From assembly GCF_026151205.1 (NCBI RefSeq), contig NC_087075.1, positions 2,146,859 to 2,210,858 on the forward strand: a stretch of 64,000 nucleotides of DNA, given 5' to 3'. Position 1 is the first letter of the stretch. Each line of letters opens with the position of its first letter. This document shows, in pieces, positions 1 through 64,000 of the stretch. The position numbers and the translations under genes were made by a program. The stretch comes from Bolinopsis microptera (lineage: Eukaryota; Ctenophora; Tentaculata; Lobata; Bolinopsidae). A model generated the notes under the pieces. That model was not told the origin of the DNA, did no database searches, and was given only the letters and a program-made list of their open reading frames with translations.

Positions 1-90
1 TATTTTTTAACACCCACCGGCCACCCAACAATCAAAATTCCGTTATAATTCTTACTCTTAAAATATTTCAATTATAGAATAAATGTATAC

Positions 91-282
91 CTTGTTTTTT
101 ACAGCTAGGTGTCTGTACAGAAGTGAATTCTGTCCCCGCTGTGCAGGTCACTTCACTGCTCCCTTGGTTGAGAGCTGCTGAGTCGGTGCACGTCACTTTC
201 ACAATGGTTCCTGGGACAACTGGGAACTGAACTGCTGGTGTAATCGTACTTGTCCAGTCAGCATTGAGGCCAGTGCAGCCCA
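91..282 (-). CDS. Sushi (CCP) domain exon
   Basis: The exon is 192 nt (64 codons) and phase 1-1. Its acceptor reads CAACAG at 283-288 and its donor is GTATAC at 85-90. It shows the four-cysteine Sushi spacing: GCTGL near the start, KVTC, EVTC and PSC at the end. The aromatic before the last cysteine is replaced by F/V, so it is a divergent copy. A nearer AG at 296-297 would break the phase, so the inner acceptor was chosen. It is the last exon of the gene visible in the window. Confidence 0.7.
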
Positions 283-3200
283 CTGTTGGTAAACACTTGT
301 TTGTTATTGTTGGAAATGAATATCAACTTAGTATGAAACTAGAAATTTGAGCTTAGTAAAAATCCAATCTATCTGTTTTGGAAAATTCAATTTATTCTGC
401 CAGTTGATGGAAAAGTAAAATATTCTATAATTTACTCGAATAATCTCAGACTTACCGCATACAGTTTTATCGGTGTTCGCTTCTCTTCCAGCTCCACACG
501 CATTGCAGGAGCTGCCATCCAGTGAACTGATGGTATTTCCGGTACATTGTTCACATGTTGCCATGTTAGCTAACCTGTAACTACCTGCTGCACACGTTTC
601 TGAAATAAGTCACACCCCTCAATATTTTCAGAAACTAGGACACCTCAACACCAAAAAATCCTCATACACCCACAGAAAACAACTCCCTACTCACCAAAAG
701 AAGTTCGCGGTACTACTCTCAGAATACGACACCCCGTTCCTCTCACCCTACGACACTCTTAAAACGCTCGACATACCCTCTCCCACATTTCATGGTCCCC
801 TCCTCAAGACCTCACCTACCCCCAAGAAAGACACCACAGCCAAAACAGTGATCAACCTCTCTGGACAGACCCTCTCCACAGCTGAAACTGACGTCCTCTC
901 CCTTGGACTGAAGTTCGTCCCGACACCCACCTCAGATTCTACCCCCGACCTGGCTCCCCTCATACAGAATATCACTAAACAACTAGGAGAAGGCATGGAA
1001 GCCTCAGCCACATATCAGGTCACCTCTATATTATCTAAATTTGACAATAAACGTGACATGACCACCGACAATTTGACTCCACAACAACGTACCGCTCTTA
1101 AATCTTTAAAATCTAAGAAATCTGAATTGAAATTTCTTCCTGCTGATAAGGGCAACGCCACTGTTGTACTGACTCACGATCAATACATAACCAAAGTTAC
1201 CGACCACTTATCCTCAGGTAGTTACACCCTCTTAACGAAAGACCCCACTCAATCCGTTACCACTAAACTACAGAAAGTCCTCAAGAAACTACACACCGAC
1301 AAGAAGATCACGACTGACCTATACCACAAGATGCGCAACCTACATCCTAGATGGCCTCAACTTTACGGACAACCTAAGATACACAAACCCGGCGCACCCA
1401 TCCGTCCCGTAGTCAGCTTCTACAACACCCCCTCCAAGCCCTCCACAAAGTCCTCGCATCTTTCCTCAAACCCCTAGCCCAGAACCCCTTACGCCTCAAA
1501 GACTCTTCCGACTTCAAACATCGCTTCGACTCCTCTCTCAATCCCTCCTTCCACTACCACGCCTCCTTAGACGTCCAATCCTTGTACACCTCCTGTGACA
1601 TGCGCCTAGCCCTCAAAACTGTCATCTCCTCCTTTGAACAGAACCCCTCTCGTCTTCCCTCCAATGTCACCACCACCACCATAGGCTCCCTTATCAACTT
1701 TTGCCTTGACAACTCATACCTTGAATTCAACGGCTCCTTCTACTCCCAAGACGAAGGTGGTACAATGGGATCCCCCCTCATTGTTGAACTAGCTGAAATC
1801 CGCCTTGCTGAAATCGAGACCTTAGCTTTATCCTCATGTCCTGACCCTCCGAACACTTACTCCCATTTCGTTGACGACGGCCTTGGATCTTTCAGAGACA
1901 GAAACCACGCAGAATCCTTCCTTACATTCCTTAACTCCCTTACTGAAGACCTCAACTTTACCCTAAGAACATCCCTCTACAGACGGAACTATACCCTTCC
2001 TTGACGTTCTCATCCACCCTGACAAATCCACATCAGTCTACAGAAAACCCGCCCACACCAACCTCTACACCAAGTACTCCTCCTGCACCACCAACTCATC
2101 TAAGAACGCAGTCATCCGATCACTGACCATAAGAGCCCACAACATCTGCTCACCCCAACACCTTGACGACGAACTCCACACAGTACGACACGTTTGCCTC
2201 CAGAAAGGCTTCCCTCCTCACCGCATCACCACCATCATGGACGAAGTACAACGGAAATTCACCAACCCCTCTCGCCACCAATCCCTAGCCTCATTCAACC
2301 GACAGACCCGTGAACATGCCCTTAGTGTTTCTCTTCCTTTCCATCCCTCCCTATCCAAACCCATCTCCAAGATACTCGGACGACACGACATCAAAGTCAC
2401 CCACTCCTCTGCTACCTCCCTCCGCAACCTCCTCACCAAAACGAAGACCACACCCCCTACTCACCTCACTCCCAACACCATCTACGAAATTTCCTGCTCA
2501 CAGTGCCCCTCCAAATACGCCGGACAGACCTACAGACCCTTGGTCCACCGCATGAAAGAACACGAACGATGTTACAGACTCAACAACGCCATCGACGAAT
2601 CCACAGACTGAATCAAATCAGCCCCTGCACATCATGCCCTGACCACCGGCCACACCATCTCCTGGAACAACATCGAAGTCCTCAAATCCCTCACCTCACG
2701 CTCCCAACTTGACCTCACAGAACACGCAGCTATACAAATACGACAACCAGCTATGAACAGAACAGACCGCGCACCCAAATGTAGTTCCCTCTGGGACCCC
2801 ATTCTTCCTAAAATTGCCAAATCCTTAAAGTCCAGACCATCTGGCATTTCCTTCTCAACCTCAACAGAAGACTAAATTTTTATTGACATTGTACTGTAAT
2901 TTTCACTTTCCCACCCACACCTCCCCCACCCTCCATCCCTGACACCACTCAATCACATATAAGCATTGTCCACCACATCACATTCAGCTGACGACGATTA
3001 ACACATGTTTATTGAAAGCTTCTACAAGTTAAATCATCGTATCTCTTATATGTTTTTAACCCAACTCCACTCAGTCACATTTTATAAGTTAACTTATAAA
3101 ATGTATACACGTTTTTGAAATAATGGGGTATTTATTTGAGACGCTGATAGATAGTTGATATGTTATTTGAGAGGCGTGAGCGTGAATATAAAAGCGAAAT

Positions 3201-6200
3201 ATTGAGAAAATCACTCGAATAATCTCAAACATACCGCATACAGTTTTAGCAGTGTTTGCTTCTTCTCCAGCTCCACAAGGAGTACAGGAACTAGCACCAG
3301 ATGAACTGATGGTATTTCCGGTACATAGTTCACACGAGGTCCCATCAGTTGGCATGTAACTCCCTGCTGCACATGGCTCTGAAATAAATCAAATGCTAGT
3401 TATTAGTAATTTATTATTTTATGGTCCATAACTGGATTTTGTAAGGAAAGATGGTAATGAAAATCGACTTAAGTTAATCTACCCGATAAAAGTAAACTCT
3501 TAAACAATTTACTTGAATAATTTCAGACTTACCGCATACAGTTTTAGCAGTGTTTGCTTCTTCTCCAGCTCCACAAGGAGTACAGGAACTAGCACCAGAT
3601 GAACTGATGGTATTTCCAGTACATAGTTCACACGAGGTCCCATCATTTGGCATGTAACTTCCTGCTGCACACGGTTCTGAAATAAATCAAATACTAGTTA
3701 TTAGTAATTTATTATTTTATGGTCCATAACTGGATTTTGTAAGGAAAGATGGTAATGAAAATCGACTTAAGTTAATCTACCCGATAAAAGTAAACTCTTA
3801 AACAATTTACTTGAATGATTTCAGACTTACCGCATACAGTTTTATCAGTGTTCGCTTCTTCTCCAGCTCCACAAGGAGTACAGGAACTAGCACCAGATGA
3901 ACTGATGGTATTTCCGGTACATAGTTCACACGAGGTCCCATCAGTTGGCATGTAACTCCCTGCTGCACACGTTTCTGCCTCTGAATTATAGATCATATAA
4001 TTAATCGCTAGTAGTAGTACAGTTAAACCCCAATTTACTGTACCCGATTTACCGTACCTTTTCCCAAAATGTTGAAAAACTTTTCATATTTTAATTTTAA
4101 ATTAACGTGATCCTTTGAAGTACAACTCATAAATGGACATGGATCCCTCATGATGCCAAGCGAGCTTGTCAGGCGCTTTAGTTTACCTGATCATCCTAAC
4201 TTGATTACTTTAACCTTAAATTTAATATTGATCTGCCCGTCGGAAATGTAAAATATTAAATAATCTCAAACATACCGCATACAGTTTTAGCAGTGTTCGC
4301 TTCTTCTCCAGCTCCACAAGGAGTACAGGAACTAGCACCAGATGAACTGATGGTATTTCCAGTACATAGTTCACACGAGGTCCCATCATTTGGCATGTAA
4401 CTCCCTGCTGCACATGGCTCTGAAATAAATCAAATACTAATTATTAGTAATGGTCAAAAACTGGTTTTTGTAAGGAAAGAAATGTTATAAAAGTATTTGT
4501 TTTTTTTGGAAGAACGATTCGTAATGGTTACCTTAGTTCATGTATTTATGGCGATTGGCGGTTAATATTGTGGTGGGTTAAAATAATGGCAGGTAAAAAT
4601 AGAACGATTTTTTTAAAATCCGCCAAATTTAATCCGCCATAATTAAACGAACCAATAGGTATGAAAATAACATTTCAATCTACCTGATGAAACATCAAAA
4701 TATCAAATAATATACTCGAATAATCTCAAACATACCGCATACAGTTTTAGCAGTGTTCGCTTCTTCTCCAGCTCCACAAGGAGTACAGGAACTAGCACCA
4801 GATGAACTGATGGTATTTTCAGTACATAGTTCACACGAGGTCCCATCATTTGGCATGTAACTCCCTGCTGCACACTGTTCTGAAATAAATCAAATACTAA
4901 TTATTAGTAATGGTCAAAAACTAGTTTTTGTAAGGAAAGAAATGTTATAAAAGTATTTGTTTTTTTGGAAGAACGATTCGTAATCAGTAATGGTTACCTT
5001 AGTTCATGTATTTATGGCGATTGGCGGTTAATATTGTGGTGGGTTAAAATAATGGCGGGTAAAAATAAAGCGATTTTTTTTTTAAATCCGCCAAATTTAA
5101 TCCGCCATAATTAATCGAACCAATAGGTATGAAAATTAAATTTCAATCTACCTGATGAAACATCAAAATATCAAATAATATACTCGAATAATCTCAGACA
5201 TACCGCATACAGTTTTAGCAGTGTTTGCTTCTTCTCCAGCTCCACAAGGAGTACAGGAACTAGCACCCGATGAACTGATGGTATTTCCAGTACATAGTTC
5301 ACACGAGGTCCCATCAGTTGGCATGTAACTCCCTGCTGCACACGTTTCTGCCTCTGAATTATAGATCATATAATTAATCGCTAGTAGTAGTACAGTTAAA
5401 CCCCAATTTACTGTACCCGATTTACCGTACCTTTTCCCAAAATGTTGGAAAACTTTTCCTATTTTAATTTTAAATTAACGTGATCCTTTGAAGTACAACT
5501 CATAAATGGACATGGATCCCTCATGATGCCAAGCGAGCTTGTCAGGCGCTTTAGTTTACCTGATCATCCTAACTTGATTACTTTAACCTTAAATTTAATA
5601 TTGATCTGCCCGTCGGAAATGTAAAATATTAAATAATATCAGACATACCGCATACAGTTTTAGCAGTGTTCGCTTCTTCTCCAGCTCCACAAGGAGTACA
5701 GGAACTAGCACCAGATGAACTGATGGTATTTCCAGTACATAGTTCACACGAGGTCCCATCATTTGGCATGTAACTCCCTGCTGCACACGGTTCTGAAATA
5801 AATCAAATGCTAGTTATTAGTAATGGTCAATAACTGGATTTTGTAAGGAAAGATGGTAATGAAAATCGACTTAAGTTAATCTACCCGATAAAAAGTAAAC
5901 TGTTAAACAATTTACTTGAATAGTTTCAGACTTACTGCATTCAGTTTTATCAGTGTTCGCTTCTTCTCCAGCTCCACAAGGAGTACAGGAACTAGCACCA
6001 GATAAACTGATGGTATTTCCAGTACATATTTCACACGAGGTCCCATCATTTGGCATGTAACTCCCTGCTGCACACGGTTCTGAAATAAATCAAATGCTAG
6101 TTATTAGTAATTTATTATTTTATGGTCCATAACTGGATTTTGTAAGGAAAGATGGTAATGAAAATCGACTTAAGTTAATCTACCCGATAAAAAGTAAACT

Positions 6201-7082
6201 CTTGAACAATTTACTTGAATGATTTCAGACTTACCGCATACTGTTTTAGCAGTGTTCGCTTCTTCTCCAGCTCCACAAGGAGTACAGGAACTAGCACCAG
6301 ATGAACTGATGGTATTTCCGGTACATTTTTCGCATGTGTTAGCTGACCTGTAACTTCCTGATTCACACGTTTCTGAAATAAATAATGTGTCACTCCAGAA
6401 AATTTAAAAACCTCAGCGACATTGTCATTACGTCTGAAACGTTTTGGAAATAAAATTAGGTACGTCGTCATCATATTGTTATATTGTTATTTGATATTGT
6501 ACCCATTTATTGAAATATCTGATCATGAATTCTTCTTTAAGATATAAAACAGCAACAACAAAAAGCAAGTCAAAGATGCCAGAGAAAAACACTGAAATTA
6601 TAATAATCTTTTAGGAGAAATCAGACGGTTACCTTCTCTAGCTATAACCGCTATTTCTTTAATCGTAAAAGAACCACCATCCTTTCGTTCGAGCATCACA
6701 GTGTCCCCGATTTTGCATTCAGATGAAGTTGACAGACTTCCAGAAGCTCCCTCTGTGGACACTGTGAGGGTGTACTCGTTACATATCTCGCTACCGTCGG
6801 CTGCCGCACAGATAAAGATAGAGTTTGAGCATATCCAGATAGTGTGGTCAAGGATGCCTTCGGACCAAGTCACACGTTTGATGCAGTGTTCTTGCCCAAA
6901 GCTTATCTTAAACCATGATTCACCATTATCATTTTCTTCTGTGCTTGACCAGGTTTCCAGATCCAGGTCTACAGCACGGTCTGGAGAAAGATCTGGATCT
7001 AGAGGGTTGTCTTTAGAGTGTTCAACACTATCGGGTATTATCTCTCCGTCCGATCTCTGTCTTGTTACTGAAATTATTGAGA
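91..7082 (-). CDS. Secreted/cell-surface modular protein: galactose-binding-like, ephrin-receptor-like repeats, Sushi (partial)
   Basis: This is a multi-exon minus-strand gene. Its exons in transcript order are 7082-6633, 6372-6235, 6079-5936, 5792-5649, 5347-5204, 4879-4736, 4419-4276, 3974-3831, 3676-3533, 3378-3235, 599-456 and 282-91. Every exon starts after an AG, ends at a GT donor and is phase 1 on both sides, the usual signature of shuffled extracellular modules. The modules are one galactose-binding-like domain, eleven six-cysteine repeats and one Sushi domain. The product should be secreted or on the cell surface, but no signal peptide or transmembrane exon was found. Transcription runs leftward past position 1, and the start codon must lie to the right of 7082 and was not found. 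The protein is unnamed. Module identity is known family knowledge; joining all exons into one transcript is inference from matching phases. Confidence 0.8.
456..599 (-). CDS. Ephrin-receptor-like repeat exon (downstream copy)
   Basis: A 144-nt, phase 1-1 exon with donor GTAAG at 451-455 and acceptor CAG at 600-602. It carries the same six-cysteine module as the array at 3.2-6.4 kb but is more diverged: the tract before the second cysteine reads LANMATCEQC rather than PTDGTSCELC. It is separated from the array by an intron of about 2.6 kb that holds a Penelope-like element, and it is followed by the Sushi exon. Confidence 0.75.
620..3080 (+). mobile_element. Penelope-like retroelement (GIY-YIG class), degenerate, in an intron
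   Basis: The plus-strand translation carries landmarks of Penelope-like reverse transcriptases in order: VINLSGQTLS and LKFVPTP near 850-930, ADKGNATVVL at 1143-1172, QPKIHKPGAPIRPVVS at 1370-1417, SLDVQSLY near 1567, MGSP near 1767, FVDDG near 1868, then YRKPAHTNLY near 2040. A GIY-YIG endonuclease follows (YEISCSQCPSKYAGQT at 2484-2531). These enzymes copy RNA into DNA at a nick made by the endonuclease. The frame is interrupted a few times, so the copy is inactive. It lies opposite to the host gene, inside the intron between 456-599 and 3235-3378. Its base use is C-rich compared with the surrounding DNA, as expected of an insertion. Confidence 0.9.
2975..3045 (+). ncRNA. Possible hammerhead-ribozyme-like motif at the Penelope-like element's 3' end
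   Basis: CTGACGA at 2988-2994 and GAAA at 3014-3017 bracket a 19-nt segment that can fold as an imperfect hairpin. GCTT and AAGT just after it could form a short stem III followed by a UUA cleavage-type triplet. Hammerhead ribozymes are known in the terminal repeats of Penelope-like elements. I could not draw a convincing stem I, so this stays a candidate. Confidence 0.3.
3235..6372 (-). CDS. Tandem array of ephrin-receptor-like (GCC2/GCC3-type) repeat exons
   Basis: Ten exons (3235-3378, 3533-3676, 3831-3974, 4276-4419, 4736-4879, 5204-5347, 5649-5792, 5936-6079, 6235-6372), nine of them of 144 nt or close, are listed here with an eleventh copy at 456-599 beyond a retroelement. Counting the ones given in this block there are nine, plus 456-599. 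The last is 138 nt and loses two residues. Each encodes one module with six cysteines spaced as in CAAG, SCELC, SSCTPC and KTVC, matching the ephrin-receptor-like repeat. Adjacent copies are nearly identical and their introns match too, so exon and intron were duplicated together (298-bp, about 460-bp and 1,373-bp steps). At 3831-3974 and 5204-5347 a second AG six bases upstream (exon end 3980 or 5353) would add two residues. Confidence 0.8.
4016..4075. repeat. Pogo/Tigger-like terminal sequence in an intron (copy at 5389-5448)
   Basis: TACAGTTAAACCCCAATTTA at about 4018-4037 resembles the ends of pogo/Tigger DNA transposons, which start with CAG at a TA target. The same text occurs at about 5391 because the whole intron block was duplicated 1,373 bp away. 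The motif recurs near 37.5 kb, 37.65 kb and 48.4 kb. No transposase is seen here. Confidence 0.45.
4530..4660. repeat. Small inverted-repeat element (MITE-like) in an intron
   Basis: The segment starts with TTATGGCGATTGGCGG and ends with an inverted version, AATCCGCCATAATTAA, about 100 bp later. A nearly identical copy lies at 5005-5125 in the next intron, placed there by local duplication of exon and intron together. It has no coding content. Confidence 0.45.
6633..7082 (-). CDS. Galactose-binding-like (F5/8C or fucolectin-type) domain exon
   Basis: A single 450-nt exon, phase 1-1, with acceptor TTCCAG at 7083-7088 and donor GTAACC at 6627-6632. The translation shows the discoidin-like pattern: RAVDLD followed by TWSST, then ESWFKISFGQ, then IKRVTW, ending in an IKEIAVIARE strand. 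This resembles fucolectin/tachylectin-4 or F5/8C beta-sandwich domains, which bind sugars or phospholipids outside the cell. The calcium and sugar-contact residues cannot be confirmed by eye. An in-frame ATG at 7164 exists, but it is not followed by a signal peptide and lies upstream of a good acceptor, so I treat the exon as internal. Confidence 0.65.
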
Positions 7083-7199
7083 CTGGAATATGTTGCTGGT
7101 GAAGACATTGGACCATGTCTTGGAAGTGTTTTCTTAAGCAGATTGATAAAATTTTCAGGTTCAAACTGTATTATTTCATTGCGCCCTTTTGCAGTTTGA

Positions 7200-10100
7200 G
7201 TTAGAACCGGTTGTGAGCGGTACTAACTATATGTATCATCGTTAATTATCAACTTATTTTCTATCAGCGATAGGCAAATTATCAGCTCAGCTGTTGTAAC
7301 TTACTACTACACAGAGACAACGATGTGAGTTGTAGGAAAACTACCAGAAACATTGACTGTTTGTATCTACATTCTACATTCTACATGTCTGGAAGAATTA
7401 ATGGTTGAATAGTATCAACGAGGACCTTTTTTGAGAATTTATTTATAAATATCAATATCATTTTAATGGACATAACAGTGACTTATGTCTACCAATCCCT
7501 TTATGAGTATGAGTCAATTCCTTTTAGAATCTGCATCCTCCTAATCATGCAGGTTGAGTATGCTTACCGAGAGCTGAGAAGGACAATCAAAATTCAACAT
7601 GGCTGAGAATTAATGTGGTGTTCTAAAAGCTGAGCTTCCTATGGCTTCAACAAACCACGCGTTATCGGCCACATCACAAGATTTAGATCATAGCCTCTCA
7701 CTCATGGCAATGACATTGGCGTATGGTGTCATTCGCTTCCCTCTGTCTGCCAAAACTCCCACCCCTCTACTCAGTGCTCAATCCGTATATGCCTATCGTA
7801 TTTTTTTCTTGGAGGATACAGGTTGGTGGGTCGCTTTCATAATTCAGGCAAAAAGTGGTCATTGGTCGAATGATCGATTAACTCCGCAAAACATCCACGT
7901 ACAGATGGTGAGTGCTGCGTTCCTATTACCTGGGGATCTCAGGTCTTAGTCTTCATAAAACACTATTGAAGACATGGCGGAATGGCAGGCTGACTGCCGC
8001 CCAGTAATGTTCCTAAGGCTAAAGACTAAGTCATTAGCGCACTGCTTAGTGTTAGCTATTACTCCAAAAAGATTTCTGTAAATATCTTTGCACCTTCAAG
8101 CTCTTAGTTCTCTATAGTATGAGCTGGCTATGGAAATTCAGATCATAGTCTGTATCTGGTATTGACGGATGATGTAATTCCTTCCCTCAACTCAATATCC
8201 TTCCCTCAGTAATACAGTATATGATTATATGGCAATCCTGAGCCTTTATTTCTTCTTGGAGGATCCAGGTTGACGGGTACCTTTCTTTTTCAGACAATAG
8301 TTGATCATTGGTTGAATGATCGATTAACTCCGCAAAGCAAGATCAGACTAAAAGAGCCTTAGAGCCACGTAAAAATGATGAGTGCTCCGTTCCCAACGAC
8401 TTAGCGATAGCTTTTAAAGTTAAACATATACTCCAAAAAATATTTGTACGAATATCTCTGCACCTTCAAGGTCGTAGCGTAGCTTTTTTCAAAATCTAGC
8501 GAAGAGAAGCAAGAGAATTTATTCATGACGCGGTAGTGTGCTGCATAGTGCATACACTACATGAAAAGGTCTCCTCCTACATCCTAGTCCTAGTCGTCGG
8601 AGTGGCCTGAATCACACACAACACAGTGAACACACATCTCTTAGTCTTGTACTTGTACGACGCGCGTAACACTAACAGGTCAAGTCCTTCCATTCCACTC
8701 CGCACTCGGTTGAATTGACGGGTAAATGCTAACTCATAGTCATCTGCACGTATAGTACTTCATCTTGTCTGATGTTGTTAACACTTGTAATTAAGTTAGC
8801 AGCATCCTCGAGTACACAGGCCATCCAGCCTTTTGATACTGATAGCGGGGTCTCCCTCTCGATCTTTTTCCATAGTCAAGCAAGGTTTCCAATCGTAAAA
8901 TTCCGATTACGCGTACGTAATATGTGAACGACCCCTATATGCTATAAACTTGGGGTTTGGGCGGTGCTCAGCCTGTCAGTGTCAATGTCATTCCACCGCA
9001 GCTTTTATTTATGAACACTATTAGTATTAGCCTGGGTCCCCAGGTAAGCACGCCCGAGAACGTCTTCATTGGCTGAGACATGGCAAAAACACTTTATCTT
9101 CAAGATTCTTCTCGGGAAGGTCAGATGGAAAACCTCAATGAGTCAAAACGTTTCATCTGCCTTTTAGTTTTAGTAGTGTTCGTAATAAAATGCTTGGAGG
9201 ACTTCGCCGCTTCGACGCGCCGCGCGAACTAGCATTCTTGCTTCGCATCGAAGGGAGGGAGTAATTACTTTTTCTACAACCAAAATCTGGTTGTAAATCC
9301 AATATGGACGATTTGCTGCGCCGCGCGCCGATTTACTTGGCATATCACTGTTGCATCGTTTTAAATTAGATAAATGACATCCAATTTATTATAATTAGTA
9401 TGTAAAATATTATTAAATGCTAGTATTAAATATTCATATAAATTTAAAGAAACATTTTTGGTATTGATTTGTTAAACTTTAGCTAAGAATGAGTTTAAAC
9501 ATGCGCATCTGTGACTTAATTTTACAACCGTGGTGGATATCGTCGACATTATTTCGCGTTGGATATTACAAAATTGTCTTCGTACGGATAGGGTAGCAAC
9601 AAATTTAAACCCCTATTTATTTATGTTGTATGCAAGTTGATACATTTTTGTTGACTGGAGTAGTTTTTAATTAATTATTTAAATATAATAAAGTAGTAAA
9701 AATAGTGATTAAGACCATTTTAATGAAAATCCTTTTAAAAAGGAATTGAATAATTGCTATATCAGGCCTACTAGTGGAATTAGCTTACTAGGTTGTGGGT
9801 CCTTGATCGGATAGGACAGAAATAGTCCCATTTTGATGTCGTTTTTCATTCTTGCTCTAGAGATCTATGCTTGTTTTCTTAGCTCAGTTTTTCGTTCTTA
9901 CTGTTTTTATGCCAGAAGTTTGTTATCGCCAAGCGTGATTTTACTTTTTCTAGCTGGATAGCTGTCGGTCAGTCGAATATAAAGTCTAGTAGTAGTAATA
10001 TTTACAACTTTCTTTCTAGTTTATATATGCAATTTACTTTCAATTAAAGAATTAAGATAAATTCACATTCTCAACTGTATGGAAAACATTCTGTCGAAGG

Positions 10101-11640
10101 ACTGTTTGCCATTTTAACAGACTAGCCATAATTCTAACGGCCCTGTTCTATAAATTTTTTCGTTATTCTGTAGATTTTGACTCTGCACAGCAGCAGTTGG
10201 CAAAAAGGTGAGAACCGATTTGATTCGAATACAATAATAGATCAAGAATTTGCCAAAACTTAGCAACCCCCAGTTTTTTCTTGTTATTATCCTGCTGAAA
10301 TCTTCTCTAGATTTTATTGACTTTGTCCATGATCTTCTCCGTCAGTGTTTCCACTTGCTCCGCTTTGATAAGGTTCTTAACAGAAATTGTAAATCCTCAG
10401 CACAATCAACTGTGTAACTTTGACTTAAATAATGTGTACATTAATATCATTCTGACTCTGCAACGAAATTGTTAGTTCAAATTAGTTAAAGTAGGTACGT
10501 ATATTCCTTAAACTGTGTCTGTATGCTCCAAACTTGTCGATCGTCATGAGCCTGTTTTTGTCTCCACTTTTGTCTTACCTTACATTGTGTTTATGAATAT
10601 TCAACCTTCGACTGTTAATATTCAACAGATTACCGTTCAACAATTTTAATTCTACTTACTTATCGAAGTTGTGATCATCGAACTCTCATAGTGCAATTTT
10701 AATGCTGTTTTCGTTGGTTTAACAATTAACTTACGATACTTGAGTGCTCTGATATCAATTCTTCTTTACAATTATAATGATTCGCATGATAACGTGATGA
10801 CTGCTGGTCTTAAGTCAATCTGCTTAATTGAATGTATTCAAACATAACCAGGAAGACATGATAATGAAGACGTTTAAAAATGCGTATTTGAAAACTGTTG
10901 CTCTTTTATTTTCCAAAGCAACAGGACCATTACTGTGTTTTAGTAATTCCCTACAATTTACAAGCCATAATATCTTACTGTTTGCATATCTGCAATTTAA
11001 CCTTGAAATGCTGCTGCACATGTAGTTACCGTGTTTAGAGCAGTGTCTATTTTTCTCAACTTTTGGTCAAATTTATCATGGTAACGATTGATTTGGTTGC
11101 TTATTGAGATACTATACTGGATTTACGGGGAATAGGACAGAGAAAATTCTGGACACCTGTCAGCAATGTAAACATCTTATTCGTCGTTGCCCGCCCTGAT
11201 TTGCTTCCTTAAATCTGATATAGGTTTGCTATCGTACGGTCGAGTGTCTATTACTCTAGTAGCTGAGTGTAGTCAAGTGTAATCGTTGATTATTAGGTCA
11301 TTCCAAACCAAAATCATCTAGATACCCAATTAGTATCGCTATTGCCAGTTTTTTGACATTTCATAAAACATCAAACCCATCAAAATATCTTATTTAACTT
11401 TCCAAGTTAAATATTGAATAGTCATTAAAAGTGGTTTAATTTCACCCTAATTAATTTTTCAACGAAGGAGGGAGCTGGTATTAGAGGAATATTAAAATGT
11501 AATAATTAAATGTAGAGGGATTTGTGTGGTATTGATGAGTGAGTCACAGTATTTAAAAAGGTTCAGGAACTGGAGTTAATCAAGTATCTTACCAAAAATC
11601 CGCACAATCATTTAAGTATAGTAGGTTTGTGATGTTATTT
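7200..11640. other. Non-coding stretch with a diverged duplication
   Basis: No supported gene was found in these 4.4 kb. About 7790-8105 and 8240-8475 are diverged direct repeats: both contain TCTTGGAGGAT, AATGATCGATTAACTCCGCA and a TTTGCACCTTCAAG-like stretch. 9195-9345 is a CG-richer island with GCGCCGCGCG-type text around a short hairpin (ACAACCAAAATCTGGTTGT). Small open frames at 7641-7949 and on both strands near 10.8-11.0 kb show no family signature and look like chance. Confidence 0.5.
8893..8942 (-). repeat. Terminal fragment of a GGGGTCGTTCA...TTACGTA repeat
   Basis: Read on the minus strand this begins AGGGGTCGTTCACATATTAC. A related end occurs at about 22628-22654 (AGGGGCCGTTCATATATTAC on the minus strand), there followed by a C-run. 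It appears to be one end of a short interspersed repeat found in at least two places in this window. Confidence 0.45.
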
Positions 11641-11782
11641 GGCTCCAGTAGGGTTTAAAGATCAAAAAAAATTTGGGTGGAAATTAAATTTCTGTGTCTA
11701 TGAAGTCTGTGGCCACGCCCTTTTATACGATCGTGGGAAAATCTTACATGTTCCTGAAATAAATTCATATTCTTATAATTAA

Positions 11783-12310
11783 AGCATATAGGGTATCCAA
11801 ACCAATTTTTTTTGGCTCGGGAAATCGATTGGTGATGTCAATTTGACTCTCAGACCACTCCCTGATAAGATAACCACGCCCATATTCACAATCGAGCTTC
11901 AAAATTCCAAAAAATGTAAGTGATTTTCTTGGACAAATTGGGTGTCGAAACCAATGTTTTTTGGCTCGGGAAATCGATTGGTGATGTCAATTTGACTCTC
12001 AGACCACTCCCTGATAAGATAACCACGCCCATATTCACAATCGAGCTTCAAAATTTCAAAAAATGTAAGTGATTTTCTTGGACAAATTGGGTGTCGAAAC
12101 CAAAGTTTTTTGGCTCAGGAAATCGATTGGCGATGTATATTTGACTCTCAGGCCACTCCCTGATGAGATAACCACGCCCATATTCACAATTGAGCCTCAA
12201 AATTCCCATAAATTTAAGTGATTTTCTTGGACAAGTTGGGTGTTGAAATCGTTGTTTTTTTTGGCACAGGAAATCGATTGGTTACGTCTATTGCACGAAA
12301 ATGCCACACA
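11783..12310. repeat. Tandem repeat, about 149-bp unit, four copies
   Basis: GAAATCGATT recurs at 11820, 11970, 12119 and 12270, a period of 149-151 bp. Each unit also carries TTGACTCTCAG, AACCACGCCCATATTCACAA and AAGTGATTTTCTTGGACAA. The middle copies are nearly identical and the last is truncated and diverged. The array ends close to the 3' end of the broken gene at 12.4-13.8 kb. No open frame spans it. Confidence 0.85.
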
Positions 12311-12399
12311 GAACTAAATTGAAACAGGTTTTTGAAATAGGTTGCATCAAAATAATATAATATTTAAACATAATGGATATTAATGATAAAAATAAATAA

Positions 12400-13770
12400 A
12401 ATCATAGGTATGGTCATTTATTTTCGCAATTAATGCAAAGGCAAAAGTCTGAACATTTTGACCCTCCGCTTTAACACAAGAACAATGTTTAGTTTTGCAT
12501 CCAGTTTTACATCGGCAAGTGTTGCAAAGTTCATCAGGAATGAGGTGAAGTTCCTTGTTGGCATAAAGGTCGCCCTCCTGATCTGCCCAGCCATATTCAA
12601 GAGCATTAAGGGTACAGCGTTCATGTTCTGGTGTTAAAAGATTGGAACTTTCTTTCAAAAGGTACCACCATCTGCATCGTCTTATATGCCCATTCCTAAT
12701 AGAATAAGAGGTTGGAGGAAGACCAAGAGCAGAACCAGTTTTCTTGTGAACCTGAAGTCTCAGCTCATCAAATGTTTTGACTCCATTTGAAGCTGATAAA
12801 ACGTTTACAAGATATTCTTCTGCGACCTTTAGTTGCTCCTCGTCTAAAGTTGCTGTTTTGCCAAAACTGCGCAGACTTTTCTCCGGGTCAGCAGTCAGTG
12901 CACACCTCTTTGACCCCACTTTGCTTAGGTGATCAGATCCTGTTACTAGATGTGAACTGAGAATTTCTTGACAAAAGTCTTCTTCCGAATCTTTCAAACA
13001 TTATGTGCACTGGCAACATCCTTCGCTTCTCACCTTTACCAAGCTGCAAGAATAAGTTCTGTAACCCAAGACTATGAAATTTTTCAAAGTAGTGTAACAA
13101 CAGCACCAGTACATCAGTATCCTCTGATACCACTGTGACACGAGACCTTGAAAACATAGTTATGTCCCATGCAATATGTGGTATTATCCTGAGGTCTGCT
13201 TCTTCGTATTTGAGGTTCAGCTGATCAATTTGTTGTACATTACCCTGTTCATTAAGATGGAGTGCTGGTTTAGAGACATTTTCCACAACTGTACCACTGA
13301 AAATGATTGATTTGTTGACCTTACGAGCCAAATCACAAACATGTGACGTTACAAAGCTCTGGAACTTTTCTTTGTTTGCAGAGCCCAAAACTTCGGCATC
13401 TGTTCGGGAACTTTAGTGTCGCTTCTTATTCTTGCTAGGCGGATAATACCGCCAGCGGCAGCAATCCTGGTAGCTCTTTCACCGCCCTTAAGAGAATTTT
13501 CCATGTAGCTGTCAAAAACGATGTGAAAAAGTGCTACATCGGGAAACCTCTTGAAAACTCTGGCAAATGCTTCTGCCACCATCATCCCGAATGTCCAGGT
13601 TGAAGGGTTATCCTGGATTCCAAATAAAGACGGTGCTTTCAGGTCTTTAACTCTTGTATCCAAGCTTTGTCCCCTGATGAACGACATAAAGTCGACCACA
13701 ACAGCCTCCTCGTTAGAAGGATTACATATAAGATCGTCAGTTTTGAAGGATGCTTTCTTTTCAAGCTCAG
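12400..13770 (-). pseudogene. PIN/FEN-like protein with C-terminal CXC motif, broken
   Basis: Minus-strand frames cover a multi-copy family found in many invertebrate genomes. In order: DFMSFIRGQS and LFHIVFDSYMENS (about 13690-13500), FQSFVTSHVCDLA (about 13360), then YEEADLRIIPHIAWD and VTVVSEDTDVLVLLLHYF (about 13225-13080), which match an acidic nuclease-like fold. SSHLVTGSDHLSKVG (about 12960-12910, normally HALTGCDTTS) follows, and last a cysteine cluster, CRCKTGCKTKHCSC, near 12510-12470. The family's role is unknown to me; it may travel with transposons. The frame shifts near 13385 and again near 13000, so the copy is a pseudogene. Its 5' side is cut by the hAT element at 13771. Confidence 0.65.
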
Positions 13771-14284
13771 TGGCGTAACGTAAGGCCCCGCAGACCCCGC
13801 TATGCGGGGGGGCGCCGTGAGAGGGGGGCGCCAAAATTCTGCCGCCCCTCCTCATAATTTGGCGCCCCCTAGAAATATGGCGCCCCTGGTAATAAAATAC
13901 TTGGTATATAAGGTCCAAAAGTTGTTAAATATCGTGCTACTGTTGTAAGATTTGTAAAATTCTAAAATTAAATATAGTGCAAAGCAAGCAGCCAGCGCGC
14001 GCTAAAAACACGTGGTAAGTGATAACGATATTGCAATTGTTATACAAACGTGGTATACAAAATTCGCGCGTGAGAATGTTTTGATTTTGTGGCAATTTTA
14101 GATATCAATGTTTACTTTTAACTTAGATCCCAATTTCATCGGCAGTCACTTATTGTAGTATTAATGATACTTCAAAAATAAAACACCAACATCTAACAGG
14201 TAGCAATAACAGATAAAAATATTGAAATAAAAAACAATTTACATTTTTCAATACTAGATAATATTTACATTACCGTACAGTTCA

Positions 14285-14720
14285 TATTCCAAGCAACTCT
14301 CTTAAGTTTGGAAAGAGCATCAAATTTTGCCAGCTATTTCTTGTAAAGTTGTCTTGCTGTTAAGTTCTCGATTGAGATGATGGCTAAACTGTAAACTGCT
14401 TAATCTATCGTTTAGTTACCCATTGTGCTTCGGAGTTTTTAAATAGCTTCAGTTTGCTAAAGGATTTTTCAGCACTGGCTGTACAGTTATTCAGATTGGC
14501 ACCAAAATCAACTTGAAGGCTGACAAGCTACGTAGCGAAATATTCACAGACAAATAAGATTTAATTCTTCAGTCAGGTCGTGCTTGTGGAGCTGGCTCAG
14601 TTGTTTTGCAGCTTTCGTCAGCGTACAATTGACTCCACATTTTGCATAGTATGTACTATGTACATGAAATCTTCCAACGGTAACGAAACCTGATTTGGGA
14701 AATTTGATGTTAATTTACAA
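14285..14720 (-). pseudogene. hAT transposase remnant (C-terminal part)
   Basis: Minus-strand text reads NCTASAEKSFSKLKLFKN at about 14505-14450, the hallmark of the ZMYM/TTF-type hAT transposase C-terminal region. In another frame it continues as LAIISIENLTARQLYKK and FDALSKLKRVAWNMN at 14385-14285, which is the dimerisation segment. Upstream pieces (LTEELNLICL) near 14575 fit the same protein. Several frame changes and stops show it is long dead. The rest of the transposase was not found. Confidence 0.7.
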
Positions 14721-15315
14721 ATAAATCTGTAAACCACTTCCTTCTACAAATTTCACCACATGGCATAATACCTAACATAACTCCACAGATGCCACAATAT
14801 TAAAGCCATTTACATGATTCAAAATAAACCTCAATACTTACTTCAATGTTTTCAGTCACATCCCAACTCTGCATATACAGTGAGCAACCACACTCCACAC
14901 ATATCGGCATTCGGCATCAGGCATGTAGTTCATATAAACACATGCTATATCCGGGAATTTCATTAATGTAAAGGTTTGCTCATTAATACATTTTTTTTAA
15001 ACGTACGGAAACAATTCCTACAAAAATAGGTCACTCTTTGTAGTTACTAGTTGTGACACCATACAACAGCCATTTCAAATCATTACTACTTCTGGCAGCA
15101 AAACAAAGTCGGCTACAACTGCAAGTTCTAACAAATAACAATAATCATTCGAACAACTACCAATAAATAGAAAAGTATACATTCAAATGTTTAACATCAT
15201 CATCTGGTAACAACCATAGTCCATACTACCATAAAAACTCGCTAACAGCATGGACAATCAGTACAGTGAGTACAGCTCACACACGCACTTTTCAATTGTA
15301 TAATATTTAAGTTCA

Positions 15316-16453
15316 CCATTCCCCCGTATGTTGCCATGGTAACTGTCCCAACGGAGCGTCAAGGATATGATCGGTTATAAATCGGTATTAAGTATATCAC
15401 TACATTAAGTGTTTCTAAGGTGTGTCCCATACATTAGTTTAGTGTTACACTCAGTGTGTAATACTTATTTCCTCGACGATTTGCTTAATAACACGAAACC
15501 ATTTGTGTAAAGATTACATTTGATCGTACCAACTATTTAAGCTCCATTTATCCGTTGAACATGGATGTTAAAACGAAGAGGTCAGTTGATATATTACATC
15601 TGTGGAGTCTGAACACCTACCCAGTTACCAATTACCATGGTGATAATTCCAGAGATATCACGTGATTTGCTAACCAAGTAATGCTATAATTGAATGCGTA
15701 TAAAGTGCACTGATCTATCTCATTGCCTTGAAATGACGTGGCATACTTGTAATCTAGCGGCAGTATTCAGTAATGTTTTACTGATCAAGCTTGTCAGTAA
15801 AATTCTTTAACCATTCCCCGAATCCCCCGTATGTTGCCATGGTAACTGTCCCAACGGAGCGTCAAGGATATGATCGGTTATAAATCAGTTATTAAGTGTT
15901 TCTAAGGTGTGTCCCATACATTAGTTTACTGTTACACTCAGTGTGTAATATTTGTTTCCTCGACGATTTGCTTAATAACACGAAACCATTTGTGTAAAGA
16001 TTACATTTGATCGTACCAACTATTTAAGCTCCATTTATCCGTTGAACATGGATGTTAAAACGAAGAGGTCAGTTGATATATTACATCTGTGGAGTCTGAA
16101 CACCTACCCAGTTACCATGGTGATAATTCCAGAGATATCACGTGATTTGCTAACCAAGTAATGCTATAATTGAATGCGTATAAAGTGCACCGATTTATCT
16201 CATTGCCTTGAAATGACGTGGCATACTTGTAATCTAGCGGCAGTAATGTTTTACTGATCAAGCTTGTCAGTAGAATTCTTTAACCATTCCCCGAATCCCC
16301 CGTATGTTGCCATGGTAACTGTCCCAACGGAGCGTCAAGGATATGATCGATTATAAATCGATTATTAAGTGTTTCTAAGGTGTGTCCCATACATTAGTTT
16401 ACTGTTACACTCAGTGTGTAATAATTGTTTCCTCGACGATTTGCTTAATAAAA
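15316..16453. repeat. Tandem repeat of about 500 bp, 2.3 copies
   Basis: CCCCCGTATGTTGCCATGG starts at 15321, 15824 and 16297, giving periods of 503 and 473 bp; the third copy stops at about 16453. The first unit carries small extra stretches (TATATCACTACAT, ATTCAGTA) absent from the second. Within each unit, CCATGGTAACTG and CAGTTACC...CCATGG form distant inverted motifs. It lies inside the hAT-bounded region. No coding content was seen. Confidence 0.85.
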
Positions 16454-17674
16454 TGAGTAACGTTCTATTATATCCTATTAGCTACATTATGTTTCTGACA
16501 AACTTACCAATTCAATACAGAACGAAATTAACTAACAACCAACATTACATAATTTCTCAGTGTTTCTCAACACTGAAGCGCAAACAGTTTAAGAGTACTA
16601 CCAAGTTTAAGAGTACTACCAATCATGATCAGTATCTATAATATTCAGTATTATTCTATCGATGTTATCATCTACAGACTACACACATCTAGAAGACACC
16701 AACCAACACTCCTCATTGAACACAGTTATCATTATCAATAACATATGAATAATATTAACCTGCGACAACGGACAAGTAAGAAACGGCATCGTTGCCTAAA
16801 CTTCGACTAAAATGAGTCCTACAAAATTGACTTATCTCCACTGAATCAGTTCCTCGTAATAAAGACTGAGCTAAACGTAGAAACTGCTAAAACAACTCAG
16901 TAGTAAATATTGATTGTACACCGCCCAGACTCCCAATGCAGTTCTACATATTCGACCAGCTGTGAGGATATTTATAATAACATACATTCGCATAATGTTC
17001 GCGTAAACTAAGTACGGCATATTTGATATTTTACCCCATTGATGATTACAATTTACATGAACGACCGGTAACCTTAATATAATATAAATTTTTGTAACAT
17101 ATACAGCAGCTTAAAACAGTTCTCCTCGTTACACTAACAATATGAAACACACAATTCACAAAATTGTTTCATTGTTTATCACAAATTAACAGTAACACCA
17201 CTAATCAGACAAATGACAAATTACCTAACGGCTGTTTCGAATGTAATGTCTAATGTCAAACGACAATGAAACGCGAACAAGATTTTGACATTGTGTAACC
17301 GACTTATCATTAGTGTCCAGTACATGATACATTTATTATTACCATAACGCGTCGTCCCTCTGCATAGTCCAATCACAACCGTTAACAGGTATCACGAGAT
17401 AATATTTTATCCAACGCGAAAACAATCAAGCGCAAATAACTGGCGATTTAATTACTAAATCGCGCGGCTTACATGTAAAATTATTTGCGCGCGGCTTCTC
17501 ACTTTCCAAATTTAAATTTTATTGGCACACATTTATATTCCGTTGTAAAATTAAAAAATTGTGATGGCAACGGCCCTCGGACAAATCAAGCGAGCGAAGC
17601 GAGCGCGCTCCAGAAAGGGGGGCGCTTTTTGAGTTGAGCGGGGGGGGCGCCAAAAAGTAACGTTACGCCACTGT

Positions 17675-19570
17675 ATATGTTAAATATGTCTCTACATGCC
17701 ATGTATTACATCTCCCTTACATCTCGGTGTACACTGTTCATGCCAATTTTACATTTTTACCGAAACTGGTTAGGTCGCTAATAGAATCACCTAGAAATAT
17801 TCTTTGAGAAATCACGTGGGCGGCGCGCTGATATCAAGTGACATAAATCATAAATTTGTAATCAGGGGACCGTACAAAGTAGCGCTCCTTATAAGGTTTA
17901 AATATTCCGTTACACGGTTCATACTTGATTTATAGGCTACACTTGAATGTATCGTGCTAAAAAGTCTTCTTGATATCGATAAACGAGGCGCTAACATTTA
18001 ATTGTCTTACATTAAAATCAGGCGGTATAAGATCAATACGAATTACGAAAGTTGAAACACAGCATAAAATAGTTTATCGAATAATCTTTATTGTTTTTAA
18101 TGTGTACTACTCATTTTCTAACATATATCCTGATCATTATTGTAACTACTAACCAAGTTATCATATTTGGAACAAGAATATGAAGTGAATACCTATTTAA
18201 TCTTGATTCACATATTTCTCTAATTTAATTTCCAAAATTCTGATATCTGATTATATAATGGTAATCTGTCGCACATAGATATAATATGTTTATGTCTTAT
18301 CAATAAATGATATTTTCTTATAGGATGGTTACTAAGACACTACTCTACTGTCTACAGGAGAAAAAAAGTCGACTTGCCTTATGCCTTGCTTTGCGTGTTT
18401 CAGCTGATGACTATAACTCTCAAGTGCGAAATGTTTGTCAAATACAACTATAAAAGGTTTTTATTTAAATGTCGATAAATTGGGAATTTTTGAAACAGAG
18501 TTTTACAGTTGAACATTTTAATAAACTTACTTATGATAGCTGCTAAGCTGAAATTATCATGATTCATTTTTCAGCAATATGCAATGATGAGTAGCTCAAA
18601 TTTATCCTTGTGAAGTGCCATGCTGTTGTATTTTGCGCACTTAACGACTTAGTTGAGATCATACTGTAATATCTCAGCATCTGCTTGACTATAGATGTGC
18701 CGTAGAATTTATTTTATATAATTTAATTTCCAAAATTGTGATATAGTGGTCGTCTTCTTAAATCAATATAAATATGTTCATGTCTTATCAATGAACCTTA
18801 TTTTCTCATAGGATGGTTACAAAAACTGGGGAAAAACTGCACTGTACGCAGACAAAAACAAGCCGTATTGCCTAAGCTTCAGATGATAAAAATTACTCTT
18901 CAAGTTCAGACGATTTTACAATAACAAAATCTCAGGTAAAATAGTTATACATTTTATACTTATCATTTATTATGTGGGTATCATGTTCTATAAGTTAGTT
19001 TCTTTAATCTACGAACTGCTCTGTAAAAATTGCTTACAGCAATAATATATATTGTAGATAGCTGCTAATATATAAGCTAATATATTTGGTGAAATTACCT
19101 TAAACAATTTTTCAGGGACAAACGAAAATCAACAGTTCGTGTCATGTCCGAGGATATTTCCTGAATAATTTTGCTGTAAGTTACTAATTTGTATTAACTT
19201 TAAGGTTGATTAAAAATACGGTATGTAAGTTTCAAATGCGTTACGGTGCCGTCTTATTACTGATCTGAAACAAGAATATGAAGTGAAAGAATTTTGAGCA
19301 TTTCAGTGATGATTTATATAACACAAAAATTGTGTTCATGTAATTTCAATCTTTAATCCAATAGGTTAATAACTTTTTTTCAGTTGGAATATGAGCGGAC
19401 TACATAAGCCTGACAATCCTGATTCCTACATCCGTAACTTCAAGGAGGTTTCAAACGGGATTGGAGCTACGTGTACGGTGTACGTCTGCGGACTGGGATG
19501 TGGCAATAAAATGGAAAAACGCTATCAAAATGTCAATTATATAATGAATAATTACTATTCGTTTAAAAAA
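17675..19570 (+). other. Mostly unannotated DNA with a diverged duplication and splice-like sites
   Basis: No firm gene. About 18205-18390 and 18705-18890 are diverged copies of one another; both hold AATTTAATTTCCAAAATT, ATGTCTTATCAAT and an acceptor-like TTTTCT(T/C)ATAG before GATGGTTAC. At 19361-19383 a T-run and CAG precede a 63-codon open frame starting at 19391 (MSGLHKPDNPDSY). Both could be ends of weak or decayed exons, but neither matches a family I know. Confidence 0.3.
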
Positions 19571-19577
19571 ATTATTA

Positions 19578-19895
19578 GATAGGGAAGAAGCAAGATTTTG
19601 TTCAAAATTTAAAACTTTTGGGGATTCAATAGAATAGAAACTGAACGGTATTTGTAAATGTTTAGCCCCTTATTTATTTCACAGATAGGGAAGAAGCAAG
19701 ATTTTGTTCAAAATTTAAAACTTTTGGGGATTTAATAGAATAGAAATTGAACGGTATTTGTAAATGCTTAGCCCTTTATTTATTTCACAGATAGGGAAGA
19801 AGCAAGATTTTGTTCAAAATTTAAAACTTTTGGAGATTCAATAGAATAGAAATTGAACGGTATTTGTAAATGTATAGCCCCTTATACATTTCACA
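19578..19895. repeat. Tandem repeat, 106-bp unit, three copies
   Basis: GATAGGGAAGAAGCAAGATT starts at 19578, 19684 and 19790, an exact 106-bp period with few substitutions. Each unit ends in TTATTTATTTCACA or TTATACATTTCACA. An AT-rich palindromic tract (ATATATATTATATATATATT) follows at about 19955. Confidence 0.9.
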
Positions 19896-20692
19896 CGGTG
19901 GCTAATTTGGGTAATATCTGGCTGTATTATTTGATGGATCTGATCTTAATATAAATATATATATTATATATATATTTATATTTCATATAATATAACTGTA
20001 AAGTGTAAATAAAGCAGGTATTTGGAAGAGATGATAATATGCTTGTTTATAATACTTTATCGTGACTGTATTAACAAGAACTTTCAGCATTATTGATATT
20101 CAATAACGGAACAGCGGGTTTCTAGACTAATTACTATTAGTGCATTTTTGTTTTACATTTATCTCTAGTAACAATTTCTTCTTAGATTTACTATTTTCAA
20201 CATTAAATTAAGATTGTTTAATGTCATTTCATGTGTTGTTTCAATGCTGCTATTTCCCGAGTGGAATTATACCCAGAAATAGATTTTGATAGGTTTTACT
20301 TTTGATGATTATATGAATTTTTCTTGTAAAAGTTTGTATCTAAAATGTTGTACAGATGTAATTTATTTACGAAGGATTCAATTTAACATAGCGTGTTTCC
20401 CTTCGTGTCTAAATGAAGCATATGCATTAATTCAATTCGACAGGACTTTTGGTTTGCAAGGTGCACTTAAAATAACAGCCTTCCTAATGGACGACTACCT
20501 GACATTCATTAAAATGTTGTCAGATGGAAGGAGGATCGTAAAAATATCAATTTTAACGCTCCCAGTTTGACTACGCTGGCCATGCGCGGCTCTTTTACAC
20601 GTGCTAGATGACCATTTTGTGTAAAGAAAGTACAAATCGTCATCAATTTGTAAAGACGCGCATCACAATGCGCGTGATCAGAGTAAATATCT

Positions 20693-20746
20693 CAACCCAT
20701 CGTCGATCGTTGCTCTGCTTCGCAGAGCAACGATCTCGATGGGTTG
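20693..20746. repeat. Strong hairpin (inverted repeat)
   Basis: Arms CAACCCATCG(T)CGATCG... and ...CGATC(T)CGATGGGTTG pair over about 24 bp around a five-base centre, CTTCG. It stands alone in otherwise featureless DNA at 19.9-20.9 kb. It may be a relic of a small inverted-repeat element. Confidence 0.7.
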
Positions 20747-20934
20747 ACATCGTCAACCAATAAAATACTAACTCATAGTCATAAGGGGGGTGCTGCAACC
20801 ACCTACAATTAATATATGATATAGTGGGCTATGACATGAAATATTAGGTAGTGCGCCATTGACTGACGTGAGCGCTCGTGCCGACTGTAGGATGGTTTTT
20901 TAGCGCTAATTTCGGCCAGCACAAATTTCTTTAA

Positions 20935-23615
20935 CCCATTAGGGACGATAGGGTCGTTTACGACCCACCTTTTCTAGAGGCTATAGAGGACAAACCATAA
21001 TACTAAACGCAACGAATCTTTCGCACATATGCTCAAAATTTATTGGGCTACATTATTGACTGTCCAGTCGAGACCCAATTAATTACTAACAACTAAATAA
21101 TTAGGCTAATTAGTCGTCATAATTGGAAAATATTTCACTTTACTTCTTGCCTTGATTGGGACATTAAAACTTTATGTAGGCTTATTTTGTTGAGGACAAA
21201 ATAGTTGCGGGCAACGATTTCCTTGAGACATATGAAAAGCCCGTGATAATCAGATGTTCACAAACAGAGCTAGACGCTGTTTACTAACTGCGGTCGCATA
21301 CGACCCACTCGTCCGGGTCGCAAACGACCCATCACGGTTTTTCGGCTTTAACTTCTGAAACAAATACGTTAGGATAAAATAAAAACTGTAGCATAAGTTA
21401 AAAACATATGGTCAATACTGTGTAACTCTAACTTTTTAAAAATAAAGAATTTGGGTCATTAACGACCCACTCGGCTCACTTGCTTATTACTACATATGTC
21501 CATGTAACTTCTTGAATTCAGCCTAAAGCATGACATCATAAGTTCAAAATTGCCTCTCAGCAAGTGATAATCATCATAAACTGCGAAAAATCGGTTAAAT
21601 GGGTCATTAGCGACCCACTAGGACCACAAAATTGATTAATTAAATATAATGTTGTCAAACTTTTACAAATATTAGTATAAAAACATGTTATATCTTGGTC
21701 ATTACTCCTGTACGTTGATTTAACTTTTAAAATCGATCAACTGGGTCAATAACGACCCACTCGGAAGTTGAACCACCTCATCAATTATTATCAGTATCAT
21801 GCTGTTCCACCATCAAGAAAGACACTCGTAGGTCTTAATTCCACGCAAACCACGGGTGGCTGACTACTAGCCCTTCTGAGATCCAGGGCCAACTGAAGGG
21901 CCGTCATCACTCATCAAAGAGCTGCGAGAATAACACTACTGCATATGCCTGGAGTTGCGTCCTGACTATAATACTATGGTGCGTGGAAATCTGTACCGAA
22001 AGGACCGTGGCCGTGCCGCAAAAGAAAAGGAATCGGCCCTCGTTCCTAACTTGCTAGGTAATAGCCATGCTGTTGTTGTTGCTTATTAGATTCTGTTACC
22101 TTTTTCGTCAATTTCGAATCTTGGTAAACGACCTGCTACAACCCACCGCTTGAGACCCAGGGTCCCACGGTGATCAGATCATGTCACTCAAGAAAAATCC
22201 CCTGAACGAAGTATACGAGATATCATGTAACCTTGGGTAAATACTGAAAGACGAGTGGTCAAATTGCATATTCTAATCCAACATGCCAATATGTTTTTTT
22301 CATTCCTAGAAAGTACGAGAATAACTAAACAACTGCTGCATTCAGATGGCTACATCTACAGCTCTGTGAAGAAGGACAAGGAAAAAGCCCCCCCCCCCCC
22401 CCCCCCCCCCCCCATTTGGCTGGCGGTGCTGCAACCTGCAATCTCTCAGACAACTACCTCGTTTTGGGTAACAAACCCCGCAACAACGAGGCAGCTTTCA
22501 AAACGAAAACAAGTATTACGTAATCGGCCGAGAGGGAGGGGAGTTTCCAAATGATTAAGCTTGTGTAATTTTGACATAATAGCTATGTGGTGGGGGGGGG
22601 GGGGGCGTAAAAATTGTCTAATAAGTGATTACGTAATATATGAACGGCCCCTAAGAAGTAAAAAAAGGGAGCTGCGAAGAGAGTAGATGCAGCCATCTGA
22701 AATCTGAATCCAGCAGTTGTATAGTTCTTCTTGGACGTTCTAGGAATCGGGAAAGGATAGGCATGTTGTTTGCTGTCTCACGACATTACGGTCGTGTACT
22801 AACAGCTGATAAACTCACCTACCTATCAATCCAATTCTGCCCATTATTCGTCAGTCATTGGGTGACGTGATCTGCAGATTACCGTGAGACTCCAGATCTC
22901 AGAAGGGCTAGTAGACAGCCACCCGTGGTTTGCGTGGAATTAAGACCTACGAGTGTCTTTCTTGATGGTAGAACAACATGATACTGATAATTAATGTCGT
23001 GGTTCAACTTCCGAGTGGGTCGTTATTGACCCAGTTGATCGATTTTAAAAGTTAAATCAACGTACAGGAGTAATGACCAAGATATAACATGTTTTTATAC
23101 TAATATTTGTAAAAGTTTGACAACATTATATTTAATTAATCAATTTTGTGGTCTTAGTGGGTCGCTAATGACCCAATTAACCGATTTTTCGCAGTTTATG
23201 ATGATTATCACTTGCTGAGAGGCGATTTTGAACTTATGATGTCATGCTTTAGGCTGAATTCAAGAAGTTACATGGACATATGTAGTAATAAGCAAGTGAG
23301 CCGAGTGGGTCGTTAATGACCCAAATTCTTTATTTTTAAAAAGTTAGAGTCACACAGTATTGACCATATGTTTTTAACTTATGCTTTTTATTTTATTTTA
23401 TCCTAACGTCTTTGTTTCAGAAGTTAAAGCCGAAAAAACCGTGATGGGTCGTTTGCGACCCGGACGAGTGGGTCGTATGCGACCATAGCTGTATCTTTTA
23501 AAGTAAACGAGATACAGATTAGCTTTTTTGGATATCTCATTTTTGCTGTAAAGTGACCTAGTGTGTTAAACGGCATCAAAATCGGCAAACTTTAAAACTC
23601 GTCGTCCCTAATGGG
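20935..23615. mobile_element. piggyBac-like foldback element with TTAA flanks and iterated palindromes
   Basis: TTAA at 20931-20934 and at 23616-23619 flank identical 14-bp inverted ends, CCCATTAGGGACGA. A TTAA target and ends starting CCC are typical of piggyBac. No transposase is present, so it is non-autonomous. Positions 21291-21890 are an inverted copy of about 22890-23487, and weaker pairing continues inward to about 22380 and 22650. The palindrome GGGTCR-4nt-YGACCC or a close variant occurs about eleven times. The centre holds a C-run at 22389-22413, a G-run near 22590-22606 and a short interspersed repeat end at 22628-22654. The DNA is long and gene-free. Family assignment rests on the ends only. 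Confidence 0.7.
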
Positions 23616-23619
23616 TTAA

Positions 23620-25035
23620 ACGAATATCCCCAGGAACCCTGACCGGATGGGGCTTAACTTTGAAAGTAAAAGAGTTAGAGACTTTCGGTTTTTTGTAACA
23701 TGTTCCTCTTTTAAAAGTAACGTTACCTCTCCAGGAGGAAAATTCAAGACAACGTAATTGTTGAGTTATCTCAAAATCTCCAGAAAAGTCCCCTTTCGAT
23801 TGCAACTTTAACTTTGCGGATTCCTGTACTCTGGTTGGCTGAATTGTGTCACGTGGTAGCTGCCTGAACATTGGAATACGCCACGCGTGCAAATCATGCT
23901 TGTTATCGCGCGCGAGGTCAAGCCGTCTGTTTAAATTAAACCAACTCTAGTACCACCACCAGCCGGTAACTTTTCCTGGGTCGACCTTGTACATAAAAAT
24001 ATTGACGGATGTTACTCGTCTTTAGTGGTTAAGGGGTTTTCCAAACTCCAGGGGCTCGTGAAGTGTCTTACATTGATTCACGATGTCAATCCTTCGCATC
24101 TCGCCGATCTGCATACGGATTAATGCATTCCAACAAGACACGCGCTAAAGACGCGCAGTTTACTGAGTGATGCCACCGATTTCTTTAGACACATTGATGT
24201 CATTATAATTTAGCGTGACCGGTAATAATCTGGAAATCAGAAGGAGACAACACATGTATAAATTACTAAAAAAAGGAGTATCAGTTTACAGGATTGACTT
24301 CGAATAGATATTAGATAGGAGATTAATAACTCTCGTGCCAACTTTAGAGACGGTAACCACATTAAACTGATTGGGCGACATCTGTCCGGCTCATAAAATA
24401 GGTCATTCGGACAATAGTTAATTCGTATCCTACTGTACGATTTTCTTGAAACTAGTGGTTTAAGGACGGATAATCTGTGTAAGTTTGAGCGAGTTTCTAT
24501 GTGCCAAATTTGAGATATCACTTCAAACACAAGGAAATAGTGCTGTCAGACAGATGTCGTGTTACCTAAATTGAAAGGGCGTGTAATATATTCATAATCA
24601 TATTAATTCATGACCTATATCTCCTCCGTATAAGTTTTCCTAATCAAATCCTCGTTTACGCACGAGACTGCGAGACAATTAAACTTATGTAGGTTAGTAT
24701 GATATCTAGAGTTGAAATTTCTGCATCCACACGTGTTGATAGATCCAACGAAATAACAAAATATACAGATATACAATTAGTGAACTGACAAATAATCCAA
24801 TGGGTGGACATAACTTGGACAACACAGACACGTAGCAGACTTTTCTTTTACCACAAACTTTTCGAGCAACAGAATTTAACTTTCCGGTTCATATGCAGTG
24901 TTGCTGGTCATTTAATTTTATTCCCATGTGTAGCAATGTCACGGTCGTGTTTTACCCAGGTGTATCTATCACTCAGAATTTACTTTTTATTACATCTAAA
25001 TAATTTATCTAAAAAAGTGTGAATCATACTTATAC
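23620..25035. other. Intergenic stretch, nothing recognised
   Basis: Only short open frames are present (for example minus-strand 23608-23892 and 24237-24530) and none resembles a known family. The region lies 3' of the LINE ORF1 at 25.0 kb, where an ORF2 would be expected; no reverse-transcriptase motif is visible on the minus strand here, so that LINE is truncated. Confidence 0.4.
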
Positions 25036-25040
25036 CGATC

Positions 25041-27352
25041 TCAGTAACCCAACGGATTAAACCATGTTGAGTAAATGAGAAAGATATAGTGTCTTGCTAA
25101 CACACCCATACCCCTAGCATTGGCGTGAATATCCCACTTCTTCGATTCTAGACTATACTTAGGAAATAACTGGTAGTTCCTGTCGCCCCATGAACTAAGG
25201 AAACTACTAAAGACATCAAGGTAAAATAATTTAAATTTGGAACAAAGACTAAAGAGTAATTTGTTCATAGAGACCACATTTTGTTCTCCTTTGGGGTTAC
25301 CGTTAGCAGGTATAGGGAGAAGGGACTGGACAAAGATATTTGCTGAGGGAGCTAAGGATTTAATTTTGGACATAAAGTTCTGCAGAGGGCTTTTAAGGTG
25401 TATAATGCCAGTCTGACAGTATCGTATGTCGTTAGTTCCTACACACACAAACAGTTTCTTAATCTCTAAATCAGGGTGGTCTCTCACAAATTGCTCGATT
25501 AAGTGTAATACAGCATCAATCTTGCGACCACCCTTTATACTTATAGCGACTTTGAAAACTGTCTGTTTACCCTTGGCGGGTTTTTATATTTCCAGTCGCT
25601 CGAAGTATCTCCAGCGAGGAGTATGATCTTCTTCTTAGGGGGGCTAACGGGAGGCCAGTGTTAGGAGGGGGAGGATGATGAGGACGGGTAGAAGGATGAT
25701 GAGGAGAAGGACGAGAAAAGGTAGGAGTGGTGTACGGGTCAGTTAGGTTCCTAAAGAAAAGACTGTATCTAACACCACCCGGAGGAATTCTATGCAGTAG
25801 TCTGGATTGACAACCAGCCTTCATGATATTGAGAGACTGGTCTGTCGCTGGCACAGATAATTCTGGGGGAGAAGGGGTACCTTTCCTGCCTGAAGGGTTG
25901 TTGTCGTTCCTTATAAAGTCCAGTGTTCTTGCTGCACCGAACGACACCGTACAAATGTCACTGTCCTGATCAATCAATGGTTCGTTGTCGTCATGGTAGT
26001 TCAGGTTAGCTCCTTTACAGGACATACAGCTGACAAGACAGGCTGTCATGTTTCCAGAGGTGGCCTTATTGCTGTTAACAAGGTTCATCAGCTCGACAAT
26101 TTTGGGGAAATCGTTGATCGGCTCGGGCTAGTTCTCTAGTTGACCACCCTTCCATACTTATACGAGTACATATGCCATCTTGCCAACAAACGTAATCCTA
26201 TCTATGAGCTTCCTTTTGTCCATGAACAGTTCCAATACAGAACATCAACTGGTACTATACTCAGTCCTGTGGATCAGCTCCGTGATCTCGGTATAACAGT
26301 ATCCAGTGATACGTCCTGGACATCACACATACGATCTAGTTGTGATAAAGCGAGGAAGATGGCAGCATGGGTATTCAGTGTCTTCCACTCTCGCAATACT
26401 GGTGTTATGTTAACACTATACAAGTCACTAGTCCGTAGCCACTTAGAGTATTGCTCTCCTCTGTGGAATCCGGCGAAAGTGTATGAAATTCAGGAGCTTG
26501 AAAGTGTACAAAGAACTTTCACTTCAAAGATCCATGGTTTACAGCATCTCCATTATTGGGATCGCCTAAAAACCCTGTCCCTCATGTCACTTCAGAGGCG
26601 CAGAGAACGTTACATTGTCATGCACATGTGGAAAATCCTACATGGTTTCACATCCAACGACCTTGAAGTACAGTTCACAGTAAATCCACGATTGGGTACC
26701 CTTGCTAAGGTTCCAGCTGTCCGTACAAAAAGCTCAGCTGCTCACCAGACTCTATATGAAACATCATTTGGTGTAATGGGTCCCAGACTCTGGAACTGTA
26801 TACCTTCGCACATACGTGCAGTCTCCAAACATGATGGCTTCAAGCATCATATGACAGCATTCATGCTTTCCTTGCCGGATAAACCGCCAATCCGGGGCTT
26901 CACATCACCGAACTCCAATTCTATACTGGACTGGCGTAACGATCGAGAGGCATCTTCTCTCTGGGGTGGTCAGCAACTCTGATGGCCTGTCGAGTTTCGA
27001 CGAAGCAGATCAAAGGTATCAAAGGTAAGGTAATCATTGCAGGGACTCAGCCACAAGGTCTTTACTTTCCTTACTGTTGTGCGGTCTTCATCGTTATAAG
27101 TTCTTTCATTACCCCATCAACCAGGGGCTCTGGAAGGTCAAGCTAGACGTGTTTCACAAGATCCGAAAAATGCTTAGGCTCAGGAGAAGTTGACGGTGAT
27201 ATAGGTTTTGGAGTGAGAAAGGACTCTGTAGAGGGAGTGGTAAGGGACTCTGTCGGATGATCTTCCAGAAGGATTTCAATGGCATCTTTGAAGTCTTCTT
27301 CATTGTCATTAATGAGGGAGAGAATGTGATTTTTTCTGCTCTTGGGAGGCAC
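25041..27352 (-). mobile_element. LINE, ORF1 portion with SGNH-esterase domain (interrupted)
   Basis: The ORF1 start is probably MPPKSRKNHI at 27352. It runs to about 27040, is interrupted by a plus-strand LINE fragment, and resumes near 26105 (FPKIVELMNLVNS). A Ser/Pro-rich segment follows and then a GDSL/SGNH-type domain: IILLAGDT near 25620, VCVGTNDI near 25440, and ANIFVQSLLP near 25340. Esterase domains of this kind occur in the ORF1 of CR1/L2-like LINEs. One frame change lies around 25570-25600 and a stop near 27143, so the copy is dead. ORF2 is missing to the left. Confidence 0.65.
26108..27035 (+). mobile_element. 5'-truncated LINE, reverse transcriptase C-terminal part (CR1/L2-like)
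   Basis: An open frame at 26140-26982 holds the C-terminal, post-polymerase part of a LINE ORF2: DQLRDLGITVSSD, TLYKSLVRSHLEYCSPLWNP, ELESVQRTFTSKIHG, then LKTLSLMSLQRRRERY. It has no polymerase catalytic motif, so it is 5'-truncated. A short tail with ATCAAAGGT repeated twice (about 27009-27028) marks the 3' end, as in CR1/L2-type elements that end in microsatellite-like tails. It inserted into the opposite-strand LINE ORF1. The intact 280-codon frame suggests the insertion is fairly young. Confidence 0.85.
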
Positions 27353-27359
27353 TGAGAAG

Positions 27360-28250
27360 CAATTCAGTGATGAAGGTAGGTAGAAGTGGGGTTGGGTTAG
27401 CTTGCATCAATGGACAAAGTTACACCAAATGATCAGGATGGCAATCAGGGTACTAGGCAGCAGTCATCAGACATTCCCCGTAAAATGGAATGTAACGGCC
27501 TGAAAATAGAGACGGGCAGAGAGTTAAACTTGTCTCATGGGGGTAAATTAAGTACCAATAAAGATCAGAGGAAGAGAATGGATCAATGATAACAATTTAA
27601 AGTTATAAGGTAAAATGTGAATCTAAAATGGACTATATTCAATTACTAGCCTGATTGAGAAGTTTAGGACTCCAGACAAGCGGGGGATGCTAGGAGTGCT
27701 GCCGCTGCTACCCTTTATGCCAACTTCACAACCCCGGGACTTCGGCTGCTTTTACTCTGACATCGGCTGACTTCCGTTGCCATAGTTTTTAAATATGTTC
27801 CTGAACGAAGTTGCAATAATGCTAATAGATTTGATACAGCTCAGCAGTCACTGTCTTCAAATAAAGAGTGTTCCAGTTCTGCAGTCTCAAATGTTTCGCC
27901 AGCTTTTCTTTTCATCGTGGTGTATAGAAGACAGACCCTGAAAAATACTTGTATTATGATGATATAGGTAATATACCCAGAATGAGTAAAATTGTATTAT
28001 CGCAAATTTACTTATGTGGAAAACTCCAAAACAGAGTTTTCAGAAGTAACCGCACACGAGCAACTGCACGTAATTTGTGGTGGAAATATGTAACTCATTT
28101 ACGAAGTCAGTTAAAAGAACCTACCTTATTTACCGATGGCAATTTTTTTGCTTGTGATGAATAGGTCCTCTCAATATATGTATGTAATTTGTTTAAAGAG
28201 AAGATTGTAGACTGTAGTCATATTCCATGTATACACGGTATTTACCAGCA
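27360..28250. other. Unannotated stretch
   Basis: This lies 5' of the minus-strand LINE ORF1 and may include its leader. A 71-codon plus-strand frame at 27949-28164 (MYYDDIGNIPRMSK) has no recognisable family. Nothing else can be supported. Confidence 0.35.
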
Positions 28251-28254
28251 CTCC

Positions 28255-28740
28255 CTGTAAAAAACAAAATATTTTTTAAAAAAAAATTTTATTTTAATTT
28301 TGGGTAAAAGCGGGAAAATACCTTTTTTGGTTTTGGTTTTGTTTATAGGTCCGCCCCCATTTTCCCCGGGTATTAAAATTATAAGTAGGATTTAGCAATG
28401 TTGGTTGTGGGCACACTAACTGGAATTGAAGGCTAAAAACAATTTTCCCCCTTAAAAATATAAACATTGTACCCACTGCCAACTAACCTTTTTAGATTTT
28501 GCAGGCCAGAGGTGCAGAAGTGTCTTCTTTTCCTATTTTTTGTTGTGATGTTAAAAGACTCTGTTTTTGGGGGGGTGACAAAAATCATTGCATGTTTGGG
28601 GTCTAGATTGGTCGTTTTGTGAACTTAAGGGTTTGCTAAAAAAAAAAGATAAATACCCCAGTGCAAAAGGGGGTACGAAAAATTGGTTAAAAATTTAACA
28701 AATCCTCCCGAAATTAAAAAAAATTTCTAAAACTTGTCTC
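28255..28740. other. Homopolymer-rich stretch of doubtful sequence quality
   Basis: Runs of A, T, G and C of four to ten bases are packed together (for example TTTTTTGGTTTTGGTTTTG, CCGCCCCCATTTTCCCCGGG). This texture is unlike either flank. It looks like low-quality base calling or poor gap filling rather than a biological repeat. No gene is callable. Confidence 0.45.
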
Positions 28741-30020
28741 AACATAGAAGTTCTAAATGCCATGAGGTCTAAACTGGGTCGATTGAAAAGTGACGCTACG
28801 ATTAGCGGCTGGAAAACAAAAGGGATGAGATTAGTGATTAACTATGCACTAGGCAGGTAATCAGTACCTAGGTGCGAGTGAACGTTTGGGCTGACCGTAA
28901 AATCCAAAAGAAAAACTGTTAATGATTTAAACATCCTAGAATTAAGTGCCACAACCATGAGGTTATAAAGTCAAGAGGGTCTAAAATGGACTCTAATTGT
29001 ATATGTGATACCGAGAAAAGTACTTAGCAAAAGTACCATGAGGTAATTAAGCTACTAGGGGATAAATGGTGATCGTGAGATAATAATTAGAAACCATGCT
29101 CATGATAGACGAAAAGTGAGTATATGAATGGACAAGAGGTACAGAAATTAGCTCCGGTAATTATAGATGGGGAACAAATAAGATGATTATGTACGAGCTG
29201 AAATATAGAGGATAGAGGAGAGAATAAATTGCTAAGACATTAAATGGCAGATTGAAGTTTGAACTATTAAAAGAACCGGGTCTTCACAAAGAGGTCTAAA
29301 TAACGACTTCTAAGTGTTGGGGCTAATGAAGGGTGCTGCAAAATAATATCAGAGAATATATATATTATATAAACTTAAGAAAGAAAGAAAGTAAGGGTAT
29401 AAAATGGATGCTGTAAACAAGCGAAGTGGTCATAAATGACGGGCAATGATGGCCGGTTATCCAGAAAGTAGAATAAATATAAGCTCGGTGTTTTAAAACG
29501 TTGAGCATGAACCTGAGAACTAAATTGGGAATGTTGTGATGCAGGGTAAGGGATGTGGTGCTGGTTGTGGTGAGTGTTCAGAGTTGTCCATCCACGAAGT
29601 ATGGGCTAAATTACATTTAAAAGCCTGCAAACATACACAATGGCTAAGGAATTGGTAGCCGCCACACCTGACCAAGCAAGTGAACGAGTAGAAGTCAGGT
29701 GCAGTAATGCAACAACTAGTGAAGTATTTGGAATTTGAGTCCAATGGTCTAGGGCAGGACATTGGACAAGGAACCAGCACCTCGTGATCTTCTGAGGAGA
29801 AGTCCGAGTGAAGATAAATTTAACAGTGTTTTTATACAATGTTTTTATACCTGCACCGTTGTTGTGCTGTACTTGTATGGGTTAGGTTTCATATACTGAG
29901 CAAAAGCAGTATCATGCTTCCTTGGTGCAATGGCGAAAAAGAACTACGTGGTGGGCAAGATGTACATTGTACGATCATGTGACACTGGCAAGAGCGCGAG
30001 TAACGGAAGTGGGAACTATG
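28741..30020. other. Unannotated purine-rich stretch
   Basis: The plus strand is purine-rich, with loosely recurring phrases such as CCATGAGGT and TCTAAAATGGAC (also at 27621). Open frames are short and unconvincing. It may be decayed repeat DNA beside the Penelope-like element that follows. Confidence 0.35.
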
Positions 30021-30521
30021 TGGAAGAGAGACAAATAGATCTTAAGGCTGAGCGTGAGTTTGAGACGAATTTAGCTTTCATTTTAGACTTCACGTCTCCC
30101 GAAATAAAACTGCGAAACAAAGTGAAACAAGGAACTAAGTAAACTGTAAACCCAAATTTTCGTCACGCAATGGACTTTCTCAAGGTTACACTGAAAAGGG
30201 GAGGTTTGATCTCTGAACCAGGAGAGTGTGGTAATTGGGTTAGGAAAGTAAACATACATGCGACAGAAGACAGGTTACCATTAGGAAGAAAATTTCAGCA
30301 AAAATTTATAGAACAAGGGGGTGTACACATCCATGCGAGGAAAAATCGGGTTACCAATAAGAAAAAATCACAACAGAGAAAGTTTACAAACCCTCAGATC
30401 AGCGGAGTAAAAGTGTACTAGAAATTAGTCTGTAAAACCGTTTCCACACATGTTATTGATTTTAGGTTTAGTGTGTTTCTATTGCTAAGCTCTTCTCTAT
30501 ATAAGGTATCTAAGGGTATCC

Positions 30522-30878
30522 TTACATTTGTTCTGATATGCTAAATTCGTAGTTGTTCGAAGGAATTTTGCTAAGTCCTCTTTTTTCCCGATATGGGAGT
30601 GTAGTGTGGGTCGTCTGCTCGCGGTGTTCAGCAGCGTGGTATCCAGTGTGGTCCTGCTGTTTGTTGAGTCGGAAGCTAGACTCGTGTTCGTAGATTCGAC
30701 CTCTAATAGGTCGTCTTGAAGCTCCTATGTACAGAGCTCCGCATTGCTTACATTTTGCTTTGTACACGTAGTGTCGGGTGGTACAGTTGGAATCTGCCTT
30801 GCAGAGTTCGCACTCGCATATCTCGTCTTTAGATGGTGTGCTGATGATCTCCTGACAGCATTTCCCCGCCTGTGTCAC
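30522..30878 (-). CDS. Penelope-like element, GIY-YIG endonuclease end
   Basis: A 118-codon frame with the cysteine motif CECELCKADSNC, then HYVYKAKCKQC and LYIGASRRP, then RGRIYEHESSF, matching the GIY-YIG core and its arginine. It is the C-terminal nicking domain of the element. Part of it is copied in inverted orientation at about 32990-33120. Confidence 0.75.
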   Translation of the reverse strand: MTQAGKCCQEIISTPSKDEICECELCKADSNCTTRHYVYKAKCKQCGALYIGASRRPIRGRIYEHESSFRLNKQQDHTGYHAAEHREQTTHTTLPYREKRGLSKIPSNNYEFSISEQM

Positions 30879-32151
30879 TACTTCTGGCGTTTATTCCCAG
30901 TTGCTTGATCGATGAGTTGACTCTCCTGGGTAAAGCTCTCGTTAATGTACGGTATCTTCAGGATAAGGGCGGGTTCTGGCCGGGTTCTCGGTGGGGTCGA
31001 GCTTTGTAGTAGACTTCTAGTCTCTCTAGAGCTTGTAACATTGTGTTTTGGGTACGACTTCTTTGGGATATCCGGAGTTTAACGATCAGGTGAGTTTTCA
31101 GTTTTCGAGGGTATGCCCAGCTGTCGTCCTTGTATTTGCAGTTGAGAACTATCCGCCTAGTCTCCGACCTGATGATGTTTGTTTTTGGTGACTAGACTAC
31201 AGTGTGAGTCGGTAATGCAAATATCTTCCAGAAGCCGTAGGTTTTTGGTAGTGAGTGAAAGATATTTCATTGTTCTCTTTTAGCTCAATGGGTGAGATCA
31301 AGGAAAATGAGCTTTCTATCGTTCTTGAGTTCGCTGGTGAAGTTTACATAGGTCCAAACAGAGTTCCAGATTGCTTTGAATTCCTCGAAGTCTTCGGCGC
31401 TTGACTTCCAGAGTAACCAGGCGTCGTCAACGGTACGTGGAAAGGTCACTCCGGCTTGTGGGTACTCTTTCTGCTGCTATATTGTAGGTGGTAGTCGACG
31501 ATGATTTCTGCGTATGCCGCTGAACTATGGGGACCCAGTGCCGAAATACCCTGTTTTGTAGGTAGGTATTTTGTCGCCTGCTTGATGTGTAAGTGTGGGT
31601 GTAGGACAAATTCGAGCATGGAGACAATATGTGAGGGCGAGAAATCCGTACAGGTTAATATTTTCTTTGTAATCTTCAATTGTACGATAGTATGACTTGT
31701 AAAGCTCTCTCGTCAGTGGGTAGAGTAGGGTACATGTTCTCCACATCAAGGATGCTTGGGAAACTGACACTACTGGTTACGGTGATGTTGTCAGGATAAG
31801 TGTTGCGGAGCTTAGTGAGAAAATCTTTTGTACTTTTGACTCGGTTTGGGGAGGAGCTGATTATTTGTATCAGTACTTTGCTCACTACCATGTCGAGTTT
31901 TTCTATAGCACTGTTGTTGATGAGGTTGTACTACTCGAACTTTGGTGTTGGGAAAGCTGGGCTTGTGATCCTTAGCCATTGGGTAGAGTTCTGGGGCCGA
32001 TGAGTAATTGCTTAGAACGTGTTTGATGGGGGGTTTCGTGACATCTATTCGCAAGATCTATGGCATATGTCGGTAAACAGGTTGTTTGCTGCTGTTTCGT
32101 ACTTATTAGTGGGATCTTCTTCTAATAGTTGTAGCAGTTTCTCGCAGGTGG

Positions 32152-33048
32152 TCAGCTAGCTTTTGCTCCACTAGTTCTTTCCATGATAGCAATATTGTTG
32201 GTTTTGTCGGTCAGGATAATCCGTACATTTTCCCGCGTTTTCGCCTCTGTTAGGCTCTCGAGATCTTCTTTAAGGTAGTTCCTGGGGATGTGTATCTTCC
32301 TCAAATCGTGTTTTAGGCCTTCCATGGAGCACTTAAGTTGTTTGATAGTCTCCTCAACAGGTGGTATGGCTTTTGGTGGGGGTGCGAGGTCCTTATCGAA
32401 TCTCGATACAACCTGTTTGAGGCTGAGTATAGTGTTTAGGTCTGGGTCTGGATTTCTCGCGGGGTTGGGAATACCGAACTCGTATGCAGGGTTGCTGTAT
32501 CGCATTGCTGCAATCATCCTCCATACTCCAGTCTGGAAATCTGTTTCCAGTTTTCTCCCATTGTCCGGAGAAATCTTGAAATTCCTTCCTTTTTCTAAGA
32601 TGTTGGTAGCTGCGTTGCTGTATGTGCTGGGGACAGTTACAATAACTCCAGAGCTCAGAGGGGCTTCCTCATTTGGGTTGTTGGTAGATTCTTCTGGGTT
32701 ATTAGCTTTGCTATCTCCTTGATCTTCGTGGAGGTTGGGTGTAGTCGATACATTGCTGTTTTCTGGTTTTTGACAAGCTGTTTTAATGATTTTGAGCTTC
32801 TTTTCCAGTTTTTGTTGTGACTCACACCTTTCTTTTTGGGTATGCTGTTCTATAACTCTGTTGATGTATCTGGTCTCTCGAGGTGAGGCTACACTGTGTA
32901 GCGTTTTAAGGGTGTGGTTAATCTCAAGGGTACATCTTTTAACTTCGAGGTATTTTTCATCGATTTCAGCTTTGAGGAAGAAACAATGTATGGTGTTCGT
33001 CACACAGGATACCACGCTGCTGAACACCGCAGAGCAGACGACCCACAC
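32152..33048 (-). CDS. Penelope-like element, N-terminal ORF part
   Basis: A 298-codon open frame. Its first 30 or so residues are read through the inverted arm and may not be native. The middle has a charged helical stretch (EIDEKYLEVKR to KLEKKLKIIK) followed by a Ser/Thr/Asn/Pro linker. The C-terminal part contains FQTGVWRMIAAM, LSLKQVVSRFDKD and ENVRIILTDKTNNIAIM, the last equivalent to the 'ADKGNATVV' region of the polymerase in the element at 0.6-3.1 kb. It belongs to the element described at 30060-33570. Confidence 0.6.
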   Translation of the reverse strand: MWVVCSAVFSSVVSCVTNTIHCFFLKAEIDEKYLEVKRCTLEINHTLKTLHSVASPRETRYINRVIEQHTQKERCESQQKLEKKLKIIKTACQKPENSNVSTTPNLHEDQGDSKANNPEESTNNPNEEAPLSSGVIVTVPSTYSNAATNILEKGRNFKISPDNGRKLETDFQTGVWRMIAAMRYSNPAYEFGIPNPARNPDPDLNTILSLKQVVSRFDKDLAPPPKAIPPVEETIKQLKCSMEGLKHDLRKIHIPRNYLKEDLESLTEAKTRENVRIILTDKTNNIAIMERTSGAKAS

Positions 33049-33570
33049 TACACTCCCATATCGGGAAAAAGAGACTTAGCAAAATTCTTCGAAAACTACG
33101 AATTTAGCATATCAGAACAATGTAAGGATACCTTAGATACCTTTATAAGAGAAGGCTTAGCAATAGAACACACTAAACCTAAAATCAATAACATGTGTGG
33201 AAACGGTTTTACAGACTAATTTCTAGTACACTTTTACTACGCTGATCTGAGGGTTGTAAACTTTCTCTGTTGTGATTTTTTCTTATTGGTAACCCGATTT
33301 TTCTCGCATGGATGTGTACACCCCCTTTTCTATAAATTTTGCTGAAATTTTCTTCCTAATGGTAACCCTGATCTTTGTCGCATGTATGTTTACTTTCCTA
33401 ACCCAATTACCACACTCTCTGGTTCAGAGATCAAACCTCCCCTTTTCAGTGTAACCTTGATAAAGTCCAATGCGTGACGAAAATTTGGTTTTACAGTTTA
33501 CTTAGTTCCTTGTTTCACTTTGTTCGCAGTTTTATTTCGGGAGACGTGAAGTCTAAAATGAAAGCTAAAT

Positions 33571-35460
33571 TGGAAGAGAGACAAAAGTAGAAGCAAAGCT
33601 GAGTGAGTAAATCGTGAATAATAGGAGTCTGACGACTGCAAGGTAATAAATACAGTGTCCAGAAACTGAAAACTAACAGCTTTACCAGTATTCGGAAATC
33701 ACGCTAATTAAGTTTTACTTTAAACTATGTTTCCCACTTTCTGCCCCTCTCTCTCCCTTATATAATGTAATGAACCTACCGCAACATTTCATAATTAATG
33801 TTAATTATGTTTGAGTGTGTTCTCCTCATCAGCAGTGGCAATGTTTTATGATTTTGTTCTACTTCTAGGTGTGTTCTTGATTGCTAGGTGATTTTGTGAT
33901 GATCAGTGCGGGTTTCGACTGAACGGGTTCATACTATTGTACCTTTTTAGCTGCGACAGTGGAATCCAGCCTCCTTACACTCTTACCCTATATAAAATTA
34001 CAATGATATTTACTATATCAGTTATTTAGAATATATATTTGCATGTATCCACACTATATTTACATTACACGTTCAACGTGATATCATTATCAGTGCAGTG
34101 TGTACAACACCAACTACACCGATCAATTGCCAATCTACGAAACATTTTAATTATTATTATCACTTCGAGATGGTAGGCCCTATAATTATACGTATTACGT
34201 GATGTGCGCTCAGAATTAAATTTACTCTAATGCGGTTGATTTCAACTGAGCGAGTTTGTACTTTTGCACAATTTTAAATTTTGCACTGTTTATACTTTTG
34301 CAAATCAACTGAGATAGTGAAGACGAAGTCCCGGCCGTAGCCACGGATTACACTAGTATTATATAAAATATAAAAGGCAACAATATCATATTCATCTACT
34401 TACACTTTTTGGAACCGATTCTTGAAAGAGGATGGTTTTATGGAGTTGTCTAATGCAGTAATTCAGGATGTCTCTTTCTCTTCAAGTGTTTAGAAAGATC
34501 ATTCTGTACCAATTATAACGGTTTACTGGTTTAATGATATTAACAATTTTGGCGATCCAGGGAGCATCTAATTATAATCTACGATCACGGTTCCAGAATT
34601 GCGTACAAACTGACTTAACTGGGTGAATTTTGTTTCGCAGCTCATATTAATGGGTCGAGTAATCTCCTTTTTTGATTACTTTATTAATTGAAAATTTCAT
34701 TTTAAATTGGTCGTTATGACGATTTAAAGAATGAATAAGTCATAACTTCGAATTTACTGATTATGAGCACACCTCCCGCTAACCTAGTTCGTGCGTATGT
34801 TAATATAAATTCACGTTTGAGAGAATTACATCACTGCTTCAAGTTAAGACGTTCGCTCATCTTTAACTACCCAGGATTAACTGCGAGCTTTTGATTAAAT
34901 ATATTCCAATACTTGGCACGATTTGATTAATTTAGTTGATTAAAATTTGACCAGTAAACCGTTCAGGCACCAGCTTCACCTGAGACAAACTATTGAAAAC
35001 ATGCAAGAGTCGACGACAATAACTGTATTTTAATAAATCGTTTTAAAGATGGTGCCATAACCATTTAGTCTATAAATCACCTCCCACTATAATTGAAAGT
35101 TTCTCTATATATTTTATAGGTGCGGTTAATTCCCATTTTAACCAATAGTTGAGCTGAACATGCGAGTAAGCAGTTAAATTGTGAAAGCTGCCCAAGAGAA
35201 AGACAAGTTTTATCGAACCGTTATTTCGATGGTGTAACCGCTAAAGTGTGTATATATATATATATGAAACTGATTTAATCACCATTTCTAAAAGCTTCTC
35301 ATCAGATGATGCGCATGCTGTTGTTTTCAAATGCACGTGCAGTTTTACACAGTCTTCGTTTTTAAGGATAACGTAGTGTGAAGAACAAAGACCGGTAAAT
35401 CTTTATTTATCATCAATCACATGAACTAGTGATTCAAACAATAATCATCAATTATCTAAT
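33571..35460. other. Intergenic stretch; one hammerhead-like core candidate
   Basis: No gene was recognised. At 33770-33845 the minus strand reads CTGATGA (33832-33826) followed by a short stem-loop and AAAC, and outer segments AACATT and AATGTT could pair, vaguely like a degenerate hammerhead. It lies on the 5' side of the Penelope-like element, on the same strand. The rest is AT-rich DNA leading to the receptor gene at 35469. Confidence 0.3.
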
Positions 35461-35468
35461 AGGCGATA

Positions 35469-37280
35469 ATGACGAAAAGTAACAACAGTTTCCACTATGC
35501 AACAGAAGCACTTACACAGAGTTACTCAGACTACACTTTTGGAACCATTGCTTTGTTTGGCTTCGCAGTGGGTGAGTCTATACTGATACATCAAAGTTTG
35601 GGATTTCTTATCAACTTATACCTTCATAAATTACGGTATAAATCACGGTATAATTACCGATATAAATTATATCGGTAAATGTTTGATTAATTCTATTCTC
35701 ACGACTACGAGTCACGCTTTCACGCCGCCGATCACATTAGGCCTTTACTTGCCAGATTATTGATGTTTTCTAAAGCTCGTTTGTTTTAGGGATGCCAGGA
35801 AGTATGATGACGTTTGGGTACTTCCTCAGCAAGGAGAAGAACATTAGCTCCATTCAGTATATGATGATTAGCGTGGTCGACAGCATCATTACTTTTCTCT
35901 TCCTCTTCAATGGTTAGTTGTTTAATAAAGAAAATTCCTTTCATTTATTCAAGAAAATTTCTGATTTTTTCTGATTAGACTCAGTGATAAAAATGAAGAT
36001 AAATCACGTACAAACAATAAAATAAATCAAATTAATTGTTAAATAGTAGTGTTGAAAGTATTAAAAAAGTATTTTAATTGAAAGTATTAACAAATTATTT
36101 TAATGCTTTCAACACTACTTACTGTTTAACAAATAATTTGAGAATATGAGTATGACGTAAAAATGTCGATACGTACGTGATGTACCTTCATTAGAAAATT
36201 GTCATCATCGAGTGTATTCTGAAAAAATAAGACATTTTTTGACAGAATCATAAACTGAGACTCAATATCAATACACGACTTAATCAGATTATTCCTCAAA
36301 TTTGTATCAATGATAATAAGAGTAGTAAGTAACCAATCCATAAACTCACATTCCTTACAGGGTTATCAGAGTTCCACAACAGTGCCCTGATGTTCCAGTA
36401 CGAATGGTTCTGTGTGTCCTGGGCGTTTGCCTGGCAAGCGTGTACCCGTTTCTCCATTTTCCTGGTGGCAGTTCTGAGCATCAGCAGAACTGCTTCTTTA
36501 GTGTACCCCTTCTACAAGATAAAGAGGAAAAGTATTCTCATCCCAATAGGGATCTACCTGATGGTAGTGCTGGGACAACAGATGCTGCCCATCATTGCTG
36601 GCAAGTCCTTCTGGTACGCGCGCAGGCTCTCCATGTGTACCTGGCTCCTCACAGATGTAGTTAACCTCAACTCAACGGAGTTCAAAGTGCTTCACTTCTC
36701 ATTCGTCACCTTGGAGTATGTCATCCCTGCATTTCCTATACTGATCTGCTGCGTCATCACTATCTGTCTCCTGAACCAGAGAAGAAAGTTCAGCACCGCC
36801 ACAGGGTCCCAACTGAAGAGTGAAGCCACAAAAACAATAATTTATCTATCACTAGCTTACATTTTTTTCAATGCACCCCTGATTATAGTTTGCATTCTAG
36901 AATCAATCACAGTTCTATCAGATTTCAGATTCCAGATCCAGCAATTTGGCCTGCCAGTTCCGGTGGTCAACTTCATCTACACTCTTATAGGAAACCATGC
37001 TGTGGCTCTCAACTCCACCACCAACGTGGTCATATACTTCTGCAGGAAGGAGGGTCTCAGGAAGTTCTGTTGGAAAGTCCTCACTTGTTCCTGGGAAGAA
37101 CTGCATACGGATGGAGCTAACATTGCTTCCAGCAGGAAAATAGGACTGTACAAATCACAACTTAGCAGTAGAAACAACACTATCAGCACCATCTTCTCCC
37201 CTAAAGGCAATAGTCCACTTTCCACTGGCAAAGAAAACAGTGTGGATGCTTTGAGAAGGCAAGAGTCAATACTTGTTTGA
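35469..37280 (+). CDS. Seven-transmembrane receptor, rhodopsin-like, three exons
   Basis: Exons 35469-35571, 35790-35912 and 36361-37280 are joined at phase 1 by clean GT-AG introns (donors GTGAGT and GTTAGT; acceptors TTTTAG and TTACAG). The product is 381 residues. A short N-terminus with an N-S sequon precedes helix 1, and seven hydrophobic segments follow. Helix 3 ends in SISRTASLVYPF, where E/DRY would be in vertebrate receptors. Helix 7 carries NSTTN in place of NPxxY. The tail is Ser-rich. Ligand unknown; the fold suggests a plasma-membrane G-protein-coupled receptor of a divergent invertebrate class A-like set. The ATG at 35469 is the first in frame before helix 1. The SLC35G-like gene follows on the same strand. 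Confidence 0.8.
35654..35678. repeat. Short perfect palindrome in receptor intron 1
   Basis: TTACCGATATA and TATATCGGTAA flank a three-base centre. It lies in the first intron, about 80 bp after the donor. There is no sign of function beyond the symmetry. Confidence 0.6.
36045..36118. repeat. Inverted repeat in receptor intron 2
   Basis: GTAGTGTTGAAAGTATTAAA on the left pairs with TTTTAATGCTTTCAACACTA on the right. The arms of about 30 bp are AT-rich toward the loop. It is probably a small inverted-repeat transposon remnant in the intron. Confidence 0.6.
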
Positions 37281-37521
37281 CAGAATTCGATAATTTATCT
37301 TTTGTTTAAAATGAATGTTTTGAGTTATCGCGAGATAGACAAAGAAATGACATCAAACTTGTGACTCAAGATTCTGTTATGATACATGTTTAATTTAACA
37401 TTTACTGCTAAACTATTTCATATTAATAGTAATTTTTCCCCTGCTTATTAAATGAAGAGCAAACAAACTGAATTTATCAAAGATTTCTCTTTGAAAGTAT
37501 TATAACATTTTATGTCAGTTG

Positions 37522-37667
37522 AATGTACAAAACCCCGATTTACTGCAAACCCCGATATACTGTGGCCATCTACTTCCCTAAATATGGCTTACACGTCTCC
37601 TTTCTCTCAAAACCCCACGGTAATCCCTGCTACTTGAGTACAGTAAATTGGGGTTTAACTGTATTGT
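37522..37667. mobile_element. Short pogo/Tigger-like non-autonomous element
   Basis: The left end TACAAAACCCCGATTTACTG and the right end, read on the minus strand, TACAGTTAAACCCCAATTTA are related inverted ends about 140 bp apart. Pogo/Tigger elements insert at TA and begin with CAG; the left end has lost part of this. The 73-codon open frame across it is fortuitous. Confidence 0.5.
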
Positions 37668-37898
37668 GTGAGAATTTGATGCACATTAATTTTATGTTTG
37701 GGTTGTTTGTATTACGTTTTAACGAATTGAATATGATTGATTAAATTCACAGCTGATATACGTGGAGATTCTGGAAATTTTTCAAAAACAAAATAGAAAA
37801 AACAATGCTGAGCTGGATTTGAATAGAATTTAAGCAAAGATATGTTCTAATTATTTATTCGCTGTAAAATCTTGGTTTTTAATTTAACATTTAATTAC

Positions 37899-37995
37899 CT
37901 GTAGATCAACCCCTCTCTCTAGCAAAGTTTTCAAACTGCTGTTATCTGCTACTGTTGATGCATAGTGACTGCAAGTCCGACCATGAATATCAGGT
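37899..37995 (-). CDS. Putative ankyrin-repeat exon
   Basis: The minus strand gives PDIHGRTCSHYAS, then LKTLLERGVDLQ, ending exactly at a GTAATT donor (37893-37898). This matches an ankyrin repeat (D-x-x-G-R-T-x-x-H-Y-A ... LL-x-x-G-x-D). The acceptor at 37996-37997 lacks a good pyrimidine tract, and just upstream a 23-bp sequence is duplicated, so the 5' edge is uncertain. It may be a lone exon of a minus-strand gene or a decayed fragment. Confidence 0.45.
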
Positions 37996-38140
37996 CTTAT
38001 ATTAACACCTAATAGTGTCTTATATTAACACCTAATAGTCGTATAATATGTACTCATAAACAATGATAGTCCCAATTGTTTGTAATTGCTTATAATTTAA
38101 ACCTTCTTAGAGAGAGTCCTGCTTAAAGTTTCTGTTCCAG

Positions 38141-39907
38141 TGTCCACTACTATATCTGGTATGGTGTGTAGTATGGGGGTGGTCATCCTTACTCACTCTG
38201 CTATGGGTGAGGACCTACATCCTATGTCTGGCCTAGGCTTTGCGATTGTTACTCTAGCCACTATCGCTCAAGCTGCAACCTTCATACTTGTCAGGTAAAC
38301 TTGTTAATTCCTCTAGTTACGTCTGTATTTAAGATATTGTGCTTATTGATCCCCCTGCTTAGCGAGCTGCAATTCTCTGGATATCTATCACTCACCTAGC
38401 CCACTAGCCTAGGTATCCAAAGTATTTACTATAATTTTACCAGCTGTAAAACTTTACAGAGTCATTGATACCAATTAATTAACCCATTTCAGACAGATGA
38501 ACATCCACTTTGTAGTGCCGGTTTTCTATTTAGGCATTTCCAACACTCTCCTTAGTATACTGGTGGCAGGACCTCAATTATCCCTGGAGTCGCTCCGCAA
38601 CATACCTCTGGAACAGTGGGGCTGGCTTCTCCTCGTCAGTGGATTCGCTGTGACTGGTAGGTGGGGACGTTTGTGCTCGGATTTCAAAACCTTAGTATTT
38701 GATGCTACCAAGGATTTGGTGATGATTTAATTTTTAAAGATGACATTGTCTGAACCGAACTTGATTGAATTTTTGCACATACACCAATTAGTCAGTTGAT
38801 TGATGATGTTATGAAACCAAATTGAGGTACTGGAAGTCAAAATCTTCAAGGGGCCATATACTTAGGACGTCCGGCAAATAGGGAGGGGGGGTGGTTTTGG
38901 AATTCCGGACAAATCTGGACAGGGGGAGTGGGGTGAACGGTGGTTTCTGAAAATCCGGACGTCCGAAAATTTTGGCAGAATTAACGAAAAAGTCCCATCT
39001 TTGAATTTTATTTCAACTCTTTGAATTTTATTTCAACTCTTTAAATTTTATTTCAACTCTTTGAATTTTATTCACAATAAATTTGAGTTGATTGCATTTG
39101 TACTCTTAAAAGTAGCTGCAAATCGGGACGTCCGGGGGAGGGGTGGTCTGAAAATCTGCGATTTTGGCGGACGTCTTAAGTAGAAGGCCCCCAAGAAAAT
39201 TTCAAAATATTACTGTCCCATTTTCTGTCCCATTTTCAGTTTTTGAAGATGAAATTTCCACTTTCCAGGACCAAAATTTTACAGTTTTGACTGAATTTCT
39301 CACCCGCAACCAATTAGTCAGTCAACTATGAATGCCATATGACAAGATTGTGGTGCCGGAAGTTTTATTTCGGTCGGAGGAAGCCCACAGCAGAAAGCTT
39401 AACAACACGTCACACGAACATTTTTCCCAATTTCTGTCCCATTTTCAGACATGAAAATTTCTGAACACAAATATGACAGATTGGATGAACTTTTTGCCCA
39501 GAAACCAATTCGTCAGTTAATTGATGATGGTATGAAACCAAATTGAAGTACCTGAAGTCTGTATACTATACAATGTATACGTATAAACTCGATCGAATAC
39601 CAAAACCTTTCCTCAAACAGGAAGTTTCACACTGAACGTGGGCTTACAACATGAACAAGCAGCTATGGTAGCTCTAATCAGGAATGTGGACATCGTCATA
39701 GCTTACATCTTCGACTTCCTGATCTTCAAGCACAGTTTCTCTGCGATGTCACTGTTCGGAGGTGGACTGGTTATCCTAGCCACCATAGGAAGTGGACTTG
39801 TAAGTCTACTCCAAGAGACGGACTACAAGAAAGTTAGATGTGATTCTGTCAACCTTGAAAGTGAAGCAACGTTAGCCGCTTCAAGAGACGGACTACAAGA
39901 AGGTTAG
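38141..39907 (+). CDS. SLC35G/EamA-type membrane transporter, C-terminal exons
   Basis: Exons 38141-38294, 38493-38656 and 39621-39907 join in frame (phases 1, 2, 1) with donors GTAAAC and GTAGGT and acceptors TTCCAG, TTTCAG and AACAG. The translation has paired hydrophobic helices and the EamA signature near the end: LQHEQAAMVALIRNVDIVIA, then GGGLVILATIGSGLV. Drug/metabolite-transporter family proteins of this type are ten-helix membrane carriers; this covers roughly the last five or six helices. The first exons were not found, and the GPCR gene occupies the space upstream. The last 28 codons lie in a 70-bp tandem array, and the present stop (39905-39907) is created by the second repeat unit. 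Confidence 0.75.
38764..39560. repeat. Diverged direct repeats filling the last transporter intron
   Basis: Stretches at about 38764-38850, 39290-39375 and 39480-39560 share ACCAATTAGTCAGT-type text followed by ATGAAACCAAATTGA or a decayed form and then GGAAGT. They are three copies of an unidentified 90-bp sequence, with the inverted-repeat element between the first and second. Confidence 0.55.
38849..39193. mobile_element. Small inverted-repeat element in the transporter intron
   Basis: Left end GGGGCCATATACTTAGGACG and right end, read inverted, GGGGGCCTTCTACTTAAGAC share about 24 bp including GACGTCCG. The inside has G-rich tracts repeating GACGTCCG and a 20-bp tandem (TTGAATTTTATTTCAACTCT, four copies at 39001-39068). 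No protein is encoded. It is likely a non-autonomous DNA transposon. Confidence 0.6.
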
Positions 39908-42900
39908 ATGTGATTCTGTCAACCTTGAAAGTGAAGCAACGTTAGCCGCTCCAAGAGACGGACTACAAGAAAGTTAGATGTGATTCTGTAAACCTTGAAA
40001 GTGAAGCAACGTTAGCCGCTCCAAGAGACGGACTACAAGAAAGTTAGATGTGATTCTGTCAACCTTGAAAGTGAAGCAACGTTAGCCGCTCCAAGAGACG
40101 GACTACAAGAAAGTTAGATGTGATTCTGTAAACCTTGAAAGTGAAGCAACGTTAGCCGCTTCAAGAGACGGACTACAAGAAGGTTAGATGTGATTCTGTC
40201 AACCTTGAAAGTGAAGCAACGTTAGCCTCTTCAAGAGACGGACTACAAGAAGGTTAGATGTGATTCTGTAAACCTTGAAAGTGAAGCAACGTTAGCCGCT
40301 TCAAGAGACGGACTACAAGAAGGTTAGATGTGATTCTGTCAACCTTGAAAGTGAAGCAACGTTAGCCTCTTCAAGAGACGGACTACAAGAAGGTTAGATG
40401 TGATTCTGTAAACCTTGAAAGTGAAGCAACGTTAGCCTCTCCAAGAAACGGACTACAAGAAGGTTAGATGTGATTCTGTAAACCTTGAAAGTGAAGCAAC
40501 GTTAGCCTCTTCAAGAGACGGACTACAAGAAAGTTAGATGTGATTCTGTAAACCTTGAAAGTGAAGCAACGTTAGCCGCTTCAAGAGACGGACTACAAGA
40601 AAGTTAGATGTGATTCTGTAAACCTTGAAAGTGAAGCAACGTTAGCCGCTCCAAGAGACGGACTACAAGAAAGTTAGATGTGATTCTGTAAACCTTGAAA
40701 GTGAAGCAACGTTAGCCGCTCCAAGAGACGGACTAAAAGAAAGTTAGATGTGATTCTGTAAACCTTGAAAGTGAAGCAACGTTAGCCTCTCCAAGAGACG
40801 GACTACAAGAAAGTTAGATGTGATTCTGTAAACCTTGAAAGTGAAGCAACGTTAGCCGCTTCAAGAGACGGACTACAAGAAAGTTAGATGTGATTCTGTA
40901 AACCTTGAAAGTGAAGCAACGTTAGCCGCTCCAAGAGACGGACTACAAGAAAGTTAGATGTGATTCTGTAAACCTTGAAAGTGAAGCAACGTTAGCCGCT
41001 TCAAGAGACGGACTACAAGAAAGTTAGATGTGATTCTGTAAACCTTGAAAGTGAAGCAACGTTAGCCGCTCCAAGAGACGGACTACAAGAAAGTTAGATG
41101 TGATTCTGTAAACCTTGAAAGTGAAGCAACGTTAGCCTCTCCAAGAGACGGACTACAAGAAAGTTAGATGTGATTCTGTAAACCTTGAAAGTGAAGCAAC
41201 GTTAGCCGCTTCAAGAGACGGACTACAAGAAAGTTAGATGTGATTCTGTAAACCTTGAAAGTGAAGCAACGTTAGCCGCTCCAAGAGACGGACTACAAGA
41301 AAGTTAGATGTGATTCTGTCAACCTTGAAAGTGAAGCAACGTTAGCCGCTTCAAGAGACGGACTACAAGAAGGTTAGATGTGATTCTGTAAACCTTGAAA
41401 GTGAAGCAACGTTAGCCGCTTCAAGAGACGGACTACAAGAAGGTTAGATGTGATTCTGTCAACCTTGAAAGTGAAGCAACGTTAGCCTCTCCAAGAGACG
41501 GACTACAAGAAGGTTAGATGTGATTCTGTCAACCTTGAAAGTGAAGCAACGTTAGCCTCTCCAAGAGACGGACTACAAGAAGGTTAGATGTGATTCTGTC
41601 AACCTTGAAAGTGAAGCAACGTTAGCCTCTCCAAGAGACGGACTACAAGAAGGTTAGATGTGATTCTGTAAACCTTGAAAGTGAAGCAACGTTAGCCTCT
41701 CCAAGAGACGGACTACAAGAAGGTTAGATGTGATTCTGTAAACCTTGAAAGTGAAGCAACGTTAGCCGCTTCAAGAGACGGACTACAAGAAGGTTAGATG
41801 TGATTCTGTCAACCTTGAAAGTGACGCAACGTTAGCCGCTCCAAGAGACGGACTACAAGAAAGTTAGATGTGATTCTGTCAACCTTGAAAGTAAAGCAAC
41901 GTTAGCCGCTTCAAGAGACGGACTACAAGAAAGTTAGATGTGATTCTGTCAACCTTGAAAGTGAAGCACCGTTAGCCGCTTCAAGAGACGGACTACAAGA
42001 AGGTTAGATGTGATTCTGTAAACCTTGAAAGTGAAGCAACGTTAGCCTCTCCAAGAGACGGACTACAAGAAAGTTAGATGTGATTCTGTCAACCTTGAAA
42101 GTAAAGCAACGTTAGCCTCTCCAAGAGACGGACTACAAGAAAGTTAGATGTGATTCTGTCAACCTTGAAAGTAAAGCAACGTTAGCCTCTCCAAGAGACG
42201 GACTACAAGAAAGTTAGATGTGATTCTGTCAACCTTGAAAGTGAAGCAACGTTAGCCTCTCCAAGAGACGGACTACAAGAAGGTTAGATGTGATTCTGTA
42301 AACCTTGAAAGTGAAGCAACGTTAGCCTCTCCAAGAGACGGACTACAAGAAGGTTAGATGTGATTCTGTCAACCTTGAAAGTGAAGCAACGTTAGCCTCT
42401 CCAAGAGACGGACTACAAGAAAGTTAGATGTGATTCTGTCAACCTTGAAAGTAAAGCAACGTTAGCCGCTTCAAGAGACGGACTACAAGAAAGTTAGATG
42501 TGATTCTGTCAACCTTGAAAGTGAAGCACCGTTAGCCGCTTCAAGAGACGGACTACAAGAAGGTTAGATGTGATTCTGTAAACCTTGAAAGTGAAGCACC
42601 GTTAGCCGCTTCAAGAGACGGACTACAAGAAAGTTAGATGTGATTCTGTAAACCTTGAAAGTGAAGCAACGTTAGCCGCTTCAAGAGACGGACTACAAGA
42701 AGGTTAGATGTGATTCTGTCAACCTTGAAAGTGAAGCAACGTTAGCCGCTTCAAGAGACGGACTACAAGAAGGTTAGATGTGATTCTGTCAACCTTGAAA
42801 GTGAAGCAACGTTAGCCGCTTCAAGAGACGGACTACAAGAAGGTTAGATGTGATTCTGTAAACCTTGAAAGTGAAGCAACGTTAGCCGCTTCAAGAGACG

Positions 42901-44704
42901 GACTACAAGAAGGTTAGATGTGATTCTGTAAACCTTGAAAGTGAAGCAACGTTAGCCGCTTCAAGAGACGGACTACAAGAAGGTTAGATGTGATTCTGTC
43001 AACCTTGAAAGTGAAGCAACGTTAGCCGCTTGAAGAGACGGACTACAAGAAGGTTAGATGTGATTCTGTCAACCTTGAAAGTGAAGCAACGTTAGCCGCT
43101 TCAAGAGACGGACTACAAGAAGGTTAGATTTGATTCTGTCAACCTTGAAAGTGAAGCAACGTTAGCCGCTTGAAGAGACGGACTACAAGAAGGTTAGATG
43201 TGATTCTGTCAACCTTGAAAGTGAAGCAACGTTAGCCGCTTCAAGAGACGGACTACAAGAAAGTTAGATGTGATTCTGTAAACCTTGAAAGTGAAGCAAC
43301 GTTAGCCGCTTCAAGAGACGGACTACAAGAAGGTTAGATGTGATTCTGTCAACCTTGAAAGTAACCTTCTTGTAGTCCGTCTCTTGAAGCGGCTAACGTT
43401 GCTTCACTTTCAAGGTTGACAGAATCACATCTAACCTTCTTGTAGTCCGTCTCTTGAAGCGGCTAACGTTGCTTCACTTTCAAGGTTGACAGAATCACAT
43501 CTAACCTTCTTGTAGTCCGTCTCTTGAAGCGGCTAACGTTGCTTCACTTTCAAGGTTTACAGAATCACATCTAACCTTCTTGTAGTCCGTCTCTTGAAGC
43601 GGCTAACGTTGCTTCACTTTCAAGGTTTACAGAATCACATCTAACCTTCTTGTAGTCCGTCTCTTGAAGCGGCTAACGTTGCTTCACTTTCAAGGTTGAC
43701 AGAATCACATCTAACCTTCTTGTAGTCCGTCTCTTGAAGCGGCTAACGTTGCTTCACTTTCAAGGTTGACAGAATCACATCTAACTTTCTTGTAGTCCGT
43801 CTCTTGAAGCGGCTAACGTTGCTTCACTTTCAAGGTTTACAGAATCACATCTAACCTTCTTGTAGTCCGTCTCTTGAAGCGGCTAACGTTGCTTCACTTT
43901 CAAGGTTTACAGAATCACATCTAACCTTCTTGTAGTCCGTCTCTTGAAGCGGCTAACGTTGCTTCACTTTCAAGGTTGACAGAATCACATCTAACCTTCT
44001 TGTAGTCCGTCTCTTGAAGCGGCTAACGTTGCTTCACTTTCAAGGTTGACAGAATCACATCTAACCTTCTTGTAGTCCGTCTCTTGAAGCGGCTAACGTT
44101 GCTTCACTTTCAAGGTTGACAGAATCACATCTAACCTTCTTGTAGTCCGTCTCTTGAAGCGGCTAACGTTGCTTCACTTTCAAGGTTGCCAGAATCACAT
44201 CTAACCTTCTTGTAGTCCGTCTCTTGAAGCGGCTAACGTTTTAAAAAAAAACCTTGAAAGTGAAGCAACGTTAGCCTCTCCAAGAGACGGACTACAAGAA
44301 AGTTAGATGTGATTCTGTAAACCTTGAAAGTGAAGCAACGTTAGCCGCTTCAAGAGACGGACTACAAGAAAGTTAGATGTGATTCTGTAAACCTTGAAAG
44401 TGAAGCAACGTTAGCCTCTCCAAGAGACGGACTACAAGAAAGTTAGATGTGATTCTGTAAACCTTGAAAGTGAAGCAACGTTAGCCTCTCCAAGAGACGG
44501 ACTACAAGAAAGTTAGATGTGATTCTGTAAACCTTGAAAGTGAAGCAACGTTAGCCGCTTCAAGAGACGGACTACAAGAAAGTTAGATGTGATTCTGTAA
44601 ACCTTGAAAGTGAAGCACCGTTAGCCGCTTCAAGAGACGGACTACAAGAAAGTTAGATGTGATTCTGTAAACCTTGAAAGTGAAGCAACGTTAGCCGCTT
44701 CAAG
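39811..44704. repeat. 70-bp minisatellite grown from the transporter's coding 3' end, with an inverted block
   Basis: A unit starting CCAAGAGACGGACTACAAGA repeats every 70 bp, about 70 times. Units 39811-43362 read forward (about 51), 43363-44239 read inverted (about 12.5), and about 44250-44704 read forward again (about 6.5). The first unit encodes DYKKVRCDSVNLESEATLAA of the transporter. The last ends GCC GCT TCA AGT TGA, which would be the original in-frame stop. Copies differ at a few recurrent sites (AAGTT/AGGTT, TGTC/TGTA, CCGCT/CCTCT). The join at 44240-44250 is an A-run. CAAG at both outer edges suggests duplication through short homology. Confidence 0.95.
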
Positions 44705-46960
44705 TTGAGAATAACTTTGTGGTGCTGGTTTGGTAGATATGTGGTCAGAGACAAGCTAATCATTAGAGACAAGCTAATCATAGGAGACAATCGAATCGCA
44801 ATTTTAATTCTATCCATTAATAATATTTGTAAATTCCGTTTCTTTTGCCAAATAAAACGACTGATATCAAATTTTCATAAATAGTTTTAACATTATTATA
44901 TTGATGATAATATTGACAAAATGTCCTGTATACTTTTGGCTATGAACGTAACGATATTTACAATGAAAATAAATCCTTCATCCCTAATGAACACAATCAC
45001 TGTAAATGACTTTACCTTACTCCATATAAACTCTGGTAAGGAAATAATATCATAAAATGAATAATATTAGAATTCGATAATAATGCCTAAGGAAATTCCC
45101 TAAATTGAATACCGCTTCAGACTAATTGGTTTAATGGATGACGGTACCAATGAGAAAATGAGAAATATAACGTTGAGAACTCAGCTCAGATGTTTGCAAT
45201 AACCTTAGTTACCATAGTTTCCATAACCATAGTTACCATAACCATAACCATAACGTTACATAATATGACTTATGAAATTAAATATTATTTTATTAAATGA
45301 TTATTTTAGACTGCAGATGTGAAGGGAATATTATCGTCATTTTCTCATGGTTTTTAATTTCCGTCATCTATTTTTCGATATGATTTTAGCGCCTAATATA
45401 GCTAATATTTTTAATTTAATAATATCACAATCTTACCCATTAAGATATTTCGACTGGAAACTTATTTCTGATTTGACTAATCATTATATTTATTGCTTTG
45501 AATAACATCGTTTTGAATTCATCAATGCATTATTTCGATTCTTGGGTTTCTAATATTTAACATGACTATAACAGGTAATAATTACATTATTTATAAGAGT
45601 TTCTTGACGAAAATTTGATAGCTAGAAACCTAACACGTAAACAAACTCTAAACTCTAAGCTCTTTCCATCGATCAGTACATATAATAATAATAACTAAAT
45701 AATAACTAAATATCTCCGACATGAATTATTCCTGGGAACAACAAATTGTAAAAAAAATTAAAATCAAACGCAACCCAACCTATATTGAAACCAACTACAT
45801 ATAATCTTAGCTATTTCAAAATAATTCGTATGTAACAGACGGATCGAGCACTATTTAAATATAGCTTGTTGCTCAATAAGTGACTGTTCACATTTACGAT
45901 ATGTCACGTTTAAACGGTGTGTTAGAACAGGTCCTTCTCCAAAAGGCTATTGACCTTCTTTCAATCTTACAGTAACTATTACAGTTAAACATGATACGCA
46001 TAAGTAATGACTATTCAAAACATGCTTCGTTAAAAAATGACAAATATAAAATAAAGCCATAAAAAGAATCCAGCTCGGCCAATCTTAGGATAATTATAAA
46101 ACTCATAATGTCTCATTAACTCAATTATAATTTATAATCTATCAACTAATAATAATCGATGTTAACAATTAGTGCTAATTAGTGCTAATTATGCTAGCAG
46201 TAGAAAGTCAGGGCATCTTGTTGGTTGCCACGCAACATGAGGATGGGTGATAAGTTGTTAGACATCACTTCCAACCAAGACATGTATTTTTGTGGAGGTG
46301 TGCTGTCACGGGGTACCGGCAACGTTCTGAGGAAAGTGAAATGTCAACGCTGAGATGATACCAACTAAACAGTAAACACCTTGAAAACAAGAATTTCGCC
46401 GCGGTTACACCACGCACGATCGATTTTCCCTACAATTTTAGGCCTGCAGAACTTGAAAGATTCTGCGTGCATTTTAAGTGTTGTCGTCGACATAATGTGT
46501 TTAAGAAAGTCACACGTGACAGTCGCGATTAGACTGTAGAGTCTCCCTTCGGCATTCGCACACCAAATAAAACAGAATAGTTTGTTACGCATCTGAATAA
46601 AGCTCTTTTTTTTTTATTAAATACTTTTCAAATTTTACAGAGTACAGCAATAGATGAATATAAAATAGAATCGTTCAAAATATCGCCCCCATCTGTAAAA
46701 TATGATGGGCACCCAAACACGGTAAACACATAGTGAACTATGTCCGCAGTAACTTGGACCCATTACATCGAATTAATCTAAATCCAAAAATTTATGAAAA
46801 ACTATTTAATAACAAACAAATCCATGGTGAATAACTGTGGATATATAGTCAAAATTGGTATTTCAATACGTCAAATTCCAGATACATTAGATACAGGTCT
46901 GATATGGTCATTAATGTGTGAGAAGGTGTGCGGGTGAAGTGTGATATGACGTTGAAAGAA
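44705..46960. other. AT-rich intergenic DNA; old polyadenylation signal
   Basis: AATAAA at 44851 lies 147 bp after the array and was probably the transporter's poly(A) signal before the array grew. A short ATAACC/ATAGTTACC tandem lies at about 45208-45255. A 75-codon minus-strand frame at 46365-46592 has no recognised family. No other feature can be supported. Confidence 0.4.
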
Positions 46961-46974
46961 TAGGAAGGTAGATA

Positions 46975-47620
46975 AAAATTAATAAAACAAAATAATAATA
47001 ATATGGGGAGCAGAGAGACTAGGCTAGACTGTTGTTTCACTATCCAATAAACATTTCCATAGATGCTTAGTGACCGCAGCTTTGAAAAGACTAGTAGACA
47101 CAATCTGTCTTACTTGTAAAGGGAGTCCATTCCACAGTATGTGGGTTCTGTAGAAAAATGATTTTGCCAGTGGGCTATTTGAGGTACATATGGTGAGTGA
47201 ATTCTGACTTAACTTAGGTAAAATTGATGACACAATAGACAGACTGTCGAGGTGGCAACGTCTTAGTCGAGAAGTGCCCTGATATAAAGAGAGATAGTGA
47301 GGCAGCGATACAGGAATTAAATTGTTCAGAACTTTGTGGAAAAAAATAAGATCATTCAAGTCAAACTTTTGAGACAAAGGGAGAATGTCGACAAGCTTGC
47401 ACTTTTTGACATATTGCTCAGGTGGATAACTGCGGCCCTCTTCAGACAGAATCCATTTAATAGCTCTCTTTTGGAGACTTTCTAATTTATCACTAAGTGA
47501 TTTATTACAAGGGCGCCAGATTATGGAACAATTTTCGAATTGGCTACGAACTAGGGAGAGGTAAAGCGCCCGGCGACGTTTCAGATCAATGACAATATGG
47601 CCATCTCTTCTGACCATACC
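46975..47620 (-). mobile_element. 5'-truncated LINE, reverse transcriptase C-terminal part
   Basis: A 197-codon minus-strand frame (47617-47024) reads RALYLSLVRSQFENCSIIWRP, LESLQKRAIKWIL, LVDILPLSQKFDLNDLIFFHK, and ends with NGLPLQVRQ. This is the C-terminal tail of a jockey/CR1-type LINE ORF2, without polymerase motifs. An ATT-rich tail at about 46990-46975 would be the 3' end. It differs from the LINE fragments at 26 kb and 60 kb, so it is another family. Confidence 0.8.
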
Positions 47621-47725
47621 AAGTTGTTGGCAGGTTCAATAATCAGCAGAGCGAACTTCGAAGTACTGATTTCAATAATCGTGATTCAAGCACTGATTTC
47701 AATAATCGTGACTCGTGGAAGTGAG

Positions 47726-48125
47726 TTGTCGTCAGTCAATTGCTCAACTCGCCCTGGAGTCTCTATCCCGCTCTGGTCGTTTTTCTGAGCACCCAATCAG
47801 ATGGGAGAGCAACTTTCGGTTAATCTTCATTGGCTAAGCTGCCTGCTATATAGCCAAGAAAATTGTCAAAATTGTCAAAATTGAGAATTATGACCCGCCC
47901 TCATTTCAATAAAAAAGGAGGAGTTACTGGTGAGTAGATACCAGAGCTAGAGAGACAACTATTTTTATCTACCAATGTCGTCAATCAACGCTCCCTGGAG
48001 CATATATTTCTGTCTGATCTGGCGGCTTCATTATTTTATAATGATTAAATTCATTATATTATATCTCCCAATCAGATGGGAGAGTTCATTCCGGTCAATC
48101 TTTATTGGCTAAGCTATAGTATAAG
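47726..48125. repeat. Diverged direct duplication upstream of the LDLa receptor
   Basis: GTCGTCA(G/A)TCAA ... CCCTGGAG and CCCAATCAGATGGGAGAG ... ATTGGCTAAGCT occur at about 47726-47850 and again at about 47976-48125. The copies are roughly 85% alike and 250-275 bp apart. ATTGG (CCAAT box on the other strand) occurs in both, so a promoter role is possible but unproven. Confidence 0.5.
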
Positions 48126-48298
48126 TATTCGCGTTCTGCTAAAGTGCTAATGCCGATTGCCGGTGTTAGCTGCTTTTCGGTCGCATCTCGTCGCTTCGTA
48201 ATCAACTTCAACTTTAGTAAGGCTGTCTCAGAGACAGTATATCAGAGAAATTAATATCCCGTTAAGGTCAATCTTTCTCCGTTGTCCGAAAACTTAAA

Positions 48299-48422
48299 TT
48301 ACAGCTGCAACTTCCCCAAATGGGGCTTAAACTTGTAAATTAAGCCCCATTTGGGGAAGGGAAATGGCCGCGGTAAATCGGGGTTTGCGGTTATCGGGGC
48401 GCGATAAATCGGGGTTTTATAT
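48299..48422. mobile_element. Hairpin-bearing pogo/Tigger-like small element before the receptor
   Basis: Perfect 19-bp arms (48311-48329, CTTCCCCAAATGGGGCTTA, and 48341-48359) surround an 11-base loop. Downstream, TAAATCGGGG occurs twice, the inverted form of the CCCCGATTTA end motif seen near 37.5 kb. The element ends about 45 bp before the receptor's ATG, so it may form part of its leader or promoter. Confidence 0.5.
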
Positions 48423-48466
48423 ATTTGTGGTAATATTCTTACGAATCATATTCTAGGCACGATAAT

Positions 48467-50764
48467 ATGAGACTACTCGTTCTGGTAGGGCTGCTGACTT
48501 TTGTCTGTTCTGAGCTTGGTAATGAAGCACCAGAGGTAATGAAACTACCTCATCCCCTCTCAATACTGAACCTCACGGCCTGGGATAGAATCACACAATC
48601 AACCCAATTCCTGCTAACGGCACCCGGACTAGCTCAAAAGAAATTCGAGCACACAATCTGCAATGACTTTGTCTTTGGGGAAATAGCGTCATTAATCGCG
48701 GTACGGGATAACTCCATTAAATACAGATTCTGGGATATTGATCAATTTACGGAGGCAAGGGAGGGGAAATCCTTTTCCGGATACAAACTTTGCTACTACG
48801 GGAACTTCAATGTGTCAGGTTTACTGCGAGCAGGTTGCGTACTACCAGTAAGTCAGATGTGCAACAATTACTCATCCTGTCTAACGGACGAGTGTCACTG
48901 CGGCACCGAGACTTTCCTTTGCGCTGATGGTGATGGTTGTATTTCTTTGCAGCAAGTTTGCGACGGAAGAGCACATTGTAAGGACTACAGTGACGAATGT
49001 GCTTGTCAAGATTTTCTAACTTGCAAAAAGTTGCCCAGTTATAATCAGTCACAAGCAGAATGCTACATAGAGCCGGACTGCTTAAAGGCAAACTATGCGG
49101 CAGAAAAATTTTATGATGATTTAAAAACTTGGCAAGATGAAGATGATATAAGTATTGGACAGATATCATTAGATCCCAAAAAGGTTGAGCAATGCATAAT
49201 GGATAGTACCTCAATCAGCTCTCACTGTAAAAGAATTAATTTGCATCATAAACTACAAGGAGCAAACTACCCGACGTACAAATGCGAAAACAAGTCTTAC
49301 AGTAACATCCAAAGTGTGAGCCACAGCGACGGACGGAGGAAGATGGTATTCTGTGACCGTATTCAGCACTGTGAGAACGGTATTGATGAGCAGGACTGCC
49401 CAGACACGTTCTACTGCAAGTCAGACAACAAGCCCATCCCAATTAACATGACATGTGACTCAGTTTCAGATTGCTCGGATTCCTCTGATGAATGCAACAA
49501 TTGCACCGCTACCTCCTTCCTCTCCTCCCAAGATAATCTGATAAGTGGCAGAGTGCTTCCTTACGTGGTTGCAATTCAGATGGCTTGCATATTAGTCCTC
49601 AATATATATGCAATCTACCATCATCTGAATACATATGACTCGACTGCGAAGGCAGCATTCAGGGTTGACAAGATTCAGTGCATAGTACTCGGTGGATATG
49701 ACTTACTAATCGCCGTCTACCTCGCCACAATTGTAGGAGCCAACTTTGTCTACGATGGTGAGTACTGTCTATTCGATGTGTACTGGAGATCCTCCATGGT
49801 CTGCAGATTTGCGGGGACAATCCTCTTCGCAGCTAGTCAAGGTGCGCTGCAGGTATCTGTAGCAATGAGTATCTGCCGGTGTTTCACCTGTCTTAATGGC
49901 CTGTCCGGCAGGGAGATCACCATGTCCGGGTTCATGGCGGTCTTCCCCCTGGTTAACTGTGTCAATATTGCCAGAGCTTTTGCACCGTTTTTGGCAGCAA
50001 TAACCGTGTTGTCTGAGTGGGCTGAAATATTCATTCATGAACATTTGTTTACTGGAAATCCTCTCATTACAAGAGGTAAGAAATTAGATTTAGCGAGGAT
50101 GGTGACTGCTTACAAGCGCATTTCTTTCGATGAAACTTCCTCCATGTCCACCAAGAAACTTTTAGAGGAACTGAGCAGTATGACCTCCAACGGCGGAATC
50201 TTTGCTCCAGACAGGATCACATCCATTGGGTTTTACGGAAAATCGTCCATGTGCTACCCTGACTTATTCACAAACGAACGAGTCATGCTAGGCTACAAAA
50301 TCTTCTACATAATAGAAAGCTGCCTGTATCTGACAATCATTATGACATGCTACCTTCTGATCTGTCGTCAGTTTATAAAATCTCGAGCACAAGCACGACC
50401 AACCAACAGAGCGGAGAATGAGTCTAATGACCAGGTTTTCTTTCTATCTCTGAAGATATCCCTGGTGATCGGATCCCAGCTGGTATGTTGGATCCCCGTC
50501 AATGTTGCAATCATTGGGAGCTTCTTCGACTGGTCCATTCCATTCTTGGATACTGACACTTTGATTGGAATTGTTGTCCCGATCAATTCGTTGATAAACC
50601 CCTTGATACATTGCAAGCCGATATATGACTGGGTGACAGGGAAGATCGCAATACTGAAACGTGAAATGATATCTTGGATTAACTCAAGAAGAATTAACAA
50701 CAGGGTTGCAGAGATGGAGATGCAAGAACGTACTAGTAGTAATGTTGTTGCGCCTATCATGTAG
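48467..50764 (+). CDS. Seven-transmembrane receptor with LDL-receptor class A ectodomain, intronless
   Basis: One 765-codon frame. Residues 1-18 look like a signal peptide (MRLLVLVGLLTFVCSELG). The ectodomain to about residue 360 is cysteine-rich with three LDLa-type modules: about 143-178 (CDGRAHCKDYSDEC), 273-311 (CENGIDEQDC) and 315-343 (DSVSDCSDSSDEC); the acidic SDE motifs bind calcium in this family. A seven-helix domain follows from about 363. Helix 6 has CWIP and helix 7 NSLINPLIH, both class A features. The second extracellular loop is very long (about 90 residues). It resembles GRL101/relaxin-receptor-like receptors but has no leucine-rich repeats. Ligand unknown. The ATG at 48467 opens the signal peptide. 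An alternative 3' exon may exist at 51464. Confidence 0.9.
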   Translation: MRLLVLVGLLTFVCSELGNEAPEVMKLPHPLSILNLTAWDRITQSTQFLLTAPGLAQKKFEHTICNDFVFGEIASLIAVRDNSIKYRFWDIDQFTEAREGKSFSGYKLCYYGNFNVSGLLRAGCVLPVSQMCNNYSSCLTDECHCGTETFLCADGDGCISLQQVCDGRAHCKDYSDECACQDFLTCKKLPSYNQSQAECYIEPDCLKANYAAEKFYDDLKTWQDEDDISIGQISLDPKKVEQCIMDSTSISSHCKRINLHHKLQGANYPTYKCENKSYSNIQSVSHSDGRRKMVFCDRIQHCENGIDEQDCPDTFYCKSDNKPIPINMTCDSVSDCSDSSDECNNCTATSFLSSQDNLISGRVLPYVVAIQMACILVLNIYAIYHHLNTYDSTAKAAFRVDKIQCIVLGGYDLLIAVYLATIVGANFVYDGEYCLFDVYWRSSMVCRFAGTILFAASQGALQVSVAMSICRCFTCLNGLSGREITMSGFMAVFPLVNCVNIARAFAPFLAAITVLSEWAEIFIHEHLFTGNPLITRGKKLDLARMVTAYKRISFDETSSMSTKKLLEELSSMTSNGGIFAPDRITSIGFYGKSSMCYPDLFTNERVMLGYKIFYIIESCLYLTIIMTCYLLICRQFIKSRAQARPTNRAENESNDQVFFLSLKISLVIGSQLVCWIPVNVAIIGSFFDWSIPFLDTDTLIGIVVPINSLINPLIHCKPIYDWVTGKIAILKREMISWINSRRINNRVAEMEMQERTSSNVVAPIM

Positions 50765-51463
50765 ACATATGTTGTGAAGTGACACACTATATTACAGTAG
50801 CAAAAGATCCAGGAAAAATCTGGATCGCATATGATTTGAAGAAAGGATTAGATCGTTATTACTTAGATCGTGCTGACTGTTGACTGCTGTGGATATGTAT
50901 CTGACTAGCTATAAAGTAACTAACTATAAAGCTCTATCAATGCGAGTGACAGCTGAAAGTTAAGGATATTTACTTTTAAATTGTTTGGGATTGTTATTTT
51001 TGTTGTTGATTTGCTTACGTTATTTGCTACTTTTATCATGCTGACTGTACTGCCTAATTTTTATTTTTTTGGTTCTTTTAGAATGGGTTTTGTCTGCTTG
51101 TGTCCACGGTGAAACGAATCTGATAAAATACTAAGTCTTCTAGAGCAGTTTAACCAGTAAACCGAGTAGCCAAAGTAAGAAGAACAACTCCACTCCAACT
51201 CTTTGCAGTTACCACATCAGTTTATATTCCAGTTTAACCACAATCCCATGTCATATGCGCATAATATGATATATATTAATTTACCACTATCGGCTACCAC
51301 TAGACCCCCCATAATCTCATAAAACGAACGGCTTTGATCGTTAACCATCACAGTGTTTGAACCTTGCTCTTTATTGTCATCTTGGTGGTTACATTATCAT
51401 CCGACATGCTGCAGTTCGGGATTTTTTAGCTTTCATGCTTAACACAGAATGTTCATTGTTCAG

Positions 51464-51561
51464 ATGTTGAGATCGAACCTCCGCTTCAAGAACTGGAAGG
51501 AGAACAGTTCACGAGGTCCTCAACACTTACGGGTGATCAGGCAATGGTAGAAAAAAAATAG
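51464..51561 (+). CDS. Candidate terminal exon encoding an acidic C-terminal tail
   Basis: After the acceptor-like GTTCATTGTTCAG (51451-51463) a phase-1 frame reads VEIEPPLQELEGEQFTRSS and on to DQAMVEKK and a stop. The composition looks like a cytoplasmic tail. It lies 700 bp past the LDLa receptor on the same strand. A donor-like GTAATG in that receptor's last codons (about 50740) has the right phase, so an alternative receptor C-terminus is conceivable. Splicing is inferred from sequence only. Confidence 0.3.
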
Positions 51562-51671
51562 AATACACAATTAGTACCACTGGATCTATCTGAAGGGACA
51601 GTAAACATAAACATGTCACCTGTAGATGACTATGAGAATCTCGCTCTAAAATGAAAGAATTTAGAACTTAC

Positions 51672-51800
51672 AGCACTATAAGCTGAGTGTCTACGGTGGT
51701 TTTGTCCCTCAGCAACTCTCCCATCCTAATATACTGTTTCGTCTTAGCATCAATTTGTTCTGCTTCTTCTGCTGGCTTGTACTTCATGTAGTCGTCAATA
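51672..51800 (-). CDS. Candidate internal exon of an unidentified minus-strand gene
   Basis: The minus-strand segment has acceptor TTCTCTTTCAG (51801-51811) and donor GTAAGT (51666-51671). It is 129 nt, phase 2-2, and fully open: IDDYMKYKPAEEAEQIDAK, then QYIRMGELLRDKTTVDTQLI. The composition is that of a real charged, helical protein. GELLRDKTTVDTQLI loosely recalls adenylate-kinase-like proteins but that is not enough to name it. Neighbouring exons were not found; the gene would run left past the receptor or be antisense to its 3' region. A 58-bp tandem array starts two bases inside its upstream intron. Confidence 0.5.
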
Positions 51801-51802
51801 CT

Positions 51803-52324
51803 GAAAGAGAAAGTTTTAGTTAAAACAATGTTCAGACTCGTATATAGTGCTATCTAGAGAGAAAGAGAAAGTTTTAGTTAAAACAATGTTCAGACTCGTA
51901 TATAGTGCTATCTAGAGAGAAAGAGAAAGTTTTAGTTAAAACAATGTTCAGACTCGTATATAGTGCTATCTAGAGAGAAAGAGAAAGTTTTAGTTAAAAC
52001 AATGTTCAGACTCGTATATAGTGCTATCTAGAGAGAAAGAGAAAGTTTTAGTTAAAACAATGTTCAGACTCGTATATAGTGCTATCTAGAGAGAAAGAGA
52101 AAGTTTTAGTTAAAACAATGTTCAGACTCGTATATAGTGCTATCTAGAGAGAAAGAGAAAGTTTTAGTTAAAACAATGTTCAGACTCGTATATAGTGCTA
52201 TCTAGAGAGAAAGAGAAAGTTTTAGTTAAAACAATGTTCAGACTCGTATATAGTGCTATCTAGAGAGAAAGAGAAAGTTTTAGTTAAAACTATGTTCAGA
52301 CTCGTATATAGTGCTATCTAGAGA
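51803..52324. repeat. 58-bp tandem repeat, nine copies, abutting a splice acceptor
   Basis: GAAAGAGAAAGTTTTAGTTA starts at 51803 and every 58 bp to 52267, exactly nine units with almost no differences. On the minus strand each unit contains TTTTAACTAAAAC (branch-point-like), a CT-rich tract TTTCTCTTTCTCTC and TAG. The unit nearest the exon supplies the exon's own acceptor. The near-identity points to recent expansion. Confidence 0.95.
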
Positions 52325-52459
52325 GAAGATCACAGGACTTTCAGCCGGATATCCGGTCACAAGCATGATATATTGTGAAGTGAACTGATAGGAGCTTGCA
52401 GTGAATCGAAATCTAGCGTCTGCCACCAAATAAAATGGGTGCAATTCTCGTCGAGAAGT

Positions 52460-53295
52460 GGGGGGGGGGGGGTCAACCTCATTTTACCTCATTTTACCTC
52501 ATCCCAATTTTGCCTTTTTTGGCTGGCCTCATGAGGTAAAATGAGGTAAATTTCGGCAAAAATTTTTAACACGTAAAATTCTCTAAATCGTCAATTTAGT
52601 CACGAAGGAGTATGGAAGGAGTTCTAAATGTGTGCTCCTCTAATATAAACAGTAGGAAATGGTTAACTTTAGTCGAGGTCTCAGGTCTCTACAATGTCGG
52701 AAAGTTCCTGCAGGAATTTGGGCATTGCGCTTGAAGCGCAAGATTCACAGTGAATCTTGCGATTTAGATAATTTTACCTGTTAAAAATTGGTGAAAAATA
52801 TGGGCGTGGCCCAAGTCAGTATTATACGAAACCGTAGACACAAAAAATTGTTTGGTTGTTCCTGATCCTATAAAGCAACTAATTAGAGGTGATATCTAAT
52901 TATTTGAACGAAAAGTGGTTTTGTGAACCGCCCTTTATTCTATAGCGAATCATGAACATTGAACATGTACATAAGAACTTAGAATTGTATGAAGTATGAG
53001 TTTATATGAGTAATTTGTTATGAAATGACCTTTCACTATGCATTTTCGACTAAATTCATGTAGATATCCAATCCAGTTCCATGCACAATTGTTGTTTACA
53101 TCAACATGGGAGACCATGCACAGCCTCGAATTATAGTATTAGTATAATGACTTCCAATAAACCTTTTTTGTTTCTAAAAAAAGGCTTAGAAAACTAGATT
53201 TATTTACCTCATTTTACCTCATCCCAATTTTGCCTTTTTTGGCTGGCCTCATGAGGTAAAATGAGGTTGACCCCCCCCCCCCCCCCCCCCCCCCC
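52460..53295. mobile_element. Non-autonomous element with G/C-run ends and repeated hairpin unit
   Basis: The left end is a G-run then TCAACCTCATTTTACCTCAT; the right end is its inverted form, ATGAGGTAAAATGAGGTTGA, then a C-run of about 25 (53271-53295). An 80-bp block with ATTTTGCCTTTTTTGGCTGG in its middle occurs near both ends (52474-52551 and 53203-53268) in the same orientation, and each block is itself an inverted repeat of ACCTCATTTTACCTCAT. No coding sequence was seen between. Class unknown. Confidence 0.65.
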
Positions 53296-53368
53296 TTCTT
53301 ATTAACTCATTTTGATGACTGTGTCTGACCTAAAATTGCACGAGAAATAGATAAAATTATGCGTCAGA

Positions 53369-54149
53369 CAGGGCTCGACCAGGATACCGGCGCAGCCGGA
53401 ATACTGGCCGGTATTCGGCAATTTTGTACCGGTACCGGCCGGGATTTTGGTTTTAGCCGGGATTTCAGCCGGGATTTTTCCAAAATAAATTCAGTTTTTT
53501 TTTTTCAACGTAAATTTGAGTCCAAAATTCGCAAATCTGTTAACATTTTCCTAAAACATTTTGATGAAATCATTGAACAATGGACTGGAGTCAATCTAGA
53601 TTTAAAATAACCATGGGTTTCATGACGTCGATTTTATATTTTCGTTTACGAATAATGGACTTCTTTCTGACTTTAATGCTAGAAATATGACTCATGACTT
53701 AATTATTGTGACTAAGTGTCACGGCTCACGGTCTTGTGTTACCGAGGGACAAGTAAAACAGAGTTCTCCGGGTAAATAAAGCATTAATAAATGCTATTCA
53801 GTATTCACCCTATTCAATTATTCAGGTAAGGTTATTTAAACTGTAAAGTATAAAGCTCCAACGTCAAACTCCATGTTCAATTAAATTAGTTTTTAAATTG
53901 GTTACTTAAAAGAAACCAATATACCAGATCACAAATATGAGTTCTGTGTCAGTTTTGACTTATATAAACATAATTCAGTTTGTCATTCTAAAGAAGTAAC
54001 GGAGAAATATTGGAAAAATCCCGGTACCGCTCCCGGAACCGGCCGCGGTATGACGCTGATCCCGGCCAGGTTTTCATTTTCATCCCGGTCCCAGCCGGGA
54101 TGGAGGTAATCCCGGCCCAGTGCCGGCCGGGACAAAATGTCGATCACTG
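53369..54149. mobile_element. Non-autonomous hAT-like element
   Basis: The ends CAGGGCTCGACCAGGATACC and, inverted from the right, CAGTGATCGACATTTTGTCC are related, and both run into CCGG-rich tracts (GCCGGGAT, CCGGTACCGG). The 8-bp flanks GCGTCAGA (53361-53368) and GTCTCAGA (54150-54157) match at six of eight positions, as an aged hAT target duplication would. No transposase was found inside. Confidence 0.7.
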
Positions 54150-54489
54150 GTCTCAGAACTCACTAACACTTCCTTCTTACTCAAAATTGATGTTTTACAT
54201 TATGACGAGCAACAAGCAACATATATTTTGATCCTTCGGTTCTAAATCTAAGGCAATCTGAGGTTATTTAAAAGCTTTCGCTCAGAAAATGAATAAAACC
54301 TTCAAATGGGGGTAACAAGGAGTTACAAGCGTTGCAAGTGTTCCATAATACAAAAATCTTTCTCCTACTGAGCAGAACCTTCCCCTTAAAAGTAAACAAA
54401 TCGCCTCCCAACGACAATCCAGATCTATTAAGCAGCAGAGACAATCATTTAAGGAGACTTCAATATCTATCAGGATCATGATTATACTG

Positions 54490-54519
54490 CCGTGAGAACT
54501 AAGCACTTAGTTCTCACGG
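54490..54519. repeat. Perfect 14-bp hairpin
   Basis: CCGTGAGAACTAAG and CTTAGTTCTCACGG are separated by CA. No U-run follows and this is animal nuclear DNA, so it is not called a terminator. It may be the fold-back end of a small repeat. Confidence 0.7.
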
Positions 54520-55245
54520 GGTTTAACACATAATATTTGGTTTTCTCGATTTCATTCATATTTAGACATAAGTCGGTGTAGATAATTGGTTATAGAATAA
54601 TTGGACATAATTTTATGCTAAGTTGTACTTGTGTCTGCAGAAATATACGTGTGAACTGGTCATACCGCAAATGCTGAAAAAGTAGATGTTACCTATCATA
54701 AAATCATCGCCCGTACCGTACACGACTGAGTTATGACTGCGTAAACAAATTCTGTATCATAATGATGTGTCGCCATGGCAACCAAAACTCCATCGGGAGA
54801 TCGGCTAGTAACGCATAATATACCTACAGTATCAAAACATTGCCATATCATAGCAACATTCCAGAGATTAGCTTATGTGTGTGTGTGTAAGAAAATGTAT
54901 TATACAGTCTGCTAGAACATTCCGTTTACACCCATTGCTTATCAACTTGTTCAATTTATCTCCGAATTACACACAAATTTCAGAAATGATAGATATGTGC
55001 CGAACTAAGATTTTCTGAAAGTTTCGTAGACTTTAATCAATTACAGAGGGTGTGGACACTGGCCACCCCCTCTATTTCACTATTATGGTTGAAACTAGTA
55101 TAGATTACAATAATTTTACAAAAGTCGAAACAGTAAACACCAATTATTAGGATACTTTAAATCACACCAAAATTGGTCCCACCAGATTAATGCAATGAAA
55201 TCTGATGATGTCTTTTCAGTGAAAAAGAGGCCACACTGTAATTGA

Positions 55246-56869
55246 TTACGGGTAAACCGCCCCTAAAACGTCACCTGTTTTTTGGGCCCAGATTGCCGAG
55301 TTAGGGCTAAATTTGCAGGGTTCTTAAGTGTCTAGGAATAATATTTAAACCTTTTTCTAGCCTGCCAGGAAGATTTGGAGATTTGAAAATAAAATCAGGT
55401 ACAATTTTTTTGACGTTGAAATGGAGTCACTTTTAAAACACCACCCCTAAAATGTCAACTCTATATGTGTGATAATTACAAAATGTACAGAAGGCCTGAT
55501 TTATCTTTTGTCACTAGTACTATTTGTTTTGTCTTATTAAAACATTAAGCTACTTGAAAACATTCACTCACTAAAGGAAGTACCTCAAAACCGTAATCAC
55601 CCCCTAAAATGTCACGTGCACCACCCCTAAAACGTCAGCTAAAACAGGTTGTGTAGCACTCAGAATGTTGCTCAATTATTAATTTTAATCACTTCTAGGA
55701 CAAATATAACCTATTTTTGAGAGGTGTCGACCAGAATTTCTCTCTCTGTTGAAAAAAAATGGTGGAATTTAGTCAATTTACTTTTTGTGACATTTTGGGG
55801 ACTTTTTTTTGAATACCCAGAACTTACGGCAAAACAGTAACTCAGTCAACAAAATTTACACCTGTAGTTAGATTATCTAGTTATAAACTAACAATTGGCA
55901 CAAAAGAAATGGATTCAATGAGATTTTAACCTAGTGCAAATTGCATGTTTTAATTGCATTTTTTGGGATTTTTAACATCATCCTGCATTTTGGCAATTTT
56001 AGTGACCTGTAGTTAACTAAGCCAACCCAGTAATCGATCTGACCTTCTCTATAGACTAGATTTGACTGCTTTTAGCAAAATTGGATGTCAAAAACTACTA
56101 GTTTATGGTAAACCTATGATATGCCCCCTAAAATGTCATTTTTTTCTCCCCTAAAATGTCAAATTTGTATTTTGTTCGCATGGTGTGCGATAATAGCTCT
56201 TGTTTTGGCACTTGTTAATTATTAACATCAACTATTAACGAAATGTGAGTATGCATTGCATCTTAGGAAAAGCCTGAGTAATTTGATCAGGTTAAATGAC
56301 ATTTTAGGGTGGATAATTAGACATTTTAGGGGATGTTTATTGCGATTAATAAAATAAAACTAATTCATTGAGCTGCCAAAGCTTTACAATATTACCATTA
56401 GATGCTAAATATGATGTTTAATAGGCTGGTACCTCCATTTTATGGTGCTTGTAGTCTCAAAGCCAGAATCTGATAAAATTACATTTTAGGGGGCGGCCAG
56501 GTGACATTTTAGGGGAGGGTAGTAATATTGAGTAATGTATAACTTTCCATATCTCCAGTCATATGTACAAAGTTGCTAAAATATGTAAATATCACTATCC
56601 TAGACCAAAACCGAGTTAATATTAATGAATTCCAGAGTTATAAAATTGTGCGCTTTTTGTCAAAAGTAAAAAATTCGTACAAAGTGAAAAAAATGCCCTT
56701 ATGGCATCATTTAGATTCAATTTCAGGATGTGGCAGGGTCTGAATGATATTTTTTTATGTTTAGGAGTTACAAATGATTAGGTAAGATACTTTCTAAGAA
56801 GATGGGATCCAATCAATCAAGAGTGGCGTTTTAGGGGTGGGTGACATTTTAGGGGTGGTTTACCCGTAA
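55246..56869. mobile_element. Mirror-image element with CCCCTAAAATGTCA motif iterations
   Basis: Inverted ends TTACGGGTAAACC (55246-55258) and GGTTTACCCGTAA (56857-56869) bound 1.6 kb. CCCCTAAAAYGTCA or close forms occur in the left half at 55260, 55444, 55601, 55624, 56125 and 56148, and inverted at 55788, 56298, 56319, 56480, 56502, 56826 and 56842. No open frame of note. It is probably a non-autonomous DNA transposon, but I do not recognise the superfamily and no clear target duplication is visible. Confidence 0.65.
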
Positions 56870-59600
56870 AGTTTACGAAACTTTTAGAAAATGAGTTATA
56901 TTACTTGCAACTATAACTAAGATAAATTGATCAGTATAAATATCCGGCCCAGTAAAGGCTTACTGGGCTTATCGACCTAAGAGAACAGCCCCCTGAGTGG
57001 ATTGCAAGACAGTCTCAATTGTGATCTGATGGGCCCAGTTAGAAAAGCCTGATTGTGCACAGAACATCAGCTGTATTTGTTCTTAATAGCTTGATCTGCA
57101 AGAAGAAGCAATTAGGCGCTTTAAACTGGTGTTGAGGTTGAGGGTAGATAATAGATTTCGCCATTCTCTTCCTTCAAACCATTTCCGATGGTTTGATCGA
57201 TGGTTCCTGTTATATATGACAATCAAGGCTAACCAGCCTGAAACGATAACACCGCAAACATTTGCTATACATTGAGTGATGCATCACGTTTCCATCCACC
57301 ACATTTTAAAACGGTCATAAACCGGCTAAACTTAAATAACCAACTTCAGATTTTACAAGGGCCAAACAGGGTTTTAATATTAAATCTGATAAATTTAGTC
57401 AAACATATTTCTGTTTACACAGTTATATAACTATAGACTTAGTCGGCTGCCGGACAGTTCCGCCTAACCTAGATCAAGCTACCACGAGAAGATTTAAGAT
57501 TTAAAACCAATTGTGAGCTTAAGATCATAGCAGTTATAGACTTAGAACCAAATTATATTGGTAGATTATTATCTCTGTAATAATAGACTTTACGATATCA
57601 TGGAATAAAGTAAATCATGAAATATCTCTTTTACGACACAGGACTCCGTGTCTAAAGAAGGATTGATTAACGGCTGGAAAAAATGTAACTGGATATCTGC
57701 CACAGTGCTGCTATTATTAAGGTTGAAGTAACTTTTAGCACATAAAGAAGTCTGGTTTGCTAGGTTTTAATTGATCGTATAATAACAAATAAAAATAAGT
57801 TAAGACTACAAAAACGGTCAATAGAACCTAATTATAATACCTGTATCGAGAACTCGACTTCAATGTACTATCATTCTGCCAAATTATGTCATATCTTGAG
57901 ACTTGATAGCTTCCTGAAACAGTTTTGAGTCAACATTTTCGTGATATTCTAGAAATTGAAACCAATTCTCATCTTTAAAAAAGTAAAATTCTATGGAATT
58001 TATTGAAATCTACTTTTTAAATTCTAAGAATTTGTTGATTTATTAAAATTCTGTCTCAATTAAGGGTACACGCAATGTAGTTCGACACGCCCTGTAGACT
58101 CACTTATTGGGTTCATGCTAGGCACCCTTTTAACCCCCTCTATGGTGAAGATGAGGATGGTAAGCTGTACAAGTAATGTGAGGAGAGGATGGGTACCATT
58201 TAGTACATTTTAGCTGTAGGTGTAAAGTAGCTCTTAGTCAAGGAGTATATAAATGACGGCACGACAAGGTTCTGCAACAGATCTCTGAACATGTTATCTT
58301 GTGAGCGCCGAGTGAACACTTATAAAAACACTTATAAAAACAAGGCCAGCGATGGAAGACAGTTCATTGACTAAGTCCCTGCTAGGCTGGGAGGAAAAAA
58401 GCAGGTACAGACGACCGAAAGGAGTCGTGGTTTGGGATCCTGAGTGGGTCTCGAGATTGGATAGTGTTGTCATATATCGGGCCTTATAATATTCTGAAGG
58501 TCACCAAGACGGCACTGTCTTATGGCGAGAGGTAACGGTACCATCTAAAGAACAGATTGCTGAATCATACGAGTAAAAACTCTACCTGTACAGCAGTCTT
58601 ACAGCAGACTGAGATTAAAGCGCAAGAATGGTGCTGTTATAATTTTGCGTTTAAAGTTCTAGCACCTGGAGTGGTTGTTAACATTTTGGAGAGAGCTGAG
58701 TAGGCTAGTACGGGATAGTAGGGAAGAAGTAGCTCACTGTTCCAGATGGATCTACTTCTCATCAAGGAAGAGGGAGTGGTAGGTTTTTGTGAAAAATCAT
58801 GATACGAACTTTGATGAACCCATAATAATATAGTGCAAGGATAGTATTCTCATAAGTTCTACCCTTACTACAGTGTACAATGTACATACTTAGTGATATT
58901 AAGCTGCAATCTAAAATTCATTAATTGAATCTCATAATCACTTCAAATCTTACCTAACAATTGCAGTCTAGCCTGATTGCGACATCGTTAGAAGTGAGAG
59001 ATAAAAGACATTCAATTGTAATCCAATTCTGCGAGAGAAGATTTGCCCAGACAGCTGACAAGAATGTATTACCATACTTCCTGTAAATGTGGTACAGTTA
59101 TTAAGTCCTATCAACCTTGGATATTATTTCAGTATGTTGTTTTACGTGGGCAACATTGTAGATTACAATGTTGTTGTAGAAGTACAAATCGCAACAAAAT
59201 GTAAACGAGCACACAAATTCAGGTTAATCCATGCTAGTATAGTTAGTTAATCTAAAAATAACCATAAGACAAATTAGCCAATCTCCAAGCCACATTCTTG
59301 GTTGTAGCGAGATGCACCACTGGGCCTGACATCGTGAATCAACATTCTTGGTAATTACACGAAAGAAACGTTTATAAAAGTTCACTAAAAGAGAACTAAG
59401 TGACTTATACCGGCGCCTCTTCACTGTAAACAACACTGGAAACTTTTCCCGTGCCATCTCTGCTGCCAGGTCATCCCAAGACTCTCCTAACCCACTGAAG
59501 GAAGACCAACTTCATGTCTCAGAGTACGGTCTAAAAAAACTTTGTGTCAACATAAAACTTGGCCTTTATCGTGCCTTTGGTATGAGATCCCATAGAATGC
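56870..59600. other. Intergenic DNA; one possible promoter and first exon
   Basis: TATATAAAT at 58246-58254 resembles a TATA box. About 100 bp on, an ATG in good context (GCGATGG, 58352) opens MEDSSLTKSLLGWEEKSR, and an AG|GTACAG donor follows at 58405. No next exon was identified, so this is weak. The minus-strand frame at 59224-59457 has no recognised family. Nothing else is supported. Confidence 0.2.
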
Positions 59601-60710
59601 AGCCCTCTACAGAGCGCTAGAATAACCCTAAAATTCAAAAACAAACAAGCCTCACGAGATCAAGTCGCTGTAATGTCCTGGAACATTCAGGACAGTACAG
59701 GAGACGGATCTAACAAATTTGAAAATAACGAATTTCTGACAATCCTCAAACAAGCAAACATTCTGTGTCTCCAAGAAACTAAGAAGCAGGTTAAAATCGA
59801 AGGATACCTTTCCTTTAATAGCAACCGCAAAAATTCTCGCTCAGGAGGGGTCTGCATTCTTGCTGAAAATGATTTAAGAAAATGTGTTTCCTGTGTGCCT
59901 TGTAGTGAATCTGACGATATTATTGTTGTTAAACTTGACAAAAACTTTTTTAAGCTTGATTTTGATCTATTTTTAGTATGTTATTATATTAGCCCTGCAT
60001 ATTCGTCCTATGTCAAGAAATATCCAAACTATACTGCTAAGACCTTCTCTGCTCTTGACACCCTCTGTATTAGACTACGTCAAAAAGAGGCATATCTACG
60101 AATTATCAAAATACCTGATGTTCGAAAAAGTCTGACAAGGTTTCGTATCAGCTGCCACAACCCCTACATCGAAAGGGGCAGATACGAAACCCCCCTTGTA
60201 CCAAGAGAAGAACGTTGGTGCACCTACTGCTTTTTCAGCAAAGGGCTCAAGCCTATTGAGGACGAAAGTCACGTATTGATTGACTGTTTGCTCTACTCCT
60301 CGGTTAGGGAAAAATTCAATATCCATCCCCAAAACATTGCTGACCTAGTCGGTTTGCTCTCCAACAAAACTTTAGATCCTACCACACTCACTGCCACAGC
60401 AAATGCAATCCATTCAATTCTCTCTGTGAACGAACATTATACAGCCTATTATAAGAGCCCAGACTTCCACTCAAATACTGGCAAGTGCATAATGCTATAG
60501 GACCTTAAAATAAAATTGAACCATACAAACTCGATTTATCTATTTTTCTAAAACTAGCATTATATAACATTTCTAAATTATCCCTACACACTTGTAAATA
60601 ATTAGATTTGTGTAACTTAAATTATTTCATAATTACAACTATTGTGTACTCAGGAAAGTAATTATCACTTTTGTATCCTTTGTATCTTTGTATCCTTGTA
60701 TCCATGTCTT
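59600..60710 (+). mobile_element. Internally deleted LINE with TTTGTATC tail
   Basis: The element holds a 275-codon open frame (59673-60500) and ends in a run of TTTGTATC-type units (about 60674-60706), a typical short-repeat 3' tail. The front of the endonuclease is joined in frame to the very end of ORF2, with the polymerase missing. The 5' border is not visible; traces of coding text in other frames appear upstream from about 59460. Confidence 0.8.
59673..60500 (+). CDS. Fused LINE ORF: partial AP-endonuclease plus ORF2 C-terminal CCHC region
   Basis: Residues 1 to about 118 match the start of a LINE apurinic-type endonuclease (MSWNIQ, ILCLQETKK, SGGVCILAEN). Residues from about 133 match the last part of ORF2: RKSLTRFRISCHNPYIERGR, PREERWCTYC, then EDESHVLIDC, a Cys-Cys-His-Cys cluster. 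The endonuclease GDFN and SDH motifs and the whole reverse transcriptase are absent, so the deletion removed them but kept the frame. Without these it cannot be an active nuclease or polymerase. A nucleic-acid-binding role for the C-terminal cluster is possible. It may simply be a chance-open deletion copy. Confidence 0.75.
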   Translation: MSWNIQDSTGDGSNKFENNEFLTILKQANILCLQETKKQVKIEGYLSFNSNRKNSRSGGVCILAENDLRKCVSCVPCSESDDIIVVKLDKNFFKLDFDLFLVCYYISPAYSSYVKKYPNYTAKTFSALDTLCIRLRQKEAYLRIIKIPDVRKSLTRFRISCHNPYIERGRYETPLVPREERWCTYCFFSKGLKPIEDESHVLIDCLLYSSVREKFNIHPQNIADLVGLLSNKTLDPTTLTATANAIHSILSVNEHYTAYYKSPDFHSNTGKCIML

Positions 60711-61740
60711 TATAAAATCACTCACTCACAAAATTGCCGACCCAATATCTATTGAAGTGGCGAAGATAAGCCAGACCGAGTATTACCATCCCATCCTTCT
60801 AGAGTTCATCACAAGTAGCACCCACCTTGAAGATTTTTGACACCCAGACACACCCCATTGGCACACCCCAGCTCAACAAACTTTGGATATAATCTTACAT
60901 GCTCCCGAAGGAATCCCTGTTTATCATCAGCACTTTCACTAGGTCACCAGCTTTTTCACTGAAATCATCAGCCTTTTCGCTGAAGTCATCAGCCCTTTCA
61001 CTAAAGATTTTAGCTCGTGTTCTAAACTACAAAACTTAACAAATTTTTCAAGTTCTAATACAGCGATCACGACTGTTCAGTCAAAGCATTAGCAACTACT
61101 CAACTAGGAAGGTTCTTTAAAATTCTTTAAAGGGTCATAATTACTCAAATCTCTTGCTAGCAGTCAAGTTGTTGTTCCTAGTTCTACAATTAAACGAATA
61201 CAAAATTACAGCCTTTCAGGTTTACATTTTTTGATATCCAGCTCAACATACGGCTTTGATACCAATAATGGGTATATACCGATGATCGGTGTTAATAAAT
61301 ATTTGATTATATTACCATGAAACTTAGTATTGAAGTTTAAACTCTTTCTTGTGTAAGAATAACATAAAGAAAAACGTACTAGTGTACTGGTACCAGTTAC
61401 GGAAAGCAACTATTTAATTAAATTGAAGATAAATAAACAGAATTCAGATGCACGATTCACAATACAAATACCAACGTAATCGACGGACAAATTGAGGAAA
61501 TGAAGATTTCGTTCTGAAACGAGCTATATATAAGGCTAGAACGTAGCGCTCGACTCTAAATTGAAGTAAAATTAATACGCGATCTAACGAGTTGAACTGC
61601 CACTTTTTTGGCAGTTCGAATGTTGGAATTACCACTACTGTGGTTGCGAGAAGCATATTTGATGCACGCGCGACCCAGTAGTGCATCGCGCTACAATGTC
61701 TTACACAACCTCTCCGAGCCCAAGATCCGTAGTGCGTGGT
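60711..61740. repeat. Non-coding stretch with a 21-bp tandem (60923-61006)
   Basis: TCATCAGCACTTTCACTAGG-like units start at 60923, 60944, 60965 and 60986. On the minus strand they read as a seven-residue repeat (ADDFSEK), in an open but short context. No gene was recognised. Frames at 61206-61409 and 61444-61752 (both minus) look fortuitous. Confidence 0.5.
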
Positions 61741-61908
61741 GAAGAGCCACACCCTTCTCGAGGTGCCACTGTTAAGCTTAGTAGCCTGTTCTGGGTGATT
61801 CCAGTTAAAACAGGTGAACGGTAACAGAACACTGCGGCTCTAGACCAGTTCAGGTCGAAAAATATAACCGGGACATCTGTCTCGTTAGGACTGCATGCGG
61901 TTCATCGG

Positions 61909-63351
61909 GTGCGAAGGGCCAGCATCCCTTCCACCTCAAATAACAACGCTACAGAAACAACAAGGAAAAACCGTGATAGGAGTGATTCTCGTAATGCAAG
62001 GAACGGTGATTCCAGTATGAAGCGGTCTGGGCAAAGCCGCAAGGACCCCAGGACGCAGATGAGAACGAAGAGGTCACCTTATTGCCACAGTGTTATTAGT
62101 TCACACATCACCAACGTGAACGCCGAAAAAGGGAGATCATCCCCTTCCAATTTTATAAAAAACAGACTTAACTTGGGGACGTGGAATGTTCTGTCTCTGG
62201 AAAGCAGCACATCGAAGCTTTATGAATTGTCACAGAATGTTTCTAAGTACAAGTTGGATGTTCTGGGTCTTACGGAAACACATAGACCAGGTACTGGTGA
62301 GGAAATGCTGGATAATGGGTCATTGTTCATTTATTCAGGGAGATCGGATGGGCATAGGAGGCAGGGTGTTGGGTTGGTTTTGTCAAAAACCGTCAAGAAT
62401 TCGCGTATCTCTTACACCCCTATGTCGGAGCGTATCCTAGCAGCTAGACTACATAGTCGGCACATCAATATTTCTGTTGTGGTGGCCTATGCTCCTACGG
62501 AGGATGCGCAGGATAGCGTTAAGGACGATTTTTATCAGCAGTTGGGTGGATCATTCAACAGCCTACCCAGTCACGACGTGAAGATTCTTCTTGGTGACTT
62601 CAACACCAAGATTGGGCGCGACAACTCATCTTGGTCTGGGGTAATTGGAGGAGAGTCCTTACATGAGACGTCAAGTAATAACGGACTTCGGCTGTTGGAT
62701 TTCTGTGCCATGTATCAGTTGACAGTTGGGGGAACATTGTTTCAACACAAGGACATCCATAAAGGCACCTGGAGGTCTCCCAATGGCCGTACTGTCAATC
62801 AGATAGATCATGTTTGTATCTCTACCAAGTGGAGTCACTCTCTTCTTGATGTTCGAACTTATAGAGGTGCAGACATAGGCTCTGATCACTACTTGGTCAA
62901 GAGTCCTATGAGGATCAAACTGATGGGAATCAAAAAGATACAAGGGTCACATAGAAAAGCACCAGCTATCGAGCTTCTGCGTGACCAATCTAAGGTGCAG
63001 GAGTATTGCATCGCACTGCATAACCGATTCAGTGGTCTGCCGGTGGAAGAGAGTCTGGATGGAGAGTGGGAGTTGGTCAAGGAGGGCATCAGGGAGGTTT
63101 CTTTGGAGGTTTTGGGTCAACGCCCGCGCCGGAGGAAGAAACAGCACTGGTCACAAGAGACAAAGGATCTCATCACGGAGCGGAGTAAGGTCAAGCAGAA
63201 ATGCCCTAGTGATGGATTCAATAGATCTGAGTATTCTCTTGCTAATAAGCGTGTTAAGAAGAGCTGCAAGAAGGACGATGAGAACTGGGCTTTACGGGTT
63301 GCAGCCGATCTGGAAACAGCTTCTTCACACGGTCAGCAGAGGGAGGTCTAG
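61909..63351 (+). CDS. RTE-like LINE endonuclease domain
   Basis: A 480-codon frame. The first 80 residues are basic and low in complexity. Then comes an apurinic-endonuclease fold: LNLGTWNVLSL (catalytic Asn), LGLTETHRPG (Glu), VVAYAPTEDAQ, ILLGDFNTKIG (Asp/Asn), TWRSPNGRTVNQIDHV, and GSDHYLV (Ser-Asp-His). All key catalytic positions seem present. In RTE elements this domain nicks the target to prime reverse transcription. A stop at 63349-63351 separates it from the polymerase, so the whole protein cannot be made. This endonuclease type has been co-opted as a host gene in some mammals; nothing here shows that. Confidence 0.85.
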   Translation: MRRASIPSTSNNNATETTRKNRDRSDSRNARNGDSSMKRSGQSRKDPRTQMRTKRSPYCHSVISSHITNVNAEKGRSSPSNFIKNRLNLGTWNVLSLESSTSKLYELSQNVSKYKLDVLGLTETHRPGTGEEMLDNGSLFIYSGRSDGHRRQGVGLVLSKTVKNSRISYTPMSERILAARLHSRHINISVVVAYAPTEDAQDSVKDDFYQQLGGSFNSLPSHDVKILLGDFNTKIGRDNSSWSGVIGGESLHETSSNNGLRLLDFCAMYQLTVGGTLFQHKDIHKGTWRSPNGRTVNQIDHVCISTKWSHSLLDVRTYRGADIGSDHYLVKSPMRIKLMGIKKIQGSHRKAPAIELLRDQSKVQEYCIALHNRFSGLPVEESLDGEWELVKEGIREVSLEVLGQRPRRRKKQHWSQETKDLITERSKVKQKCPSDGFNRSEYSLANKRVKKSCKKDDENWALRVAADLETASSHGQQREV

Positions 63352-63497
63352 CAGATAATCAAGTCCTTGTCAGGCAAGAAAAGTCGGAAGTCAACTGCTG
63401 TCAGAGATAAAACCGAGAAGTTGATTTCTGACCCCGCTGCTCAGCGAAAACGATGGGGTGAGCACTTCGCTGAACTACTAAACCGCAGATAGGAGAC

Positions 63498-63794
63498 GTG
63501 GACCTTTCAGACCTAGACAGTCTAGAGGTCGTACCATGTTTTCCGTATCTGAGTGATAGTGATATACCCCCTAGCAGAACAGAGATCTCTGAGGCTTTAA
63601 AGAGTCTGAAGAATCACAAGAGCCCTGGAATTGATGAAATTTCCAACGAACAGCTGAAGTATGGGGCTCCTGGTCTTTTAGACAGGCTTGAGAAACTGTT
63701 TGCACGTGTATGGGAGACAGAGAATGTGCCAGAGGATTGGGTTAAGGGTATCATTGTTATTGTCCCGAAAAAGGGTGATACATCATACTGCTAG
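63498..63794 (+). pseudogene. RTE-like reverse transcriptase, N-terminal fragment
   Basis: A 98-codon frame with the fingers region (EISEALKSLKNHKSPGIDEI, then EQLKYGAPGLLDRLEKLF, then NVPEDWVKGIIVIVPKKGD). A stop codon replaces the residue after the cysteine that normally leads into NxRGI, and the match continues beyond it to about 63950. It is the continuation of the endonuclease frame at 61909-63351. Confidence 0.75.
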
Positions 63795-64000
63795 AACAAC
63801 AGGGGCATTACCCTACGCTCCACGGCATCAAAACTCTATCAGATAATAGTGTTGCGACGGATGAATGCGGGGCTTGAAGAACTGCTCCGAGAGAATCAGT
63901 GTGGGTTCAGGAAAAACAGGTCTTGCATAGATCAGATTTATTCGCTCCGTACTATTATATATTATTCACAACAGCATTGAGTTTAATCTCCCCCTTTACA

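Follow-up and report, generated by a model that had tools for sequence, protein, structure and literature searches.

An insertion in Bolinopsis microptera, bordered by a probable transposon, carries a truncated transporter gene copy and a 70-bp minisatellite with a two-unit counterpart

Minisatellite birth is usually reconstructed from end products. An array of 70-bp units, the first of which is also the end of a transporter coding exon, raises the question of whether a working gene had its coding end multiplied in place, with displacement of its stop codon, or whether the array grew in a displaced fragment of the gene. The array was analyzed within a stretch of 64,000 nucleotides (the window), part of contig C4, and the whole genome (264.65 Mb, 232 contigs) was searched for related loci. 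Matches fell almost entirely on C1 to C13, in agreement with the 13 chromosome-scale scaffolds described for the species (PMC10232365), and among solved structures the best relative of a glutamate-receptor protein of the genome is chain ML032222a, from the comb jelly Mnemiopsis leidyi. Positions refer to the window, unless a contig is named.

The 70-bp array, the gene copy and its sister locus

Tandem Repeats Finder describes positions 39812–44704 as about 69.8 unit lengths with 97–99% matches, in three rows of one 70-bp unit, corresponding to a forward, an inverted and a forward block. The gene copy and the blocks are localized as follows.

38110–38294, + strand: exon 1 of the EamA transporter, truncated; homology to C5 begins at 38110, mid exon
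38493–38656, + strand: exon 2
39621–39907, + strand: exon 3, running through unit 1, with a TAG in unit 2
39812–43362, + strand: 70-bp array, forward block 1, 50.7 units
43362–44240, - strand: 70-bp array, inverted block, 879 bp, 12.6 units as reverse complement
44241–44248, + strand: 8-bp filler at the right inversion junction
44249–44704, + strand: 70-bp array, forward block 2, 6.5 units, without G21 and C39
44851–44856, + strand: AATAAA, also present in C5, 176 bp 3' of the C5 stop

Its many, highly similar units, tens of bp long and arranged head to tail, make the array an ordinary minisatellite, with an unusual inverted block. A preliminary description had recognized the array, the identity of unit 1 with the end of a transporter coding exon, a frame shift with a stop in unit 2, and the ending of the last unit with an AATAAA at 44851. 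All of these were found again: exon 3 runs through unit 1, the TAG lies at 39905–39907, and the last unit reads GCTTCAAGTTGA. The inverted block, the 8-bp filler and the start of the gene copy in mid exon 1 had been missed.

The transporter matches EamA only in Pfam ("SLC35G-like" being the label of the preliminary description), and no relative was found among solved structures. The window copy lacks the start codon and the first half of exon 1, and a single EamA stretch is matched; exons 2 and 3 feature intact splice sites, the frame is open to the stop codon at 39905–39907, with a C-terminal end reading ...TLAASRDGLQEG, and the AATAAA is kept. Both introns are present, which rules out a processed pseudogene.

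The same site, with both flanks homologous, occurs on the minus strand at C5:7468688–7468834, where it measures 147 bp and holds two 70-bp units; the unit number of two loci of one genome thus differs, 2 against about 70. The C5 gene is intact, with three exons, 324 codons and two EamA stretches, and its protein ends in the second 70-bp unit (TLASPRDGLQES).

C5:7470641–7470118, - strand: exon 1 of the C5 gene model
C5:7469912–7469749, - strand: exon 2
C5:7469022–7468736, - strand: exon 3

Exon 1 of C5 contains 114 more codons than the truncated exon of the window; this missing 5' coding part, searched alone, has a single match in the genome, on C5. Upstream of it lies a repeat, which gave 944 candidate places when included in the query. 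Since the start codon and the first half of exon 1 are absent, the window copy probably makes no transporter. The 177 codons shared with C5 show five differences, four amino-acid changing and one silent, a pattern compatible with the absence of constraint, although too small to prove it.

The two-unit gene of C5 already stops in its second unit: the frame shift and early stop are therefore common to both loci and older than the explosion of the array. If the stop moved at all, the shift would belong to an older duplication, common to the C4 and C5 loci and predating the explosion. Of the earlier interpretation, an explosion of the coding 3' end that displaced the stop, the origin of the unit from the coding end is retained, while the displacement by the explosion is not. 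The far end of the array, which had been described as a capping, is the plain right flank, identical in kind to that of C5, so that no special event is needed. The last unit might preserve the original stop, although no one-unit copy of the site, with a stop after AASS, was found in the genome.

No third close copy of the site emerged from the genome when the right flank and the exons served as queries, the remaining right-flank matches being short and all within one simple stretch. A diverged relative on C7 matches in the exons; the 70-bp unit is absent from it and its tail is different, too diverged to be aligned with the unit, so that it was discarded as an outgroup for polarising the changes. 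The reading of the two loci as allelic haplotypes, instead of a duplication, was rejected: they lie on separate multi-megabase contigs, C4 and C5, and their homology breaks off sharply at 38110 and about 52459.

The insertion and its probable transposon

Both of these limits coincide with borders of an insertion. With positions 37960–38200 as a query, scores were obtained for 40 out of 63 candidates: the window, C5, whose match starts at query position 151 (38110), and 38 others, all ending at query position 150 (38109). In the two of the 38 that were read further, L048 and L049, the equivalent of 38109 runs straight into the equivalent of 53294, and the sequence CCTTCTTA, found on both sides of 38110–53293 in the window, is present once. 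The empty sites being continuous across the junction, 38110–53293 is an insertion into a dispersed repeat on C4.

38102–38109, + strand: left target-site duplication, CCTTCTTA, inside a dispersed repeat at about 38005–38109
38110–53293, no strand assigned: insertion of 15,184 bp, with CCTTCTTA on both sides; empty sites L048 (C11) and L049 (C1)
38110–52459: carried block of the insertion, left of the transposon
48467–50764, + strand: receptor-like open reading frame with LDL-A repeats, also carried; a 7tm_1 match falls just under the Pfam cut-off
51803–52327, + strand: 58-bp array, 9.1 units; eight of the nine full units are identical
52460–53293, + strand: 834-bp probable transposon; inverted ends on both sides, G(n)TCAACCTCATTTTACC
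53294–53301, + strand: right target-site duplication, CCTTCTTA, its first two C possibly belonging to a C run

The duplication measures 6–8 bp, as two of its eight bases may come from the transposon's C run. Since the window contains CCTTCTTA three times, a number expected by chance, the weight of the duplication rests on the empty sites. Given these, a simple segmental duplication without a mobile element was set aside.

The transposon ends consist of a variable G run followed by TCAACCTCATTTTACC, in inverted orientation, and on the right the insertion stops precisely where the transposon does. A 25-base end pattern has 145 exact occurrences genome-wide, 71 and 74 per strand. Among the matches listed, facing pairs are frequent, often about 2.5 kb apart, and some ends are solitary; the distance between the facing ends listed ranges from less than 100 bp to more than 13 kb (for example C5:13296358–13310007). 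An identical flanking repeat of at least 4 bp is found in three of six transposon pairs (4, 6 and 5 bp, the last being 8 when three bases of the C run are counted) and in none of the other three. The window transposon has no common repeat at its own two edges: the partner of its right flanking repeat is found 14.35 kb leftward, at the other side of the carried block.

The left end of the insertion, GAGAGAGTC, agrees with G7TC at six of nine bases, a value reached at 0.56% of the positions of the C5 stretch, and at 12 of 26 bases in a longer comparison, reached at 1.3% of positions. This likeness speaks, weakly, for a transposase acting on a cryptic left end rather than for gap repair. No donor carrying the transposon at its right edge came to light: the transposon is missing from the matching place in C5 and in one C6 copy, so that the block perhaps stems from another allele or locus. 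Further copies of the receptor-like reading frame are located on C5, C6 (two) and C8.

The window and C5 also differ by three pieces of about 1 kb. About 1.03 kb of extra sequence (C5:7463098–7464128) splits the C5 copy of the receptor-like reading frame, which in the window is open over 765 codons; another 1.1 kb or so (C5, about 7466999–7468141) is found at the place of window position 45270. About 1 kb of the window (46606–47645) is absent from C5, and contains a 197-codon reading frame, possibly part of a reverse transcriptase, which it resembles.

Growth and inversion of the array, and comparable units

C4 and C5 diverge at 187 of 7374 sites, or 2.5% (six aligned blocks, arrays excluded; 0.96% to 3.55% per block). 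Unit statistics are based on the 67 units of exactly 70 bp; four partial end pieces are excluded, together with the last unit, which was cut along with four flanking bases. If all 67 units dated from the split of the two loci, about 59 private changes would be expected, against 10 observed states absent from C5, which indicates that the array grew after the split, or that its units were homogenised. Four sites are variable at high frequency: 21 (A/G, 31/36), 39 (C/A, 32/35), 67 (G/T, 49/18) and 70 (T/C, 43/24); rare states are found at eight further sites. Nine of the 67 units correspond exactly to the second C5 unit, and 15 carry T67 with C70, like the first. Both unit types of C5 being present in the window, two units probably predate the split, and a two-unit ancestor of both loci would be the simplest reading. 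Growth of the array from few copies is most likely, judging from the two units of C5; a contraction in C5 from a longer array is improbable, though just two copies of the site are known.

Neighboring units tend to be alike. In forward block 1 (50 full units) the mean difference between neighbors is 1.78 sites, below the value of every one of 10000 shuffles (0/10000). Higher-order blocks were not detected there: the longest recurring run of identical unit types is two, not above most of 2000 shuffles, and likeness of neighbors alone is significant as a signal of order. G21 and C39, both widespread in the array and absent from C5, are missing from all six units of at least 70 bp in forward block 2, one of which carries the rare state C58. 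Sharing these absences with C5, forward block 2 looks like the least changed.

Unit phase reaches 51–53 at the end of forward block 1, runs from 57 to 25 in the inverted block, and resumes at 39 in forward block 2. When the inverted block is re-inverted on paper, the 70-bp register is restored, 3–5 bp being lost at one junction and 13–15 bp at the second. Random phases would, as estimated by hand, fit this well in about 5% of cases (about 1 in 20), so that a simple two-break inversion of 12.6 units is favored, although not proved. Among the literature matches listed, no title or opening of an abstract deals with inverted blocks within minisatellites.

Two other units of the carried block differ in copy number between related loci. 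The 58-bp unit, nine-fold in the window, is single-copy in C5 and in one C6 copy. The second C6 copy does not contain the exact 58-bp search string; the two pieces of it that do match share 61 bases of overlap, like those of C5, which indicates one unit there as well. The 63-bp unit is single in the window (51155–51221) and in C5, and is expanded on C6, to 5.1 units on one copy and 3.1 on the other.

C6, near 14731090–14731392: 63-bp expansion, 5.1 units
C6, near 5760900–5761073: 63-bp expansion, 3.1 units

A model of Haber and Louis (1998), as cited in PMC4232551, places minisatellite birth between direct repeats of 5–10 bp. The unexpanded 58-bp unit, in C5 and in one C6 copy, is located between GAA repeats (3 bp, below the cited range), the 63-bp unit, in the window copy, between CAGT repeats, and the 70-bp unit between CTCCAAG and CTTCAAG, known only around two or more units. 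Short direct repeats are thus seen at the edges of all three units, in unexpanded sequence for those of 58 and 63 bp, and would agree with a slippage or unequal-exchange model of minisatellite birth. As in the cited outline of that model, units of tens of bp would arise from unique sequence with short direct repeats at the edges; here, unexpanded sister copies are found in the same genome, and the repeats are exact over 3–4 bp or, for the 70-bp unit, extend over 7 bp with a single mismatch. Among the papers found on ctenophores and minisatellites, no title or opening of an abstract treats this subject.

Proposed history, alternatives and related systems

The window copy is most likely a pseudogene fragment, carried off as a truncated passenger, whose two units grew to about 70. 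A two-unit end like that of C5 would have arisen when one unit was duplicated in tandem, probably between CTCCAAG and CTTCAAG. A piece of the locus, cut in mid exon 1, would then have been placed in the dispersed repeat on C4, within a 15.2-kb insertion having the 834-bp transposon as its rightmost part. The block may have been carried by the transposon in either of two ways: its transposase may have paired the right end with the cryptic left end GAGAGAGTC, similar to the G(n)TC of true ends, or an excision gap may have been filled from a transposon copy adjoining the block. Once the fragment was freed from selection, slippage or unequal exchange could have raised its two units to about 70, 12.6 units being inverted later; a second unit, of 58 bp, is nine-fold in the window and single at the sister loci. 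As a whole, this sequence of older duplication, transposon-linked carriage, expansion from 2 to about 70 and inversion is considered quite probable; the fact that longer multi-unit blocks do not recur in the array counts against it, as do the missing donor with a transposon at the right edge and the identical flanking repeat in just three of six transposon pairs.

The alternatives overlap, and exclude neither each other nor parts of this history. The strongest competitor concerns the carriage: the block may have moved by repair of a double-strand break with template switching, the flanking repeat being a filled-in overhang and the transposon being copied along by accident. The left end is no known transposon end, and no donor with the transposon was seen, both of which favor such an event; it nevertheless has to account for a right boundary placed at the exact outer end of a transposon having both its ends, and is rated as possible, though the less probable course. 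A misassembly is harder to reconcile with the data. A single assembly underlies both the array length and the inversion, one junction contains an A-rich filler, and wtdbg, TGS-Gapcloser and pilon were used for the B. microptera genome, according to the available text of its paper (PMC10232365), so that unit number and inverted block might stem from chimeric or gap-filled long reads. Yet, neighboring units are alike beyond chance, the re-inverted block regains its 70-bp register with losses of 3–5 and 13–15 bp (about 5% by random phases), and the window contains no N: an artefact is judged unlikely.

A long ancestral array, contracted to two units in C5, is rated slightly lower still, as improbable. 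Parsimony cannot fully polarise the change with two copies of the site; against a contraction, the common states G21 and C39 are absent from C5, private changes in the array are few for the age of the block, and the 58-bp array, single at the sister loci, is an example of gain in one copy at this very place. Least credible, and very improbable, is a working gene whose coding end turned into a long 3' UTR array that moved the stop. Exons 2 and 3, their splice sites, the frame open to 39907 and the AATAAA are all kept, as such a gene requires; but the start codon and the first 114 codons are absent and their sequence is found on C5 only, the two-unit C5 gene already stops in unit 2, and four of five coding differences in 177 codons alter the protein, giving no sign of constraint, few as they are.

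A more general reading, plausible enough to be mentioned and held only tentatively, would have the G-run family repeatedly carrying off neighboring kilobases via cryptic G-rich ends, the freed fragments nursing minisatellites of 58–70 bp from short stretches bounded by repeats of 3–7 bp.

The components have known counterparts. Like the VNTR of human carboxyl ester lipase (CEL), the array is a tandem repeat in a last exon whose frame sets the C-terminus; in contrast, its 70-bp unit does not consist of whole codons, so that reading ends within the second unit, and the copy is truncated. Pack-TYPE transposons of plants (PMC8903248) are likewise non-autonomous inverted-repeat elements associated with gene pieces, held between the two inverted ends of one element; in the window the cargo, 14.35 kb, lies outside the 834-bp element, and its left end has no clear inverted repeat. 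Yeast CUP1 arrays (PMC4232551) share tandem duplication from a single copy and junctions with little homology, and differ in having gene-sized units. The available text of PMC13317346 deals with retrotransposon transduction only.

While the kinds of elements are ordinary, the likely before-and-after pair of loci and the transposon-bordered insertion make the locus an unusually clear natural experiment. One small family of duplicated loci contains three units in both unexpanded (1–2 copies) and expanded (3 to about 70) form, with edge repeats visible, which provides a datable setting for the study of how repeats begin, in an early-branching animal. With 14 kb of host DNA relocated to the side of a small transposon, the insertion is also a clear example of such a move, and the locus cautions that an apparent gene with a tail of repeats may turn out to be a truncated passenger.

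Arrays of other periods were surveyed with thresholds of period at least 20, at least 2.5 copies and score at least 150, in stretches that are no random sample. At these thresholds many further arrays are present in the stretches of C4 (94 kb) and C5 (69.5 kb), and none in that of C7 (9.9 kb), in four receptor loci of about 3.3 kb and in one 4-kb C5 stretch. Other arrays of the window are found at 3213–6331 (units of 298–468 bp), 11791–12282 (149 bp) and 19577–19895 (106 bp); on C4, to the right of the window, L017 contains an 82-bp array at about 5075–8847, with 46 units and 99% matches. Finally, nested inverted repeats at 30116–33524, around a reading frame at 32152–33048, look like another inverted-repeat element.

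30116–30221 with 33419–33524: inverted repeat pair, 97%
30389–30477 with 33167–33255: inverted repeat pair, 99%
30222–30320 with 33321–33419: inverted repeat pair, 78%
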